Below, one piece after another: positions 1 through 64,000 of a DNA stretch of 64,000 nucleotides (the stretch's first letter is position 1; every line of letters begins with the position of its first letter). The stretch spans positions 11,508,858-11,572,857 of the forward strand of contig OU342633.1 of assembly GCA_910589415.1 (NCBI GenBank). Direction: 5' to 3'. The notes beneath the pieces are model-generated. The model was not told where the DNA came from, ran no database searches, and saw nothing but the letters and a program-made list of their open reading frames with translations. The stretch is from Malachius bipustulatus (taxonomy: Eukaryota; Arthropoda; Insecta; Coleoptera; Melyridae). The translations under genes were made by a program, and so were the position numbers.

Positions 1-1
1 A

Positions 2-1404
2 CAAATAGCGCGAAAATTATGCCAAAAATATGAGGATATATTTTACAGAGAAGGTGATGTATTGACATTCACTAACACCACCAAACACAAAATACCCCTC
101 AAATCTGACGATATAATCTATTGCAAACCCTATAGATTTCCTCATGTACAAAAGTCTGAAATTAACAGACAAATAGAGGAAATGCGACAACAAAACATAA
201 TTACAGAAAATGAGAGTCCCTATAATTCTCCAATTTTCTTAGTCCCCAAAAAACCAGACAAAACGGGAAATAAGTCATGGTGCATGGTCGTAGACTTCCG
301 AAAATTAAACGAAAAAACGATTGAGGACAAGTACCCAATCCCAAATATCACCAGCGTGTTAGATCTGTTAGGAGATTCAACAATTTTTTCCAAACTCGAT
401 CTAAAAAGTGGGTACTGGCAGATCGAAATAGACGAAAAAGATCAATACAAGACCGCCTTTTCCACCGAACAAGGTCATTGGCATTTTTTGAGAATGCCAT
501 TCGGTTTAAAAAACTTGGCTTGTTTCGCTCGAATTATGAACGGTGTACTGAGAGGATTATTAGACAAGATTTGTTTAGTCTACTTAGACGACATAATCGC
601 CTAGGAAAAACCCTCGAAGACCATTTTAAAAACTTAGAAACCGTTTTTAAGCGACTGAGAGAACATAGATTTAAGGTACAATTAGAGAAATCTGAGTTTT
701 GCCTTAAGGAGATAGAATATTTAGGTCACCTAGTTACTAATGAAGGAATAAAACCAAATCCCAAATTAGTAGAAAAGATAAAGTCGATAGCCTTACCAAC
801 TACGCAAAAGGAAATTAAATCATTTTTAGGTTTGGCTGGTTATTACCGAAAATTTATAAAAAATTTTGCAATCGTAACCAAACCCTTAACAATATGTTTG
901 AGGAAGAACAACAAGGTAGAACATACACCCGCATTCATTAATGCATTTGAATCTGTTAAAAGAATGATTACGAATCCACCCATACTAGCCTACCCGAATT
1001 TTGAAAAACCCTTTAACGTTACAGTTGACGCATGTAACTACGGAATTGGCGCTGTCCTTTCGCAAGGACCAATTGGTAAAGATCACCCCGTAATGTACAT
1101 TAATCGAACCCTTAACAACCATGAGGTGAACTATCACACTTCAGAAAAAGAATGCCTAGCCATCGTGTGGGCAACTAAAATTTTCCGACCATACATTTAC
1201 GGTCGTAAGTTCACCATACTGACAGACCACAAACCTCTGGAGTGGCTGTTCAATTACAAAGACCCAAATTCCAAAATCGTGCGATGGAGATTGAAACTGG
1301 AAGAATTCGATTACGAATTACAGTACAAAAAAGGGAAAGTTAAATACGAATGCCGATTATCTTTCGAGAATCGAAGCACACCCCCTAATTGCGAACACAC
1401 CTGA
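2..1404 (+). pseudogene. pol: pol fragment: reverse transcriptase and RNase H (frameshifted)
   Basis: The frame is open from base 2, so the protein starts outside the window. It carries the RT fingers (PYNSPIFLVPKK), the palm (FSKLDLKSGYWQIEI) and the catalytic YLDD at about 583-594. The frame then breaks at a TAG near 602. Sequence resembling the rest of the RT continues in another frame (LGKTLEDHFKNLETVF). RNase H follows from about 1018 (TVDACNYGIGAVLSQG, TDHKPLEWLF). A second frame disruption lies near 1340-1360, where the RNase H tail becomes unrecognisable. Family assignment to Ty3/Gypsy is secure. The breaks are seen directly and imply a non-functional copy. Confidence 0.88.
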
Positions 1405-2134
1405 CGATCTCCTATCAATTTTTAATAACCCAGGCGACATAGGCGAACGCGAACCAATGTCAGACATTGATTTTGAGGAAGAGCTAGATAAGCTAGCAAA
1501 GCAAAAGGAAACGACAAAACCAAAAGTTAAAATTTTGGCAGACATACAGTTAGCACCTCCAACGAGAGACATACCACTAGTTCCCGAAAATCCCTTAATA
1601 GAGGATTTAGACCCAGACGTTAGTCAGCACACGCAAGCTGAAAACGTAAATGCGACTTTACCAATCACAGAAAAACCTCTTAATTATTATAAAAAACAAT
1701 TTATTTTCAACTTTGGACATTACGCATCCTCCCGAAAATATTCACCTTTCGGAAAAAAGGTTTACGAACCTTTACGAACACCTAGCCCAAATTAAAAATA
1801 CGAATTTCGATAATTCTGTTAAATTCGTCTATACCAATCTAGTATTGAAAGACGTTACGGAGGCTGAAGGTCAAAAAACGTTATTAGCGCAGTGTCATAA
1901 CACGGATCACCGTGGAGCCCAAGAACTTGCTAAGGTAATTAATAAAAATTATTACTGGCCAAGTATGGCGTATGATTGTCAAAACTATGTAGACAATTGT
2001 AATACGTGTCAACAAGCCAAGTATGAAAGACACCCCGTGAAATACAAACTGAAGCTAACACCCTCTTCTAAACAACCCTTTGAGCTTGTGTACATGGACA
2101 TTTTCTCAGTTAGGAACAAAAAATATTTGACAGC
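1405..2134 (+). pseudogene. pol: pol fragment: RNase H-integrase linker and integrase N-terminus
   Basis: An acidic linker (about 1457-1650) leads to the integrase zinc-binding module, with the H-H pair in HNTDHRG (about 1893-1913) and the C-C pair in CNTCQ (about 2000). The first catalytic aspartate of the core lies in VYMDIFSV near 2091. The coding sequence stops being integrase exactly where the PolB element is inserted (GACAGC, 2129-2134). It resumes at 18854, so the target was a coding exon of an integrase. Confidence 0.85.
2129..2134. repeat. Left 6-bp target-site duplication GACAGC
   Basis: GACAGC directly precedes the inserted element and recurs at 18848-18853 directly after it. Counting one copy restores the integrase reading across the junction, so this is a true duplication. 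Six base pairs is the length known for Polinton/Maverick integration. Confidence 0.9.
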
Positions 2135-3126
2135 AGTAGATATACTATGAGAGTTCTGGGCCAAAAACGCGTGTATTTTCTTATGGAGCTTCATATTAGC
2201 GAAAACGTACCAAAAGTCTCTACTGCGCATGCGCGAACTTTAATAAATTTGCAATGAGGAGTCTATACTGGAATGATTTACTGCGCATATGTTAATGATT
2301 GTATGTCTACACTGCTATCATCAATACAACTGCGAGGTTTGCAAGCTCGTCTGACCGATGTATTTAAGCAGTGTGTATAATCCTTCGTAAAGAATATTTA
2401 AGGTTATTATGGAAAATACAGTTGAAACTCCAAGGATGCTACCGCCAGTAATTTATAGCTATTAAGCCCCTCGGAATTCAATGGCGCTACTCAGAGACCC
2501 GAGGTAGGTAGCTGCAGAGCAAGGGCAGGTCGACCGTTAAGTATTTTAAGCCGATACGGCCCCTCGGAATTCAAAAGGCGCTACACAGAGGCCCGAGGTA
2601 AACGGCTTTCCTCAAATGGGAAATTCCATGATCACACCAGTGTCAGTAGATTTCTGTCGAAATATATAGGCGTCGAATGTCACTATGGACCGAGCGCCAC
2701 AGCCATATCGGTTATACGACTGCCCGACACATTTTGGAATGATTTCTAGGAATGACCTGCCACTTCAACCGTGTTAAAAAGGAATGTAGGTTATGGAAAG
2801 TAGATCACTTAGCATTACCCAGGGTGCACCACGAGGAGGCGATCTACATTTACACCCCACAGTAAACAAAAATACAGTATACTACTAATAACTATTTATT
2901 CAATATAAATTATATACATAAGTCAAATGAGCATACAAGATGCGATAAGAATGATTAACTCAGAATACAATAGAAAAATACAAACGTATACAAACTATTC
3001 ATCAATACAGTAAACCTACTTACTAATAACTATTTTTTATATAATATTAATTTTATACATAACGTAAATCGATATACAAGAAGATGTGATATAAGAATAT
3101 TAGGATACAATATAAAATTACAAATG
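2135..3126. other. Left terminal noncoding segment of the PolB element
   Basis: This 1-kb outer segment lies between the terminus and the 3' end of PolB. I see no coding potential. It contains a pair of related G+C-rich motifs (2465-2512 and 2568-2606) built around CCCCTCGGAATTCA and ending CCCGAGGTA, and a direct duplication next to the gene (about 2880-3010 against 3010-3125: ACTACTAATAACTATTTATT, ATACATA and CAATA runs). Polyadenylation-like AATAAA-type sequences on the minus strand are plausible but not proven. Confidence 0.6.
2465..2606. repeat. Paired CCTCGG...CCGAGG motifs near the left terminus
   Basis: Two imperfect copies about 104 bp apart share CCCCTCGGAATTCA, GGCGCTAC, CAGAG and CCCGAGGTA. 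Each unit has dyad character, because CCTCGG at one side answers CCGAGG at the other. The mirrored copies are at 18377-18517. They stand out from the AT-rich surroundings and could be binding sites for replication or integration proteins. That function is inference. Confidence 0.6.
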
Positions 3127-6100
3127 TTAACAAGTTTTTCTTAGTTTATCGGGTATGACATCAACATTATCATTTTTTCTTTTGCGGGTAGGATTCTGAG
3201 TAGATGTCCTAATAGAATAGTGACCCCAAGGTAGTGTATCATAGCTCCCATTTACTAGGTATCTTTTATTATCATGGGGACTCAAGGCAATTTTGATATT
3301 AGTGATGCTAGACACTTGATGCTTCTCACTTTTGATTAGCCTTTGCTCAACGGACTTCTCAGTTTCATCACGCAAGCACACCAGATAATCATCAAAAGAG
3401 ATTCGATTTTTAACTATATGATTCTTCACTCCCTTAGCCTTTTTAACGTGGTCAAGCCCATCAACTCTGATAGCATACATTTTCGATCTCAAGCCAACAA
3501 ATTCAGTCATTATTTTGCCATTCATTTCATCTTTCATTAGACCCAGCACTTTCTTATTGACTTGTGGAATGTTATAAATATTATCTCTGGGATAATCACT
3601 AGTATCAAATTTATCATGACAATCACGCTGAATAATATCATAGATATTGGGGCAGTCTATCAAGTAAATAATGGAATCTGTATCTGTGTAAGCAGCTCTA
3701 CACTTATCAGCAAACAAGGCCTTCATGTAATCATAGTGGAACTCATAAATTTTAGTTTTTGATATATCCAATATACTCATTCCTACATAAATTGGTTTGT
3801 TAAAATGGATATCAGTTTTGTTAAGTTCAATGGCGACCAAACTCTCATCAAAAATTATGCTATTTTTAAACTCTGGCTTAGCAATCAAAGCTTCAGCCCC
3901 ATAGCGGCCCTGCCATTTTGTAACCAGTTTCACAACGCTATGTTTACGTATATTTTCCATCGTCTTGCCAAAAACGGCGTTGTTCATTAACTTAAATAAA
4001 TTCTTTTCAAATTCGTTAGTGGCAGCAGTTCTTAGCTTAGTGTTGAGATCGATGTACGTCTTGAGCCACGGGGATTGCTTGAATTCCAACAAGCAATGTA
4101 TTTTCTTTAATTTTAACCCATGAGCTAGGGCTTGTTTTAAAGTGCGGTAGTGTATAACATACCGTGCTTTATCATACAACGTAGCTAAAAGCTTTTTCTC
4201 CTTAGAACCTGGTGCAGATCGATGTTCAGGACAGAAGGGAATATCAGCATGCATATCATGCAAACTCATAGGATATTCCAAGTCCACCTCAAGAATATAC
4301 CCCTTATCAGCATCATCATCAATACTCATAACATCAAAATTTTCAGGGTTCACCCAGTTAAACTCGCCATAAGGTAGATATTGTGACATAGCCCAACCAT
4401 ATTGATTATTAATATCAAAATAAGTAAGATATTTACTAATCTCAGCCGTATTATAATCTGGCATATATTTGTTGTTAGATTTGGCATATCTAAGAGAGCA
4501 TTGGCTGAGGCCTCCCCGAATCCCACGTTCCACAAGCATCAACTTATCAATATCAGTCAATAATTCAAGAGTGATGTCAGTATGCTTCAACATACAATCC
4601 CAAGTATACCCAGGTAATGTAAAATAATGAGCAGGATCAAGCTTATAAATGCTTAAGCAGCTCCGACGAAATTGCTCGAATACATCAGCAAGTAACATAA
4701 CATCAGTCTTGAGATATAAGTCCGAGTATTCTCCGAGATTTTTACAATTAAATGCATTCCACACATGCAGAGCATGAGCATAATCCTCATCAGTTATATT
4801 GTTATCATTGAGCTTGTTATAAAAAACGGCTTTATCAGGAAGCTGTACCTCATTGAATTTATCATAACAATCAAAGTAGTCATAGGGATAGACTCCTTTT
4901 CTTGTTAATAATTTCAAATTTGGCGTGTTAAGGAACTGTGATGAGAGTTCGGGAAATTCCTTCAAATATGATGCCAGAGTATCTAAACCGGAAGCCATGA
5001 AGCGAAAGGAGTCGATAAATCGAAATTTTATCATGTTTTCATCGAGATGTTTAGTGAATGATATATATTTTTCTTTATTAATTGGTAAAACATTAACTCG
5101 TCCAGCTATATCAGCAGCTAAGTTTTTAATAATGAAATGAGAGTCATACCCGCTTAAGTTATGGAACACAATAGGTATGGTGTGAGTGTCTTGAAAATTG
5201 ATGTTGCAGGCCTCGTGCGCTGGTCCTCGAAAATTAGTTTTACCACCCATGTTATTATTTCCAGAAGCCAAGTGAAAATGATCTCGTACCTTTTTATCTT
5301 CAGAAGTGAAAGGTTTCTCACATATATAGCAGTGTGTAGCATTATCATAGTACGATTGCTCATCTAAAGTGAGCGGATCTATGGGAATGGGGCACAGAAA
5401 GACTGTTTCCAAATCTTCGGCGAAATTCTTGAGCTCATTTGTAAACCAGCATATGCAATCTTTGCCGCGGTATGATCGGTAGAAAGATAATGAGTCATCA
5501 TATGAACACTTCACATAATATGCAATGCTACATGGTTGATGCTTCTGATATTTATTCTTGACATCGCATGGCTCTAGCAGGCACTCCAGGTCAGCATAGA
5601 CGATGAATGGGGTCCTTATTTTGTTCTTGAAGTTTTTAAACTGAACATATTTATTTTCTTCAGTGGGCAAAGTTATTTTACAGTCGTTCATTTTGATGCA
5701 GTCATCATAATGCTTATCTCTGCCAGATTCAGTATGAAAGTAGTGTAGACAACGGTCACAGAAGTACTTCATACCATTATGCTTATTTAGCTGTGTTGAC
5801 AATAAGCGAGATAGATTTTTCACCCAAACATAATGATAGGTTGGAGTCACCTCACAATCTTCATTATACTGATCTGGAAAAAGTAGCAAATTCACATGCT
5901 TCACTCTTCTGTTTTTAGTTAGGAAAGAAGGCTCAACAGTGTAACTTTTCCTAATCTTCTTCAGAATGTAAACATTGATGGATATATCATTCTGTTTCTC
6001 AAACCGAGGAATTTGATTTGAGGTCATCGGGAACTGAAGTCCGGTTAAGTTCAAAACTTTGCTTGGATGAGGATACTTTGATCTGCGTTGTGTATGATCC

Positions 6101-6879
6101 TCGGCAGGGTAGATAGCTGAAACTACTGACCACGCAAAGCACATATTATCATCATTACGCACATTAACACACGCATGCTTCTTCTGAACTAGAGGTGGAA
6201 GCTCTATATATGATGATCCCAGTTGTGGTGTGAATTTGTTTATATTGACTTGCAAATTTATTATTCTCGACAAAGCCCACCCGCTGTCTCTTTCCTGGAA
6301 GTCGTCAAGATCATTCAAGAGAGGCTGCTGAATGTTAACATTGAACCACTTCAACAAATCATCACCTCGATGTATTGGAATATTTCTCGTATTGAGATAC
6401 TTCAAGTCATATATTTGTTCATCATTTTTTCTAACAGTGAATTCACCGCAGAATACAGTATTCACTTTAATGAAGTCATTTTTCTTAAGTTCACCCGAAA
6501 TTCTTCTCTTGAAGATCACAGCCACATCATCCAGAAATTTATTAGGGTCAACATGTTTCAAGTTCGTAATAACACCAGTCCTAATGCGACTATTGAATGC
6601 AGCATCGGAGTCCTCCCACCTCACTCGATCTCTAGCTGTCACCTTTCTAGGTTTATAACCAGCTCCAACTTTCTTAAGATTATTATACAGAGTCTTGAAA
6701 CTCTTCACTTGCCCGATAGCTGTAAGCAGTTTCTGCTTTTCACCAACACCAACGGCTTTACTTAATAAATAAGTAAAACTACGAATAGTTTGAACACATT
6801 TTTTTAATCCGGAAACTATATCAGGGTTATTACTGAAGAGGTCAGCCTTAATTTCCTTAACAATTGATGCGGGAACCAT
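3127..6879 (-). CDS. Family-B DNA polymerase (Polinton type), left-arm copy
   Basis: This encodes a DNA polymerase of the protein-primed family-B type (DNA_pol_B_2), about 1250 residues from the ATG at 6877-6879. The frame is open seven codons further upstream but without an ATG. Domains in order: an N-terminal region with an NMCFAWS motif (about 250); a C2H2 zinc-finger-like element (CDRCLHYFH, about 375); exonuclease motif I YADLEC (about 425); an endonuclease-VII/HNH-like insertion (CYIC, VRDHFH, AHEACN, about 515-560); Exo II HNLSGYDSHFI (about 572); Exo III YLKTDVMLLADVF (about 722); polymerase motif A FDINNQYGW (about 820); motif B KLMNNAVFGK (about 962); motif C YTDTDS (about 1062). 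All key acidic residues are present. The translation appears identical to the right-arm copy. It points outward, towards the terminus. Confidence 0.9.
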   Translation of the reverse strand: MVPASIVKEIKADLFSNNPDIVSGLKKCVQTIRSFTYLLSKAVGVGEKQKLLTAIGQVKSFKTLYNNLKKVGAGYKPRKVTARDRVRWEDSDAAFNSRIRTGVITNLKHVDPNKFLDDVAVIFKRRISGELKKNDFIKVNTVFCGEFTVRKNDEQIYDLKYLNTRNIPIHRGDDLLKWFNVNIQQPLLNDLDDFQERDSGWALSRIINLQVNINKFTPQLGSSYIELPPLVQKKHACVNVRNDDNMCFAWSVVSAIYPAEDHTQRRSKYPHPSKVLNLTGLQFPMTSNQIPRFEKQNDISINVYILKKIRKSYTVEPSFLTKNRRVKHVNLLLFPDQYNEDCEVTPTYHYVWVKNLSRLLSTQLNKHNGMKYFCDRCLHYFHTESGRDKHYDDCIKMNDCKITLPTEENKYVQFKNFKNKIRTPFIVYADLECLLEPCDVKNKYQKHQPCSIAYYVKCSYDDSLSFYRSYRGKDCICWFTNELKNFAEDLETVFLCPIPIDPLTLDEQSYYDNATHCYICEKPFTSEDKKVRDHFHLASGNNNMGGKTNFRGPAHEACNINFQDTHTIPIVFHNLSGYDSHFIIKNLAADIAGRVNVLPINKEKYISFTKHLDENMIKFRFIDSFRFMASGLDTLASYLKEFPELSSQFLNTPNLKLLTRKGVYPYDYFDCYDKFNEVQLPDKAVFYNKLNDNNITDEDYAHALHVWNAFNCKNLGEYSDLYLKTDVMLLADVFEQFRRSCLSIYKLDPAHYFTLPGYTWDCMLKHTDITLELLTDIDKLMLVERGIRGGLSQCSLRYAKSNNKYMPDYNTAEISKYLTYFDINNQYGWAMSQYLPYGEFNWVNPENFDVMSIDDDADKGYILEVDLEYPMSLHDMHADIPFCPEHRSAPGSKEKKLLATLYDKARYVIHYRTLKQALAHGLKLKKIHCLLEFKQSPWLKTYIDLNTKLRTAATNEFEKNLFKLMNNAVFGKTMENIRKHSVVKLVTKWQGRYGAEALIAKPEFKNSIIFDESLVAIELNKTDIHFNKPIYVGMSILDISKTKIYEFHYDYMKALFADKCRAAYTDTDSIIYLIDCPNIYDIIQRDCHDKFDTSDYPRDNIYNIPQVNKKVLGLMKDEMNGKIMTEFVGLRSKMYAIRVDGLDHVKKAKGVKNHIVKNRISFDDYLVCLRDETEKSVEQRLIKSEKHQVSSITNIKIALSPHDNKRYLVNGSYDTLPWGHYSIRTSTQNPTRKRKNDNVDVIPDKLRKTC

Positions 6880-7389
6880 TGTTGCTGAGTATGTCTGCAC
6901 ACCTCAAGAACTGCTACTGAAAATTGTGCTCTTGAGAACTTAGTAAAGTATTTATTTATTATGCTCTAGCCTTGGAACTGGATGATGGCAGCAGGTGACA
7001 GATGTAATCTTACAGCAACAGGTAAGATCTGTAAAAAATGATTAAAACTTGTAATGAAATGCGATAAAATACCTCCCTGTCACCCAAATATAATTAGGAT
7101 TATCATAACAACATAAAAATTCCATGCCCAAGAACCACCCCTTCTATACATAAACTAGCGTAGCCATAATCATTTAATTAAAATAATTTTATACATTTTT
7201 ATTTTATTTTTTACATTAAAACTAAAAACATTCTAACATACCTACTATAGATCATGACTACGCAATCATAAGAAAGCCCAAGCACAATAAATATACGCTA
7301 ATCTAGTCTGCAGATATATAAAATATCAACCCTCTATCACAACACTAACAAATTAATATTAAAAAATACACTAAAATATCTCAAATTAA
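6880..7389. other. PolB upstream region, left arm
   Basis: This is AT-rich noncoding sequence directly upstream of the left PolB start, mirrored at 13593-14102. The start context (AGCAACAATGG on the coding strand) is favourable for eukaryotic initiation. A promoter must lie here if the gene is expressed, but I cannot identify one. Confidence 0.4.
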
Positions 7390-10380
7390 TTTTATCACGT
7401 TTATTAACCAGATCGGTCACCGGTTGACCGGTACCGGTAAAAGCAAAAGCAGGCTAAATATTCCAAGTCCAATAAAAAAATCGAAACAGACCATTTATCT
7501 CAAAACCGGTTCACGTTAGCGGAAAAAATAAATCGAAAAAATACCCCCCCCCCCTCCCCGTAACCCCGGTCAAATTTACAGTTTCTCAAAAGATGACTAT
7601 TTAAATAAGTAGGTATTTTCTTACTCTACTACATATAAGTATTTTTACCCTATAATAACTTCTCATATTAATGGTAATTACAAGTATAATCAGAAAAATG
7701 AATGTCGAGTTATTATTTTTAACCAAAATTCATCATGTAAAAAAAGCAAAAAGCATCAGCCTCATAAAACTATTTTCCCTCCAAATTAAATAGGCAATTC
7801 GGATCTATTTTCCATAAGAATACATAAGAATTTCACGTCATTACTAGTATTCGAAGCAATAGTATGTAGATTTTCTAAGTCCAATAAAAAAAATCACAAA
7901 AGACCATTTATCTCAAAAACGGTCCACTTTAGCGAAAAAATAAATCGAAAAATCTCCCCTTCTAAATCCCTTGTCTGCTTTTAATTATCTTAAGGACATG
8001 AGCCTATGCACAACCCTCTACCCTATATATTTCTACCCTTCAACCACCCTACATATCGGATAAAAATCATGAATTTTTTGTTTTAATCAGGTATTATTCA
8101 GGAAAACGACGCCAATTATTATCATCAGACAAAGCCGTTATGCTAGAGAAAAAAAAAATCAACCCCCCTAAAATATTCACCGCACCCATAGAACTAGCAA
8201 TAAAAATGTCGGTACTCACCACCAAGTATAGTTTCAAACTACACTGAATTTAACAACAGGATTAAGCACTGCGACAAACGAAAATAGCTTCAAAATAACG
8301 AAACTTCAAAATAACTGAATCGATTTCAACTCGAACCCTTCTATATACCCTCGAGCAGAACCGAATATAGAACGAAAGTGGTGATTTATCAAAAAGACTC
8401 CTTGAAACATGCAAGATGTACCTATTTCCCATAAGAATACATACAATTCACTCCATCGGTAGTATCTGAAGCAAAAAGTAAGTAAATTTTCCAAGTCCGA
8501 CAAAAAAATCACAAAAGGCCATTTATCTCAAAAACGGCTCACTTTAGCGAAAAAATAAATCGAAAAATCTCCCCATTAGCTTATACCCCTTGTCTTCTTT
8601 TCATTAACTTAACAACATGGGCCTATGCACAACCCTCAACCCTAAATATTTCTACCCTTCAACCGCCCCTCATATCAGATAAAAATCATGAATTATTGTT
8701 CATATAATCAGGTATTTTTCATAAAAAAAGACTCTACTTATTATTATCAGATAAGGTACGTATGTTAAAGAAATTTAAAAAATATATCAACCCCTAAAAT
8801 ATTCACCATACCTCCCTAAAACTAGCAATAAAAACGATTTATCAAAAGATATCATACTTATTGCCGATAAGGATGCATGCTGTTTACTCTAAAAGATATT
8901 TACTTGATGTCTGAAACCAAAGTAACAAAATTTTCTAAGTCCAATAAAAAAATTCACAAAAGACCAAATATCTCAAAAACGGCTCACTTTAGCGAAAAAA
9001 TAAATCGAAAAATCTCCCCATGAGCTTATACCCCTTGTCTGATTTTTAATTTCTTAACAACATGGGCCTATGCACAACCCTCTAGCTTCTATATTTCTAC
9101 CCTTCAACCACCCCTCATATCGGTTAAAAAGAATTAATTTTTTTGTTATCAAGGTATTTTTCAGAAAAAAGACGCCAATTACTATCATCAAGCGAACTAT
9201 TTATGCTAGAGAAGTTAAAAAAAAAAAAAATCAACCCCCTAAAAATATTTACCTCACCCAGATAGAACTAGCAATAAAAATATCGGTACTCACCACCAAT
9301 TATAGTTTCAAACTACACAGAATTTAACAACAGGATTAAGCACTGCGCCAAACGAAAATAGCTTCAAAATAGCTAAACTTCAAAATAACTGAATCGATTT
9401 CAACTCGAACCCTTCTATATATACCCTCGAGCAGAACCGAATATAGAACGAAAGTGGTGATTTATCAAAAAGACTCCTTGAAACGTGCAAGATGTACCTA
9501 TTTCCCATAAGAATACATACAATTCACTCCATCGGTAGTATCAGAAGCAAAAAGTATGTAGATTTTCTAAGTCCAATAAAAAAATTCACAAAAGGTCATT
9601 TATCTCAAAAACGGTCCACTTTAGCGAAAAAATAAATCGAAAAATCTCCCCATGAGCTTATACCCCTTGTCTGCTTTTAACTTTCTTAACAACATGAGCC
9701 GATGCGCAACCCTCTACCATACACATTTCTACCCTTCAACCACCCCTCATATCAGATGAAAATCTCTTTTTTTGCTATGATCAGATATTTTTTCAGAAAA
9801 AGAAAAACTTATTATCATGATGCAAAAGGTCCGTATGTTGGAGGAATTTAAAAATATATACCAACCCCTAAAATATTCGCCACACCCCCCTAAAACTACC
9901 AATAAAATAATACATACTTACCACCAATAGTTTTGAGCTACACAGGAATTAAACAACAGATTAGGTCGGTACTTTACTATATGAAAACTACAAAATAACT
10001 GAATCGCTGTCGACTCGGACCCTTCCATATATACCCTTGAGCAGCACCGAATTTATACGTAAAGTAGCGATTTATCAAAAAGACTCCTTGAAACGTGCAA
10101 GATGTACTTATTTCCGACAATAATACGATAATATTATTATTAAACTAAAAGATATTTACATAATAATATCTGAAGCAAAAGTAAAATTTTTTCTAAGTCC
10201 AATAAAAAAATTCACAAAAGACCAAATATCTCAAAAACGGCTCACTTTAGCGAAAAAATAAATCGAAAAATCTCCCCATGAGCTTATACCCCTTGTCTGA
10301 TTTTTAATTTCTTAACAACATGGGCCTATACACAACCCTCAACTCGAAATATTTCTACCCTCAAACAACCCCATCAACTG
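7390..10380. repeat. Left long-period repeat array in PolB upstream region
   Basis: A degenerate unit recurs six times. Its most conserved core is TTTAGCGAAAAAATAAATCG followed by AAAAATCTCCCC. Core positions (AGCG) are about 7518, 7931, 8546, 8991, 9623 and 10249, so spacings are about 413, 615, 445, 632 and 626 bp. Each core is preceded by CCAATAAAAAAA and ATCTCAAAAACGG and followed by CCCCTTGTCT, CAACCCTC and TTTCTACCCT. I see no credible gene inside it. The short ORF at 9070-9327 is built from the repeat. The right-arm array has only four cores. Confidence 0.85.
8991..10248. repeat. Extra 1.26-kb unit present only in the left arm
   Basis: Flanks at about 8925-9070 and 10180-10325 are near-identical direct repeats about 1258 bp apart. 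The right arm jumps from the equivalent of the first to the equivalent of the second. Deletion in the right arm, or gain in the left arm, by unequal recombination between these repeats explains the arm-length difference. Confidence 0.8.
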
Positions 10381-10693
10381 TAATATATGCAAAGATTTCA
10401 ACTACGAATGCATGTAATGGGAAAGGAGTGAGAGAATAATAATTACTCCCAATCAAATTTTATGGCACAAAAAAAACATGATACATCACCCCTAAAACCA
10501 TCATACACTTCTTATAACGATCGATACATATTAAATCGATTTTTATATGAGAATGTACAGGTAGCGATACGAACAGCATTATAAAATCGTGAAGTTGAAA
10601 TATTTCAAAACAACAGCTAAGTTTATGGCAAAATAAGAGTCAAATTTTTTGGGCGAATAACCATCTGCTATTTAAAATTCAAAAACAAACCTG

Positions 10694-10770
10694 CCCCACC
10701 GGTATAACCGGTTAGACCAGTATAACCGGTTAGACCTGTCCTAAAACCGGTTAGACCGGTCTAACCGGTA
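10694..10770. repeat. ACCGGTTAGACCGGT short repeats, left arm
   Basis: About five tandem, partly palindromic units of the form ACCGGTTAGACC or ACCGGTATAACC lie about 350 bp from the centre of symmetry. Mirrored copies are at 11468-11545. A related group (CACCGGTTGACCGGTACCGG) occurs near 7421-7440 and its mirror near 13543-13562. They could be protein-binding sites. No function is shown. Confidence 0.75.
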
Positions 10771-11106
10771 AAAAAATAAAAAATAAAAAATTTAGCTAAA
10801 CCCGCGTATCATTAGAAAATGTACATCAAACCAATACTTTTGCCATAATCGCGGTATTAGACAAATAAGAAAATGAATTATGCAAGTTTGGAAAAATAAT
10901 TGTAGTTTTTTAAAACGTAAAAATTAAAAAATACCCACTTACCCCGATAAAACAACCACTGAAGCTAGAAACTATTGGACTATTGGAGAACAGATAACAA
11001 GGGACTCATTACGACGACTGAGGTAATACACGGTATCAACGTCGCTTAAAATTATTTATTCGTTTCATCAAGATTCGACAGGTCGCGGTGTTCCGTGAGG
11101 ATTTTG

Positions 11107-11131
11107 CGACCGGTCAGTGCTCCATTATTAC
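11107..11131. other. Central spacer (loop) of the palindrome
   Basis: This unpaired segment of about 25 nt (GACCGGTCAGTGCTCCATTA and a few bases) separates arms that match immediately on both sides (GACAGGTCGCGG at 11077-11088 against CCGCGACCTGTC at 11149-11160). The short spacer is what a fold-back or template-switch replication event would leave. It itself contains the 8-bp palindrome ACCGGT-like core seen elsewhere in the array. Confidence 0.75.
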
Positions 11132-11467
11132 GCAATCCTCACGGGACACCGCGACCTGTCGAATCTTGATGAAACGAATAAATAATTTTAAGCGACGTTG
11201 ATACCGTGTATTACCTCAGTCGTCGTAATGAGTCCCTTGTTATCTGTTCTCCAATAGTCCAATAGTTTCTAGCTTCAGTGGTTGTTTTATCGGGGTAAGT
11301 GGGTATTTTTTAATTTTTACGTTTTAAAAAACTACAATTATTTTTCCAAACTTGCATAATTCATTTTCTTATTTGTCTAATACCGCGATTATGGCAAAAG
11401 TATTGGTTTGATGTACATTTTCTAATGATACGCGAGTTTTAGATAAATTTTTTATTTTTTATTTTTT

Positions 11468-13592
11468 TACCGGTTAGACCGGTCTAACCGGTTTTAGGAC
11501 AGGTCTAACCGGTTATACTGGTCTAACCGGTTATACCGGTGGGGCAGGTTTGTTTTTGAATTTTAAATAGCAGATGGTTATTCGCCCAAAAAATTTGACT
11601 CTTATTTTGCCATAAACTTAGCTGTTGTTTTGAAATATTTCAACTTCACGATTTTATAATGCTGTTCGTATCGCTACCTGTACATTCTCATATAAAAATC
11701 GATTTAATATGTATCGATCGTTATAAGAAGTGTATGATGGTTTTAGGGGTGATGTATCATGTTTTTTTTGTGCCATAAAATTTGATTGGGAGTAATTATT
11801 ATTCTCTCACTCCTTTCCCATTACATGCATTCGTAGTTGAAATCTTTGCATATATTACAGTTGATGGGGTTGTTTGAGGGTAGAAATATTTCGAGTTGAG
11901 GGTTGTGTATAGGCCCATGTTGTTAAGAAATTAAAAATCAGACAAGGGGTATAAGCTCATGGGGAGATTTTTCGATTTATTTTTTCGCTAAAGTGAGCCG
12001 TTTTTGAGATATTTGGTCTTTTGTGATTTTTTTTATTGGACTTAGAAAATTTTGTTACTTTGGTTTCAGACATCAAGTAAATATCTTTTAGAGTAAACAG
12101 CATGCATCCTTATCGGCAATAAGTATGATATCTTTTGATAAATCGTTTTTATTGCTAGTTTTAGGGAGGTATGGTGAATATTTTAGGGGTTGATATATTT
12201 TTTAAATTTCTTTAACATACGTACCTTATCTGATAATAATAAGTAGAGTCTTTTTTTATGAAAAATACCTGATTATATGAACAATAATTCATGATTTTTA
12301 TCTGATATGAGGGGCGGTTGAAGGGTAGAAATATTTAGGGTTGAGGGTTGTGCATAGGCCCATGTTGTTAAGTTAATGAAAAGAAGACAAGGGGTATAAG
12401 CTCATGGGGAGATTTTTCGATTTATTTTTTCGCTAAAGTGAGCCGTTTTTGAGATAAATGGCCTTTTGTGATTTTTTTGTCGGACTTGGAAAATTTACTT
12501 ACTTTTTGCTTCAGATACTACCGATGGAGTGAATTGTATGTATTCTTATGGGAAATAGGTACATCTTGCATGTTTCAAGGAGTCTTTTTGATAAATCACC
12601 ACTTTCGTTCTATATTCGGTTCTGCTCGAGGGTATATAGAAGGGTTCGAGTTGAAATCGATTCAGTTATTTTGAAGTTTCGTTATTTTGAAGCTATTTTC
12701 GTTTGTCGCAGTGCTTAATCCTGTTGTTAAATTCAGTGTAGTTTGAAACTATACTTGGTGGTGAGTACCGACATTTTTATTGCTAGTTCTATGGGTGCGG
12801 TGAATATTTTAGGGGGGTTGATTTTTTTTTTCTCTAGCATAACGGCTTTGTCTGATGATAATAATTGGCGTCGTTTTCCTGAATAATACCTGATTAAAAC
12901 AAAAAATTCATGATTTTTATCCGATATGTAGGGTGGTTGAAGGGTAGAAATATATAGGGTAGAGGGTTGTGCATAGGCTCATGTCCTTAAGATAATTAAA
13001 AGCAGACAAGGGATTTAGAAGGGGAGATTTTTCGATTTATTTTTTCGCTAAAGTGGACCGTTTTTGAGATAAATGGTCTTTTGTGATTTTTTTTATTGGA
13101 CTTAGAAAATCTACATACTATTGCTTCGAATACTAGTAATGACGTGAAATTCTTATGTATTCTTATGGAAAATAGATCCGAATTGCCTATTTAATTTGGA
13201 GGGAAAATAGTTTTATGAGGCTGATGCTTTTTGCTTTTTTTACATGATGAATTTTGGTTAAAAATAATAACTCGACATTCATTTTTCTGATTATACTTGT
13301 AATTACCATTAATATGAGAAGTTATTATAGGGTAAAAATACTTATATGTAGTAGAGTAAGAAAATACCTACTTATTTAAATAGTCATCTTTTGAGAAACT
13401 GTAAATTTGACCGGGGTTACGGGGAGTGGGGGGGGGGGTATTTTTTCGATTTATTTTTTCCGCTAACGTGAACCGGTTTTGAGATAAATGGTCTGTTTCG
13501 ATTTTTTTATTGGACTTGGAATATTTAGCCTGCTTTTGCTTTTACCGGTACCGGTCAACCGGTGACCGATCTGGTTAATAAACGTGATAAAA
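11468..13592. repeat. Right repeat array upstream of PolB
   Basis: This is the mirrored version of the left array, with four conserved cores (CGATTTATTTTTTCGCTAAA) at about 11977, 12433, 13048 and 13466. It includes the CCGGTT repeats at 11468-11545. The 68-residue ORF at 12468-12674 also appears mirrored at 8306-8512. It has no recognisable domain and I treat it as repeat sequence rather than a gene. Confidence 0.8.
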
Positions 13593-14102
13593 TTAATTTG
13601 AGATATTTTAGTGTATTTTTTAATATTAATTTGTTAGTGTTGTGATAGAGGGTTGATATTTTATATATCTGCAGACTAGATTAGCGTATATTTATTGTGC
13701 TTGGGCTTTCTTATGATTGCGTAGTCATGATCTATAGTAGGTATGTTAGAATGTTTTTAGTTTTAATGTAAAAAATAAAATAAAAATGTATAAAATTATT
13801 TTAATTAAATGATTATGGCTACGCTAGTTTATGTATAGAAGGGGTGGTTCTTGGGCATGGAATTTTTATGTTGTTATGATAATCCTAATTATATTTGGGT
13901 GACAGGGAGGTATTTTATCGCATTTCATTACAAGTTTTAATCATTTTTTACAGATCTTACCTGTTGCTGTAAGATTACATCTGTCACCTGCTGCCATCAT
14001 CCAGTTCCAAGGCTAGAGCATAATAAATAAATACTTTACTAAGTTCTCAAGAGCACAATTTTCAGTAGCAGTTCTTGAGGTGTGCAGACATACTCAGCAA
14101 CA
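13593..14102. other. PolB upstream region, right arm
   Basis: This is the mirror of 6880-7389 and holds AT-rich noncoding sequence. A hairpin-like pair, GATCTTACCTGTTGC and GCTGTAAGAT, lies near 13953-13976. I see no core promoter that I would defend. Confidence 0.4.
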
Positions 14103-17100
14103 ATGGTTCCCGCATCAATTGTTAAGGAAATTAAGGCTGACCTCTTCAGTAATAACCCTGATATAGTTTCCGGATTAAAAAAATGTGTTCAAACTATTCG
14201 TAGTTTTACTTATTTATTAAGTAAAGCCGTTGGTGTTGGTGAAAAGCAGAAACTGCTTACAGCTATCGGGCAAGTGAAGAGTTTCAAGACTCTGTATAAT
14301 AATCTTAAGAAAGTTGGAGCTGGTTATAAACCTAGAAAGGTGACAGCTAGAGATCGAGTGAGGTGGGAGGACTCCGATGCTGCATTCAATAGTCGCATTA
14401 GGACTGGTGTTATTACGAACTTGAAACATGTTGACCCTAATAAATTTCTGGATGATGTGGCTGTGATCTTCAAGAGAAGAATTTCGGGTGAACTTAAGAA
14501 AAATGACTTCATTAAAGTGAATACTGTATTCTGCGGTGAATTCACTGTTAGAAAAAATGATGAACAAATATATGACTTGAAGTATCTCAATACGAGAAAT
14601 ATTCCAATACATCGAGGTGATGATTTGTTGAAGTGGTTCAATGTTAACATTCAGCAGCCTCTCTTGAATGATCTTGACGACTTCCAGGAAAGAGACAGCG
14701 GGTGGGCTTTGTCGAGAATAATAAATTTGCAAGTCAATATAAACAAATTCACACCACAACTGGGATCATCATATATAGAGCTTCCACCTCTAGTTCAGAA
14801 GAAGCATGCGTGTGTTAATGTGCGTAATGATGATAATATGTGCTTTGCGTGGTCAGTAGTTTCAGCTATCTACCCTGCCGAGGATCATACACAACGCAGA
14901 TCAAAGTATCCTCATCCAAGCAAAGTTTTGAACTTAACCGGACTTCAGTTCCCGATGACCTCAAATCAAATTCCTCGGTTTGAGAAACAGAATGATATAT
15001 CCATCAATGTTTACATTCTGAAGAAGATTAGGAAAAGTTACACTGTTGAGCCTTCTTTCCTAACTAAAAACAGAAGAGTGAAGCATGTGAATTTGCTACT
15101 TTTTCCAGATCAGTATAATGAAGATTGTGAGGTGACTCCAACCTATCATTATGTTTGGGTGAAAAATCTATCTCGCTTATTGTCAACACAGCTAAATAAG
15201 CATAATGGTATGAAGTACTTCTGTGACCGTTGTCTACACTACTTTCATACTGAATCTGGCAGAGATAAGCATTATGATGACTGCATCAAAATGAACGACT
15301 GTAAAATAACTTTGCCCACTGAAGAAAATAAATATGTTCAGTTTAAAAACTTCAAGAACAAAATAAGGACCCCATTCATCGTCTATGCTGACCTGGAGTG
15401 CCTGCTAGAGCCATGCGATGTCAAGAATAAATATCAGAAGCATCAACCATGTAGCATTGCATATTATGTGAAGTGTTCATATGATGACTCATTATCTTTC
15501 TACCGATCATACCGCGGCAAAGATTGCATATGCTGGTTTACAAATGAGCTCAAGAATTTCGCCGAAGATTTGGAAACAGTCTTTCTGTGCCCCATTCCCA
15601 TAGATCCGCTCACTTTAGATGAGCAATCGTACTATGATAATGCTACACACTGCTATATATGTGAGAAACCTTTCACTTCTGAAGATAAAAAGGTACGAGA
15701 TCATTTTCACTTGGCTTCTGGAAATAATAACATGGGTGGTAAAACTAATTTTCGAGGACCAGCGCACGAGGCCTGCAACATCAATTTTCAAGACACTCAC
15801 ACCATACCTATTGTGTTCCATAACTTAAGCGGGTATGACTCTCATTTCATTATTAAAAACTTAGCTGCTGATATAGCTGGACGAGTTAATGTTTTACCAA
15901 TTAATAAAGAAAAATATATATCATTCACTAAACATCTCGATGAAAACATGATAAAATTTCGATTTATCGACTCCTTTCGCTTCATGGCTTCCGGTTTAGA
16001 TACTCTGGCATCATATTTGAAGGAATTTCCCGAACTCTCATCACAGTTCCTTAACACGCCAAATTTGAAATTATTAACAAGAAAAGGAGTCTATCCCTAT
16101 GACTACTTTGATTGTTATGATAAATTCAATGAGGTACAGCTTCCTGATAAAGCCGTTTTTTATAACAAGCTCAATGATAACAATATAACTGATGAGGATT
16201 ATGCTCATGCTCTGCATGTGTGGAATGCATTTAATTGTAAAAATCTCGGAGAATACTCGGACTTATATCTCAAGACTGATGTTATGTTACTTGCTGATGT
16301 ATTCGAGCAATTTCGTCGGAGCTGCTTAAGCATTTATAAGCTTGATCCTGCTCATTATTTTACATTACCTGGGTATACTTGGGATTGTATGTTGAAGCAT
16401 ACTGACATCACTCTTGAATTATTGACTGATATTGATAAGTTGATGCTTGTGGAACGTGGGATTCGGGGAGGCCTCAGCCAATGCTCTCTTAGATATGCCA
16501 AATCTAACAACAAATATATGCCAGATTATAATACGGCTGAGATTAGTAAATATCTTACTTATTTTGATATTAATAATCAATATGGTTGGGCTATGTCACA
16601 ATATCTACCTTATGGCGAGTTTAACTGGGTGAACCCTGAAAATTTTGATGTTATGAGTATTGATGATGATGCTGATAAGGGGTATATTCTTGAGGTGGAC
16701 TTGGAATATCCTATGAGTTTGCATGATATGCATGCTGATATTCCCTTCTGTCCTGAACATCGATCTGCACCAGGTTCTAAGGAGAAAAAGCTTTTAGCTA
16801 CGTTGTATGATAAAGCACGGTATGTTATACACTACCGCACTTTAAAACAAGCCCTAGCTCATGGGTTAAAATTAAAGAAAATACATTGCTTGTTGGAATT
16901 CAAGCAATCCCCGTGGCTCAAGACGTACATCGATCTCAACACTAAGCTAAGAACTGCTGCCACTAACGAATTTGAAAAGAATTTATTTAAGTTAATGAAC
17001 AACGCCGTTTTTGGCAAGACGATGGAAAATATACGTAAACATAGCGTTGTGAAACTGGTTACAAAATGGCAGGGCCGCTATGGGGCTGAAGCTTTGATTG

Positions 17101-17855
17101 CTAAGCCAGAGTTTAAAAATAGCATAATTTTTGATGAGAGTTTGGTCGCCATTGAACTTAACAAAACTGATATCCATTTTAACAAACCAATTTATGTAGG
17201 AATGAGTATATTGGATATATCAAAAACTAAAATTTATGAGTTCCACTATGATTACATGAAGGCCTTGTTTGCTGATAAGTGTAGAGCTGCTTACACAGAT
17301 ACAGATTCCATTATTTACTTGATAGACTGCCCCAATATCTATGATATTATTCAGCGTGATTGTCATGATAAATTTGATACTAGTGATTATCCCAGAGATA
17401 ATATTTATAACATTCCACAAGTCAATAAGAAAGTGCTGGGTCTAATGAAAGATGAAATGAATGGCAAAATAATGACTGAATTTGTTGGCTTGAGATCGAA
17501 AATGTATGCTATCAGAGTTGATGGGCTTGACCACGTTAAAAAGGCTAAGGGAGTGAAGAATCATATAGTTAAAAATCGAATCTCTTTTGATGATTATCTG
17601 GTGTGCTTGCGTGATGAAACTGAGAAGTCCGTTGAGCAAAGGCTAATCAAAAGTGAGAAGCATCAAGTGTCTAGCATCACTAATATCAAAATTGCCTTGA
17701 GTCCCCATGATAATAAAAGATACCTAGTAAATGGGAGCTATGATACACTACCTTGGGGTCACTATTCTATTAGGACATCTACTCAGAATCCTACCCGCAA
17801 AAGAAAAAATGATAATGTTGATGTCATACCCGATAAACTAAGAAAAACTTGTTAA
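14103..17855 (+). CDS. Family-B DNA polymerase (Polinton type), right-arm copy
   Basis: This is the second copy of the polymerase, translated outward toward the right terminus. I chose the ATG at 14103, although the frame extends to 14082 without ATG. Every 3'-5' exonuclease motif (YADLEC near 15384, GYDSHFI near 15830, YLKTDVMLLADVF near 16266) and polymerase motif (A near 16563, B near 16992, C near 17292) is intact. The zinc finger near 15220 and the endonuclease-VII-like insert near 15646-15790 are also intact. A basic tail ending RKRKNDNVDVIPDKLRK could be a nuclear localisation signal. The length fits Polinton polymerases. Two identical intact copies in one element mean either very recent formation or ongoing arm-to-arm gene conversion. 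Confidence 0.9.
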   Translation: MVPASIVKEIKADLFSNNPDIVSGLKKCVQTIRSFTYLLSKAVGVGEKQKLLTAIGQVKSFKTLYNNLKKVGAGYKPRKVTARDRVRWEDSDAAFNSRIRTGVITNLKHVDPNKFLDDVAVIFKRRISGELKKNDFIKVNTVFCGEFTVRKNDEQIYDLKYLNTRNIPIHRGDDLLKWFNVNIQQPLLNDLDDFQERDSGWALSRIINLQVNINKFTPQLGSSYIELPPLVQKKHACVNVRNDDNMCFAWSVVSAIYPAEDHTQRRSKYPHPSKVLNLTGLQFPMTSNQIPRFEKQNDISINVYILKKIRKSYTVEPSFLTKNRRVKHVNLLLFPDQYNEDCEVTPTYHYVWVKNLSRLLSTQLNKHNGMKYFCDRCLHYFHTESGRDKHYDDCIKMNDCKITLPTEENKYVQFKNFKNKIRTPFIVYADLECLLEPCDVKNKYQKHQPCSIAYYVKCSYDDSLSFYRSYRGKDCICWFTNELKNFAEDLETVFLCPIPIDPLTLDEQSYYDNATHCYICEKPFTSEDKKVRDHFHLASGNNNMGGKTNFRGPAHEACNINFQDTHTIPIVFHNLSGYDSHFIIKNLAADIAGRVNVLPINKEKYISFTKHLDENMIKFRFIDSFRFMASGLDTLASYLKEFPELSSQFLNTPNLKLLTRKGVYPYDYFDCYDKFNEVQLPDKAVFYNKLNDNNITDEDYAHALHVWNAFNCKNLGEYSDLYLKTDVMLLADVFEQFRRSCLSIYKLDPAHYFTLPGYTWDCMLKHTDITLELLTDIDKLMLVERGIRGGLSQCSLRYAKSNNKYMPDYNTAEISKYLTYFDINNQYGWAMSQYLPYGEFNWVNPENFDVMSIDDDADKGYILEVDLEYPMSLHDMHADIPFCPEHRSAPGSKEKKLLATLYDKARYVIHYRTLKQALAHGLKLKKIHCLLEFKQSPWLKTYIDLNTKLRTAATNEFEKNLFKLMNNAVFGKTMENIRKHSVVKLVTKWQGRYGAEALIAKPEFKNSIIFDESLVAIELNKTDIHFNKPIYVGMSILDISKTKIYEFHYDYMKALFADKCRAAYTDTDSIIYLIDCPNIYDIIQRDCHDKFDTSDYPRDNIYNIPQVNKKVLGLMKDEMNGKIMTEFVGLRSKMYAIRVDGLDHVKKAKGVKNHIVKNRISFDDYLVCLRDETEKSVEQRLIKSEKHQVSSITNIKIALSPHDNKRYLVNGSYDTLPWGHYSIRTSTQNPTRKRKNDNVDVIPDKLRKTC

Positions 17856-18847
17856 CATTTGTAATTTTATATTGTATCCTAATATTCTTATATCACATCT
17901 TCTTGTATATCGATTTACGTTATGTATAAAATTAATATTATATAAAAAATAGTTATTAGTAAGTAGGTTTACTGTATTGATGAATAGTTTGTATACGTTT
18001 GTATTTTTCTATTGTATTCTGAGTTAATCATTCTTATCGCATCTTGTATGTTCATTTGACTTATGTATATAATTTATATTGAATAAATAGTTATTAGTAG
18101 TATACTGTATTTTTGTTTACTGTGGGGTGTAAATGTAGATCGCCTCCTCGTGGTGCACCCTGGGTAATGCTAAGTGATCTACTTTCCATAACCTACATTC
18201 CTTTTTAACACGGTTGAAGTGGCAGGTCATTCCTAGAAATCATTCCAAAATGTGTCGGGCAGTCGTATAACCGATATGGCTGTGGCGCTCGGTCCATAGT
18301 GACATTCGACGCCTATATATTTCGACAGAAATCTACTGACACTGGTGTGATCATGGAATTTCCCATTTGAGGAAAGCCGTTTACCTCGGGCCTCTGTGTA
18401 GCGCCTTTTGAATTCCGAGGGGCCGTATCGGCTTAAAATACTTAACGGTCGACCTGCCCTTGCTCTGCAGCTACCTACCTCGGGTCTCTGAGTAGCGCCA
18501 TTGAATTCCGAGGGGCTTAATAGCTATAAATTACTGGCGGTAGCATCCTTGGAGTTTCAACTGTATTTTCCATAATAACCTTAAATATTCTTTACGAAGG
18601 ATTATACACACTGCTTAAATACATCGGTCAGACGAGCTTGCAAACCTCGCAGTTGTATTGATGATAGCAGTCTAGACATACAATCATTAACATATGCGCA
18701 GTAAATCATTCCAGTATAGACTCCTCATTGCAAATTTATTAAAGTTCGCGCATGCGCAGTAGAGACTTTTGGTACGTTTTCGCTAATATGAAGCTCCATA
18801 AGAAAATACACGCGTTTTTGGCCCAGAACTCTCATAGTATATCTACT
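17856..18847. other. Right terminal noncoding segment of the PolB element
   Basis: This is the mirror of 2135-3126, containing the paired CCTCGG/CCGAGG motifs at 18377-18517 and the terminus ending ATATCTACT at 18847. It probably holds the polymerase 3' UTR. No further gene is visible. Confidence 0.6.
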
Positions 18848-18853
18848 GACAGC
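18848..18853. repeat. Right 6-bp target-site duplication GACAGC
   Basis: This is an exact copy of 2129-2134 on the far side of the palindromic element. Integrase coding sequence resumes immediately after it. Confidence 0.9.
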
Positions 18854-19466
18854 GATTGACTCCTTCACCAGGTACGTCATGTATGAGCCACTAGCTTCCC
18901 TAAACGCTGTGGACATTGCAGAGTCATATGTTAATATGTTTGCCAAGATAAAAATGCCCAAAACATTGATAACCGATAACCAATTTGACGTAAATCTATT
19001 TAAAGATTTGCTAAAAATACATGGAGTGACACATCACCTAATTACCCCGAAACATCCTAATAGCAATAGCCCCATAGAAAGAGCGCACGGTACGCTAATC
19101 GAAATCATGAGAACCATAACAACCTCGCAGAATAAACTTTTGAACTTGAATCTTTTCAAAAATGCAGTCGTAATTTATAACCGAACGATTCATAGTCAAA
19201 CCAATTATAAACCGATCGAACTTTTATTTGGTCACATGGAAACCGATGACATACTTGATGTTTTCGATCAGACATTCTATTATGAATATACCTGCGAACT
19301 GTTCAGGAAAATCAAAGCTTTATACGAGAGCGTGCATAACCAGGAATTGGAAAGTAAACAAAAACGCTTAGAGTATGAAAATAAAAGACGCTCAGATTTT
19401 CAACAAATCGATCCGGAAAAAAACAGTTTACCTCAAGGACACGCAAAGATCAAAGGTAACACCTAA
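18854..19466 (+). pseudogene. pol: pol fragment: integrase catalytic core and C-terminus
   Basis: This continues the errantivirus-like integrase after the PolB insertion. The second catalytic aspartate is in LITDNQFD (near 18970). The catalytic glutamate is in SPIERAHGTL (near 19070). The C-terminal part resembles the Gypsy integrase tail (YNRTIHSQTNYKPIELLFG). The frame closes at 19464-19466. The three core catalytic residues survive in sequence but are separated by 16.7 kb, so no integrase is made. Confidence 0.85.
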
Positions 19467-19525
19467 CTATCGAGCACTCAATATTCAAGAGGAAACAGAA
19501 GACAAAGTTATCACGGCGCAAGGTA

Positions 19526-19536
19526 AACAATACCAT
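19526..19536. repeat. Target-site duplication of the RTE LINE, left copy
   Basis: AACAATACCAT here recurs at 22285-22295, bracketing the LINE. Eleven base pairs is typical of target-primed insertion. Confidence 0.75.
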
Positions 19537-22284
19537 CTTCTTCTTTTGGTTCCATCTTCACCTTAGTGAAGGTTGGCAACAATCTCGGCGAAATGGGTCC
19601 GGTCCTGAGCAGCGCGGAACAAGGCGTGTGAGCCCAGCCCAGTCCAGTCTCTTATATTCTTTAACCAGGAATATTGGCGTCTTCCTATACTCCGCTTGCC
19701 TCCTATTTTGCCCTCCATTATCACCTTTAAAAGTTTCATTCGGTCATTCCGGATTACATGTCCCAGGTACGCAGTTTTCCTCTTTTTTATGGCAGGAACT
19801 AATTCCTTATCTCTGCCTATTCTTCTCATGACTTCCCCATTGCTAATGTGGTCTGTCCAGGGTATTTTTAAAAGTCTTCTATACACCCACATCTCGAATG
19901 CCTCCAGTCGTCTCAGTGTCTCGGCTTTTAGGGTCCATACTTCACACCCGTATAGTAGAACAGAATGAATGTAACAGTCAACGAATCTCAATCGCAACTT
20001 CAGGTTAAGTGATCGGTTACAAAGTACTGTCCGCATTTTATTGAACACTGTTCTAGCCTGTTCTATGCGCGATCTGACTTCTGTATTAGGACTCAGATCA
20101 GATGTTATCCAGGCACCCAAATACCTGAATCTGGTCACGTTCTCGATTTGGGTTCCGTTTATGTATATATTTGCTGGTGTTGGGTTGTTTCTTCTATTGA
20201 TGGTCATTAGTTTAGTTTTTTTGATATTGATTTTGAAACCCATGGACTCTCCGACTCTGTTGATCCTATCTAGAAGTTGTTGGAGTCCCTCCAGAGTATT
20301 TGCTATGACAACAGTATCGTCTGCGAAGCGTAGATTGTTGATCAGATGTCCGTTTACTTTGATGCCGTGTTCCGTGTCTCGTAGGGCTTCATCGAACACG
20401 TGGCCAGAATATATGTTAAATAGTAAGGGAGACAAAACACATCCTTGTCGCACACCTCTACGAACGGGTATATCTCCTGTTTTGTCCCCTTCGATCCTGA
20501 CAGCTGCCATTTGGTCCCAATACAAGTTTTTCAGTAGTTGTATGTCACTGTTATCGAGGCCCTTTTCTTTTAGGATGTTAAATAATATCGTGTGTTCTAC
20601 TCTGTCGAACGCTTTCTCGTAGTCGATGAAACAGAGGAAAGCCTCTTGTTGTTGGTCTCGGCATTTCTGTAATAATTCAGACAGGCTGAACATTGCTTCC
20701 CTTGTACCCATTCCTTCTCTAAAACCGAATTGTGCGTCATCTAGATCCATTTCGCATTTCCTATATATTCGTCGGTGTCTTATTTTTAACAGTAATTTTA
20801 ACACATGACTCATTAGGCTGATCAATCTGAAATCTTCGCATTTATGGGCATTTGCTTTTTTCGGTATGGGGATGAAGTCAGACTTTAACCAGTCGCGTGG
20901 TACATTACCGCTTTTGTATATTTCATTTAGAAGTTTAGTGAGAATCTCTATATTCTGTTCATTAAACAGTTTGATCGTCTCTATATGGATTTCGTCTGGT
21001 CCAGCTGCCTTTCCTGTCTTGCTTGTTTCGAGTGCTCTCCTAACCTCTGAAGTTAGGATATCTGGTGCCTCCTCTGAATCACTCCTGTTTCCAAAATTCC
21101 GCGGGACCTGTGTTGAGAACAATTGTCGAATATATCTCATCCAGTGGTCCTTTAGTTCTTTTTGATCCAAAATGGGTTTGTTGTCGTGTCCCACTACTCT
21201 TGTCGGGAAGTTCCTTCTTCCATGGCCTGTCATTTCCTTTACTTTCTTGTGGATAGCGTGATGATCGTGTTTTTGTTGTAGGTCTTCTCTCTCGGAGCAT
21301 TTGTGGTCCATCCAGTTCTCTTTAGCTTCTCTTATCTTTTTTGTTATCTGTTTGTTAACTGTTTTATACTCAGCCGTGTGTCTGTTTTTGTATGTTCTTC
21401 GTTTCTCCATCATGTTTAGTATTTCCTCCGTCATCCACTCCTTTTTCTTGTTTGTGTTTGTTGAACCGATCACTTCCTTCTCGACTCCATGTATAGTTTC
21501 TTTCAAGATGTTCCAGTCTCTCTCAATATTCCCTCCACATTCTTGGTCGTTTGTTTTGTTCGATATTTCAAGGTTGACTCTCTTTCTCACTTCCTCTCTT
21601 TTAGATGGGTTGCGGAGGTTGGTGATGTCAACTAGTCTAACATGTCTCTTTGTCACTTTTTTCAATTTTATATTAAGGGTACCAATCACTGGGTTATGGT
21701 CGGAGTTAATATCTGCGCCTGGATAAGTTCTTATGCCGTGAATTCCGTTCTTGAAACGCTCTTTTATAAGAACGTAGTCAATTTGATTTCTGACAATGTT
21801 TGTTTCAGTATGTTGCGGGAATTGCCACGTATACAGCCGGCGAGGAGGTAGCTTAAACCAAGTATTAGCGATGACGAATCTCTCTTCCTGACAGAACTGT
21901 ATCAGGGTGTCGCCTCGGTCATTGCGCTCTCCCAATCCATGTTCTCCAACAATGTCACCTACTCCTCCCTTACCGACCTTGGCGTTGAAATCTCCAAGGA
22001 TAATGGTAGGTTCATTCTTACGAGTGTATGCTAGAAGCTTCTTCAGTTCTTCATAGAAAGTATCCACTTCGTTGTCATGTTTATCTGCAGTTGGAGCATA
22101 GCATTGGATGATGTTGATGTTGAACTGGCTAGCTTTAAGTTGTAATAGGAGTGTTCTATCTGTAAATGGTACGAAGTTAATAACAGATCTGTTTAGTCCG
22201 CCGCTCAAAATCACGCCCACTCCATTTGGGTGATTGGGTAAATCACTTCCAGAGTAGTACAAGGTGTTGTCTCCATGTTGTTAC
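19537..22284 (-). mobile_element. RTE-type LINE, 5' truncated
   Basis: This is a non-LTR retrotransposon inserted in reverse orientation between the integrase and env regions of the errantivirus-like element. On its own strand the 3' end is a short simple tail (AAGAAGAAG-like) against the target duplication, as in RTE elements. The 5' end is cut within the endonuclease domain, the usual outcome of incomplete reverse transcription. The body is one long open frame. Confidence 0.88.
19563..22262 (-). CDS. RTE endonuclease-reverse transcriptase, N-terminus missing
   Basis: About 899 residues remain open. The first codon shown is TTG and upstream codons are still in frame, so the true start is lost. 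Residues 1-205 are an apurinic-type endonuclease lacking its first motif but retaining ILGDFNAKVG, NQIDYVLI and SDHNPV. A reverse transcriptase spans about 400-720, with GPDEIHIETIK, IDYEKAFDRVEH, RQGCVLSPLLFN and the catalytic FADD near residue 647. The C-terminus (KTAYLGHVIRN, KRSIGRRQYSWLKNIRDW) is characteristic of RTE proteins often mis-annotated as craniofacial development protein 2. The frame has no internal stop, so the insertion is fairly recent, but the 5' truncation makes it inactive. Confidence 0.88.
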   Translation of the reverse strand: MYYSGSDLPNHPNGVGVILSGGLNRSVINFVPFTDRTLLLQLKASQFNINIIQCYAPTADKHDNEVDTFYEELKKLLAYTRKNEPTIILGDFNAKVGKGGVGDIVGEHGLGERNDRGDTLIQFCQEERFVIANTWFKLPPRRLYTWQFPQHTETNIVRNQIDYVLIKERFKNGIHGIRTYPGADINSDHNPVIGTLNIKLKKVTKRHVRLVDITNLRNPSKREEVRKRVNLEISNKTNDQECGGNIERDWNILKETIHGVEKEVIGSTNTNKKKEWMTEEILNMMEKRRTYKNRHTAEYKTVNKQITKKIREAKENWMDHKCSEREDLQQKHDHHAIHKKVKEMTGHGRRNFPTRVVGHDNKPILDQKELKDHWMRYIRQLFSTQVPRNFGNRSDSEEAPDILTSEVRRALETSKTGKAAGPDEIHIETIKLFNEQNIEILTKLLNEIYKSGNVPRDWLKSDFIPIPKKANAHKCEDFRLISLMSHVLKLLLKIRHRRIYRKCEMDLDDAQFGFREGMGTREAMFSLSELLQKCRDQQQEAFLCFIDYEKAFDRVEHTILFNILKEKGLDNSDIQLLKNLYWDQMAAVRIEGDKTGDIPVRRGVRQGCVLSPLLFNIYSGHVFDEALRDTEHGIKVNGHLINNLRFADDTVVIANTLEGLQQLLDRINRVGESMGFKINIKKTKLMTINRRNNPTPANIYINGTQIENVTRFRYLGAWITSDLSPNTEVRSRIEQARTVFNKMRTVLCNRSLNLKLRLRFVDCYIHSVLLYGCEVWTLKAETLRRLEAFEMWVYRRLLKIPWTDHISNGEVMRRIGRDKELVPAIKKRKTAYLGHVIRNDRMKLLKVIMEGKIGGKRSIGRRQYSWLKNIRDWTGLGSHALFRAAQDRTHFAEIVANLH

Positions 22285-22295
22285 AACAATACCAT
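22285..22295. repeat. Target-site duplication of the RTE LINE, right copy
   Basis: AACAATACCAT matches 19526-19536. Confidence 0.75.
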
Positions 22296-22340
22296 AAGCA
22301 AGAATTAAAGCCCGTCCGGAAGTCGCAACTGAAAAACTAA

Positions 22341-22358
22341 TAAGAAGTTTTGTTGCAG
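22341..22358 (+). promoter_or_regulatory. Probable splice acceptor before env
   Basis: A T-rich stretch ending TTTGTTGCAG lies directly before two ATG codons that begin the env frame. Errantivirus env is known to be expressed from a spliced subgenomic RNA, so this is the expected position. The matching donor is outside the window. Confidence 0.5.
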
Positions 22359-24066
22359 ATGATGCCAATTATACTGACGTTACTTTTGGTAATCACAATC
22401 ACCACCACCCACGCCGAACGCATCGAAATAAAAAGTTTAAGGAACAACCCAGGTATTCTACCATTACGATTAGGTTTAGCTAGAACGGAGAAAACACATC
22501 ATACTTTCGTTCATAATTACCCTCTATCGGAAATTCGAAATCAAGTTAATAAATTAGACAATGTAATCTCTAAATTAGGAGAAAAACTAATACCAACCAT
22601 CGACGACGCTGACGAATGGGAACAGGTTGAAATACTTCAAATCCACGAATTAAGAACTGAGACTGATCACCTCAAATCTCAAATTCGCTTGATTCACCCT
22701 AACGCCCTAAACATACCTAGCAACCGAACTAAGAGAGGCCTGGTTAACTTCTTAGGTTCAGTATTCAAATTTATTTCCGGAAACCTTGACGCGGAAGACG
22801 GAGAAAAATACGATACAGCCATAAGGACTTTAACGGAAAACCAAGATAACCTAATTAAAAACTATAACAAACAAATATCTATCAACACCAGATTAATTCT
22901 AGACTTTAACGATATCATGAAAAATGTGTCAAATAACTTTGATGAAATCGAACGAACAATCAAACAGTTTGACGAAACCTACTTACTTATCACGCGCGTT
23001 AATAATTTAAAGACAAATCTGATAACCTTAAAAGAGGTAATTAATAACATTCATACAGCAATCAATTTTGCATCACTTGGATTATTACACATGAGCGTAA
23101 TAAGCGAAGAACAAATAAACGAAATGAAATTAGAAATTCAAAAATTCCACGGAGATGAATATTACTATTCCGACGAGAATGTACTTTTCTTAAGAACAAT
23201 TAGAGTAGGTAGAGTATTATATTACCCCGGAACATGTAGTCTTTTTACTCCACGTACCGATCTTAGATCCCAAGGTATATCACCTATATCACCTTTACTC
23301 TATTCCGACTTCGAATTCGACTATCATAATTCCACCAACGTCCTATGTAGCGATGACCGAAGATTCCATTTATTATTTAAAACATAAGTGCCACTACTTG
23401 CAACAACAATATCATTGTCCCCTGAAATTAGTAGAAAGGAACTTTCAACAAGATACGTGTATAGGAAATTTGTTAAATGTTTACAAAGCACCGACATGTA
23501 AACACATCCCGGTAACAATTACAGATACCCTGGTAGAAACGATCAGTGATCAAAAATACCTAGTTATATTACCAACCGAAACTATAGTACACGAAAAATG
23601 CGAAAATGAGGAGGTACATAAATTAATAGGCACCTACCTAATTAATGTCCCATACTCATGTTCCTTCAAGACAAAGGATTTTACCTACATAAATTTAGAA
23701 GGCACGCTTAAAGAAGAACCTGTATACTTGCCACCAATTGACGAGAACGTAGCAAGCGTGAAACCGATTCATCTAAATTTGAAGGCAATAAACTTAGACC
23801 AATTGTCAAAATTAACTCTCCAAACTTTAGAACCCACGGTAACTGTACCAATACATAAGTCAGCATTATTTCATTCTGGAATGACTTTAGTGATAACGGC
23901 CTTAGTAATTATAGCAGTATCCTCTACGATAATCTATATAAAAAGAGACGCTATAATCGATTTTATTAATAAAAATAGGAATAAAACTTACACTGACCAA
24001 ATAACCCAATCAGACTTAGAGAGCCTTCACGAAGAAGCCTTCCCGGCTCCAAAACCCCGACATTGA
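22359..24066 (+). pseudogene. env: F-type envelope protein gene, frameshifted
   Basis: The product resembles the envelope protein of insect errantiviruses, which belongs to the baculovirus F fusion-protein family. An N-terminal signal peptide (about residues 1-20, PIILTLLLVITITTTHA) is followed by a surface part. A dibasic cleavage site RTKR lies near 22727-22738, with a hydrophobic glycine-containing segment directly behind it. Coiled-coil-rich sequence follows. The frame breaks near 23353-23387. Cysteine-rich sequence continues in the other frame to a membrane anchor near 23877-23945 (GMTLVITALVIIAVSS) and a short cytoplasmic tail. The break is visible, so this copy cannot make an intact envelope. 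Family assignment rests on the cleavage-site context and layout. Confidence 0.8.
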
Positions 24067-24835
24067 CAATTAATATGATGTAACCATATATTTTTAAGTT
24101 GTAATTTTACAAACAATTATATTTAACAATCATTATATTAATCAATAACATATTATAATCTTTTAATTGTAATCATATAGGTACTTACGTTTTATCTCTC
24201 TATTTAATTTGATGAAATAGTTACCCTTATCTTATAAAATAATTATATTGTAACGATGTAAATATCCCGTTGCGACCCTTATTTTAAAAGGAACCCTTAA
24301 TCAAAAGGAAAAAATAAGTAAAGGCCTAACGCATGTGATTTCATGGCTCCACCATGAACTCCCATCTTGCAAGGGAGGAATCATCCAGGCGATAAACCCC
24401 TATCTAAACATAATAAAAGCTTACGCGGCAGCAGGATATTTTACATTACTAGAAATAAGCATAATCATGTAATTCACGATGTATGTGAACGGCACTAAGA
24501 TTGCCAGACTACTCTTGTACTTTGTCGATTACACATGTCACTGTTCTTGATAAAATACATGGTTTTAAATCCTTTCGTGTTTAAACTTTAGTGGTCTCAC
24601 CCCTTGTTTCCTGCAACCCTTAAGTGTAGACAGCCTTTTTAAAAAGGTAATTTAAGGACCAAGAAACATAACTAATGTGCCCTATCCGTCCGGACCACAT
24701 AGGCGGGTGTAGGAACAGGAAAATGTGGACGGAACATGTAAAAAACTTAAATACTTTAAAAAACTATAATTAATATAATAAAATAGTCGTAAAATGGTGT
24801 TTTTATGAAATTTTTTAATTTGAGAAAAGATATAC
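24067..24835. other. Post-env region, probable 3' LTR remnant of the errantivirus
   Basis: This AT-rich sequence contains purine-rich stretches (AAAAGGAAAAAATAAG near 24294-24318) that could be the polypurine tract. Beyond them lies a block of mixed composition to about 24750, where a 3' LTR would be expected. Because the 5' LTR is outside the window, I cannot fix its ends. Confidence 0.35.
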
Positions 24836-25190
24836 TTATCCTAGCTTTACTGCATACTGATACGCAAACTCACGCGTTTCTTTGGTGGTCAAACCGTAGT
24901 GCATTTTGCTGCAAGTCTGTAAATACTTTGACAACATTGTTTCTTGCACGTTTGAAAACACTCTTCTTGAATATGGGTTAGCTACAAAATTATAGTTCTG
25001 TTGCTCCTCTGCTGGCATTTTCTTAGCATTTTGCACATGTCTTTGCAAAGCCGATTTTGAAAACCCCAAATTCGCAGCCACTTGCCTTAGCTGATATATT
25101 ATTCTGAATCACAAGTTGTACAGCTTCTGAAATTTCTTCAGGAGTCTTCCTCTGTCGGTCGGTATTCTTTTTGTAAATTAAAGGCATTCT
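24836..25190 (-). pseudogene. Pogo/jerky-type helix-turn-helix fragment
   Basis: Read on the minus strand from ATG near 25188, a first frame gives a basic start and RKTPEEISEAVQLVIQNNIS. After a one-base shift a second frame gives LRQVAANLGFSKSALQRHV and then FANxYATKL-like sequence. This is the Psq/CENP-B type DNA-binding head common to pogo/Tigger transposases and to jerky-like host proteins. No DDE catalytic domain follows, so it is a 5' fragment or an old relic. Psq-type assignment is by pattern only. Confidence 0.5.
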
Positions 25191-25540
25191 ACTAATATTC
25201 TATATATTCTATTATAATATATTATGTAAGTATTCAACTGCAAATAAAAACTACATTAAAGACAAAAATTTCACTTCTAGGAGAAAGTATTCCATAGAAA
25301 ATATTCCATAGACTTGAGGCACTGTTTACTGTGATAGCTTTTCACACTGCAACCAGTTATACATTCAAGAGCCAAATATGTATAGCAGTTAGGAAAATAA
25401 ACCTAATGACCCAAACCTCCCACGACCCAAACCTCCCGACTCTCCTCTACGCTAATAACTCAAATTTTGATTATAGTGCCTTTCTGCACGGGCCAATTTT
25501 TGACAGATTTTGGATTTTGGATAAACAATCGGAACGCCCT
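25191..25540. other. No identifiable feature
   Basis: This is AT-rich unique-looking sequence. I see no gene, structured RNA or repeat that I can support. Confidence 0.5.
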
Positions 25541-25554
25541 TTTAATTAAAATTT

Positions 25555-25860
25555 CAGATTTCCTGAGAAAATTCTTTTGGGGCCATTTTGACCCCAAAGC
25601 GAGGGGCCGAAGGAATTTTCGTTCGCTCGATTGTTAGCAATAAAAAAAAAAGTTTTTAGTGATGTCAGAAACTCAGCCTTCGAATGCCTTCGGGGCAAAA
25701 ACGCCGTTCTAATACTTTGGGGGGCATTTTCACCCTCAAGAGAGGGGCCGAAGAATTTTCGTTTTCGCTCGATTGTTGGCAATAAAAAACTAACCCTTTT
25801 TAGTGATGTCATAACCCAGCCTTCGAATGCCTTCGGGGAAAAAATCGACTCTATTTGTTG
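25555..25860. repeat. Short tandem repeat, period about 140 bp
   Basis: Two to three diverged copies share GAGGGGCCGAAG (near 25601 and 25741), TTTTCGTT, GCTCGATTGTT, GCAATAAAAAA, TTTTTAGTGATGTCA and CAGCCTTCGAATGCCTTCGG (near 25674 and 25817). Apparent ORFs on both strands simply follow the repeat. Confidence 0.75.
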
Positions 25861-26160
25861 TTATATCAAACTGGTGGGTATACCTAACCTAGTTAATAAT
25901 TGCGAATCTATACACGAAATACATATTTTTATTCCAATGATTCGGTTCGGCATTCGATGCTACAGTAACTCAAAGTATAAGTACTAACAAACTATGTGCT
26001 CATTTCTTAGAAATATGAAATCTTTCATGTATTATGGTAACCGTTCGATGATCGTGCATAGCGATGTGGAATAACAACGTAACGTAACGTAATGTCTTTG
26101 GTGGCGTGTACTCGTGCCACCGTAACCACTTGCGTAGGACTGCCCGTCGTCGATGCATAG

Positions 26161-26190
26161 TAGTTGTTTACTACCTGTAGTAAACAACTA
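26161..26190. repeat. Perfect short hairpin
   Basis: TAGTTGTTTACTAC is followed, after CT, by its exact complement GTAGTAAACAACTA. A degenerate third copy (TAGTAGATTACTAC) follows. It may be the end of a decayed foldback element, but there is no other support. Confidence 0.7.
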
Positions 26191-26977
26191 TAGTAGATTA
26201 CTACCTGCGGCGGTGGTGGTGGATTATCGACTCGAGGGGTCGTTCCATCAAGTTCGATTCGCTTTGGTGCGTCGGGGCAATCCCGCGGGGATTGCGGGAG
26301 CCTGCTCGTCAACCTCATTCCCGTTTCTATCGATGAACATAGAAATCCAAAAATGAGTTAATCGGTGAGAATAATCGTCACTCTGCTTGAAGCGATCGGT
26401 CACTTCACCGAATCCGGGTGTTTGAATGCGGAAGAGAAAAAGGAAGGATGTCAGAAGGCGCTCGAGTGTGTTATTGTTTTGGCAGATGAAGTGAGATTAA
26501 TAAGAGGCTGCTAACTTCACACCGGTTGTTTTCTTTTTAATAAAAGGACCAAGCAGCATTCGTCCCATATTAACTAAAAATACTACTACGTGCTGCAGCC
26601 CCGCAGCTCCTATGTACCAGCCGCCCGCCACTGTTTGACTACATTTAGATTCATACACAGTATGTTAAATAATGCGGGGTATCTGCCTCTTCTTAACTGC
26701 TATACAGCTCATTTATTGTCCCTGCTGGGGTTTTCTTGCTTAAGAAGACAACTTTTTTCTGGGTTTTTGAAACCTCCCCCAGTAACTATTATTTCATGGT
26801 CTTGAAGATATCCAAGGCGGTTAATAATTAAATACTCTGTTAAAAATATTAGCAGACTGTTTTTTTATAGATTTCAGAAGTTCACGAAATTTGTATACTT
26901 TTCTGCTTCCGATAATATTATATTCAGCAACATTGCTTTCACCGCGTCTTATTAATCTTCCGGTTGACTTAATAGAA
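26191..26977. other. No identifiable gene
   Basis: This is mixed-composition sequence with G+C-rich patches (26200-26320) and several short overlapping ORFs lacking recognisable domains. I see no supported feature. Confidence 0.45.
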
Positions 26978-27868
26978 TTAGGTTTTGGGTCCTGTACTCT
27001 TTTTACTGTATATCAATTCTCTTGAACGCTTCTCCAGGGATGATGTTTTTTTGACCATGTATGCAGACGATGCGGCGATCCTTCTGTCCCCTGGGCAGTC
27101 GGAGAATTTACAGCACCAGGCGCAAGAGCTATTGCGAGATGTGTGTTCCTGGTTTCGTCAACAGTGCTTATACTTTAACGTGGGCAAAACGAGGGTGGTG
27201 CGATTTCACCATCGTCAGAAGAATGTTGAGGATATTCACTTGTTTTCAGATGAGGCGGAGGTGCCTGTTGTCACTTGTGTGAAATTTCTTGGGCTGCATA
27301 TGGATGGTAATTTGAATTTTAAAGATCACTGCGACCTCATAGTGGCAAGGTTGAGTTCAGTATCGTACCAGTTTAGGAGTATCCGTAGTGTTTTAACTAT
27401 GGGACAACTTTTAATGCTTTATTATGCTCAGGTTGAATTAGATGCGGGATTTGTTTTTGGGGGTGGTCCACGTACTCCACGAGAGTTTTTCTTGCACAGA
27501 AAAAGATCTTGAGGATTATGTGTGGTGTCAACAAGGGACGGTCATGTAGACCATATTTTAAAGACTTAATGAAAATATTTCTTTTACCGGCTTTGTTTGT
27601 GTTTCAGTTGTATGTTTTAGTTTTTAGTGAGCAATTGTCCCTTGTGGGAGATCACTCGGTGAACATCAGACAAAAATCACTTTTGCGAGAGATACGATTT
27701 AAGACCAAGATAGCCAAAAGTAGTCCCAATTATTTGGGTATAAAAGTATATAATAATTTGCCACAATATCTGAAAGAATGTGAGAGCTTTGTAGTATTTA
27801 GAAAGGCACTGAGCCTGAGTGATCTCTGCTTGTATAGTGTAGAAGAATATTTAGATCTAAGATTTTAG
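26978..27868 (+). pseudogene. LINE reverse transcriptase C-terminal half, one frameshift
   Basis: The first part (to 27512) carries the catalytic YADD near 27058, KTRVVRF and KFLGLHMDGNLNF, the typical palm and thumb of Jockey/I-group enzymes. A frame change near 27509 separates it from the tail. The tail holds SCRPYFKDL, FVFQLYVL, NYLGIKVYNNLPQYLK and EEYL, the conserved end of these proteins. The catalytic aspartates survive but the fingers domain and endonuclease are missing. Confidence 0.8.
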
Positions 27869-28016
27869 TTACGTGTTGGACAGTAGTTTTAAAATTTTGT
27901 GAAGATTGTCATGTGTGTAGGTTTATTTTGGACTTTTTAACTTTATTACGATTCCTATACAAACCTGATGATGTTTGTCATAATATGGAAAATAAAGTTT
28001 ATTATTATTATTATTG
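26978..28016 (+). mobile_element. 3' fragment of a Jockey/I-group LINE
   Basis: This is a 5'-truncated non-LTR retrotransposon. It begins abruptly inside the RT (VLGPVLFLLYINSL), carries the C-terminal half of the RT and the carboxyl tail, and ends with AATAAAGTTT plus a TTA microsatellite tail at about 28000-28016. I could not find a convincing target duplication. Confidence 0.8.
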
Positions 28017-28239
28017 TAGGTATATGTGTCAAACACTACTGTAATTCACGAAGCCTGACATTTATTACACGAAAAACTTGTTTTCAATATTTTTTTAGCC
28101 AAATCTTCAAAAGTTTCACATTGCTTTTCCTTCAGTTCCTGAATCATTACCATTCCGTCTATTATTAATCTGTTAATTTTCAAGTTTCTTTGTAAGTTCT
28201 GATATTGCTGTTTTTCTCATTGACCCATACCCATCTTCG
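28017..28239. other. No identifiable feature
   Basis: This short AT-rich spacer lies between the LINE tail and the next ORF fragment. Confidence 0.5.
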
Positions 28240-28539
28240 TTAAAAAATGACATGGGAACCAAAGTAAGTTCTTGCGATAGTTAAGTCCATTTCATTTACT
28301 TGCGTCGCGCCCAATATTCGGCGAAACATTAATTCTGATCCAATTAGGGTACCCTTTGTTGTCTTTTTCTTAACATAATTCTCTTTAAATGAGAGGATTT
28401 TGTTTCTTTGAATCGGTTTCCAAAATTGCTGTGTCTCATTTCTATTCCAAACTGAACTTCTTTTGTTTTGGACTTCATCTATAAAACCAGTCAAGCTTTT
28501 TTCTATATCGTCGATAACTTCTTTTCGTGTCTTGATGTT
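28240..28539 (-). pseudogene. Unrecognised gene fragment (possible last exon)
   Basis: About 100 codons are open on the minus strand, ending TYFGSHVIF at 28240. The segment contains RKEVIDDIEKSLTGFIDEV, then a basic KKKTTKGT stretch and LIGSELMFRRILG. There is no initiating ATG in a sensible place, so it is either a terminal exon or a remnant. It lies 260 bp downstream of, and on the same strand as, the ORF at 28798-29388. They may belong to one gene of a multi-copy, mobile-element-like family. I cannot name its function. Confidence 0.35.
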
Positions 28540-28797
28540 TATTAAGCAAGACTGAACATTATTTAAATCAAACGGATTACGTCAGTCTTGCTCAACTACA
28601 TGACATTTATGTTTAAAACATCAGTTTCATTTTTCTTCTGCATAGTATAAGCCTTCTTTCCGCTGCCGAACTCACAGGCTTGATGTACTTTCTGAAACAA
28701 CATTAAATATTAATCATAGGTTGAAATTATTAAGAATAATTTCATACAAACCTACAGGCTATCATCAAAAAACCATTCCTTAATTGTAATTGCCTAC

Positions 28798-29388
28798 CTA
28801 AGAAATTTTGAGAATATTCTCCCAAAGTATGCCTGGTATTATCCAGCGAAGCAGTGGTTTCTGCGTAAATCCAATTACTCCCGAACGACTTTTGAACTCT
28901 TTATTGATGGACTGTTCTGATACTACGCAATTGAACTTCCTTTCGTTGGTTTTCTTTACAACAAAATTTCCGTCTAGTAAATAATTATACATAATATGAG
29001 GTACTTGATTTTTAAGCGTTTCCATATCACTTAAATATACAGGAACCCACTTGGAATAAAGGTTACGTCCAGCAGCTGATAAATATGACAAGACATTATA
29101 AACTGCCGATAAATGAGCATCAAAATTGCCTTCCCTCTTGGCATGTAATATTTTCAAAAGCAGATCGACGGTTTCGAGAAAAAAAAACAGTACTTGAAAG
29201 TTGAAGATGAAGAAGAGTTCTGGGTTGTCTGGGCTGTAGCTTGGAACATAATCTTCATCTGAACCTGATTGTTCTGTGTCCGTGTTGTGAGAGCTGTGTT
29301 CGGACGGAGCATCCTCTTGATCAGAAACAGGATAACCCTCCAACAATTGTAATAGATAAAGAGCCCGCGACTGCCAGACCTTCGTCAT
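28798..29388 (-). CDS. Unrecognised 196-residue protein, possibly a gene fragment
   Basis: This ORF starts with ATG at 29386-29388. An acidic, serine-rich head (QEDAPSEHSSHNTDTEQSGS, DEDYVPS) resembles linkers found near the N-termini of piggyBac-type transposases, but no DDE domain is present. The second half (REGNFDAHLSAVYNVLSYL, GRNLYSKWVPVYLSDM, NFVVKKTNERKFN, SRSGVIGF) reads as a folded domain of a repeated insect protein family that I cannot identify. A poly-phenylalanine run around residue 63-70 coincides with a T-rich DNA patch and may mark an unspliced intron or frame error. Confidence 0.35.
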   Translation of the reverse strand: MTKVWQSRALYLLQLLEGYPVSDQEDAPSEHSSHNTDTEQSGSDEDYVPSYSPDNPELFFIFNFQVLFFFLETVDLLLKILHAKREGNFDAHLSAVYNVLSYLSAAGRNLYSKWVPVYLSDMETLKNQVPHIMYNYLLDGNFVVKKTNERKFNCVVSEQSINKEFKSRSGVIGFTQKPLLRWIIPGILWENILKIS

Positions 29389-30143
29389 TTTATTAAAAAG
29401 CTGAAAGTTTCGGTGCGCAACAATGCAGCAACTATGAAGTTTGGATCATCGTCACTTTATCAGGTAACAGCTGAATGTGTATAAAATCACTCCTCAAGAT
29501 CTTTGAAGTATAAAGTTTATTTTTGTAACTTTAAGGGCATATAGGAAATTCAAAAATAGGCAAATAATTTCTTGTAGACATGGGTCGTTGGAGCTTTAGT
29601 TTTCGAGATACAAGGTGTTAAAATTCTTTGAAAAATTTACTATTTTTTGAATACCCATCTACAAATTGCCTGATCAGAATAACTCGAAATTTTTTACAGT
29701 TGTACTAATTGATATACTGTAATACTCTACCCCCTTGGTCTTGATGATCGTCTAGAAAAATCTTTATTTTTTTTTAAACCCAGAGTTGTGCCTTGTTTTG
29801 TAGGTAACCTCATACGCTCCTGGATAAGGCATGCAAAAAAAAATGGTAGAAAGGAAACAAAAGGGATAGCTTAATACATTTATTTCACCTCAGACAATTT
29901 CCTTTCCCGCAAAATTGCAACACTGCTTCTTGTTTTATATTTTCACTTGGTTATAGAATGTATACCTCATTTATTATATTATTATCTTTTTTTTCGTTTG
30001 TATTGGATGGAGTTTATTGTGCTAGAATTCCTTCAGTTAAATAATAACATAAACGGCACTGTTTCCTCCGATTATAATTTGAGGAGATTACCATCTGTTA
30101 TTTAAGAAGGAAATTTAATTGTATGAATTAGGTACTCACGTTT
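29389..30143. other. No identifiable gene
   Basis: This AT-rich flank lies between the unrecognised ORF and Gypsy element A. Nothing supportable was seen. Confidence 0.5.
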
Positions 30144-30147
30144 TCCT
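30144..30147. repeat. Target-site duplication TCCT of element A, left
   Basis: TCCT here matches 46867-46870 on the far side of element A. Confidence 0.8.
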
Positions 30148-31091
30148 TGTGACGATTGTTCGCGTTCTGAGGATCCGGTTTCGTGGTTTGGCGGTACTCA
30201 CCTTCGGATGTCTCGGGCGCCAGATTTTTGGAAGGGTTTACTCCCTCGAGGAATCTCTCGCTGAATTCCCTGTCGAACCTGTTCACACAATTGACACCGT
30301 TGTGGTGCCCTTGTCCCTAAGGTAGCTCACTGGAGACGGAATTAGCCCAGGGGTCGGTTGGTTGGACGCAAAAATCAATAAAATAAAATCGTGCGTGGCC
30401 GCGTGGTCTTTAGGCACGGAGCCACGAGCGCTGGGCAATTCACGGAGCGAAGATGTGGGCGAGAAGGCGGTTGTAATTGGTAACGGTACACACACAAAAT
30501 AAAACTCACAGATAAATGAAAACAAACTTTATTTGGGTCCCTTATTAAACTAATTTTATTGCAGGTTCGGCGGTTGATCTGAGCGAGTCGACTGGTCGGT
30601 AAAATAATGTAATACGGATTAAATAAAATAAAATGTACGGGCAACGGTTCTTGTTCGCAAAAAAAAATTAACAATACGACGAACGGCGGAGTATTTCGGC
30701 CGTGCACGGGAATAAAAATGTAACGAGAGGTGTGATGCGGGGTAACCCTGCTAATAGTTGCTGAAGACGATAATTTTGCAGAGATACACAGTTTCGCACG
30801 GAGACACTCCTGAGGTGCGGCATCCGGCCGGGCTTAACACCGCATGGAAAGACACCTACGCCTCGGGGTGAATCCCTATATGGCCGCGTAACTACTTCGG
30901 CGTTAACCCCTGACTCGCCGGGCCATACACCGCATGGAAAGTCAGGTATCACGCGTCCGTAGGTACACACACCGCCTAGTGCACTCCTAGTAAGGGCCAA
31001 ATAATTCTCTACGCTACGACAGGGTTGCTGGCACCTAATGAGCCTAATCTATCGGGTACGTCGCTAATCTCGGTGAGGGACGGGAATAAAT
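30148..31091 (-). repeat. 3' LTR of element A, distal part
   Basis: This is the first 944 bp (+ strand order) of the 3' LTR, homologous to 45145-46088. It ends where element B entered, with AAAT (31088-31091) as the duplicated target. Open frames in this LTR have no coding meaning. Confidence 0.9.
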
Positions 31092-33345
31092 TGTGACAGG
31101 CCGCCCTGGGGCTTGGGGAAAACTTACGTAAGTCGGCGGAAATTCTTCTCGGGCGCCAGATTTTTGTGAGGGTTTACTCCCTGGGGAAAGTTCTCGCAGC
31201 GTTTTCCCTGTGCCTGATGCACAATGGTACTTTCTTAGTACCCTTGTCCTTAGGGTAGCTCGTGGAGACAGGAAAATGCCAGGGGTCGGCTAAAGTTATC
31301 ACCAGATTAAAAGAACTAGTCAGGGCGATGTTCTTTACGCACCTACCTGGTAGACTGGCACGTTCACGGAGCTAAGCTGTCGGCGAGATAACGGGGAAAT
31401 GACATAGGATACGACTCAAAATATGAACAAGTTTATTCTCAGTAATTGCTAACAAAAATAACATACAGTGCAATTCCTTTATGGTGGTTATACAACGTGA
31501 TTAAGTAAATGAATTAATTGAAAAATGATTAAATCGGATGTGCTGATGTTTACACAACGTGATTAACTAAACTAATTAATTAAAAAAATAATTAAATCGG
31601 AGGTCATGATAATTAAACAAACTATAAACTGGTAGGTACTTACGTGGACAGATTAATGAACATTTTATTCAAACTACAGAAATAATCACAATCGTAACTA
31701 AAAATAAATCAAACCTAGATAGGTACTTACGTGATCAAGGGTAGTCTTATTATACAAATTACATACGGGTCATGGGGGTATAAATAAAACACAAGTCAGT
31801 CTTTATTACTGCCAGTAAAAATAGTACGACCAAAATAAAATAACTTGAGGAGCGAAATAAACGAAGTGGGTACCTACCAGAATAAAAGCGGAACGAGCGA
31901 CGGTGCAATTCCCCGAGCGGCGGTGGTACGTCAAATTAAGAACAACAAGCAAGGCAGGAAAGCGGGCGAACCGTGCGTGCGTGTATGAGCGTGTGTTCTA
32001 TGTGTGCCTGAATCTGGGGCCAAGCTCCAAGAACACCGTATCACTTCCGTGTGCAACGGGCTAGGGTTAACTTCCCACCGAGCGTCCGGGGCCGATGGTC
32101 ACCGCGCCCAAGCAAAGAACGGTGGGTAGAAAACCGCAACTCCCCCGGAAGGTCGTTGTACAGGAGTCGGTCAACAGAGAGAGGACTTTCAAATTCAAGT
32201 GGGTTGTCGTAGGTGAATTTGGGGTGTAAGGCTCGGCTTCATTACAATTATGAACGTACCTTGTTTTGCGAAGCGGGTGGTGTCGGTGCGGAATCAACGG
32301 ACGTGGAACGTCGCGGTCTGGGCACTCTGCGGGGCACTCGGCGAAGCGCGGCGGACGGCGAAGTAAGAGTAGGTGCACACGACAAAAGGACTGTCCGCGG
32401 CTCTATCACAATCACTCCAGAATTCTACTATTATCTACGAACTTCCTATACCACTATGCTGACCACTATTTCGGGATTCCAGACGGGCGCGAAGCAACGG
32501 GTAGCTTTCGGGGAAAACTCAAAGCACGGCTCGACAGAGTCGAAAAACAAGCAAATTCACTAAACTTCACGGAGAAGGAACGGTCCAGAGGACGGTCAGA
32601 AAACTATCTTAAACACGACGGGTTGAAAACAATCGAACAGGTCGGAAAGAATTGAGCCCTCCGCTTGGGTTCCGCCACCTTTTATAATAAATGATGACGG
32701 CATCCGACGCTAAATCAGTAATCGGAGTAATTTCATTGGTTGTTGCCGGCAGGGCACGCCGATCGCAAAAACGCATTTCGGAGAAAATGATTTCTAGAAA
32801 TAATAATAAACGTCGATACGAAGTCGGCTTTTTGTGGGGCGATAAGGATTGCAATCGCCGGATTTTTATTAAATTTACCTCTGGTTTGCATTTGTTTCTT
32901 GTATTTACAGACGCAAAAAATTGTTGGAGGAAAGTTCCCATCGCTTCTAAAGAATAAAACTGATGCTCGACTGAATTAAATAAAATCGGAAAACAGAAAT
33001 GTTATTATTATGAATTTAATAAATCCGACCGCGATTTCACGGCGTAGGTAGGTAGGCAGGTAACCGGCTATCGCAAGCGATAAGTTCACGACGCCCGGCC
33101 AGCGGGGTTCCTGTAAATGCAACGACCGGATAAAACCCTTCCTATTCGACATTTATTTATTAAATAATCTATCGCCGGATTTTCATTAAGAGAATTTTAG
33201 AAATGCTAAAAAAATGAATGACCAAAAATGAAAATGAACATCGATGACTCTGGACCTGGAATTATCCATCTCTTATTACCTTGAACAGGGGGAAAAATCA
33301 TAATCGTGCCTATTAAAACGGGGCAATTTCCATTGCTTCGTTACA
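31092..33345 (-). repeat. 3' LTR of element B
   Basis: This copy is 2254 bp and starts TGTGACAGGCC and ends TTCGTTACA on the + strand. It contains a duplicate of the primer-binding-site core (CTCGGGCGCCA, 31148-31158) and several GTAAGT-type donor sequences on the minus strand (near 31119-31134, 31630 and 31722). Confidence 0.92.
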
Positions 33346-33360
33346 CCCCCCTCACTTCGC
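33346..33360 (-). promoter_or_regulatory. Polypurine tract of element B
   Basis: On the minus strand GCGAAGTGAGGGGGG directly precedes the 3' LTR. This is the plus-strand primer site of LTR retroelements. Confidence 0.75.
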
Positions 33361-33530
33361 AAAAACAAAAGACGCAGTCTTTTGTTTCAGACGGTTACCC
33401 CCCTTTTTTACGGAAATGACACTGTCGGCTCGTCTCCTTCCATCGGGGCGGACGGACCTACGAAAACGGCGGCGTCAGATTTATCAGCACATTACAGAAT
33501 TCGGACGGATCGGGGAGAAAGGGTTCGGTA

Positions 33531-36500
33531 TTAATGGGGTTGTGTGCACGGCTCGGCCGAATACGGCTTGAGGTCCTTTACGTGGATCCTGCGGATTCGG
33601 CGCCCAGATTCGTCCTTGAGGTCATAGACCACTGGAGAGAGGACTCTGGCGACGGTATACGGTCCGGAATATTTCGGTGCCAGCTTGGCGGCGAAGTGTT
33701 TACCGCCGGACGACAGGTGGTGCTCGACCCTCATCACCTTATCGCCTACCCGACACCTCCAATCTCGACGGCGCAGGTCGTAGTAGTGCTTCTGGTTCTC
33801 CGTTGCGTGTCCAAGGTTTAAACGCACCAGCTGGTATAGCTCTCGGAGGTCGGCGAGACGGCGGACTCGGGGTGCAAACTCGGTCGCGGAGGGTTCCTCG
33901 GTGGCGTGACCCTCGGTCGGGAACGTGCGACTCGGCACGTGCAACTCTCGCCCCATGTTCAAATAGGCTGGGGTATAACCGGTGGATTCGTGTCGGGAGG
34001 TGTTGTAGGCCATCGCTAACTCCGGGAGGCGCAGGTCCCATTTACGGTGGTCAGAACCGCAAAATTGCGCGATCATTGTCTTGAGAGTACGGTTCTGTCG
34101 CTCGACGGGGTTACATTGCGGAGCATAGACGGGTGTTAAGTGGTGTTGTATACCCCAGCTCTTGAGGAAGTCCGTGAAGCTGGACCCGATGAACTGCCGC
34201 CCGTTATCGGAAATCAGGGTCTTCGGGCACCCGAACTTGGTGATGACTGTCTCGAGGAGCATTCTAATGATCGGCGCAGCGGTCGCGGTTCGGATGGGGC
34301 GGCATTCCATCCACTTCGTGAATCGGTCTTGGACTACGACGGCGTATGCGTTGCCCTTGGTTGACCTTGGCAACGGGCCGATCAGGTCGACGGAGACGGT
34401 CTCCCAGGGATTCCGCACCACGGACGGTTGCATTAACCCCGGTGTCTTCTGCTGCGACGATTTGTAGCTCTGGCAGTGGTGACACCCTCGAACGTATTTC
34501 GCCGCCTCCCGGAACATACCCGGCCAGTAATAACGTTCGGCGAGTCGTGCGCAGGTTTTCGCTACCCCCAGGTGACCCGCCGTCGCCGCGTCATGGTTTT
34601 CTGCCAGAATATCGCGTCGGAGTCCGGCCGGCACACACACTTTCCACTGGTCCACGTCTGCCGACTCGTGTGCTCGGTTCACGTCCGCAATTCGCCGTTG
34701 CAACCGGCCATCTACGACTCTGAAGTCGGGGACGGATGTCGGGTCTCGCTCCACTGCCTGGATTTTTCTGCGGCACCAGGCGTCGAGTTCGGGGCGCTCC
34801 GCGGTATCGGTCGCACAAGTTTCTCCTTCTGGGGGCGCCGGTTCGATCGGACTGCGGGACAAAAAGTCCGCTACTTTATTGGCCGAACCCTTCCGGTAGA
34901 CCACATCGAAGTCGAACGATTGCAGGCTCAGGGTCCATCGGGCCACTCGCCCGGCGGGTGATTTCATTGAGTGCAGGTAACGGAGGGCCTGATGGTCGGT
35001 TACTACGGTAAAACGGTATCCCTCCAGGTACGGTCGCATCTTCTGCACCCCCCAAACTATGGCTAAACACTCCCTCTCGGACACGGTGTAGTTTCTCTCG
35101 GCCTTGTTGAGCGTGCGGCTGGCATAGGCAATCACCCGTTCGTGGTCTTCGAACCTCTGGGTAAGGGCGGCGCCGATCCCGGCGTCGGACGCGTCGGTCT
35201 GCAGCGTGAACGGCTGATTAAAGTCGGGACAGGTCAGCACCGGCGCCTCGGTCAAGCTCGTCTTCAAAGACGTAAAGGCGTCTTCCTGATCAGGCCCCCA
35301 ATGCCAGCGTTGGGACTTCTTCAGGAGCTTCGTGAGCGGTGTCGTTATCCGCGCATAGTCGGGAATGAAACGGCGGTACCAGCCCGCCATGCCGAGAAAC
35401 CTTCGAAGCTGTCTGATGGTTCGCGGGGGTGGCACTTCCCGGATGCAGGCTACCTTGTCCGGGTCGGTGGAGATGCCATCGGCGGTGACGACGTGTCCTA
35501 GATATTTCAGAGTGCGCTGGCAGATGTTGCATTTCTCCGGGTTTAATTGGAGATTTGCGTTCTTGAGTCGGCGGAACACCTCCCGGAGGTTGTCCAGGTG
35601 TTCCTCGAACGTCCGCCCCAGCACGACAATATCGTCCAGGTAGGCGAAAGCGAAGGGTTCGGTCTCGGGCCCTAAAACTCGGTCCAGGCATCGTTGGAAG
35701 GTGGCGCCGGCAGAATGCAGGCCGAACGCCATTACCCGGAATTGAAACAGGCCCCTCCCTGGCACGGTGAATGCGGTTATCGGTCGGCTCTCCGGTGTCA
35801 GGGGTATCTGCCAGTACCCTTGTCTGAGATCTAGGCTGGATATGAACCGTGCCTCCCTGAGTTTATCGAGGATAGCTGATATAAACGGCAGGGGATACGC
35901 GTCCTTTTCTGACACCTCATTCACCTTGCGAAAGTCGACGCAGAATCTCGGGGTGCCATCTTTCTTGCGCACAATGACAACCGGGGAGTTCCAGGGGCTA
36001 CTGGACGGTTCAATCACCCCTTCTTCTAACATCCTGTCTACCTCGGCGTTGACTATTTCTAGCAGCTTCGGGTTCATCGGTCGGTGCCTCTGTTTAATTG
36101 GTTCTACCTCCTTCACCTTTATACGGTGCACGGCGACGTCGGTGGTGCCCTTCACGCCTGAGAACGCTGCCATCTCCGTGCTCAGGAATGCATCGAGGCG
36201 GCGACGTTGCATCGGAGACAGGTGGTCTTTTTCGGTGGGCGCGCTTGTGCCTTTATCTGCCGCGTCAGCTGGTGCCTCTCCCTCTGGTGCGGAACAACAG
36301 ACGGACGGGCCTGCCCCCGGGGAAATCCCTGGCCCGCGGTATCGGCGGGTTTTCCTCTTGCGCGGGCGCACAGGCGGATGGCGCGGGGCGGTCACAGCCC
36401 CATCCTCGCTGGGCGGCCGCTGGAGCCGGTATCTTTTCCCTCGAATCCGCACCACTCCTGCACGGACATCGAGCAGGAAATCCTGGTCTCCTAGGATGTC

Positions 36501-36812
36501 CATCCCTAGCACCAGGTCGACGGGGAGAGACGGTATGGCCAACAAGGTCGCTTCCAATCGGTCGTGTTTTACTAGGAGGTCGACTAAATACGCTTCCTGA
36601 ACCGGTATGGACGAACCATCGGCGACCCGCGCCGACGTGCCCTGGTAGCGGCGGATAGTCGCGCCTTGGCTACGGCAATGTTCGGCCGCCCTCTGGCCAA
36701 CGAACGACCGCGTTGCACCAGTGTCGATGAGGGCGCTGAAGCTTTCTCCCTCGATCGTCACGCTCAGGAACGGCCTCGTATCGGGGTCTGGAGACGGTCG
36801 TGTAAGCGGCAT
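33531..36812 (-). CDS. pol: Pol polyprotein of element B
   Basis: The polyprotein is 1093 residues, from ATG at 36810-36812. It is in a different frame from gag, whose stop is 38 bp upstream, so it is probably expressed by frameshift. Order: aspartic protease (LIDTGATRSFVG, about residue 30); reverse transcriptase (about 240-450) with SSLDLRQGYWQIPL and catalytic YLDD; RNase H (about 540-660) with TDASDAGIGAAL and TDHQALRYL; integrase zinc module (H...H, CHHCQSYK, about 770-800); integrase core with VSVDLIGPL, LISDNGRQF and NPVERQNRTL; and a C-terminal GPY/F-type module ending in RRIHVKDLKPY. All catalytic residues are present and there is no stop. The tail matches that of element A, showing common descent. 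Confidence 0.95.
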   Translation of the reverse strand: MPLTRPSPDPDTRPFLSVTIEGESFSALIDTGATRSFVGQRAAEHCRSQGATIRRYQGTSARVADGSSIPVQEAYLVDLLVKHDRLEATLLAIPSLPVDLVLGMDILGDQDFLLDVRAGVVRIRGKRYRLQRPPSEDGAVTAPRHPPVRPRKRKTRRYRGPGISPGAGPSVCCSAPEGEAPADAADKGTSAPTEKDHLSPMQRRRLDAFLSTEMAAFSGVKGTTDVAVHRIKVKEVEPIKQRHRPMNPKLLEIVNAEVDRMLEEGVIEPSSSPWNSPVVIVRKKDGTPRFCVDFRKVNEVSEKDAYPLPFISAILDKLREARFISSLDLRQGYWQIPLTPESRPITAFTVPGRGLFQFRVMAFGLHSAGATFQRCLDRVLGPETEPFAFAYLDDIVVLGRTFEEHLDNLREVFRRLKNANLQLNPEKCNICQRTLKYLGHVVTADGISTDPDKVACIREVPPPRTIRQLRRFLGMAGWYRRFIPDYARITTPLTKLLKKSQRWHWGPDQEDAFTSLKTSLTEAPVLTCPDFNQPFTLQTDASDAGIGAALTQRFEDHERVIAYASRTLNKAERNYTVSERECLAIVWGVQKMRPYLEGYRFTVVTDHQALRYLHSMKSPAGRVARWTLSLQSFDFDVVYRKGSANKVADFLSRSPIEPAPPEGETCATDTAERPELDAWCRRKIQAVERDPTSVPDFRVVDGRLQRRIADVNRAHESADVDQWKVCVPAGLRRDILAENHDAATAGHLGVAKTCARLAERYYWPGMFREAAKYVRGCHHCQSYKSSQQKTPGLMQPSVVRNPWETVSVDLIGPLPRSTKGNAYAVVVQDRFTKWMECRPIRTATAAPIIRMLLETVITKFGCPKTLISDNGRQFIGSSFTDFLKSWGIQHHLTPVYAPQCNPVERQNRTLKTMIAQFCGSDHRKWDLRLPELAMAYNTSRHESTGYTPAYLNMGRELHVPSRTFPTEGHATEEPSATEFAPRVRRLADLRELYQLVRLNLGHATENQKHYYDLRRRDWRCRVGDKVMRVEHHLSSGGKHFAAKLAPKYSGPYTVARVLSPVVYDLKDESGRRIRRIHVKDLKPYSAEPCTQPH

Positions 36813-36850
36813 ACGGACGCTCGGGGCGAGTTCACGGTCGGTTGGCGTCG

Positions 36851-38170
36851 TTACTCGCCCCTGGGGGCGTTTCCCTGTTCTCCGCAGTCACAATCTCTTG
36901 AGAAGACGCCGGTTCGGTGGCAACGTGAGCAGAAAATTTTGGGCTGACCTCTGCACTGTCCACGGAAATGCCCCTCCTCCCCGCATCTCCAGCATATGGG
37001 AGGGGAACGTCGCTGTTCAGGGGTGGCGAACCTGACTGTCCTGCGGGTCGCGGAACCCGCGGCGGTGTCCCCGGGAGCCACGATGGGTCTGGGCGGCGAC
37101 GGGCTGCGGTGAGACGGCGGAGACGGGCTACGGTACGACGGTGGGGACCGTGTCACGGCGGGAGGGGGAGCCGCAGCCACGGGATTGTCGGTGCGCGGTG
37201 CGTAACCGGACTCTGTGCGGTACCTGTCTGGCCTCGGTTCGGGCCGGGGCTTATTCCTGGCGGCTCGCAGTTCGGCGAGGACGTCCTGGGCCGACTTGGC
37301 TGCTTCCATTAACGCACCCACATCCTGGTGCCGGTGTTGCCAGAGCATTTGCTTTAGCTCCGGTCGCATATTCCTATTCAGCCAGTCCATCTGTCGGTAC
37401 CTCGGGACGGCTCCGTGGCGTCGGAATAACGTCTGCATAGACGTGATGTAATGCAGCACGTCTTCGGTGGGGCCCTGAACTCTGCGACTGATTTCAGCCT
37501 CCAGCTCGAAAAAGTAGTCATTCCGGAAATAAAACTTCCGAAACGCCACTAAAAAATCCTCCCAAGTCGCTCGGGAGCCGGCGTTGTTCCGGTACCATGC
37601 CAAACAGTCGCCTTCGAGCACCAGCGGCATTGCACGCAGCATGCGCTCCTCGGACACGTCGTAAATCTCGCGCATCTCTTCCAGCCTCTCTAGGAACGCA
37701 ACGGGGTCGGTGCTGCCGTCGTACCTCAGATTCCAGGCGGCGACGTTCGGCGGCGGCGGAGCGGGGGCCTGTTGGGCCGGCGGCTGACTTGCCGTGAAAA
37801 CGCGATGGGGGCCAGTTGGAGCGGACGCGACGTTATACACGGGTAGCGCTGACGTGGCGCTCGTCGTCGTCGTCGCTCGGGCGGCGGGCGCGTTGGGTTC
37901 CGAGGTGGTGCCGCTTTTCGAGTCGGATCTGGGCATCGATCTGATCAGGTTTGACAGCACCCGGCGTTTTTCTTCCACTGTACCAGGGCACGGGACGCCG
38001 AGTTTCTCTAACTCTGCGTCTAGCTCGTCCTTCTTCAGCCGGTAAATCCAGGATGTTCTCGTGTCTGTCGCCTCGGTCGGGAGTAGGCACTTCAAGAGGT
38101 CGGAGTTGCTAGTTTTCGGCGCCGAGGTGCCGCACGCTCCCAGCTGGTCGTCTTCTCCGGTCGGTGGCAT
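36851..38170 (-). CDS. gag: Gag polyprotein of element B
   Basis: The protein is about 439 residues from ATG at 38168-38170. The frame is open six codons further back without ATG. It has an N-terminal SAP-like helical segment (SWIYRLKKDELDAELEKLGV) and a proline-rich linker. The retrotransposon gag core has NVAAWNLRYDG, EMREIYDVSEERMLRAMPL and CLAWYRNNAG, followed by RVQGPTEDVLHYITSM. A proline/serine/arginine-rich segment and a CCHC knuckle (CWRCGEEGHFRGQC) follow, then a second cysteine cluster (CSRCHRTGVFSRDCDC). It forms the particle shell and binds RNA. It is closely related to the gag of element A. Confidence 0.92.
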   Translation of the reverse strand: MPPTGEDDQLGACGTSAPKTSNSDLLKCLLPTEATDTRTSWIYRLKKDELDAELEKLGVPCPGTVEEKRRVLSNLIRSMPRSDSKSGTTSEPNAPAARATTTTSATSALPVYNVASAPTGPHRVFTASQPPAQQAPAPPPPNVAAWNLRYDGSTDPVAFLERLEEMREIYDVSEERMLRAMPLVLEGDCLAWYRNNAGSRATWEDFLVAFRKFYFRNDYFFELEAEISRRVQGPTEDVLHYITSMQTLFRRHGAVPRYRQMDWLNRNMRPELKQMLWQHRHQDVGALMEAAKSAQDVLAELRAARNKPRPEPRPDRYRTESGYAPRTDNPVAAAPPPAVTRSPPSYRSPSPPSHRSPSPPRPIVAPGDTAAGSATRRTVRFATPEQRRSPPICWRCGEEGHFRGQCRGQPKIFCSRCHRTGVFSRDCDCGEQGNAPRGE

Positions 38171-38553
38171 TCTGAACCAGGCAGCCACGCTTCTCTGTAG
38201 CGGACGGTCTAGTGTTGGAGCTTTTTATTTAAGCGGTGGCGATTCGGCGACGCTGCGACGACGGTACGGCGGCGAGACGGCGATGACACGGCGACGAGAC
38301 GGCGGGATAACGACCTGCTTATCGTTACCTGTTCCTATTGCTAGAAATTGCACTAACTCGCTAGACACCTATACGGGAATCGGACAAAAATGCACCTAAG
38401 CTATACCTACGGTGAGTCGTAACCTATATCTCGGTATTCAGAAATATTTCAGAGCAAAAAAAAATATATACAACACGGAACAAAACGCAAGAAATTTTAC
38501 CACCAAAAACTATACAAACGGGAAAGTTCTAGAACCTGGAACTTAGAAACAAG

Positions 38554-38571
38554 GTCCCTGCTCGGGCGCCA
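38554..38571 (-). promoter_or_regulatory. Primer-binding site of element B
   Basis: On the + strand the sequence reads GTCCCTGCTCGGGCGCCA, the 3' end of a lysine-type tRNA as known from other retroelements. Its complement lies 4 nt inside the 5' LTR. This fixes the element's orientation and minus-strand priming. Confidence 0.85.
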
Positions 38572-38575
38572 AATT

Positions 38576-40829
38576 TGTGACAGGCCGCCCTGGGGCTTGG
38601 GGAAAACTTACGTAAGTCGGCGGAAATTCTTCTCGGGCGCCAGATTTTTGTGAGGGTTTACTCCCTGGGGAAAGTTCTCGCAGCGTTTTCCCTGTGCCTG
38701 ATGCACAATGGTACTTTCTTAGTACCCTTGTCCTTAGGGTAGCTCGTGGAGACAGGAAAATGCCAGGGGTCGGCTAAAGTTATCACCAGATTAAAAGAAC
38801 TAGTCAGGGCGATGTTCTTTACGCACCTACCTGGTAGACTGGCACGTTCACGGAGCTAAGCTGTCGGCGAGATAACGGGGAAATGACATAGGATACGACT
38901 CAAAATATGAACAAGTTTATTCTCAGTAATTGCTAACAAAAATAACATACAGTGCAATTCCTTTATGGTGGTTATACAACGTGATTAAGTAAATGAATTA
39001 ATTGAAAAATGATTAAATCGGATGTGCTGATGTTTACACAACGTGATTAACTAAACTAATTAATTAAAAAAATAATTAAATCGGAGGTCATGATAATTAA
39101 ACAAACTATAAACTGGTAGGTACTTACGTGGACAGATTAATGAACATTTTATTCAAACTACAGAAATAATCACAATCGTAACTAAAAATAAATCAAACCT
39201 AGATAGGTACTTACGTGATCAAGGGTAGTCTTATTATACAAATTACATACGGGTCATGGGGGTATAAATAAAACACAAGTCAGTCTTTATTACTGCCAGT
39301 AAAAATAGTACGACCAAAATAAAATAACTTGAGGAGCGAAATAAACGAAGTGGGTACCTACCAGAATAAAAGCGGAACGAGCGACGGTGCAATTCCCCGA
39401 GCGGCGGTGGTACGTCAAATTAAGAACAACAAGCAAGGCAGGAAAGCGGGCGAACCGTGCGTGCGTGTATGAGCGTGTGTTCTATGTGTGCCTGAATCTG
39501 GGGCCAAGCTCCAAGAACACCGTATCACTTCCGTGTGCAACGGGCTAGGGTTAACTTCCCACCGAGCGTCCGGGGCCGATGGTCACCGCGCCCAAGCAAA
39601 GAACGGTGGGTAGAAAACCGCAACTCCCCCGGAAGGTCGTTGTACAGGAGTCGGTCAACAGAGAGAGGACTTTCAAATTCAAGTGGGTTGTCGTAGGTGA
39701 ATTTGGGGTGTAAGGCTCGGCTTCATTACAATTATGAACGTACCTTGTTTTGCGAAGCGGGTGGTGTCGGTGCGGAATCAACGGACGTGGAACGTCGCGG
39801 TCTGGGCACTCTGCGGGGCACTCGGCGAAGCGCGGCGGACGGCGAAGTAAGAGTAGGTGCACACGACAAAAGGACTGTCCGCGGCTCTATCACAATCACT
39901 CCAGAATTCTACTATTATCTACGAACTTCCTATACCACTATGCTGACCACTATTTCGGGATTCCAGACGGGCGCGAAGCAACGGGTAGCTTTCGGGGAAA
40001 ACTCAAAGCACGGCTCGACAGAGTCGAAAAACAAGCAAATTCACTAAACTTCACGGAGAAGGAACGGTCCAGAGGACGGTCAGAAAACTATCTTAAACAC
40101 GACGGGTTGAAAACAATCGAACAGGTCGGAAAGAATTGAGCCCTCCGCTTGGGTTCCGCCACCTTTTATAATAAATGATGACGGCATCCGACGCTAAATC
40201 AGTAATCGGAGTAATTTCATTGGTTGTTGCCGGCAGGGCACGCCGATCGCAAAAACGCATTTCGGAGAAAATGATTTCTAGAAATAATAATAAACGTCGA
40301 TACGAAGTCGGCTTTTTGTGGGGCGATAAGAATTGCAATCGCCGGATTTTTATTAAATTTACCTCTGGTTTGCATTTGTTTCTTGTATTTACAGACGCAA
40401 AAAATTGTTGGAGGAAAGTTCCCATCGCTTCTAAAGAATAAAACTGATGCTCGACTGAATTAAATAAAATCGGAAAACAGAAATGTTATTATTATGAATT
40501 TAATAAATCCGACCGCGATTTCACGGCGTAGGTAGGTAGGCAGGTAACCGGCTATCGCAAGCGATAAGTTCACGACGCCCGGCCAGCGGGGTTCCTGTAA
40601 ATGCAACGACCGGATAAAACCCTTCCTATTCGACATTTATTTATTAAATAATCTATCGCCGGATTTTCATTAAGAGAATTTTAGAAATGCTAAAAAAATG
40701 AATGACCAAAAATGAAAATGAACATCGATGACTCTGGACCTGGAATTATCCATCTCTTATTACCTTGAACAGGGGGAAAAATCATAATCGTGCCTATTAA
40801 AACGGGGCAATTTCCATTGCTTCGTTACA
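38576..40829 (-). repeat. 5' LTR of element B
   Basis: This copy is 2254 bp, collinear with 31092-33345 at an offset of 7484. It is the transcription-driving copy for the minus-strand element. Confidence 0.92.
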
Positions 40830-40833
40830 AAAT

Positions 40834-41611
40834 AAAATCTCGACAAACGGGCACAATTAAATTCAACTCGATATTTTATTCGCACCTACCTTATTATTCT
40901 GCGGGTTCAAAACTCTTGCTGACGGTCGCGGCTCTCTTAAGGCGGTTGCGTAAGTGTACACAAAATAATAGCACTAGTTACTATTCCCGGAACGGGGCGG
41001 AAACAATAATTCTTAAGAAAAACTTCGTGGACGGTACTAAGTCGAACGAAATTCAGAAGAGCAGAGAGTAACACCGGTCACTATTCCCAGACGGGGCGGA
41101 AACAATAATCACACTTTAATTGCAGACAATAGTAAATCGGATGAAACCAAGAAAAGCAGAGAGCGAGATTCTTCGCGTTCCGGCCTTATATGCCCGTATC
41201 CCTACCGCGGTCGCAATCTAAAAATTTTTATTAAATTTGTAAAAGAATCGAAGCCACGCTAGCGATAAACATTGTTTTTCTCTTGGATTAATCAATTTAC
41301 CTGCGATTGCGGCCGTTATCGCGTAGCGTTATCTCCTCGGCGATTGGAGTCTTCAGCTTCGGTGTATGAATTCGACGATTTAAAAATGTTATTTTTACGG
41401 CTTATGCATAAAAACCCAAGTAGGTAGGTATATTAATAATAAATTTAAATATCGGGAAACTAACCGGGACTCGACTTTGCTTTATGATTTGATTGATTTA
41501 ATTAATTTAAAAATAACAAAAGACAATGAAAAACGTAAATGACTGGGAATCTCTGGCACAACCCCTGACATTAAGACAAAAACGAAGGCCGGATTTCCGG
41601 ACTTCGTTACA
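40834..41611 (-). repeat. 3' LTR of element A, proximal part
   Basis: This is the remaining 778 bp of the interrupted 3' LTR, homologous to 46089-46866 and ending TTCGTTACA. The two parts add up exactly to the 1722 bp of the 5' copy. Confidence 0.9.
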
Positions 41612-42086
41612 TCCCCCCCGCGTCGGATAAAAAAAACAAAGTTTTTTTTCTAACTTAACTGAACTACCGGGACGGACGGCTCGCTCAAGCCTTACAAAAA
41701 TAAACAGAATATCAATCAAAAAGAACATAAAATAATAAAATAAACCCTACCTTAAAATTTAATCCAATGAATATGTACAAGAAATAATCCCCCTAATAAA
41801 TTTATATACACACACAAAAAAAATTAACTCACCCTATTACTTTTATTAAATAAACATCTAACCTAATGAACCTCATATAATACCAACTCGGATACCTACA
41901 AAGAAAAATGAACTCACCCTGAAAAAGAAAAACAGAAATTAACCTCTGTGGATCTCACTCTCGCGTACCTCCTCCACCATGTCGTTGTTTTGGGTTCAAC
42001 GGCACCCAGACGTAGTATCCCTAACAGCATACGGGTTAATATGGCGGTGCTGAACGCCGAACGGGTGGACGGACAACGGGAAGGCA
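41612..42086 (-). other. 3' untranslated region and polypurine tract of element A
   Basis: On the minus strand CCGACGCGGGGGGGA (41612-41626) abuts the 3' LTR and is the polypurine tract. The remaining 460 bp are noncoding. Confidence 0.7.
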
Positions 42087-43559
42087 TCAAGGTCGGACGG
42101 CGGGGAAAGGCGGATTAGCTACATACCGTTTCAGATCTTTCACGTGGATCCGTCGGAGACGTCGGCCCGTCTCCCCCTTCAGGTCGCACATGACGGGGGA
42201 AATCACTTTTGTCACGGTGTACGGGCCTGAATACTTTGGCGCCAACTTCGCGGCGAATCCTTTCAACCCCGAGGACAGATGATGTTCCGCCCTCATTACT
42301 TGGTCTCCTACCCGGCACTTGCGGTGACGGTGGCAATTCCGTTTTCGCCTGGCAGGAAGGTTTTGGGCGTAAAAGGGACCTCTCACGACGGACGGACGTC
42401 GGAGTGGTGGCTTCTCCTTTCGCCTGGCAGGAAGGTTTTGGGCGTAAAAGGGACCTCTCACGACGGACGGACGTCGGAGTGGTTGCTTTTCCTTTCGCCT
42501 CCTGCGATAAGGACGGCTCTCTTCGGCACAGGGTAACAATTCGACGACTTCGGTGCGGATACTTCCGTGCGCTTGGCGCCCCTGATGTCGACAGCGGTCT
42601 CTCTCGGACTGGACTCCAGAAGGACGATTCGGGACGTTGACAATCCCTGTCACAGCGGACGGACGCTGGACTCGTCTACTTCCGTTTCGCAGGTTACGGG
42701 GCGGACGACTCGGGACCTCGGCAGGTCCTTTTACGACTTTCGGACGTCGGAGTCGGTTCCGTTTCCCGCGAATTCTCGGTTCATCCACTGGAGGGTCCGC
42801 CACAACGTGAGCGTCAGGAGCGTACGCGTTTGAGGCGGAGCAGGCCACAGACGGTTCGGTCTGGTTTCGCGCCAGACGAGCACGGCGGACTTGAGCGCGT
42901 CGATGGCTCCGGCGGCGAAGTTTGCAGACAAACGGGGCCTCGACCAGGCCTGTCTCGGCAGGACGCGGTTGGTCACGTCTATACCTGCTCCTGGGGGCGG
43001 AAGACTGATTGCCGGGATCATCAGCCGGTAAGCTGGCGCTCGTTTCGCTCTTGGGTGAGGAAGGGACGGTACTCGGCCCCGTGACTGTTGCACATTCACC
43101 TTCTCGTCGCGATTCCTGTTCATTTTCCGGACGGCAGCTGCGGTCGGGGTTCGGGAGGCGCTTCCTCCCCTCTGGCTCGATCATCACTCTTTCCTCGAGC
43201 TTCTGTTCGGACGGGACACTCAGGTGGTACGTTTTACCTCGAATCCGGATGCTTCGCGTTCCCGTGTCGATCGCAAAATCGTCGGCACCCAAAAAGTCCA
43301 TTCCCAACACTATATCCACCGGTAAGGACGGTAAAACTAAGCAGGCGGCCCTCAGCTGGTCTCGCTCAACGTCGATGTTGACCAAATACGTTTCTAGGAC
43401 CGGGACGTACTCTCCGCTCGCTACACGAGCCGTGGTCCCTTGCAACCGAAGCACTTGAACGCCTTCACGACGGCAGAGAGTTGCTGCTTTGAGTCCGATA
43501 AATGTGCGTGTTGCGCCTGTATCTACCAGTGCGTGGAACGTTTCCCCTGCGATGGTCAC
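42087..43559 (-). CDS. pol: Shortened Pol of element A: protease plus Arg-rich repeats
   Basis: About 490 codons are open. The first codon here is GTG and homology to element B (RPFLRVTI) begins upstream, so expression by frameshift from gag is likely. Residues 1-120 are an aspartic protease (LVDTGATRTFIG, DIVLGMDFLG). The last 75 residues equal the integrase C-terminal module of element B (CRVGDQVMRAEHHLSSG, FAAKLAPKYSGPYTV, RRIHVKDLKRY). In between, RT, RNase H and the integrase core are absent. About 290 residues of arginine/proline-rich sequence take their place, with diverged units like RRPSVVRGPFYAQNLP. Two units are exact 75-bp tandem copies (42346-42495). The frame has stayed open through this low-complexity region. 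Confidence 0.85.
   Translation of the reverse strand: MTIAGETFHALVDTGATRTFIGLKAATLCRREGVQVLRLQGTTARVASGEYVPVLETYLVNIDVERDQLRAACLVLPSLPVDIVLGMDFLGADDFAIDTGTRSIRIRGKTYHLSVPSEQKLEERVMIEPEGRKRLPNPDRSCRPENEQESRREGECATVTGPSTVPSSPKSETSASLPADDPGNQSSAPRSRYRRDQPRPAETGLVEAPFVCKLRRRSHRRAQVRRARLARNQTEPSVACSASNAYAPDAHVVADPPVDEPRIRGKRNRLRRPKVVKGPAEVPSRPPRNLRNGSRRVQRPSAVTGIVNVPNRPSGVQSERDRCRHQGRQAHGSIRTEVVELLPCAEESRPYRRRRKEKQPLRRPSVVRGPFYAQNLPARRKEKPPLRRPSVVRGPFYAQNLPARRKRNCHRHRKCRVGDQVMRAEHHLSSGLKGFAAKLAPKYSGPYTVTKVISPVMCDLKGETGRRLRRIHVKDLKRYVANPPFPAVRP
42346..42495 (-). repeat. 75-bp tandem repeat inside the pol of element A
   Basis: Two near-identical 75-bp units begin at 42346 and 42421. They encode 25-residue units (core RRPSVVRGPFYAQNLP). 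More diverged versions occur upstream in the protein (RRPKVVKGPAEVPSRP, QRPSAVTGIVNVPNRP). This suggests that the central region grew by repeat amplification in frame. Confidence 0.85.
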
Positions 43560-43639
43560 GCGCAGGAAGGGACGAGTATCGAGGTCGAGGGTTGATGCGG
43601 ACGGTGAATGTTCGGCGGGGGCGGGTACGGCCGACGTAT

Positions 43640-45025
43640 TTACCCGCCCCTCATCTCGTTTCCCGAATGGCCGCAGTCACAGTCTCGCGACATAACGCCG
43701 ACTTTATTGCACCGGGAACAGAAGATTTTGGGTCGACCTGTACATTGGCTACGGAAGTGTCCGGTCTCCCCACACCTCCAGCACATGATTCGGGGGCTCT
43801 CCGGCGGCGAGAACCGAACCGATTTTCGGGGCGCTGTATCGCCGTCAGCATTCGGTATGGGCGGCTGGGGGTTCGGTCGGACTGGGGCGCGCGGTTGCCA
43901 TCTGTCTCGGCGCGTGTCACTGCCTTTGGCGTAGGCGGGGGTGTGAAATGCGTGTGTTCCAGTTTCTGCCTGAGAAAGTCCGTGAGCGCCCCTCAACTCG
44001 CTCAGCACGTCCTGCGCCGATTTCGCATCCTCCATCAGCGTTTCTACGTCTTCGTATCGCCGACCCCACAACATTTGCTTGATTTCGGGGCGCAGGTTGC
44101 GATTTATCCAGTCCAGCTGGCGGTGCGGAGCTATTTGACCATGACGCCTGAACAAGGTCTGCATGGCCGTGATGTACTGTAACACATTCTCATTCGGGCC
44201 CTGCACACGACGGCTAATCTCGGCTTCCAGCTCGAAGGAGTAGTCATTCTTGAAGAAGTAGTTACGAAACGATAGTACGAAACTCGGCCACGTTGTCATA
44301 CTACAGGAGTTGTTCCGGTACCACGCCAAGCATTCCCCCTCCAACAGTAATGGCATCGTGCGGAGCATTCGTTCCTCGCTCACCCCGTATATTTCCCGGA
44401 GCTCTTCCAGACGCTCTAAGAAGTCGGTGGCGTCGGTTCGGCCGTCGTATCGCAGGTTCCATGCGGCCACGTTGGGCGGGCCTATCGGTTCGGTCGGTCG
44501 GTAAGTCGGCAGGCCCGTCGTGAGGACATATTGAGGGGGTGCATAATATGTCGGTCCGGGTGTCGAGAACGCCGGTGGGTTCGCGAAGGAGGGTGCGGTC
44601 AGGCGGGGCTGCGTCGGGTTTGCTGCAGCTCCGCTCGATGTGTGCGTCGCTGGGGGCATCGCGGTCATCGTGTTCTGCACCGAGGGTGCGGCCTGCGTAG
44701 TCGCGATGGCTTCGCCACCGATCGAAGGCCCTTGGGTCCCGGTTTGATTGGTCGGGACCAGCGCGTTGGACGGTGACCTAGAGAGGGATCTTATCTTGCC
44801 AGCTAATGCCTTACGTTTCTCCTCTACGGTTCCCGGACATGGTACCCCCAGTTTATTCAACTCAGCGTCCAGCTCGTCCTTCTTCAACCTATATATCCAG
44901 GATGTACGCGCTTCCTCCGTATGGACCAAGTTATCAAAGAAGGTGTTGAGTTTGTCCGCCGACTGCCCGAAGGGTCCGCACGCCCCTGATCCTTCTTCGG
45001 AAACGGTTCCTTCCACCTTCGACAT
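43640..45025 (-). CDS. gag: Gag polyprotein of element A
   Basis: The protein is 461 residues from ATG at 45023-45025. The architecture is the same as in element B: a SAP-like segment (SWIYRLKKDELDAELNKLGV); a serine/proline-rich linker; a gag core (NVAAWNLRYDG, ELREIYGVSEERMLRTMPL, CLAWYRNNSCS, RRVQGPNENVLQYITAMQ); and a CCHC knuckle (CWRCGETGHFRSQC) with a cysteine cluster (CSRCNKVGVMSRDCDC). The linker differs strongly while the core is conserved, so this gag is under constraint. That fits an element that still moves using a helper's enzymes. Confidence 0.92.
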   Translation of the reverse strand: MSKVEGTVSEEGSGACGPFGQSADKLNTFFDNLVHTEEARTSWIYRLKKDELDAELNKLGVPCPGTVEEKRKALAGKIRSLSRSPSNALVPTNQTGTQGPSIGGEAIATTQAAPSVQNTMTAMPPATHTSSGAAANPTQPRLTAPSFANPPAFSTPGPTYYAPPQYVLTTGLPTYRPTEPIGPPNVAAWNLRYDGRTDATDFLERLEELREIYGVSEERMLRTMPLLLEGECLAWYRNNSCSMTTWPSFVLSFRNYFFKNDYSFELEAEISRRVQGPNENVLQYITAMQTLFRRHGQIAPHRQLDWINRNLRPEIKQMLWGRRYEDVETLMEDAKSAQDVLSELRGAHGLSQAETGTHAFHTPAYAKGSDTRRDRWQPRAPVRPNPQPPIPNADGDTAPRKSVRFSPPESPRIMCWRCGETGHFRSQCTGRPKIFCSRCNKVGVMSRDCDCGHSGNEMRGG

Positions 45026-45119
45026 GTTGGCTGAACAACGGACGGAGGGTGGACGACTACGCCCGGTGATGAATGAGACGGCAAAAAAAAATTCGGTTCG
45101 GTGACGAAGCGTCTATCAG

Positions 45120-45137
45120 GTCCCTGCTCGGGCGCCA
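45120..45137 (-). promoter_or_regulatory. Primer-binding site of element A
   Basis: GTCCCTGCTCGGGCGCCA on the + strand is identical to the site in element B and lies 7 nt inside the 5' LTR. Confidence 0.85.
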
Positions 45138-45144
45138 AAAATTA

Positions 45145-46866
45145 TGTGACGATTGTTCGCGTTCTGAGGATCCGGTTTCGTGGTTTGGCGGTACTCACCT
45201 TCGGATGTCTCGGGCGCCAGATTTTTGGAAGGGTTTACTCCCTCGAGGAATCTCTCGCTGAATTCCCTGTCGAACCTGTTCACACAATTGACACCGTTGT
45301 GGTGCCCTTGTCCCTAAGGTAGCTCACTGGAGACGGAATTAGCCCAGGGGTCGGTTGGTTGGACGCAAAAATCAATAAAATAAAATCGTGCGTGGCCGCG
45401 TGGTCTTTAGGCACGGAGCCACGAGCGCTGGGCAATTCACGGAGCGAAGATGTGGGCGAGAAGGCGGTTGTAATTGGTAACGGTACACACACAAAATAAA
45501 ACTCACAGATAAATGAAAACAAACTTTATTTGGGTCCCTTATTAAACTAATTTTATTGCAGGTTCGGCGGTTGATCTGAGCGAGTCGACTGGTCGGTAAA
45601 ATAATGTAATACGGATTAAATAAAATAAAATGTACGGGCAACGGTTCTTGTTCGCAAAAAAAAATTAACAATACGACGAACGGCGGAGTATTTCGGCCGT
45701 GCGCGGGAATAAAAATGTAACGAGAGGTGTGATGCGGGGTAACCCTGCTAATAGTTGCTGAAGACGATAATTTTGCAGAGATACACAGTTTCGCACGGAG
45801 ACACTCCTGAGGTGCGGCATCCGGCCGGGCTTAACACCGCATGGAAAGACACCTACGCCTCGGGGTGAATCCCTATATGGCCGCGTAACTACTTCGGCGT
45901 TAACCCCTGACTCGCCGGGCCATACACCGCATGGAAAGTCAGGTATCACGCGTCCGTAGGTACACACACCGCCTAGTGCACTCCTAGTAAGGGCCAAATA
46001 ATTCTCTACGCTACGACAGGGTTGCTGGCACCTAATGAGCCTAATCTATCGGGTACGTCGCTAATCTCGGTGAGGGACGGGAATAAATAAAATCTCGACA
46101 AACGGGCACAATTAAATTCAACTCGATATTTTATTCGCACCTACCTTATTATTCTGCGGGTTCAAAACTCTTGCTGACGGTCGCGGCTCTCTTAAGGCGG
46201 TTGCGTAAGTGTACACAAAATAATAGCACTAGTTACTATTCCCGGAACGGGGCGGAAACAATAATTCTTAAGAAAAACTTCGTGGACGGTACTAAGTCGA
46301 ACGAAATTCAGAAGAGCAGAGAGTAACACCGGTCACTATTCCCAGACGGGGCGGAAACAATAATCACACTTTAATTGCAGACAATAGTAAATCGGATGAA
46401 ACCAAGAAAAGCAGAGAGCGAGATTCTTCGCGTTCCGGCCTTATATGCCCGTATCCCTACCGCGGTCGCAATCTAAAAATTTTTATTAAATTTGTAAAAG
46501 AATCGAAGCCACGCTAGCGATAAACATTGTTTTTCTCTTGGATTAATCAATTTACCTGCGATTGCGGCCGTTATCGCGTAGCGTTATCTCCTCGGCGATT
46601 GGAGTCTTCAGCTTCGGTGTATGAATTCGACGATTTAAAAATGTTATTTTTACGGCTTATGCATAAAAACCCAAGTAGGTAGGTATATTAATAATAAATT
46701 TAAATATCGGGAAACTAACCGGGACTCGACTTTGCTTTATGATTTGATTGATTTAATTAATTTAAAAATAACAAAAGACAATGAAAAACGTAAATGACTG
46801 GGAATCTCTGGCACAACCCCTGACATTAAGACAAAAACGAAGGCCGGATTTCCGGACTTCGTTACA
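45145..46866 (-). repeat. 5' LTR of element A
   Basis: This is the intact 1722-bp copy. It includes a duplicate of the primer-binding-site core (CTCGGGCGCCA near 45209-45219) next to GGTGAGTACC on the minus strand, a good splice-donor match. Confidence 0.9.
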
Positions 46867-46870
46867 TCCT
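46867..46870. repeat. Target-site duplication TCCT of element A, right
   Basis: This matches 30144-30147. Confidence 0.8.
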
Positions 46871-47096
46871 TTAGAAGTCCCGGTTCTCCCGTAGTTGCTC
46901 TTGTTCCGGCACTCTGGTAATGAGGGGGAATGGGAGAAGAAGGAAGAACTAGGATAAGTGCAATAATTGCTACAACCACCCAAAAAACGACCACCGCCTC
47001 GAAGGACCAACCCGCCGGTCACAACTAGGATTATTCTATATAAAACAATAATTTAAACCGCCTTTATGCTCGTCACGAACCGATTGCACCTTTTTT
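46871..47096. other. Spacer between element A and BEL element 1
   Basis: This is likely the outer part of the left LTR of BEL element 1, or older flank. No gene is visible. Confidence 0.4.
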
Positions 47097-47229
47097 CGAC
47101 GTATTCGAGAGGTTTTCAAAATGCAAATCCGCTTATCAATCTCGCTTTCTTCCGCCAAAGTACCTACCACGGAGATGCCTTGTTGCCGCGTTCATTCTTA
47201 ATAATAATTAAATCAAAACCGCCCAAACA
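47097..47229 (-). repeat. LTR-like repeat of BEL element 1, left
   Basis: This segment is similar to 53232-53365 in the same orientation (shared CGACGTATTCGAGAGG, AATCCGCTTATCAATCTCGC, CTACCACGGAG, TTGTTGCCGCGTTCATTC). The similarity fades on both sides. It marks the 3' LTR side for the minus-strand polyprotein. The LTR start is probably near 47328, where TGTTGTATCC follows a purine-rich AGGGGTT on the minus strand. Confidence 0.7.
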
Positions 47230-47422
47230 TACCCCCGACCCTGAAAAACTGTCTTATTTTCAGCTTACATGGCCGTTAATAATTATAACATGTATCCCTT
47301 GAAATGTCAATAACCCGGGATACAACAAACCCCTAACTACTCTCTAATTCTAACTCTACCCATATCCAACATAACCCAAAAAGAAAACAAAATTATTCTA
47401 ACCCGAATAAACAACATTACCC

Positions 47423-50400
47423 CTACTGAGTGGGTAAAGGGCACAGTTTTACCACTGGACGGGTGAATGTGCCCTTCGCCGTTTTTAGGGTGACATTCCG
47501 AACAACTCCATCCTTCCCGGCATGTACGTCTGTCACCACCCCCAACGGCCAATGTAACGGAGGAGAATTATCCATTCTCAAAATGACCAGCGTGCCAACA
47601 GACACATTTGTCGACACTTTATTCCATTTTTTACGCATCTGTAAGCTCGTCAAATATTCTAACTTCCATCTCTTCCAAAAATCCTGGACCATCCGGTCGA
47701 TTAACTGAAACCTATCGAGTCGACCTATCGACAAGTTACTAACATCCTCCGAGGGAAAACCTCGTAAGGGGGTCAAAGTCAAAAAATGTGACGGGGTCAA
47801 CGCCTCCGGGGCCGTTGCATCTGAAGACAATTGACACAACGGTCTAGAATTCAATAAGGCTTCAACCTGCGTCAACAAAGTACTTAACTCCTCAAACGTG
47901 AGTAATTGATCCCCAATAACACGATAAATGTGATTTTTCACCGATTTCACATTACTTTCCCACAATCCACCTTGATGAGGTGCCCTAGGAGTATTGAACC
48001 GCCATTCTATCCCATTTGTTCCGAGTTCCACTTCCATCGCCTTCACATAATCCGACGAATTTAAAAACTCGTTGATTTCTTTGAGAACTGTCTTAGCTCC
48101 CACAAAGGTGGTGCCTTGATCCGAATGCAGAGTTTTGATAGGTCCCCTCCTTGAGATAAATCTCTTGAACGCTTGTAGAAAATGTGCCGTGGACAAAGAA
48201 CTCACAAGTTCCAAATGAATGGCTTTGACAGCCATACAAATAAATAAGCTCACATACGCCTTATGCACTGGAGCGTTTTTCCGCTGTCCCAAGGTGATTT
48301 TAAGAGGTCCAAAATAATCCACCCCGGTATTCTCGAATGCCCGTGCTTCTTGAACTCTCACCGCCGGTAGGTCTGCCATCAAGGGCTGTAAAGTTCTGGG
48401 TTTTAATCGAAAACAACGGTTACATTTGTGGACTCTGCTTCTTATCATCGTTCGCCCACCCAAAATCCAATATTTCTGCCGCAATAATGCCTCCAATAAG
48501 TGAGGACCGGTATGTAAATTAATCTTATGATGATAATCAATCAGCCGCTCCGTAAGATTATCCTTGGCCGGTAATATTATGGGATGCCTACTCGAGAATC
48601 CCAAATTCGCATTGCCTATTCTTCCCCCGACCCTAAGCAAACCCTCCTTCATAAAGGGATGCAACTTTCGTAATTTCGCGCTACAATTTTTGTGCGCTTC
48701 TAACAACAACATTTCGGTCCTGAAATGTTTAAGTTGAACCAATTTGATTAAAATCCTCTCCGCCTGTTGGAGATCCTTTGCGGAGATAATTCTACCCCTC
48801 GGAATTACCTTTCTCCAACGCAAAATATATACCGTTATGCGTAGTATCCTATACCATGACGAAGTCCGTTCAATCAACTGTAACAAAGGATGTGAAAAAA
48901 TATCACATTCCTCCTTCGCCACAAAAATTTGTTTAATGTCAAGTTTTAAACTATGTTCATCCTTGCCCGAGTCTGCATGAACTATTGGCCACTCACTTTC
49001 CTCCAATTTAATCCACGGAGGACCGCCAAGCCATATGGGATGATTCAGCAATTGTTTAGGGGTAAGTCCGCGGGATAAACAGTCCGCTGGATTTCCTTTG
49101 CCATCTATATGATGCCAAAACAAGTCAGGCAAGTTATCCTTGATTGTCGCGATGCGATTGGCCACAAATATTTCTTTTATATAAGGTGCCCCCAACCAGC
49201 TGATCACCGTTGATGAATCCGAAAATGCTAGAACTTTCGAAATTAATATCCGCTCGCCATAGGTTTCTATAACATGCTTGACTAACTTTGATAAAAGCAC
49301 TGCTGCCAAGAGTTCCAAACGTGGAACTGTCAAGGATTTAATTGAACTAACCTTGGACTTCGCGCAAACTAGTTGCACTTTAATTCCTCTATTTTCCTGT
49401 GAACTTAACGTTCTCAAATAGACGACCGCTCCGTATCCCGTGATACTGGCGTCCGCAAATGCCAATATCATAACTGGCTGTTGTTCCGTCGCTCCGATAT
49501 GTCGAGGAACCTTAAAGTTTACCAGATCTCCCCATTCCGATCGTAACGTCTGCCAAGTGTTTAGAACCTTTCCCGAAGGTTCTTCATCCCAATCTAATCC
49601 TAACAACCAAAGCTCTTTGATTAAACCTTTCAAGAGCAAGATAAAAGGAGCTAATAATCCCAGGGGATCATAGCACTGCGCCACCGCAGATAAAATTGTT
49701 CTTTTCGTGCATTTCGCTTCGGGAATCTTTACCCTGAAACTTAGAAAATCGTTTCCTGGATCCCACTGAATACCTAAAATTTTCGTATGATCTGATTCAA
49801 AAACTACCGTTTCTGACAATCGATTCTCCGTCGGAATATTCTTGAGCACTCGATCCGCATTAGAGGCCCATTTTACAAGATCAAAACAACCCGCTTTAAA
49901 TAAATTCACCGATTCATCATATAGCCGAATACTCTCATTTTCTGTATTCAAGCTACAACAGTAATCATCCATATAGAGATCCCGGGAGGCAAACTTCGCC
50001 GCCATTGGGTAGTTATTCTTTTCCTCCGCAATTAATTGTTTAACCGTGCGTAGAGCTAAATATGGGGATGATTTTAGCCCGAACGCAACCACCCGTATCT
50101 CGTAAGTCTGAATTTCTTCCCGTGGATCAAACCGCCATAGCAACCTCTGAAACCGCCAATTTTCGGTTGCAACCTTAATTTGTCTATACATTTGTTTAAT
50201 ATCCGCCGTCATTGCTACCCTAAATAACCTAAAATTCAACAGTAGTGTAATCATATCCGTTTGCAATTTTGGACCGCCGTGCAATATATCGTTTAAGGCT
50301 ACGTCATTATCAGAAGGTGCGCTTGCATCCAGAACAACCCGTACCGGCGTAGTCTGGCTGCTTAATTTAACAACCGGATGATGGGCAAGGTAATATGACA

Positions 50401-52585
50401 TATCGTTCTTGCAAAAATCTTTCACTAGTCCCATATGCCCCTGATCTAGAAAATCTTTCATAACTTTATTATATTCTTTCCGTAAATTCAGATGTTTGGC
50501 CAATCTCCTTTCTAGCGAAAGCAACCGGCACTGAGCGCTGCCCCTAGAGTCACCCAAACTCTTTGGCGTGCTTCTAAATGGCAAAGCCACCGTAAATCGA
50601 CCTTCTTTGTCTCTTGTATAAGTGTCGAGATAAATTTTCTCGCACTCTACCTCTGCCGGATTTACCAGCGATTTATTTGGCACCTGTTCTACTTCCCAAA
50701 ATTGCTTTATAAGCTGTTCGATGGACAGCTCTTCCCGTGAAAATAATACCGATGGTGAGAACGAAAGGCCCGGCGCCTTTCCCATCACCACATATCCAAA
50801 GGCAGTCTCCACCGCTACCGGAGAATACAACCCTCCGCCTATGCGATTTTTCCCGAGAATCATCGCAAAAATTTCGACACCGATTATACCATGAACTTCT
50901 CCCGGTTTATCGAAATTATCATCCGCCAAAGTGACCCCCGATAGGCCCGAAATTGCGCGCACGTCTATCTGCGCCCTTGGTAACTTGTCTGTTATTCTAT
51001 CTACCAAAAATGCGTCAATCTGGAAAACTTTGCTTGTATCATGACGTGAGGCGATCGAGAATGTGGTCATCCCACGCACCGCTTGCTGAATACCACCTAA
51101 CCCTTTTATCGACGAGTAATTCCTCCTAATTTTTAATCCCAATTTCCTACAACATTCCACCGTCAACAAATTTGCCTGACTGCCGGAATCCAAGATAAAC
51201 CGCGCTGTACTACCCGGAACCTGACTATTGACAACAGTTACCACCACCGTAGAAAGTAAGGAAATTCCAACTGACATCTGCCTGTCTACATTTGTGCGAG
51301 TGGAACATAAATAGGTCTCCAGAGTGCTTTGCCTCTGTGTATCACCTTCCTCGTTCGTCGAATTTTTGTTAACCTCACCTTTGGTCTCACCTCCGAAATC
51401 CGAACCCTGTCTCTTCCCCGCATGCAAGAGAACGTGATGTTTTTTGGCACAAACCGAACATCCCTTATCTGAAGGACAAAATGTAACCCCATGATTGGCG
51501 GACAAACAATTATAACACCAGTTCGAATTTTTGACAGCCTCATATCGTTTAAAAGGGGACAAATTTTTGAATCTGTCACATCTACCCACATAGTGTCCTT
51601 CTCTCTGACAAAACACACATTTATTATATTTGTAACCGCTTCCTTCCCTAACAATGAGACTCCGTAGCCCTTTGCTAGCCGAAGAGTTAGGAGGTTTATT
51701 AACATGCAAAATTCTGGACTGACTTTTTAGAAATGTTATTAAATCCGAATAAGCAGGGATCTCCGTGGCCCTATGATCAGCTTCAAATGCCCTCATTGTA
51801 TCGTTATCCAACTTTGTTAACCCTATGTATAAGAAAATAAAATCTGATAAATCTGGAATAGCCATATTTTTCAGAGCCGACACCGCGACATCGAACCTTT
51901 CCAAAAACTGGTTTAAATTTTTCTCTGATTCATTATTGAACGGCCTAAAATCCATAATTTGTTGCAAATAACTATTTGCCAGATATCGTTTGTTCTCATA
52001 TTTATCTAGAAGAGCCTTATAAACAATTTCATAATTTTCGCCCGTCAACGAAATGCCTGCACAAACTCCCAAAGCCGCTCCTTTAAGACACCCTATTAAA
52101 TAATGCATCTTATCCAGATCCGTCAAAGACCTATTATTATGAATGAGACTTTTGTATAGCGAATGAAAGGTTTCCCATTGCCGTATTTCTCCCGAAAATT
52201 CCGGCAGATCAATTTTTGGCAAAGGTGGTAACCTACTAAGGTCACCGCCTCTCGTGCTTGTATCCGTTTTTACCTCCTCCTTTGGAGTTACTTCCAACTC
52301 CCGTGCCGCCCGTTCAATATAACAACTCATCTCACTAATAGTCCTCAGTAATTTATAATCCGGCTTATAGTTTTCTTTCAAATCGAACCCTAGTCTATTA
52401 ATTGCGTCTAAGACTGTATGAAGCGACTCTTTAGTAGACTCTAAACTCAAATATAACGTCCGAAACTGCGTTCGAACCTGTTCTTTCTGCAAATCCTTTG
52501 ACATTTCATAAAGATCCTGTAAGATCCCAAACAACGATTCTTTCTTTGCCGTGAGCATTTTAAACTCCCTCTCCGCCGATGTCAT
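47423..52585 (-). CDS. BEL/Pao Gag-Pol polyprotein (element 1), intact
   Basis: This is a single 1720-residue frame from ATG at 52583-52585 with no stop, the usual size for BEL/Pao. Order: gag with a DUF1759-type core (LPKIDLPEFSGEIRQWETFH, near 125); three cysteine-rich knuckles (about 320-390: CVFCQREGHYVGRC, CYNCLSANH, CSVCAKKHH); aspartic protease (ILDSGSQANLL, about 465); Pao-type reverse transcriptase (VVLDASAPS, ADIKQMYRQI, catalytic YMDD about 873); RNase H (ILAFADASITGYGAVVY, about 1050); integrase zinc module (H...H, CNRCFRLKP, about 1340-1390); integrase core with VDYFGPL, HSDQGTTF and GGLWESNVK (about 1421, 1488 and 1541); and a C-terminal DUF5641-like module (LHWPLGVVTDVHAGKDG). 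All catalytic residues are present. Confidence 0.95.
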   Translation of the reverse strand: MTSAEREFKMLTAKKESLFGILQDLYEMSKDLQKEQVRTQFRTLYLSLESTKESLHTVLDAINRLGFDLKENYKPDYKLLRTISEMSCYIERAARELEVTPKEEVKTDTSTRGGDLSRLPPLPKIDLPEFSGEIRQWETFHSLYKSLIHNNRSLTDLDKMHYLIGCLKGAALGVCAGISLTGENYEIVYKALLDKYENKRYLANSYLQQIMDFRPFNNESEKNLNQFLERFDVAVSALKNMAIPDLSDFIFLYIGLTKLDNDTMRAFEADHRATEIPAYSDLITFLKSQSRILHVNKPPNSSASKGLRSLIVREGSGYKYNKCVFCQREGHYVGRCDRFKNLSPFKRYEAVKNSNWCYNCLSANHGVTFCPSDKGCSVCAKKHHVLLHAGKRQGSDFGGETKGEVNKNSTNEEGDTQRQSTLETYLCSTRTNVDRQMSVGISLLSTVVVTVVNSQVPGSTARFILDSGSQANLLTVECCRKLGLKIRRNYSSIKGLGGIQQAVRGMTTFSIASRHDTSKVFQIDAFLVDRITDKLPRAQIDVRAISGLSGVTLADDNFDKPGEVHGIIGVEIFAMILGKNRIGGGLYSPVAVETAFGYVVMGKAPGLSFSPSVLFSREELSIEQLIKQFWEVEQVPNKSLVNPAEVECEKIYLDTYTRDKEGRFTVALPFRSTPKSLGDSRGSAQCRLLSLERRLAKHLNLRKEYNKVMKDFLDQGHMGLVKDFCKNDMSYYLAHHPVVKLSSQTTPVRVVLDASAPSDNDVALNDILHGGPKLQTDMITLLLNFRLFRVAMTADIKQMYRQIKVATENWRFQRLLWRFDPREEIQTYEIRVVAFGLKSSPYLALRTVKQLIAEEKNNYPMAAKFASRDLYMDDYCCSLNTENESIRLYDESVNLFKAGCFDLVKWASNADRVLKNIPTENRLSETVVFESDHTKILGIQWDPGNDFLSFRVKIPEAKCTKRTILSAVAQCYDPLGLLAPFILLLKGLIKELWLLGLDWDEEPSGKVLNTWQTLRSEWGDLVNFKVPRHIGATEQQPVMILAFADASITGYGAVVYLRTLSSQENRGIKVQLVCAKSKVSSIKSLTVPRLELLAAVLLSKLVKHVIETYGERILISKVLAFSDSSTVISWLGAPYIKEIFVANRIATIKDNLPDLFWHHIDGKGNPADCLSRGLTPKQLLNHPIWLGGPPWIKLEESEWPIVHADSGKDEHSLKLDIKQIFVAKEECDIFSHPLLQLIERTSSWYRILRITVYILRWRKVIPRGRIISAKDLQQAERILIKLVQLKHFRTEMLLLEAHKNCSAKLRKLHPFMKEGLLRVGGRIGNANLGFSSRHPIILPAKDNLTERLIDYHHKINLHTGPHLLEALLRQKYWILGGRTMIRSRVHKCNRCFRLKPRTLQPLMADLPAVRVQEARAFENTGVDYFGPLKITLGQRKNAPVHKAYVSLFICMAVKAIHLELVSSLSTAHFLQAFKRFISRRGPIKTLHSDQGTTFVGAKTVLKEINEFLNSSDYVKAMEVELGTNGIEWRFNTPRAPHQGGLWESNVKSVKNHIYRVIGDQLLTFEELSTLLTQVEALLNSRPLCQLSSDATAPEALTPSHFLTLTPLRGFPSEDVSNLSIGRLDRFQLIDRMVQDFWKRWKLEYLTSLQMRKKWNKVSTNVSVGTLVILRMDNSPPLHWPLGVVTDVHAGKDGVVRNVTLKTAKGTFTRPVVKLCPLPTQ

Positions 52586-53231
52586 TTTTAAGCTGCATAA
52601 ACCTGCTCTAATCTACCTATACACAACCAATTCTATACTGAGGATAAAAAATGCTCTATCAAAAGATTAACTATTGCTGTATCCCAACTTATTAATTAAA
52701 TCCCTTAAAAACAATCAATATTGCATATACAAACAGTTTTCCAAAATCCCTTTGGAGGCATGTAACTAATTAATAATTAATAAATCCGCTTGCAACAAGT
52801 ACCATCTCCGCTTTATGATAAATCAACCGTAATTTACCAATTTATTTTTAAATACCACCGCGACGACGCATTGATTACCGCTCATTAATCCAAATAAATG
52901 AAATATCCCCTAGTTGTGACAAATTGAAAAAAATTATACACTCAAAAAATAACTACAAATCCCGATGATTTGTAGCATCCGACAACACCGCTGATACCGC
53001 TATACTCCGAAAATTAAATTTAAACCGAATTCAGGTGATGCGTTTTTTTCCCCTCGCACTATCGCAATTATTATCGCCGTTAACCGCCCGATGTAGCAAA
53101 TATTAATTTCCAAATCCGAAAATACCGCATCAATAAACAACAAATGTAATCACTCAAATCTATCTACAATACATAATAGAGACTAGGTCGCTAGAAATCC
53201 GACTCGAATGGAACCAAATTGCTTCTTTTCC
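52586..53231. other. 5' leader and inner LTR side of BEL element 1
   Basis: This is AT-rich noncoding sequence upstream of the polyprotein on the minus strand. A possible LTR edge lies near 52917, where GTCACAACTA on the minus strand meets a purine-rich stretch. I could not confirm the boundary because the left copy does not match here. Confidence 0.4.
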
Positions 53232-53365
53232 CGACGTATTCGAGAGGTTTTTCAAAAATGCAAATCCGCTTATCAATCTCGCTTTCTTCCGCCGGGTGCC
53301 TACCACGGAGAGGCCTTGTTGCCGCGTTCATTCTTAATAATAATTAAATCAAAACCGCCCAAACA
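53232..53365 (-). repeat. LTR-like repeat of BEL element 1, right
   Basis: This is the partner of 47097-47229, with several substitutions and small indels over 134 bp. Outside this block the two flanks do not align by eye. Confidence 0.7.
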
Positions 53366-53902
53366 GGCACATCAACACTTAAAATAGTGTCTTCAACTCA
53401 CCGCCGGTCATGTTTGCGATTCATTCCCGCCTGCAGAGGAATGATCAACCTAGTCAGTGATCACTTTTCCCCTAAAGGCGGTATACCTTTTTGTTTGTAG
53501 ATGTTTGTTGATGCGGGTGAATTTAAAAGAGTATACCTCGCGTTAATAGGACGTCTGAGATTATTTAGTGTAAAAGAAGTCCTGCACATGAATTTTCAAA
53601 TTGAGAAAACAACTTCAGACGATTCTTTACAGTGAGTGGCTTTTTACAGCGTTAAGAAGAGGCGTCAAGGTTTTCAAAAAATGTACCACGAGATCCGAAG
53701 TTTGTTGGACCTTTTATAGTTTGGACAAAAATTGGATCTTAGACTTATCAGTTGCAAGATGCTGTAGGGAAAACACAGGGTGTGTGGAGTGTGCAGGATC
53801 TCAAACCATTCCTTCATGTAGATCCTGGTTAACTGTAGGTGTCTCGAAGATGTTTCGGTGGTGCGGTATCTCACGATTGTATTGTGAGAGGAATTTATTT
53901 AT
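53366..53902. other. No identifiable gene
   Basis: A 101-codon ORF (53601-53906) is open but has no recognisable motif and runs into the MITE boundary. I do not count it as a gene. The rest is unassigned. Confidence 0.45.
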
Positions 53903-53906
53903 TTAA

Positions 53907-54669
53907 CCTTTAAGTGGTAAGGTGGAACGACTTACTCTTACGCCAACGCGGTGTCTTACAGGCACGGAAGACATTAATGCATCATTGACGGGTTATGCAA
54001 TATTTTTGTGTTAATATATGCTTGTTATTTAATTTTTTGAACCTATAATAATCGGATACATTTGTGTTTAATTATTTTTTATTTGACAAAAAATAAAAAA
54101 TTTCACTTTTAAAATAACAATCTCAAAAAATTAAGTTAAAATTTCTAGTCAACAGGTGGCAATAAAATACAATCAAATAATATTTGATTATATTTTTTTT
54201 ATTTTTTTTTATTTATGGCTGCAATAAACTGCATTATGTTACTTTCCGAGATGTGCAAGAAATTGAAGCAAACGTAATTGCATAGGTAGTTCTTTTAGGA
54301 ACGTGAAAAGGATAATAGAAAATATTGTTCTTTATGAGACAGTTATTTACTTCCTTTCGATGAATGAAAAGTTTATACAAAGCAATATTTATGTTTGCTT
54401 TACCCACAATTCGGTGTAATCAATCATAAAAATAAAGTATTCTTTACGGTAACCCGGTGTCTGCCAGACACAGAACAGGACATGCTATACTTAAAAAATT
54501 TATTACTCGCTTCCTGTGTGCACAAAAATTATGAAATTTTGGCTTTAGTTTCCTAAAGGTACAGTGAAAGAATACACGAACGGAAAAAAATATTTCAAAA
54601 GTAATAACAAAAATATAGCACATTGAAAATGTGTCAGTGTCTGAGAGACACCGCGTTACCACTTAAAGG
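53907..54669. mobile_element. TTAA-flanked MITE, piggyBac-like
   Basis: This 763-bp noncoding element lies between two TTAA sites (53903-53906 and 54670-54673). Its ends are inverted: CCTTTAAGTGGTAA at the left and TTACCACTTAAAGG at the right. An ACGCGGTGTCT motif lies near both ends and a further CCCGGTGTCTGCCAGACAC lies near 54453. TTAA targeting and CC/GG ends are the hallmark of piggyBac-type elements. The left end has about 25 bp inserted between the terminal and subterminal motifs. Confidence 0.8.
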
Positions 54670-54673
54670 TTAA

Positions 54674-55159
54674 TATTTGTTTTTCTTTTTTTTTTCTTTT
54701 TTTTTGTCGAAGGAATGGAGGAGTGTGACACTTTTTTATTTCCCCCCTCTACATTTTCTAAAATATTCTAGAATTATTGGTTGCCTACCGTTTCTTGCTA
54801 AAGGTTTCAGAAATAATTAATGTTAGTAATCTCTTAGGGCCGGTTATTCGTACGAAAAGTTAATCTGTGATTAATTAGATATAGTTAAAATTTGAATGTG
54901 GTTAACTTTCAATTGCGTTGTTCAAAAGATCTGAAATCAGCGGTTAGGTAACCTGAGATTAAAGCTACACGCGAGTTGGCAACATTGCAGTGTTTAGTTT
55001 TCTCGGCCAATCGGCATTATCGGCACTACTCAACGGCACCGTTCGGCGCTCGACAGGCAATACGAATGGCGTTGTGTTGTTGTCGTTATAATAATAATGT
55101 AATTCGGAGTTGGAGCAGAGTAAAATTCCGCAATTTTCTTCCGTGTAAAATGTTATACC
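54674..55159. other. Flank between MITE and DIRS-like element, no gene
   Basis: A pyrimidine-rich patch (54677-54720) is followed by sequence rich in GTTAA/TTAAC motifs (54840-54960). No coding sequence can be supported. Confidence 0.45.
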
Positions 55160-55233
55160 TAATTAAGGGATTAATCGACTTACCTTAAGGAAGATCGATC
55201 CTAATTATTCGAACTCATATTCTGTCCACTTTA
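55160..55233. repeat. DIRS inverted repeat, copy 1
   Basis: This 74-bp segment is the exact or near-exact reverse complement of 55387-55460. It contains TTACCTTAAGGAAGATCGAT and ends in TCTGTCCACTTTA. Confidence 0.85.
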
Positions 55234-55386
55234 CTAACTTCGTAGTATGTAAGGTATCGTGCAGTGATTCACAAGTTGAAAGATAAAAAAACTTATCAGT
55301 TCAGTTATCCATCGCTGGGCCTCTCATTATTCATTGTATCGGATTGATAGTACCACAGATCGTTAAGGCTGGGTGAGGGAGGGACG

Positions 55387-55460
55387 TAAAGTGGACAGAA
55401 TATGAGTTCGAATAATTAGGATCGATCTTCCTTAAGGTAAGTCGATTAATCCCTTAATTA
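55387..55460. repeat. DIRS inverted repeat, copy 2
   Basis: This is the partner of 55160-55233. It is followed at 55461-55500 by a second, direct-orientation copy of the ACTCATATTCTGTCCACTTT part. That multi-copy end structure is typical of circular-intermediate DIRS replication. Confidence 0.85.
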
Positions 55461-55745
55461 TTCCTCACTCATATTCTGTCCACTTTATTAACTTCGTAGA
55501 TGTTGAAAGAAATAATTATTGAAAATACAACAAAAGAAAAAATAAATAATAACGATCTGTTAACGCCATAATAATATATTAATAAATTATTACCACGTAC
55601 AACCTTTTTTGAGAACACAAAAATTTAATAGGTATATAAGTACAAGATAAATCAACAAATTTTAACAATTTAACATTTAACTACAAATTATTATGATAAC
55701 ATAATTTTTAATGACCCATAAACAGAATAACGTTTATAAAATTGA

Positions 55746-56631
55746 TTATTGCTCATTCATGGTCAACACTGAATTTGCTAATTCAGTGGGATTTACAGAT
55801 AAAGGTTTATTATAAAATTTACTAAATACTTCCGAAGTTCTAGACCATCCGGCCGTCTGTCTGATAACATCTATACTAACACCAGCCCTTCTTGCCGCCG
55901 AAGTGGAGGCATGGCGGGTACTATAGCCCTTAAATATCTTAGTATCTACACCGCTGAGTGTAAGAACCGATTTAAGCCAACGACTAATTGTCTGAGCTGA
56001 TGCGGCCCTTTATGGTTTCTTACCTAGTTATGAAAAGATAATTTTCATTTGTTGGCCTCAACTTTTTAGTTCTTTCGAGATAATGAATCAAGGTGGATGT
56101 AACACAAAGGCCAGGTTTAGCAGTAAAAAATGGAAGATGTAACACTGGATTTAAATTCTTAGGAGCAGTTGTCTTAACTCGACCTGTTATATAAATTTCA
56201 ATCCAGGTTGGTTTTATGACGATATTACCAATTTCAATTAATGAAAACGTCTGCGTTCTATGCCCAGAAGCGAGTGCAATCAACATAATAAGCTTAAGCG
56301 TTAATACTCCCAATGAGAGCTTATCCAATGGATACTGTTTTTCTAGATATTGAAGAACAGGGTGTGGGTCCCAAGTAGTGGAGTATTTTGGCGATGGTGG
56401 ATTTAAATTAAAAACTCCTTTAAACAGGCGTTTGATTACCCTCTCATCCGAGCTGGAGAAGTTCATGATTAGTGCCAAAGCTGACCTCACTGTGTTAATC
56501 GAATTGTAAGAAAGGTGAGAATCAACAAGTGATTTGAAAAATTTTACCGTAGTAGACAAATCATACCTGAAAACGTCCTTATTACGTCCATTACAAGGGT
56601 TTTTACACATTTTATGAGACAAGGGTCTCAT
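55746..56631 (-). pseudogene. Tyrosine recombinase of the DIRS-like element
   Basis: The first 203 codons (to a stop at 56020) contain the first catalytic arginine in ALASGHRTQTF. After the stop and a frame change, similar sequence runs to 55746 and carries STRHASTSAARRAG, then AGWSRTSEVFSKFYNK with the likely nucleophilic tyrosine. The domain is thus almost complete but split by one stop/frameshift. It would integrate a circular DNA intermediate in a working element. Confidence 0.8.
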
Positions 56632-57589
56632 AAAAGCCTCCCTGATAACCTCGCGGCAACCAGGGTAAGGTGTTGGTGATTCGGATACGGATTTCTGAAA
56701 GGGGATAAAATTAAGTCTTCAGTTGGACCAAAACAAATTTTATTTCCCTTTATCAAACGAAAAAATAATGGATACCAGGGCTGATTCGACCAATCAGGTA
56801 CCACCACTATACCCTCAGCATCGTCGACTACTATTTTTTCCAGTACCCTTGATATCATTGCAAAAGAAGGGAAAGCGTAAAATTTCAATCCATGCCACGA
56901 GATGGAAAAAGAATCGACTGTAACTGAATCCGGATCCGGTTTCCAAGAGATATATTATGTCGAACACTTTTTATTTAATTTGGATGCAAATAGGTCGATC
57001 TTCGGAAGTCTTAATTCAGTCACAATAGCATCAAAATATGCATTACCTAACTCATATTCCGTTTCAATGTTAGAGATACGAGATTCAGAGTCTGCTATAC
57101 TGTTTTGCTTTGATGGAATGTATGATGCAAAAATGAAAAGTTGCCTCTCCTCGCACCATTGCCAAATCTGTCTACTAATGTGATTTAACTGATCATACTG
57201 TACACTTCCCATTTTATTAATAGAGGCTATAGCCGTGGTGTTGTCTATCCTAAGCAAAATGTTGCAGTTCTTCAAGTTCCTTGCAAATGATTTTAGCCCA
57301 TAAAAAACTGCTAATAGTTCCAGTATGTTTATGTGTAAATTTTTTTGGACATCGGACCAAAAACCATGAGTTTTACCTGTTTGGCAGTACACGCCCCATC
57401 CTGAAGGGGAAGCGTCAGAAAAAATTTCTAAGACATAAGTTCCATGTTTTATATTTTGGAAGCTACTAGGTAAATTTTTAAGCCATCATTGCAAATCATT
57501 TATTACTGTTGGTGAATTTTTCATTATCGCGTCAAAATTATTATTATTATTCTTCAATGCGTTCCATTTTGCATTTTCCAGATTTTTTG
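56628..57589 (-). pseudogene. DIRS RNase H region and linker, frameshifted
   Basis: The frame 57392-56955 carries INILELLAVFYGLKSFA, LLRIDNTTAIASINKMG and SYIPSKQNSIADSESR, the RNase H-like region of DIRS. The frame 56888-56628 carries FPSFAMISRVLEKI and VVPDWSNQPWYPLF, the conserved linker before the recombinase. Frame breaks separate them. Confidence 0.78.
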
Positions 57590-57591
57590 TA
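57590..57591. repeat. TA target duplication of the palindromic MITE, left
   Basis: The TA pairs with TA at 58471-58472, as for Tc1/mariner-type insertions. Confidence 0.6.
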
Positions 57592-58470
57592 TACAGGGTG
57601 TCCCAGCTTATTCGAAGCGGTCTCTGTAGGCCAAACGATGGACTTTTTCAAAAAACTGTTTGAAAATTCAAGTACAGAATCACAATGGCCATAATGTAAA
57701 ATTATTTTGGAGTATACAGAGTGTCCCATATGACAGTGGCATATCAAAGTTATGTTTTTTTAAATGGAATGCTCCTATGTTATTGCAATTTTAGAATGTC
57801 TGAGAAGAGAAAATAAGATTGGCTTTCACAGTTGGTGTTTAAATTCAGAAGTTTTTGAGTTATAAACAAGTGAAAATCGTCATTTTTCAAGTTCAAGGCC
57901 CTGTATAACAAAAACGGCTGAAGATAGAGAAAAACGGCTTACATGTCCCTATTTTAACTTTTTATGTACTATCCTATGGTATAGAAACATTTGTACTTTC
58001 TTTGATTTTTTTATTTGGTGACGCGTGGAGAAATCTCAGAATTTTTCAAATTTTTTATCACCCTGTATAAACATTTCATCTACATCATAGGATAGTACAT
58101 GAAAGTTAAAATAGGGACATGTAAGCCGTTTTTCTCTATCTTCAGCCGTTTTCGTTGTACAGGGACTGAACTTGAAAAATGTCGATTTTCACTTGTTTAT
58201 AACTCAAAAACTTCTGAATTTAAACACCAACTATAAAAGCCAATCTTATTTACTCTTCTCAGGCAATCTAAAAATGCGATAACATGGGAGCATTCCATTT
58301 AAAAAAACATAACTTTGATATGCCACTGTCATATGGGACACCCTGTATACTCCAAAATAATTTTAAATTATGGCCATTGTGATTCTGTACTCGAATTTTC
58401 AAAAAAATTATTGAAAAAGTCCATCGTTTGGCCTACAGAGACCGCTTCGAATAAGCTGGGACACCCTGTA
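57592..58470. mobile_element. Palindromic MITE with TACAGGGTGTCCC ends
   Basis: This 879-bp noncoding element is almost wholly self-complementary. The left half (57592-58010) mirrors the right half (58060-58470), including the terminal TACAGGGTGTCCCAGC and an internal second copy of the motif near 57714 and 58330. TA duplication fits a Tc1/mariner-type enzyme. It interrupts the DIRS reverse transcriptase, whose coding sequence resumes on each side. Confidence 0.85.
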
Positions 58471-58472
58471 TA

Positions 58473-58850
58473 CCCATCCATACTTCACTGCAGGGCAGGC
58501 TGCTATTAATTTGCCTAATAGCATAGCAAAAACTCCAATCTTAAAACTAGATTTCTTAATTAATGCTGTTATGTCCTTGCATATTTTTATTTTCATCTCA
58601 TTACAGAGGAAGAAAGTCAAATTCATCGAATTATAATTAAATCCTAAGAAAGAGATTTCCCTTGACGGTATTAATTGACTTTTGTTGAAATTTACTAAAA
58701 AACCTAAACTGGATAGTAAATCTGTTGTTTCACGAATATTATTGCGACACTCTGTTTCAGAGGTAGCAAGCAACAATATATCATCAAGATAAATAACAGA
58801 AAGATAACCTTTTGATCTTAAAAAACCTTCTTGCGCATCAATCGCAGAAA
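58473..58850 (-). pseudogene. DIRS reverse transcriptase, palm and thumb part
   Basis: Minus-strand reading gives GYLSVIYLDDILLLATSE (catalytic YLDD near 58787-58798), then LSSLGFLVNFNKSQLIPS and EISFLGFNYNSMNLTF, and finally LLGKLIAACPAVKYGWVY before the MITE. This is typical of DIRS RT. Both ends are cut by insertions. Confidence 0.82.
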
Positions 58851-60653
58851 TAGTGTATTTTTATGCGATTCAATTCTGAATATTTTCACCGATTTTTAAA
58901 TTGGCTTTCTGAAATTTTCCATAGTCAGGTCATATTAGCGTAGTGGTTTACTGAGAAAATTTCATTTCATTTAGTTTGAAAACGTGTCTTAGAATGGATT
59001 TTTAAATTTAACAAAAAAAAAAAATGACAAATTTTAATTTTTTTTTCCTTTTCCTGTGTCCGCTAATTTTTCCTCTAACTGGCTAACTTTACCTAAAAAT
59101 ACTATTCTTTACGCTACCTTTAATAAATTCGCAAAAAGTGAAAGGGGAATTTTGAAAACCGAAAATTTGAAATTTTAGACGAATAAACATCATGCAAAAA
59201 TATTCGAATATCTCCGCCATTTTTCTTATTTGCTTCTTGAAATTTTTCAGAGTTAGGGGTTATTCATATAGTTGTCTACTGGAAAAACTTCAGCTCAATT
59301 CCTTCAAAAAAGGCTCATAAACGGTTATAGAAATTTAGCCATTTTTACCCTTTTCCTACCCACGCCACTGGCTTATTAATGAAAAATATGCAAATTTTAC
59401 TGCATTAACTCAAATTTAAAAGAATTTTCTTCCAATCGTGTTAATTTGGTTTAAATTTGTTTTTCTAACTTGCTTATAGGTAGGTAGGTATTGGGGTTCC
59501 AAATCTGGCAATTTTTTCTAAAATTGAAAAGGCCGCCATTTTGAAACGATTCGATTTCACTCAAATACAGTACCAGACGACTTCTTGCGGCTATCTTACT
59601 CATAAAAAAATTTCAGCCCCCTAGATTGAAAACTGCGACCAGAAACCGTGCCTCATAGACGGTTTTTATTTTTAATTTGGAGGGACACCCTGTAGAAATA
59701 ACGCAGCTTTAGGAAATTTTTTTTACGAAAATCAAATGTCATTTTGAAGTTTCACAAGGGTAAAAAACTTCGTTTATTAATCTTTAAATATGAAGCTACA
59801 GCACCGGTTTTAAAATTTTAGAGAAATAAACATCATATGAAAAAAATATTAATATCTCCGCCATTTTTCTTATTTACTTCTTGAAACTTTTAAGGGTTAA
59901 AGTATATTAGTGTACTTGCCTACTGTGAAAATTTCAGTTCAATTTCTGTAAAAATGAACTCATAAACGGTTATAGAAATTTAGACATTTTTACCCTTTTC
60001 CTACCCACGCCACTGGCTTATTAATATAAATAATGCCAATTTTATTGCTTTAACTCAAATTTCAAATAGTTTTCTTCCAATCTTGTTAATTTTATTTTAA
60101 AGTTTTATTGCCATCTTGCTCATACAGGGACTCAAAAAATAGCAAATTTCCCAAAAATTCAAATGGCTTCCATTTTGAAACGGCTTGGCCGATTTTGCTC
60201 AAGTGCAATACCAGACCACTCCTTGTGGATATCTTACTCCCACAAAAATTTCAGCTTCCTAGATTGAAAACTGCGACCTGAAATGATACCACAACAACCG
60301 GATTCCTGGAATTTTGAAGGGACACCCTGTAGAAGTGTCTCGACTTTTGAGAATTTTTTCAACGAAAATCTAACATCATTCCAATGTTTTATAAGGATCC
60401 AAAATTTCGTTCACTAATCGTCAAAGATAAAGCTACAGGAGCGTTTTTAAAATCGTAATTTCGCGTTTTTGATGAAATATATAAATATATAAATATATAT
60501 ATATATATCGTGGGCAGGTGAATTTTGGAAAACCACTTTTTCGTGATCTGGGGGTCATGATCGGTGGACATTTGATGAGTTTGGGTGATTTTCGAAAAGT
60601 GATGTCGTCCTCAATAGTGTATTTTTTTGTTAAAAAATACACTAAAACTTATT
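58851..60653. mobile_element. 1.8-kb noncoding insertion with internal duplication
   Basis: This insertion splits the DIRS RT. It begins TAGTGTATTTTTATG. It ends with a hairpin whose two sides are TAGTGTATTTTTT and AAAAAATACACTA (about 60615-60653), so the left end is complementary to the last bases. About AAA is duplicated at the edges. Inside is a two-copy repeat of period about 630-645 bp (59080-60370) with TCTCCGCCATTTTTCTTATT, CACGCCACTGGCTTATTAAT and GGGACACCCTGTAGAA. There is no coding capacity. The class is uncertain. Confidence 0.65.
59080..60370. repeat. Two-copy tandem duplication, period about 640 bp
   Basis: Matching landmarks: TCTCCGCCATTTTTC at 59211 and 59855; TTTACCCTTTTCCTACCCAC near 59345 and 59990; GGGACACCCTGTAGAA at 59692 and 60319. 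Each unit ends in GGGACACCCTGTA, the same 13 bases as the end of the nearby palindromic MITE. Confidence 0.75.
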
Positions 60654-60775
60654 ACTGGTTTTAATAATTTAGTAAAAGTATAGGGCGCGACATTTAAACC
60701 GAATGGTAAAACATTAAATTGATATAAAATGTCTTTGTATTGAAAACGTATGTTACGTCTTATTTTAATATTCTT
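60654..60775 (-). pseudogene. DIRS reverse transcriptase, fingers part
   Basis: Minus-strand reading gives IRFQYKDILYQFNVLPFGLN followed by VAPYTFTKLLKPV, the conserved block just before the catalytic YxDD segment. It continues at 58850 beyond the 1.8-kb insertion. The fragment stops being coding near 60775, where the next element seems to begin. Confidence 0.78.
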
Positions 60776-61627
60776 GTATTTTAATCTTTTTATTCAATTT
60801 TGGCAACTTTGCCAGTTCCGGCAAGTGCTGATGTTTGCTTCTTAGTAAGCAGGAAAAAAAACAAAAACAATACCTAGTTACGAATTGTAAAACTTTATGT
60901 CAATAAAAATAATTAATAAATTACATCAATTGAACCCTTTTGTGTTTTGAATGTGGGCAGTGAACATCCCCTACATTTGAGCTGGTCCTTCGAGCCGGAT
61001 TGGTGTAATTTGTGGTCATTACAATGGTAATTATCATTTAAAGAAGGGTTGTATTCATTCATTTGCACTTTTCAAGAAGTTCAGACGTGAGACGCGAACG
61101 TCACGCTACGAACTTTGATTCAACCAGTCAAGGAGCAGGCATACGTTCCCGATTCAAGCGGAATCCAAGTACTCCGGAGATCGACGTGTCTGTTCTACTG
61201 CATTGGCTTCAACGGCGAGAACTCAGATTCATGGTGCATGCAGCAAGGTCGACCTTATCGTAACACATAATAAGGTTCATAATAACTGACGCCGAGTCTC
61301 TGAGTGAGTTCATTCCAGTCTTTCCCATTTACAAACATTTCCACGTTTCCTTAATAAATTAATCATCGTTTCAATTCCTTATTAGTAGAAATTGAACAAT
61401 TATAAGATTCGTCTTTAAGAATTAATAATTAATTTGTCATTTTGAATCTTAGGTGATATAGGTACACACCTAGTAAATTTATTTAGGTTTATTAATTTAA
61501 ATACTTATTCATTTAAAGAATAAATAAGTATAATACCTACACATTTTAGTAATTTGTGCAACAAATTATTACATTCATTTTCAATTCTTTATCGTTGTTT
61601 TGTCGCCTTCCTACAACAGTTCTCGAC
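60776..61627 (+). other. 5' LTR (tentative) and leader of BEL element 2
   Basis: The DIRS sequence ends near 60775. A short LTR could span about 60776-60968, ending GGGCAGTGAACA. It is followed by a leader containing GGTCCTTCGAGCCGGATT (about 60983-61000), which looks like the primer-site leader of insect BEL elements. The 3' LTR lies outside the window, so the LTR limits cannot be tested. The leader up to 61627 has no convincing gene. Confidence 0.4.
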
Positions 61628-64000
61628 ATGAGTAGTACGGGTGAAGATGATTCATTAGACACATTAATTAGAAAGCGTGGTACTATCAAACATAAATTAA
61701 CATGCTTTCAAAAATTCTTCGATAAATGTAGTGACTCCAAAACTCTCGAATCTTGTTATGATGAAGTTCAGTTGCGATTTTCAAAAATCGAACCATTGAT
61801 GGATGAATTCGAGGAAATTCAGAGTGAAATTGAAACCATTGCAGAGGAGAAAGATTTGCCAGGGCATTATAAATATCGAGAGGAATTCGAAGGTACTTAT
61901 TATTCCTACGTCGTTAAGACACAAAAAATCCTTGCTTCACAGGAACAAGAAGGCGTGACAAGCGATCAACCTACAGATCCCGTTGATCCGGATCCCGTTG
62001 ATCCAAATCTATCGCTTGTTACGACTCAACCATTTCATTTGCCACCGAACGTACAGTCATTTTCAACTGTGCCTCCTCAAGGCTTCGTACCCACACAGGG
62101 GGTACAGCCTCAGTCATTTCAGGGTGCAAGTTCGAGTAGGGGTCAAGATACATTATATCCCGCGAATACTTTACGTCTACCGACCATTGATTTGCCAAAA
62201 TTCGCGGGAGACTATCATTCATGGCTGGAATTCAAGGACACTTTTGAAAGTCTAGTTCATAACAATGAGCATATTCCGGACATTCTCAAATTTCACTATC
62301 TAAGGTCCTCACTGACAGGGTCTGCCTTACAACAGATTCATTCGGTGGAATTTTCAGTCTCCAATTACATTATCGCCTGGGAAGGGCTACTTGCTAGATA
62401 TAATAATAATAGGTTATTAATTCACAACCATGTGAAGGCTATTTTCGAATTAGGAAATATTAAAAAGGAGACTCATTCCCAAATAAGACAATTAATGGAT
62501 AAAATATCCAAACATTTACAATCATTAAAGTCATTGGGTGAACCGATTGAATACTGGGACACACTCGTGATCTATCTCATGTGTAACAAATTAGATGAAG
62601 ATACACTGAAGCAGTGGGAGCATAAGAAAGGAGAGATGAAAGAGGTAAAATTAGAGAACTTATACAATTTCCTCAAGACGAAGGCCGATGAGTTGGAAGC
62701 TCTCACCATGAGAGACTTCAATTGGAGAGGCAAAATTACGATGCCTTCTCCAAAAAGATGCAATCTCGCACAAAACAAGGTAGGCAATATTAGCTGTTTC
62801 GTTTGCAAGGGTAAACATTTTATTTACACTTGTACAGAGTTCTTAAATCTCTCAATCTCATCCAGGATCAAGAAGGTCAAGGAACTTAAGCTTTGCTTAA
62901 ACTGCCTGGGCAACCATAAGTTAGAAACATGCACACGAGGGGGTTGCAAGATTTGCGGTTCTCGACATAATTCGTTATTGCATGAGTCGACTCCGATAAT
63001 CAAGGAGGTGACAAACCACGCATCCCGTGGCTCCAATGTACTTTTGGCTACTGCTCGTGTGGCTGTTTGCACCCCCACCAATGGGGAGGCTCAAGCCAGA
63101 GCCCTGTTAGATTGCGGTTCACAGAGCAATTTTATAACAAAGGATCTTTGCAATCAGCTGAGAATTGAATCAATTCCTACGAAAATATCAATAGTAGGAA
63201 TAAGTGGTGCAATTTCTAGCATCAACGAGAGATGCATTATAACAATTGCATCCAATTGCTCTTCATATAAAAAATCCATATCCTGTTATGTTCTTGACGA
63301 AATAACAGATCAACTACCAGTCGTTGACTTGGATAATTGTTCTAATTGGAACATTCCTGACAGCATTAGTCTAGCAGACCCGAACTTCCATCAGTCGGGA
63401 GACATTCACCTTCTGCTAGGAGCAGGAGTCTTTTGGGACATATTAAACAATGGCAAGCTGCGCATTGATAACACGCAGCTGACTTTACAAAACACGTCCC
63501 TTGGTTGGATCGTGTCTGGTACCCATCCAGATGCTCCCACCCAAATGCACTGTCATTTTGCTAGAGACATTCATGACCAATTGGAGAAGTTCTGGGAAGT
63601 CGAGGAAGTATTGAGTCATCAATCAGTGCTTTCTCCAGATGAACAGAAATGCGAGAATATTTTTGAAGAAACTACAACACGTCGCCACGACAGCAAGTTT
63701 GTTGTAAAAATTCCTTTGAAGGTCTCGCGAGAAGCCTTGGGTGACTCTAGAACAGTAGCGCTAAAGAGATTTCTCAACTTACAACGGAAAATGCAGAATA
63801 ATCCTCAATTTGGAAAACTTTATAACTCATTCATGAATGAGTATGAGACACTTGGACATATGTCCAGGGTAGATCCAAGAAATCTTCCCCCAGACATTTA
63901 CTTTCTGCCACATCATGGTGTCACAAGAGATAACGGGAATACTACAAAACTTCGTGTAGTATTTGATGGCTCAGCAAGGAGCTCCACAGGATCATCACTT
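61628..64000 (+). CDS. BEL/Pao Gag-Pol polyprotein (element 2), 5' part
   Basis: The frame is open from ATG at 61628 to the last base, 791 codons with no stop seen. Order: an N-terminal coiled-coil-like region; a proline/aspartate-rich linker (DPVDPDPVDP, about 118-128); a DUF1759-type gag core (LPTIDLPKFAGDYHSWLEFK, near 190); three cysteine/histidine knuckles (about 389-460: CFVCKGKHFIYTC, CLNCLGNHKLETC, CKICGSRHNSLLH); aspartic protease with ALLDCGSQSNFI (about 490); a DUF1758-like region ending LGWIVSGTHP; and the start of the Pao reverse transcriptase (YFLPHHGVTRD, KLRVVFDGSARS). The rest, including YxDD, RNase H and integrase, lies beyond the window. The protease motif has Cys where Ser or Thr usually follows the catalytic Asp. 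Confidence 0.85.
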   Translation, partial: MSSTGEDDSLDTLIRKRGTIKHKLTCFQKFFDKCSDSKTLESCYDEVQLRFSKIEPLMDEFEEIQSEIETIAEEKDLPGHYKYREEFEGTYYSYVVKTQKILASQEQEGVTSDQPTDPVDPDPVDPNLSLVTTQPFHLPPNVQSFSTVPPQGFVPTQGVQPQSFQGASSSRGQDTLYPANTLRLPTIDLPKFAGDYHSWLEFKDTFESLVHNNEHIPDILKFHYLRSSLTGSALQQIHSVEFSVSNYIIAWEGLLARYNNNRLLIHNHVKAIFELGNIKKETHSQIRQLMDKISKHLQSLKSLGEPIEYWDTLVIYLMCNKLDEDTLKQWEHKKGEMKEVKLENLYNFLKTKADELEALTMRDFNWRGKITMPSPKRCNLAQNKVGNISCFVCKGKHFIYTCTEFLNLSISSRIKKVKELKLCLNCLGNHKLETCTRGGCKICGSRHNSLLHESTPIIKEVTNHASRGSNVLLATARVAVCTPTNGEAQARALLDCGSQSNFITKDLCNQLRIESIPTKISIVGISGAISSINERCIITIASNCSSYKKSISCYVLDEITDQLPVVDLDNCSNWNIPDSISLADPNFHQSGDIHLLLGAGVFWDILNNGKLRIDNTQLTLQNTSLGWIVSGTHPDAPTQMHCHFARDIHDQLEKFWEVEEVLSHQSVLSPDEQKCENIFEETTTRRHDSKFVVKIPLKVSREALGDSRTVALKRFLNLQRKMQNNPQFGKLYNSFMNEYETLGHMSRVDPRNLPPDIYFLPHHGVTRDNGNTTKLRVVFDGSARSSTGSSL

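Follow-up and report, generated by a model that had tools for sequence, protein, structure and literature searches.

Palindromic PolB elements in the genome of Malachius bipustulatus, probable offshoots of Polinton/adintovirus-type viruses

To our knowledge, little is known directly about the replication of Polinton and adintovirus genomes. For a protein-primed replicon of another kind, the yeast plasmid pGKL1, a derivative is known as a perfect hairpin and as the inverted dimer of that hairpin. Hairpin linear plasmids are treated in PMC4443254, which cites Kikuchi et al. 1985. Polinton/Maverick elements have an (AGT)2-like end motif (PMC8097293) and a gene set that includes an RVE integrase (PMC4028283), and adintoviruses combine PolB, a hexon protein and an rve integrase (PMC11071296). 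Among the matches listed, no literature title describes a palindromic or long-inverted-repeat Polinton.

The element described here lies in a 64,000-nucleotide stretch of the Malachius bipustulatus genome (hereafter the window; assembly GCA_910589415.1, contig OU342633.1) at positions 2135-18847 (Table 1). It is a 16.7-kb near-perfect palindrome with one PolB gene in each half. The outer arms (2134-9117 and 11862-18848) are 99.76% identical across 6988 aligned columns, and chance does not account for an inverted repeat of 7 kb at 99.8%. The arm-to-arm alignment contains 21 events in total: 11 mismatches at the axis (11104-11118 against partners up to 11132) and, outside it, seven substitutions and indels of 2 bp, 1 bp and 1258 bp. 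The self-inverted block 10145-12091 places the axis at 11118, off mid-length because the right arm is 1258 bp short; the absent segment amounts to about two units of the degenerate tandem repeats. An earlier note on this DNA had called the ends exact mirror images, which is true of the first 175 bp but not of the arms overall, with their substitutions, indels and 1258-bp gap. The 5'-AG start, the 6-bp duplication, the inverted symmetry and the PolB gene in each arm, also listed there, are all present, and the terminal AGTAGA matches (AGT)2 at five of six positions.

Table 1 Features of the palindrome and its insertion site (window positions)
Feature	Start	End	Strand	Remarks
Target: 5' part of Ty3/gypsy integrase frame	1650	2134	+	H2C2 zinc finger
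Target-site duplication, left copy	2129	2134		GACAGC
Left arm of palindrome	2135	11103	+	~8.97 kb
Terminal ~706 bp, left end	2135	2840	+	Common to PolB-less B-type palindromes; 96.5% over 707 columns
PolB frame, left arm	3127	6903	-	Reads from centre to left end; MVP methionine at ~6879
Degenerate tandem repeats, left arm	7441	10376
Axis	11104	11132		29-nt loop at tip of long stem
Right arm of palindrome	11133	18847	-	~7.7 kb; 1258 bp shorter than left
Degenerate tandem repeats, right arm	11862	13541
PolB frame, right arm	14079	17855	+	Identical to left-arm PolB
Terminal ~706 bp, right end	18142	18847	-
Target-site duplication, right copy	18848	18853		GACAGC
Target: 3' part of Ty3/gypsy integrase frame	18854	19466	+	rve match

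Removal of the insert and one GACAGC copy in silico yielded a single 365-aa frame across the site, with the integrase zinc finger to its left and a match to the rve core to its right (27.7 bits, below the Pfam cut-off of 32.6). The target of the insertion is a Ty3/gypsy integrase frame; the earlier note had spoken of insertion as a unit into an integrase gene. An inverted duplication that arose after insertion, when chromosome repair folded over an ordinary element, is very improbable: inverted repeats can direct the repair of breaks close to them (PMC6103520), but the flanks are unique, the 6-bp duplication stands on both sides, both outer ends are exact, and several independent insertions contradict this explanation.

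The only frames of at least 150 aa in the window element are the two PolB frames and one 182-aa antisense frame inside each of them. In both arms the PolB frame is 1258 aa long from stop to stop and 1250 aa counted from the MVP methionine. Because of its homologues and motifs the predicted protein is assigned to the adintovirus/Polinton type, in agreement with the Polinton derivation in the earlier note. It is 56% identical over residues 400-1150 to the PolB named for a Megastigmus wasp adintovirus, and the residues of what we take to be the Exo and Pol motifs do not vary when it is aligned to 12 relatives, which include a named adintovirus PolB. Judged by these motifs, which are intact, the polymerase is of the protein-primed type. 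Searches by sequence against Pfam, PHROGs and PDB gave no match to it, not even to PF03175, although the database assigns that family to many of the relatives. Viral contigs contained no relative when searched with the PolB protein alone; with the PolB alignment one distant relative was found (L024), which carries an rve integrase and an A32-type ATPase. The exact 22-base element end was absent from the viral contigs searched.

The window element belongs to a family of palindromes in the same genome, which contains more palindromes with PolB (A type) and others that are PolB-less (B type). The earlier view that the palindromic form is mobile gained support from the genome search it had asked for: the end recurs in other copies, and their 6-bp duplications differ. 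Among 12 two-ended copies, with the split C6/C14 pair taken as one, eight have intact ends and perfect 6-bp duplications, no two alike (GACAGC, CCTGTA, CTCGAT, CTCTCC, TAAGTA, TCCTTT, AAAGTT and, for the C6/C14 pair, GAAATT). The flank repeat of L018 is 8 bp instead of 6 bp, one more 6-bp duplication, TTTACA in L020, adjoins an end without its first five bases, and no call on flank duplication was made for the other two. The mini copy L012 has the form 1..x + y..1, with 1-1318 (including an insertion) fused to 648-1; such minis can also originate by internal deletion of a palindrome. At C14:9.85M an open PolB frame (59%) adjoins a decayed end. The axis sequence and the central repeats are unlike among the window element, C1:81.08M and C6/C14, and therefore no fixed hairpin sequence is conserved.

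An assembly artefact made from fold-back reads is hardly credible as the source of this family. The copies at C6:7.25M, C14:22.86M and C7:1.21M do break at gaps within an arm, so that such repeats evidently trouble assembly, but the window element and C1:81.08M contain no gaps, they have different flanks, target-site duplications, and arm differences that include indels of 1258 bp and ~386 bp, and an old copy has diverged arms. Both chance and artefact were rejected.

A and B palindromes have only the terminal ~702-706 bp in common, with a sharp boundary. Identity to B in this region is 96.5% for the window element and 99.1% for C1:81.08M; further inward, only two internal-repeat matches of 40-42 bases connect the window element with B. 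The sole coding content of B elements is an orphan 232-aa frame, for which no homologue was found, and scans of the A frame and of three B frames detected no transposase domain. The common termini would also fit a derivation of A and B from a multipartite virus, bidnavirus-like or Vesanto-like, whose endogenised segments share terminal repeats; as many as twelve segments, with terminal repeats resembling one another, are considered possible for Vesanto virus (PMC8363768). This explanation is nevertheless unlikely: the accessible part of that description contains no whole-length palindromes, a capsid gene was not found in A or B by searches of limited sensitivity, and the relative examined in the genome is a single 16.2-kb provirus.

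The relations among arms bear on when the two halves became alike. In a tree of 10 arms (5073 columns), the two arms of the window element pair, and so do those of C6/C14 (100/100 each); those of C1:81.08M pair at 96/91, inside a recent burst to which C1:0.698M and C7:1.21M also belong, and those of C3:57.78M are set apart together from the other eight (100/99). Only six insertions have two arms of at least ~2 kb, and one of these, C6/C14, is an inferred union of two scaffolds. Within the two B elements, arms cluster by insertion at 12 two-state sites and by side at none; the right arm of C3:27.79M has 17 private changes, so that 19 substitutions separate it from its own left arm, which is just 12 and 14 substitutions away from the C7 element. 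In PolB, the arms of one copy differ at no synonymous site and at 0, 0 and 2 nonsynonymous sites in three copies, whereas between the three copies compared dS is 0.16-0.24 and dN/dS 0.12-0.15, values which point to purifying selection on the gene. The arms of young copies are thus nearly identical despite 5-8% between PolB subfamilies. In the old copy C3:57.78M the arms are 91.8% alike (622 columns) and 90.0% and 90.8% identical to the window element; being about as far from each other as from the window, resident arms are not kept identical. Since arms group by insertion and not by side, subfamilies are 5-8% apart and old arms have diverged, each palindrome seems to have been made from one template close to the time of insertion.

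In Y-chromosome palindromes the arms are kept alike by gene conversion. Stable two-armed transposons copied as duplex DNA, with arms homogenised by chromosomal conversion between the inverted repeats, would likewise account for the near identity of young arms and for similar arms around different centres. We consider this improbable, given the divergence in C3:57.78M, the arm-to-arm likeness of only 97.6% (553 columns) in L015, 94.0% in L016 and 85.5% (200 columns) in L018, and the 1258-bp deletion retained in the right arm of the window element.

The stretches examined for the family yielded neither an integrase gene nor a capsid gene. The window element, as already noted from its sequence, has no RVE integrase gene, the integrase matches in the window being Ty3/gypsy elements outside it; nor were packaging ATPase, protease or capsid genes found in it (no other frame of at least 150 aa). 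The note had also suggested looking for a full Polinton that shares the terminus; none was present in the sequence examined, namely among the best 40 of 194 candidates for the terminal 1 kb, the best 40 of 168 for terminal positions 243-706, all 38 of 38 for PolB DNA and the best 37 of 168 for PolB protein. The 243-706 query had 33 strong places among 41 matches, with 300 bits for the 33rd and 142 for the next; 27 of the 33 were examined, leaving out five near contig ends and one on C16. The PolB protein query gave 26 more distant loci (42-59%), the sequence being examined for two.

The one other PolB locus of the genome examined in full, C4:11307932-11324111, is a complete single 16.2-kb adintovirus-like provirus with PolB, double jelly-roll capsid pieces, an A32-type ATPase, a phospholipase A2-like protein and an rve integrase, 407-bp terminal inverted repeats and the target-site duplication AACTGC. 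Its tip, AGTAGTTAAAC, is similar but not identical to that of the palindrome, AGTAGATATAC (9 of 11 positions match, counted after the fact), and its terminal inverted repeats are like those of the family at the tip only. In the stretches that hold the 27 terminus places, its proteins had no relative other than PolB and Ty3/gypsy integrases, and they gave no further match in the A and B palindromes. The reach of this comparison is limited, for the provirus capsid and ATPase frames likewise failed to match L024 in spite of the ATPase gene there. Six distant matches in genome contigs served solely as comparison subjects. Proviruses of the C4 type are candidate helpers, but this is a guess, as none that shares the palindrome terminus came to light in the sequence examined.

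The palindromes are probably offshoots of Polinton/adintovirus-type viruses. Our preferred reading, with a probability of roughly 0.6, is that the window element is the integrated inverted dimer of a stripped-down adintovirus/Polinton-type replicon, made by fold-back PolB replication and integrated by a helper; we infer both the fold-back step and the helper integrase. Outside the chromosome, the replicon's own PolB would copy it, starting at the AGTAG end, where replication is probably protein-primed. At the axis or close to it, either the growing strand would fold back or the replicon would have a hairpin, and the loop at the axis of the window element is consistent with this. Copying of the second arm from the first would give a double-length palindrome with two identical ends, which an rve integrase acting in trans, most simply from an adintovirus-like provirus of the same genome, would insert with a 6-bp duplication. 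The PolB-less palindromes, whose ends are the same, may be satellites moved by these enzymes. The element could be, as was suggested, a self-replicating but integrase-dependent derivative of a Polinton. A further-reaching, tentative idea, which we hold to be less probable, is that the family is a mobile element in a class of its own, a 'hairpin transposon': a one-armed extrachromosomal hairpin with its own PolB, dimerised in each cycle, using a borrowed adintovirus integrase and accompanied by PolB-less satellites. If so, the arms would never diverge during activity, and PolB palindromes and their satellites would form a two-tier parasite of an endogenous virus.

A family with arms apparently re-templated at insertion, a selected PolB and no integrase gene would be a genomic record of PolB copying. 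Such a family points to an ability of snapback genomes to turn into independent, heritable transposons, makes the helper relation between palindromes and proviruses testable, and its arms could date each insertion, as LTRs do.

The statement that no standard class has such a layout needs to be qualified, since AAV snapback genomes and hairpin linear plasmids are precedents. Foldback/Galileo transposons, in the portion of the literature consulted, have a P-element-type transposase, whereas A and B palindromes lack a detected family-specific transposase; we know of no DNA polymerase in Foldback/Galileo. The hairpin plasmid derivative of yeast is cytoplasmic and is not known to integrate, unlike the chromosomal palindromes. 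Polinton/Maverick elements and adintovirus proviruses have the same PolB motifs, 5'-AGT end, 6-bp duplication and terminal inverted repeats as the family, in which, in contrast, integrase, ATPase, protease and capsid genes were not detected; of the adintovirus genes the window element has PolB only, present twice, and its inverted repeat is the whole element. AAV is not known to encode a DNA polymerase. Its snapback subgenomes resemble the family in being self-complementary: an end is joined to its own mirror image, either symmetrically or asymmetrically with a loop (PMC8235507), but the palindromes differ from them in carrying their own polymerase gene and in having chromosomal copies with target-site duplications.

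The inverted repeat at 2135-18847 has GACAGC on either side; in an alignment of 6988 columns, its outer arms (2134-9117 and 11862-18848) show 99.76% identity. Its axis lies at 11118, as against a midpoint of 10491: the sequence 10145-12091 equals its own inverse, and the right arm is missing 1258 bp of degenerate tandem repeats. Of the 21 events in the arm alignment, 7 are substitutions and 11 are mismatches located at the axis; the other three are indels (2, 1 and 1258 bp). On folding, the tip forms a long stem. Once the insert and one duplication are removed, a 365-aa frame spans the site. Its left and right halves match the integrase zinc finger and, below the Pfam cut-off, the rve core, which marks the target as a Ty3/gypsy element; reverse transcriptase/RNase H is found upstream, and envelope frames of Baculo_F type lie downstream. 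This bears out the insertion into an integrase gene proposed in the earlier note.

Other elements also lie in the window. At 19563-22280 and 22344-24066, a non-LTR retrotransposon frame (endonuclease and reverse transcriptase) stands between the gypsy integrase and a Baculo_F-type envelope gene, which is split over two overlapping frames. Nested Ty3/gypsy-type elements occupy 30148-46869: direct repeats 31088-33345 and 38571-40829 (99.9%) accompany gag and pol frames in GC-rich DNA, and flanking pieces recur at 45145-46869 together with another, broken set of gag/pol frames. An open 1729-aa BEL/Pao-type polyprotein frame (47423-52612) is bounded by repeats 47077-47229 and 53211-53365 (91.7% identity).

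Each arm carries one long PolB frame, 1258 aa in length or 1250 aa when counted from the MVP methionine; it is read outward from the centre and is identical on the two sides. The sole further frame of at least 150 aa is a 182-aa antisense frame inside each PolB, in agreement with the earlier view that PolB, present twice, is the only gene. The protein had no match in Pfam or PHROGs; its residues 400-1150 were matched by 7963 of the 7977 database proteins scored. The nearest named proteins among the 120 matches listed come from insects, with many beetles among them (about 60-67%), and a protein named as PolB of a Megastigmus wasp adintovirus stands at 56%. Motif residues are invariant in an alignment with 12 relatives; we take them to be Exo I (DxE), Exo II (HNxxxYD), Exo III (YxxLYxxxD), Pol A (DxNNxYG), Pol B (KLMNNAxxGK), Pol C (YTDTDS) and an EndoVII-like C/H cluster. 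Pfam Endonuclease_7 scored above cut-off in PolB of a provirus on contig C4 and only below it in L024, a distant viral relative.

The window is C4:11508858-11572857 of the assembly (G000; 544 Mb, 52 contigs). In this assembly, terminal positions 243-706 occur at 33 places with at least 300 bits among the 41 matches listed (40 of 168 candidates scored). Sequence was inspected for 27 of the 33, and the copies were sorted into PolB-carrying palindromes (A), PolB-less palindromes (B) and short two-ended minis (see table). Beyond a terminal stretch of 702-706 bp, A and B have little in common. Fragments also belong to A, shorter minis are present, and one arm of the C7 B copy contains a nested 14.5-kb Ty3-type LTR element. 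The search suggested earlier thus yielded same-ended palindromes with 6-bp duplications other than GACAGC. Intact ends with a perfect 6-bp duplication were found in 8 of the 12 two-ended copies judged; one (L020) has TTTACA next to an end without its first 5 bases, another (L018) instead shows a flank repeat of 8 bp, and the other two of the 12, C3:57.78M and C1:1.47M, gave no clear call. Since their outer flanks agree, the C6 and C14 arms are probably halves of a single element split by the assembly. Their different scaffolds point to a probable scaffolding misjoin, or to translocation through the palindrome. Small inverted terminus copies lie about 0.3-28 kb from six contig ends, similarly arranged, as if through shared subtelomeric duplications.

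Copies of the palindrome family and related features
Feature	Location	Duplication or flank	Remarks
Axis loop	window 11104-11132		29 nt; alignment of window arms
A	C1:81078653-81096468	CCTGTA	arms 99.96% over 8095 bp
A	C6:7.25M and C14:22.86M	GAAATT, both outer flanks	arms 99.975% over 8119 bp; each ends at assembly gap
A	C3:57.78M		old palindrome
A	C7:1.21M		single arm, then gap
A	C1:697962		solo arm, stops just beyond axis
B	C7:9044081-9072382	CTCGAT	arms 99.3-99.8%
B	C3:27790745-27798976	CTCTCC	one arm shortened
Mini	C4:34.30M	TAAGTA	
Mini	C7:14.13M	TCCTTT	
Mini	C17:10.85M	AAAGTT	extra inner copies of the end
Near-end terminus copies	C13:304-720; C14:3.9k; C3:16-17k; right ends of C17, C6, C7		match listing; C13 sequence inspected
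C4 provirus	C4:11307932-11324111	AACTGC	407-bp TIRs, 99.75%; PolB, double jelly-roll capsid (two adjoining frames), phospholipase A2-like protein, A32-type ATPase, rve integrase

Three separate PolB copies with open frames (window, C1:81.08M and C6/C14) diverge from one another by dS 0.16-0.24 with dN/dS 0.12-0.15, so PolB was under selection while the subfamilies diverged; the frames of other copies are broken. Within a copy, the PolB arms show zero synonymous differences, and two nonsynonymous ones occur in C1:81.08M. If the two halves were inherited independently, arms should group by side. A tree built on the terminal 5 kb for 10 arms makes sisters of the two window arms and of the C6/C14 pair (100/100 in both cases). 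The arms of C1:81.08M pair (96/91) within a recent burst that also takes in C1:0.698M and C7:1.21M and has branches of at most 0.001, and those of C3:57.78M stand together against the remaining eight (100/99). In the two B elements, grouping by insertion is supported by 12 two-state sites and grouping by side by none. The right arm of C3:27.79M carries 17 private changes; as a result, 19 substitutions separate it from its left partner, which in plain distance lies closer to the C7 element (12 and 14). Conversion in resident copies could also keep arms nearly identical; it is disfavoured by the old C3:57.78M arms, whose mutual identity is 91.8% (622 columns) and whose identities with the window are 90.0% and 90.8%. 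In the simplest reading, one arm serves as template for its partner at, or shortly before, each insertion.

PolB-driven linear replication with a fold-back or hairpin step would produce a double-length palindrome, which would then be integrated. Fold-back is consistent with the axis loop and with minis built as 1..x + y..1; L012, for example, has 1-1318, with an insertion, fused to 648-1. Minis of this kind would also arise by internal deletion within a palindrome. The subfamilies differ in axis sequence, which fits independent fold-back points and speaks against one conserved hairpin.

An integrase was seen in none of the palindromes inspected. Among the 41 PolB matches listed for this genome (37 of 168 candidates scored), 26 are further PolB loci, 1 at 59%, 8 at 50-53% and 17 at 42-47%; one of them, the C4 locus, proved on full examination to be an adintovirus-like provirus. 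Apart from PolB, none of its genes was found in the inspected stretches, in searches of limited reach, given that its capsid and ATPase frames also missed those of L024, which carries an rve integrase and an A32-type ATPase. The full Polinton with the same terminus envisaged in the earlier note did not emerge, no provirus bearing the palindromes' own end being found among the terminus and PolB matches inspected; the C4 provirus end AGTAGTTAAAC matches the palindrome end AGTAGATATAC at 9 of 11 positions, a length picked post hoc. The shared tip is close to the (AGT)2 motif described for Mavericks with 6-bp duplications (PMC8097293). Proviruses such as that on C4 are plausible integrase donors. 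The 59% locus (C14:9854919-9858587; L037/L038) has an open PolB frame of 1295 aa without stops and a decayed terminus about 8 kb off. Its region had no match to the C4 provirus proteins other than PolB, and this PolB is possibly domesticated or an old relative.

A yeast pGKL1-derived hairpin plasmid is one analogue of such fold-back palindromes. A documented one is provided by AAV snapback genomes, symmetric or asymmetric with a loop and derived from either genome end (PMC8235507). By gene content the window element falls outside both Polintons and adintoviruses, because the integrase, ATPase and capsid genes of that set were sought and not found in the palindromes; it probably behaves as a snapback or hairpin derivative of such an element would.
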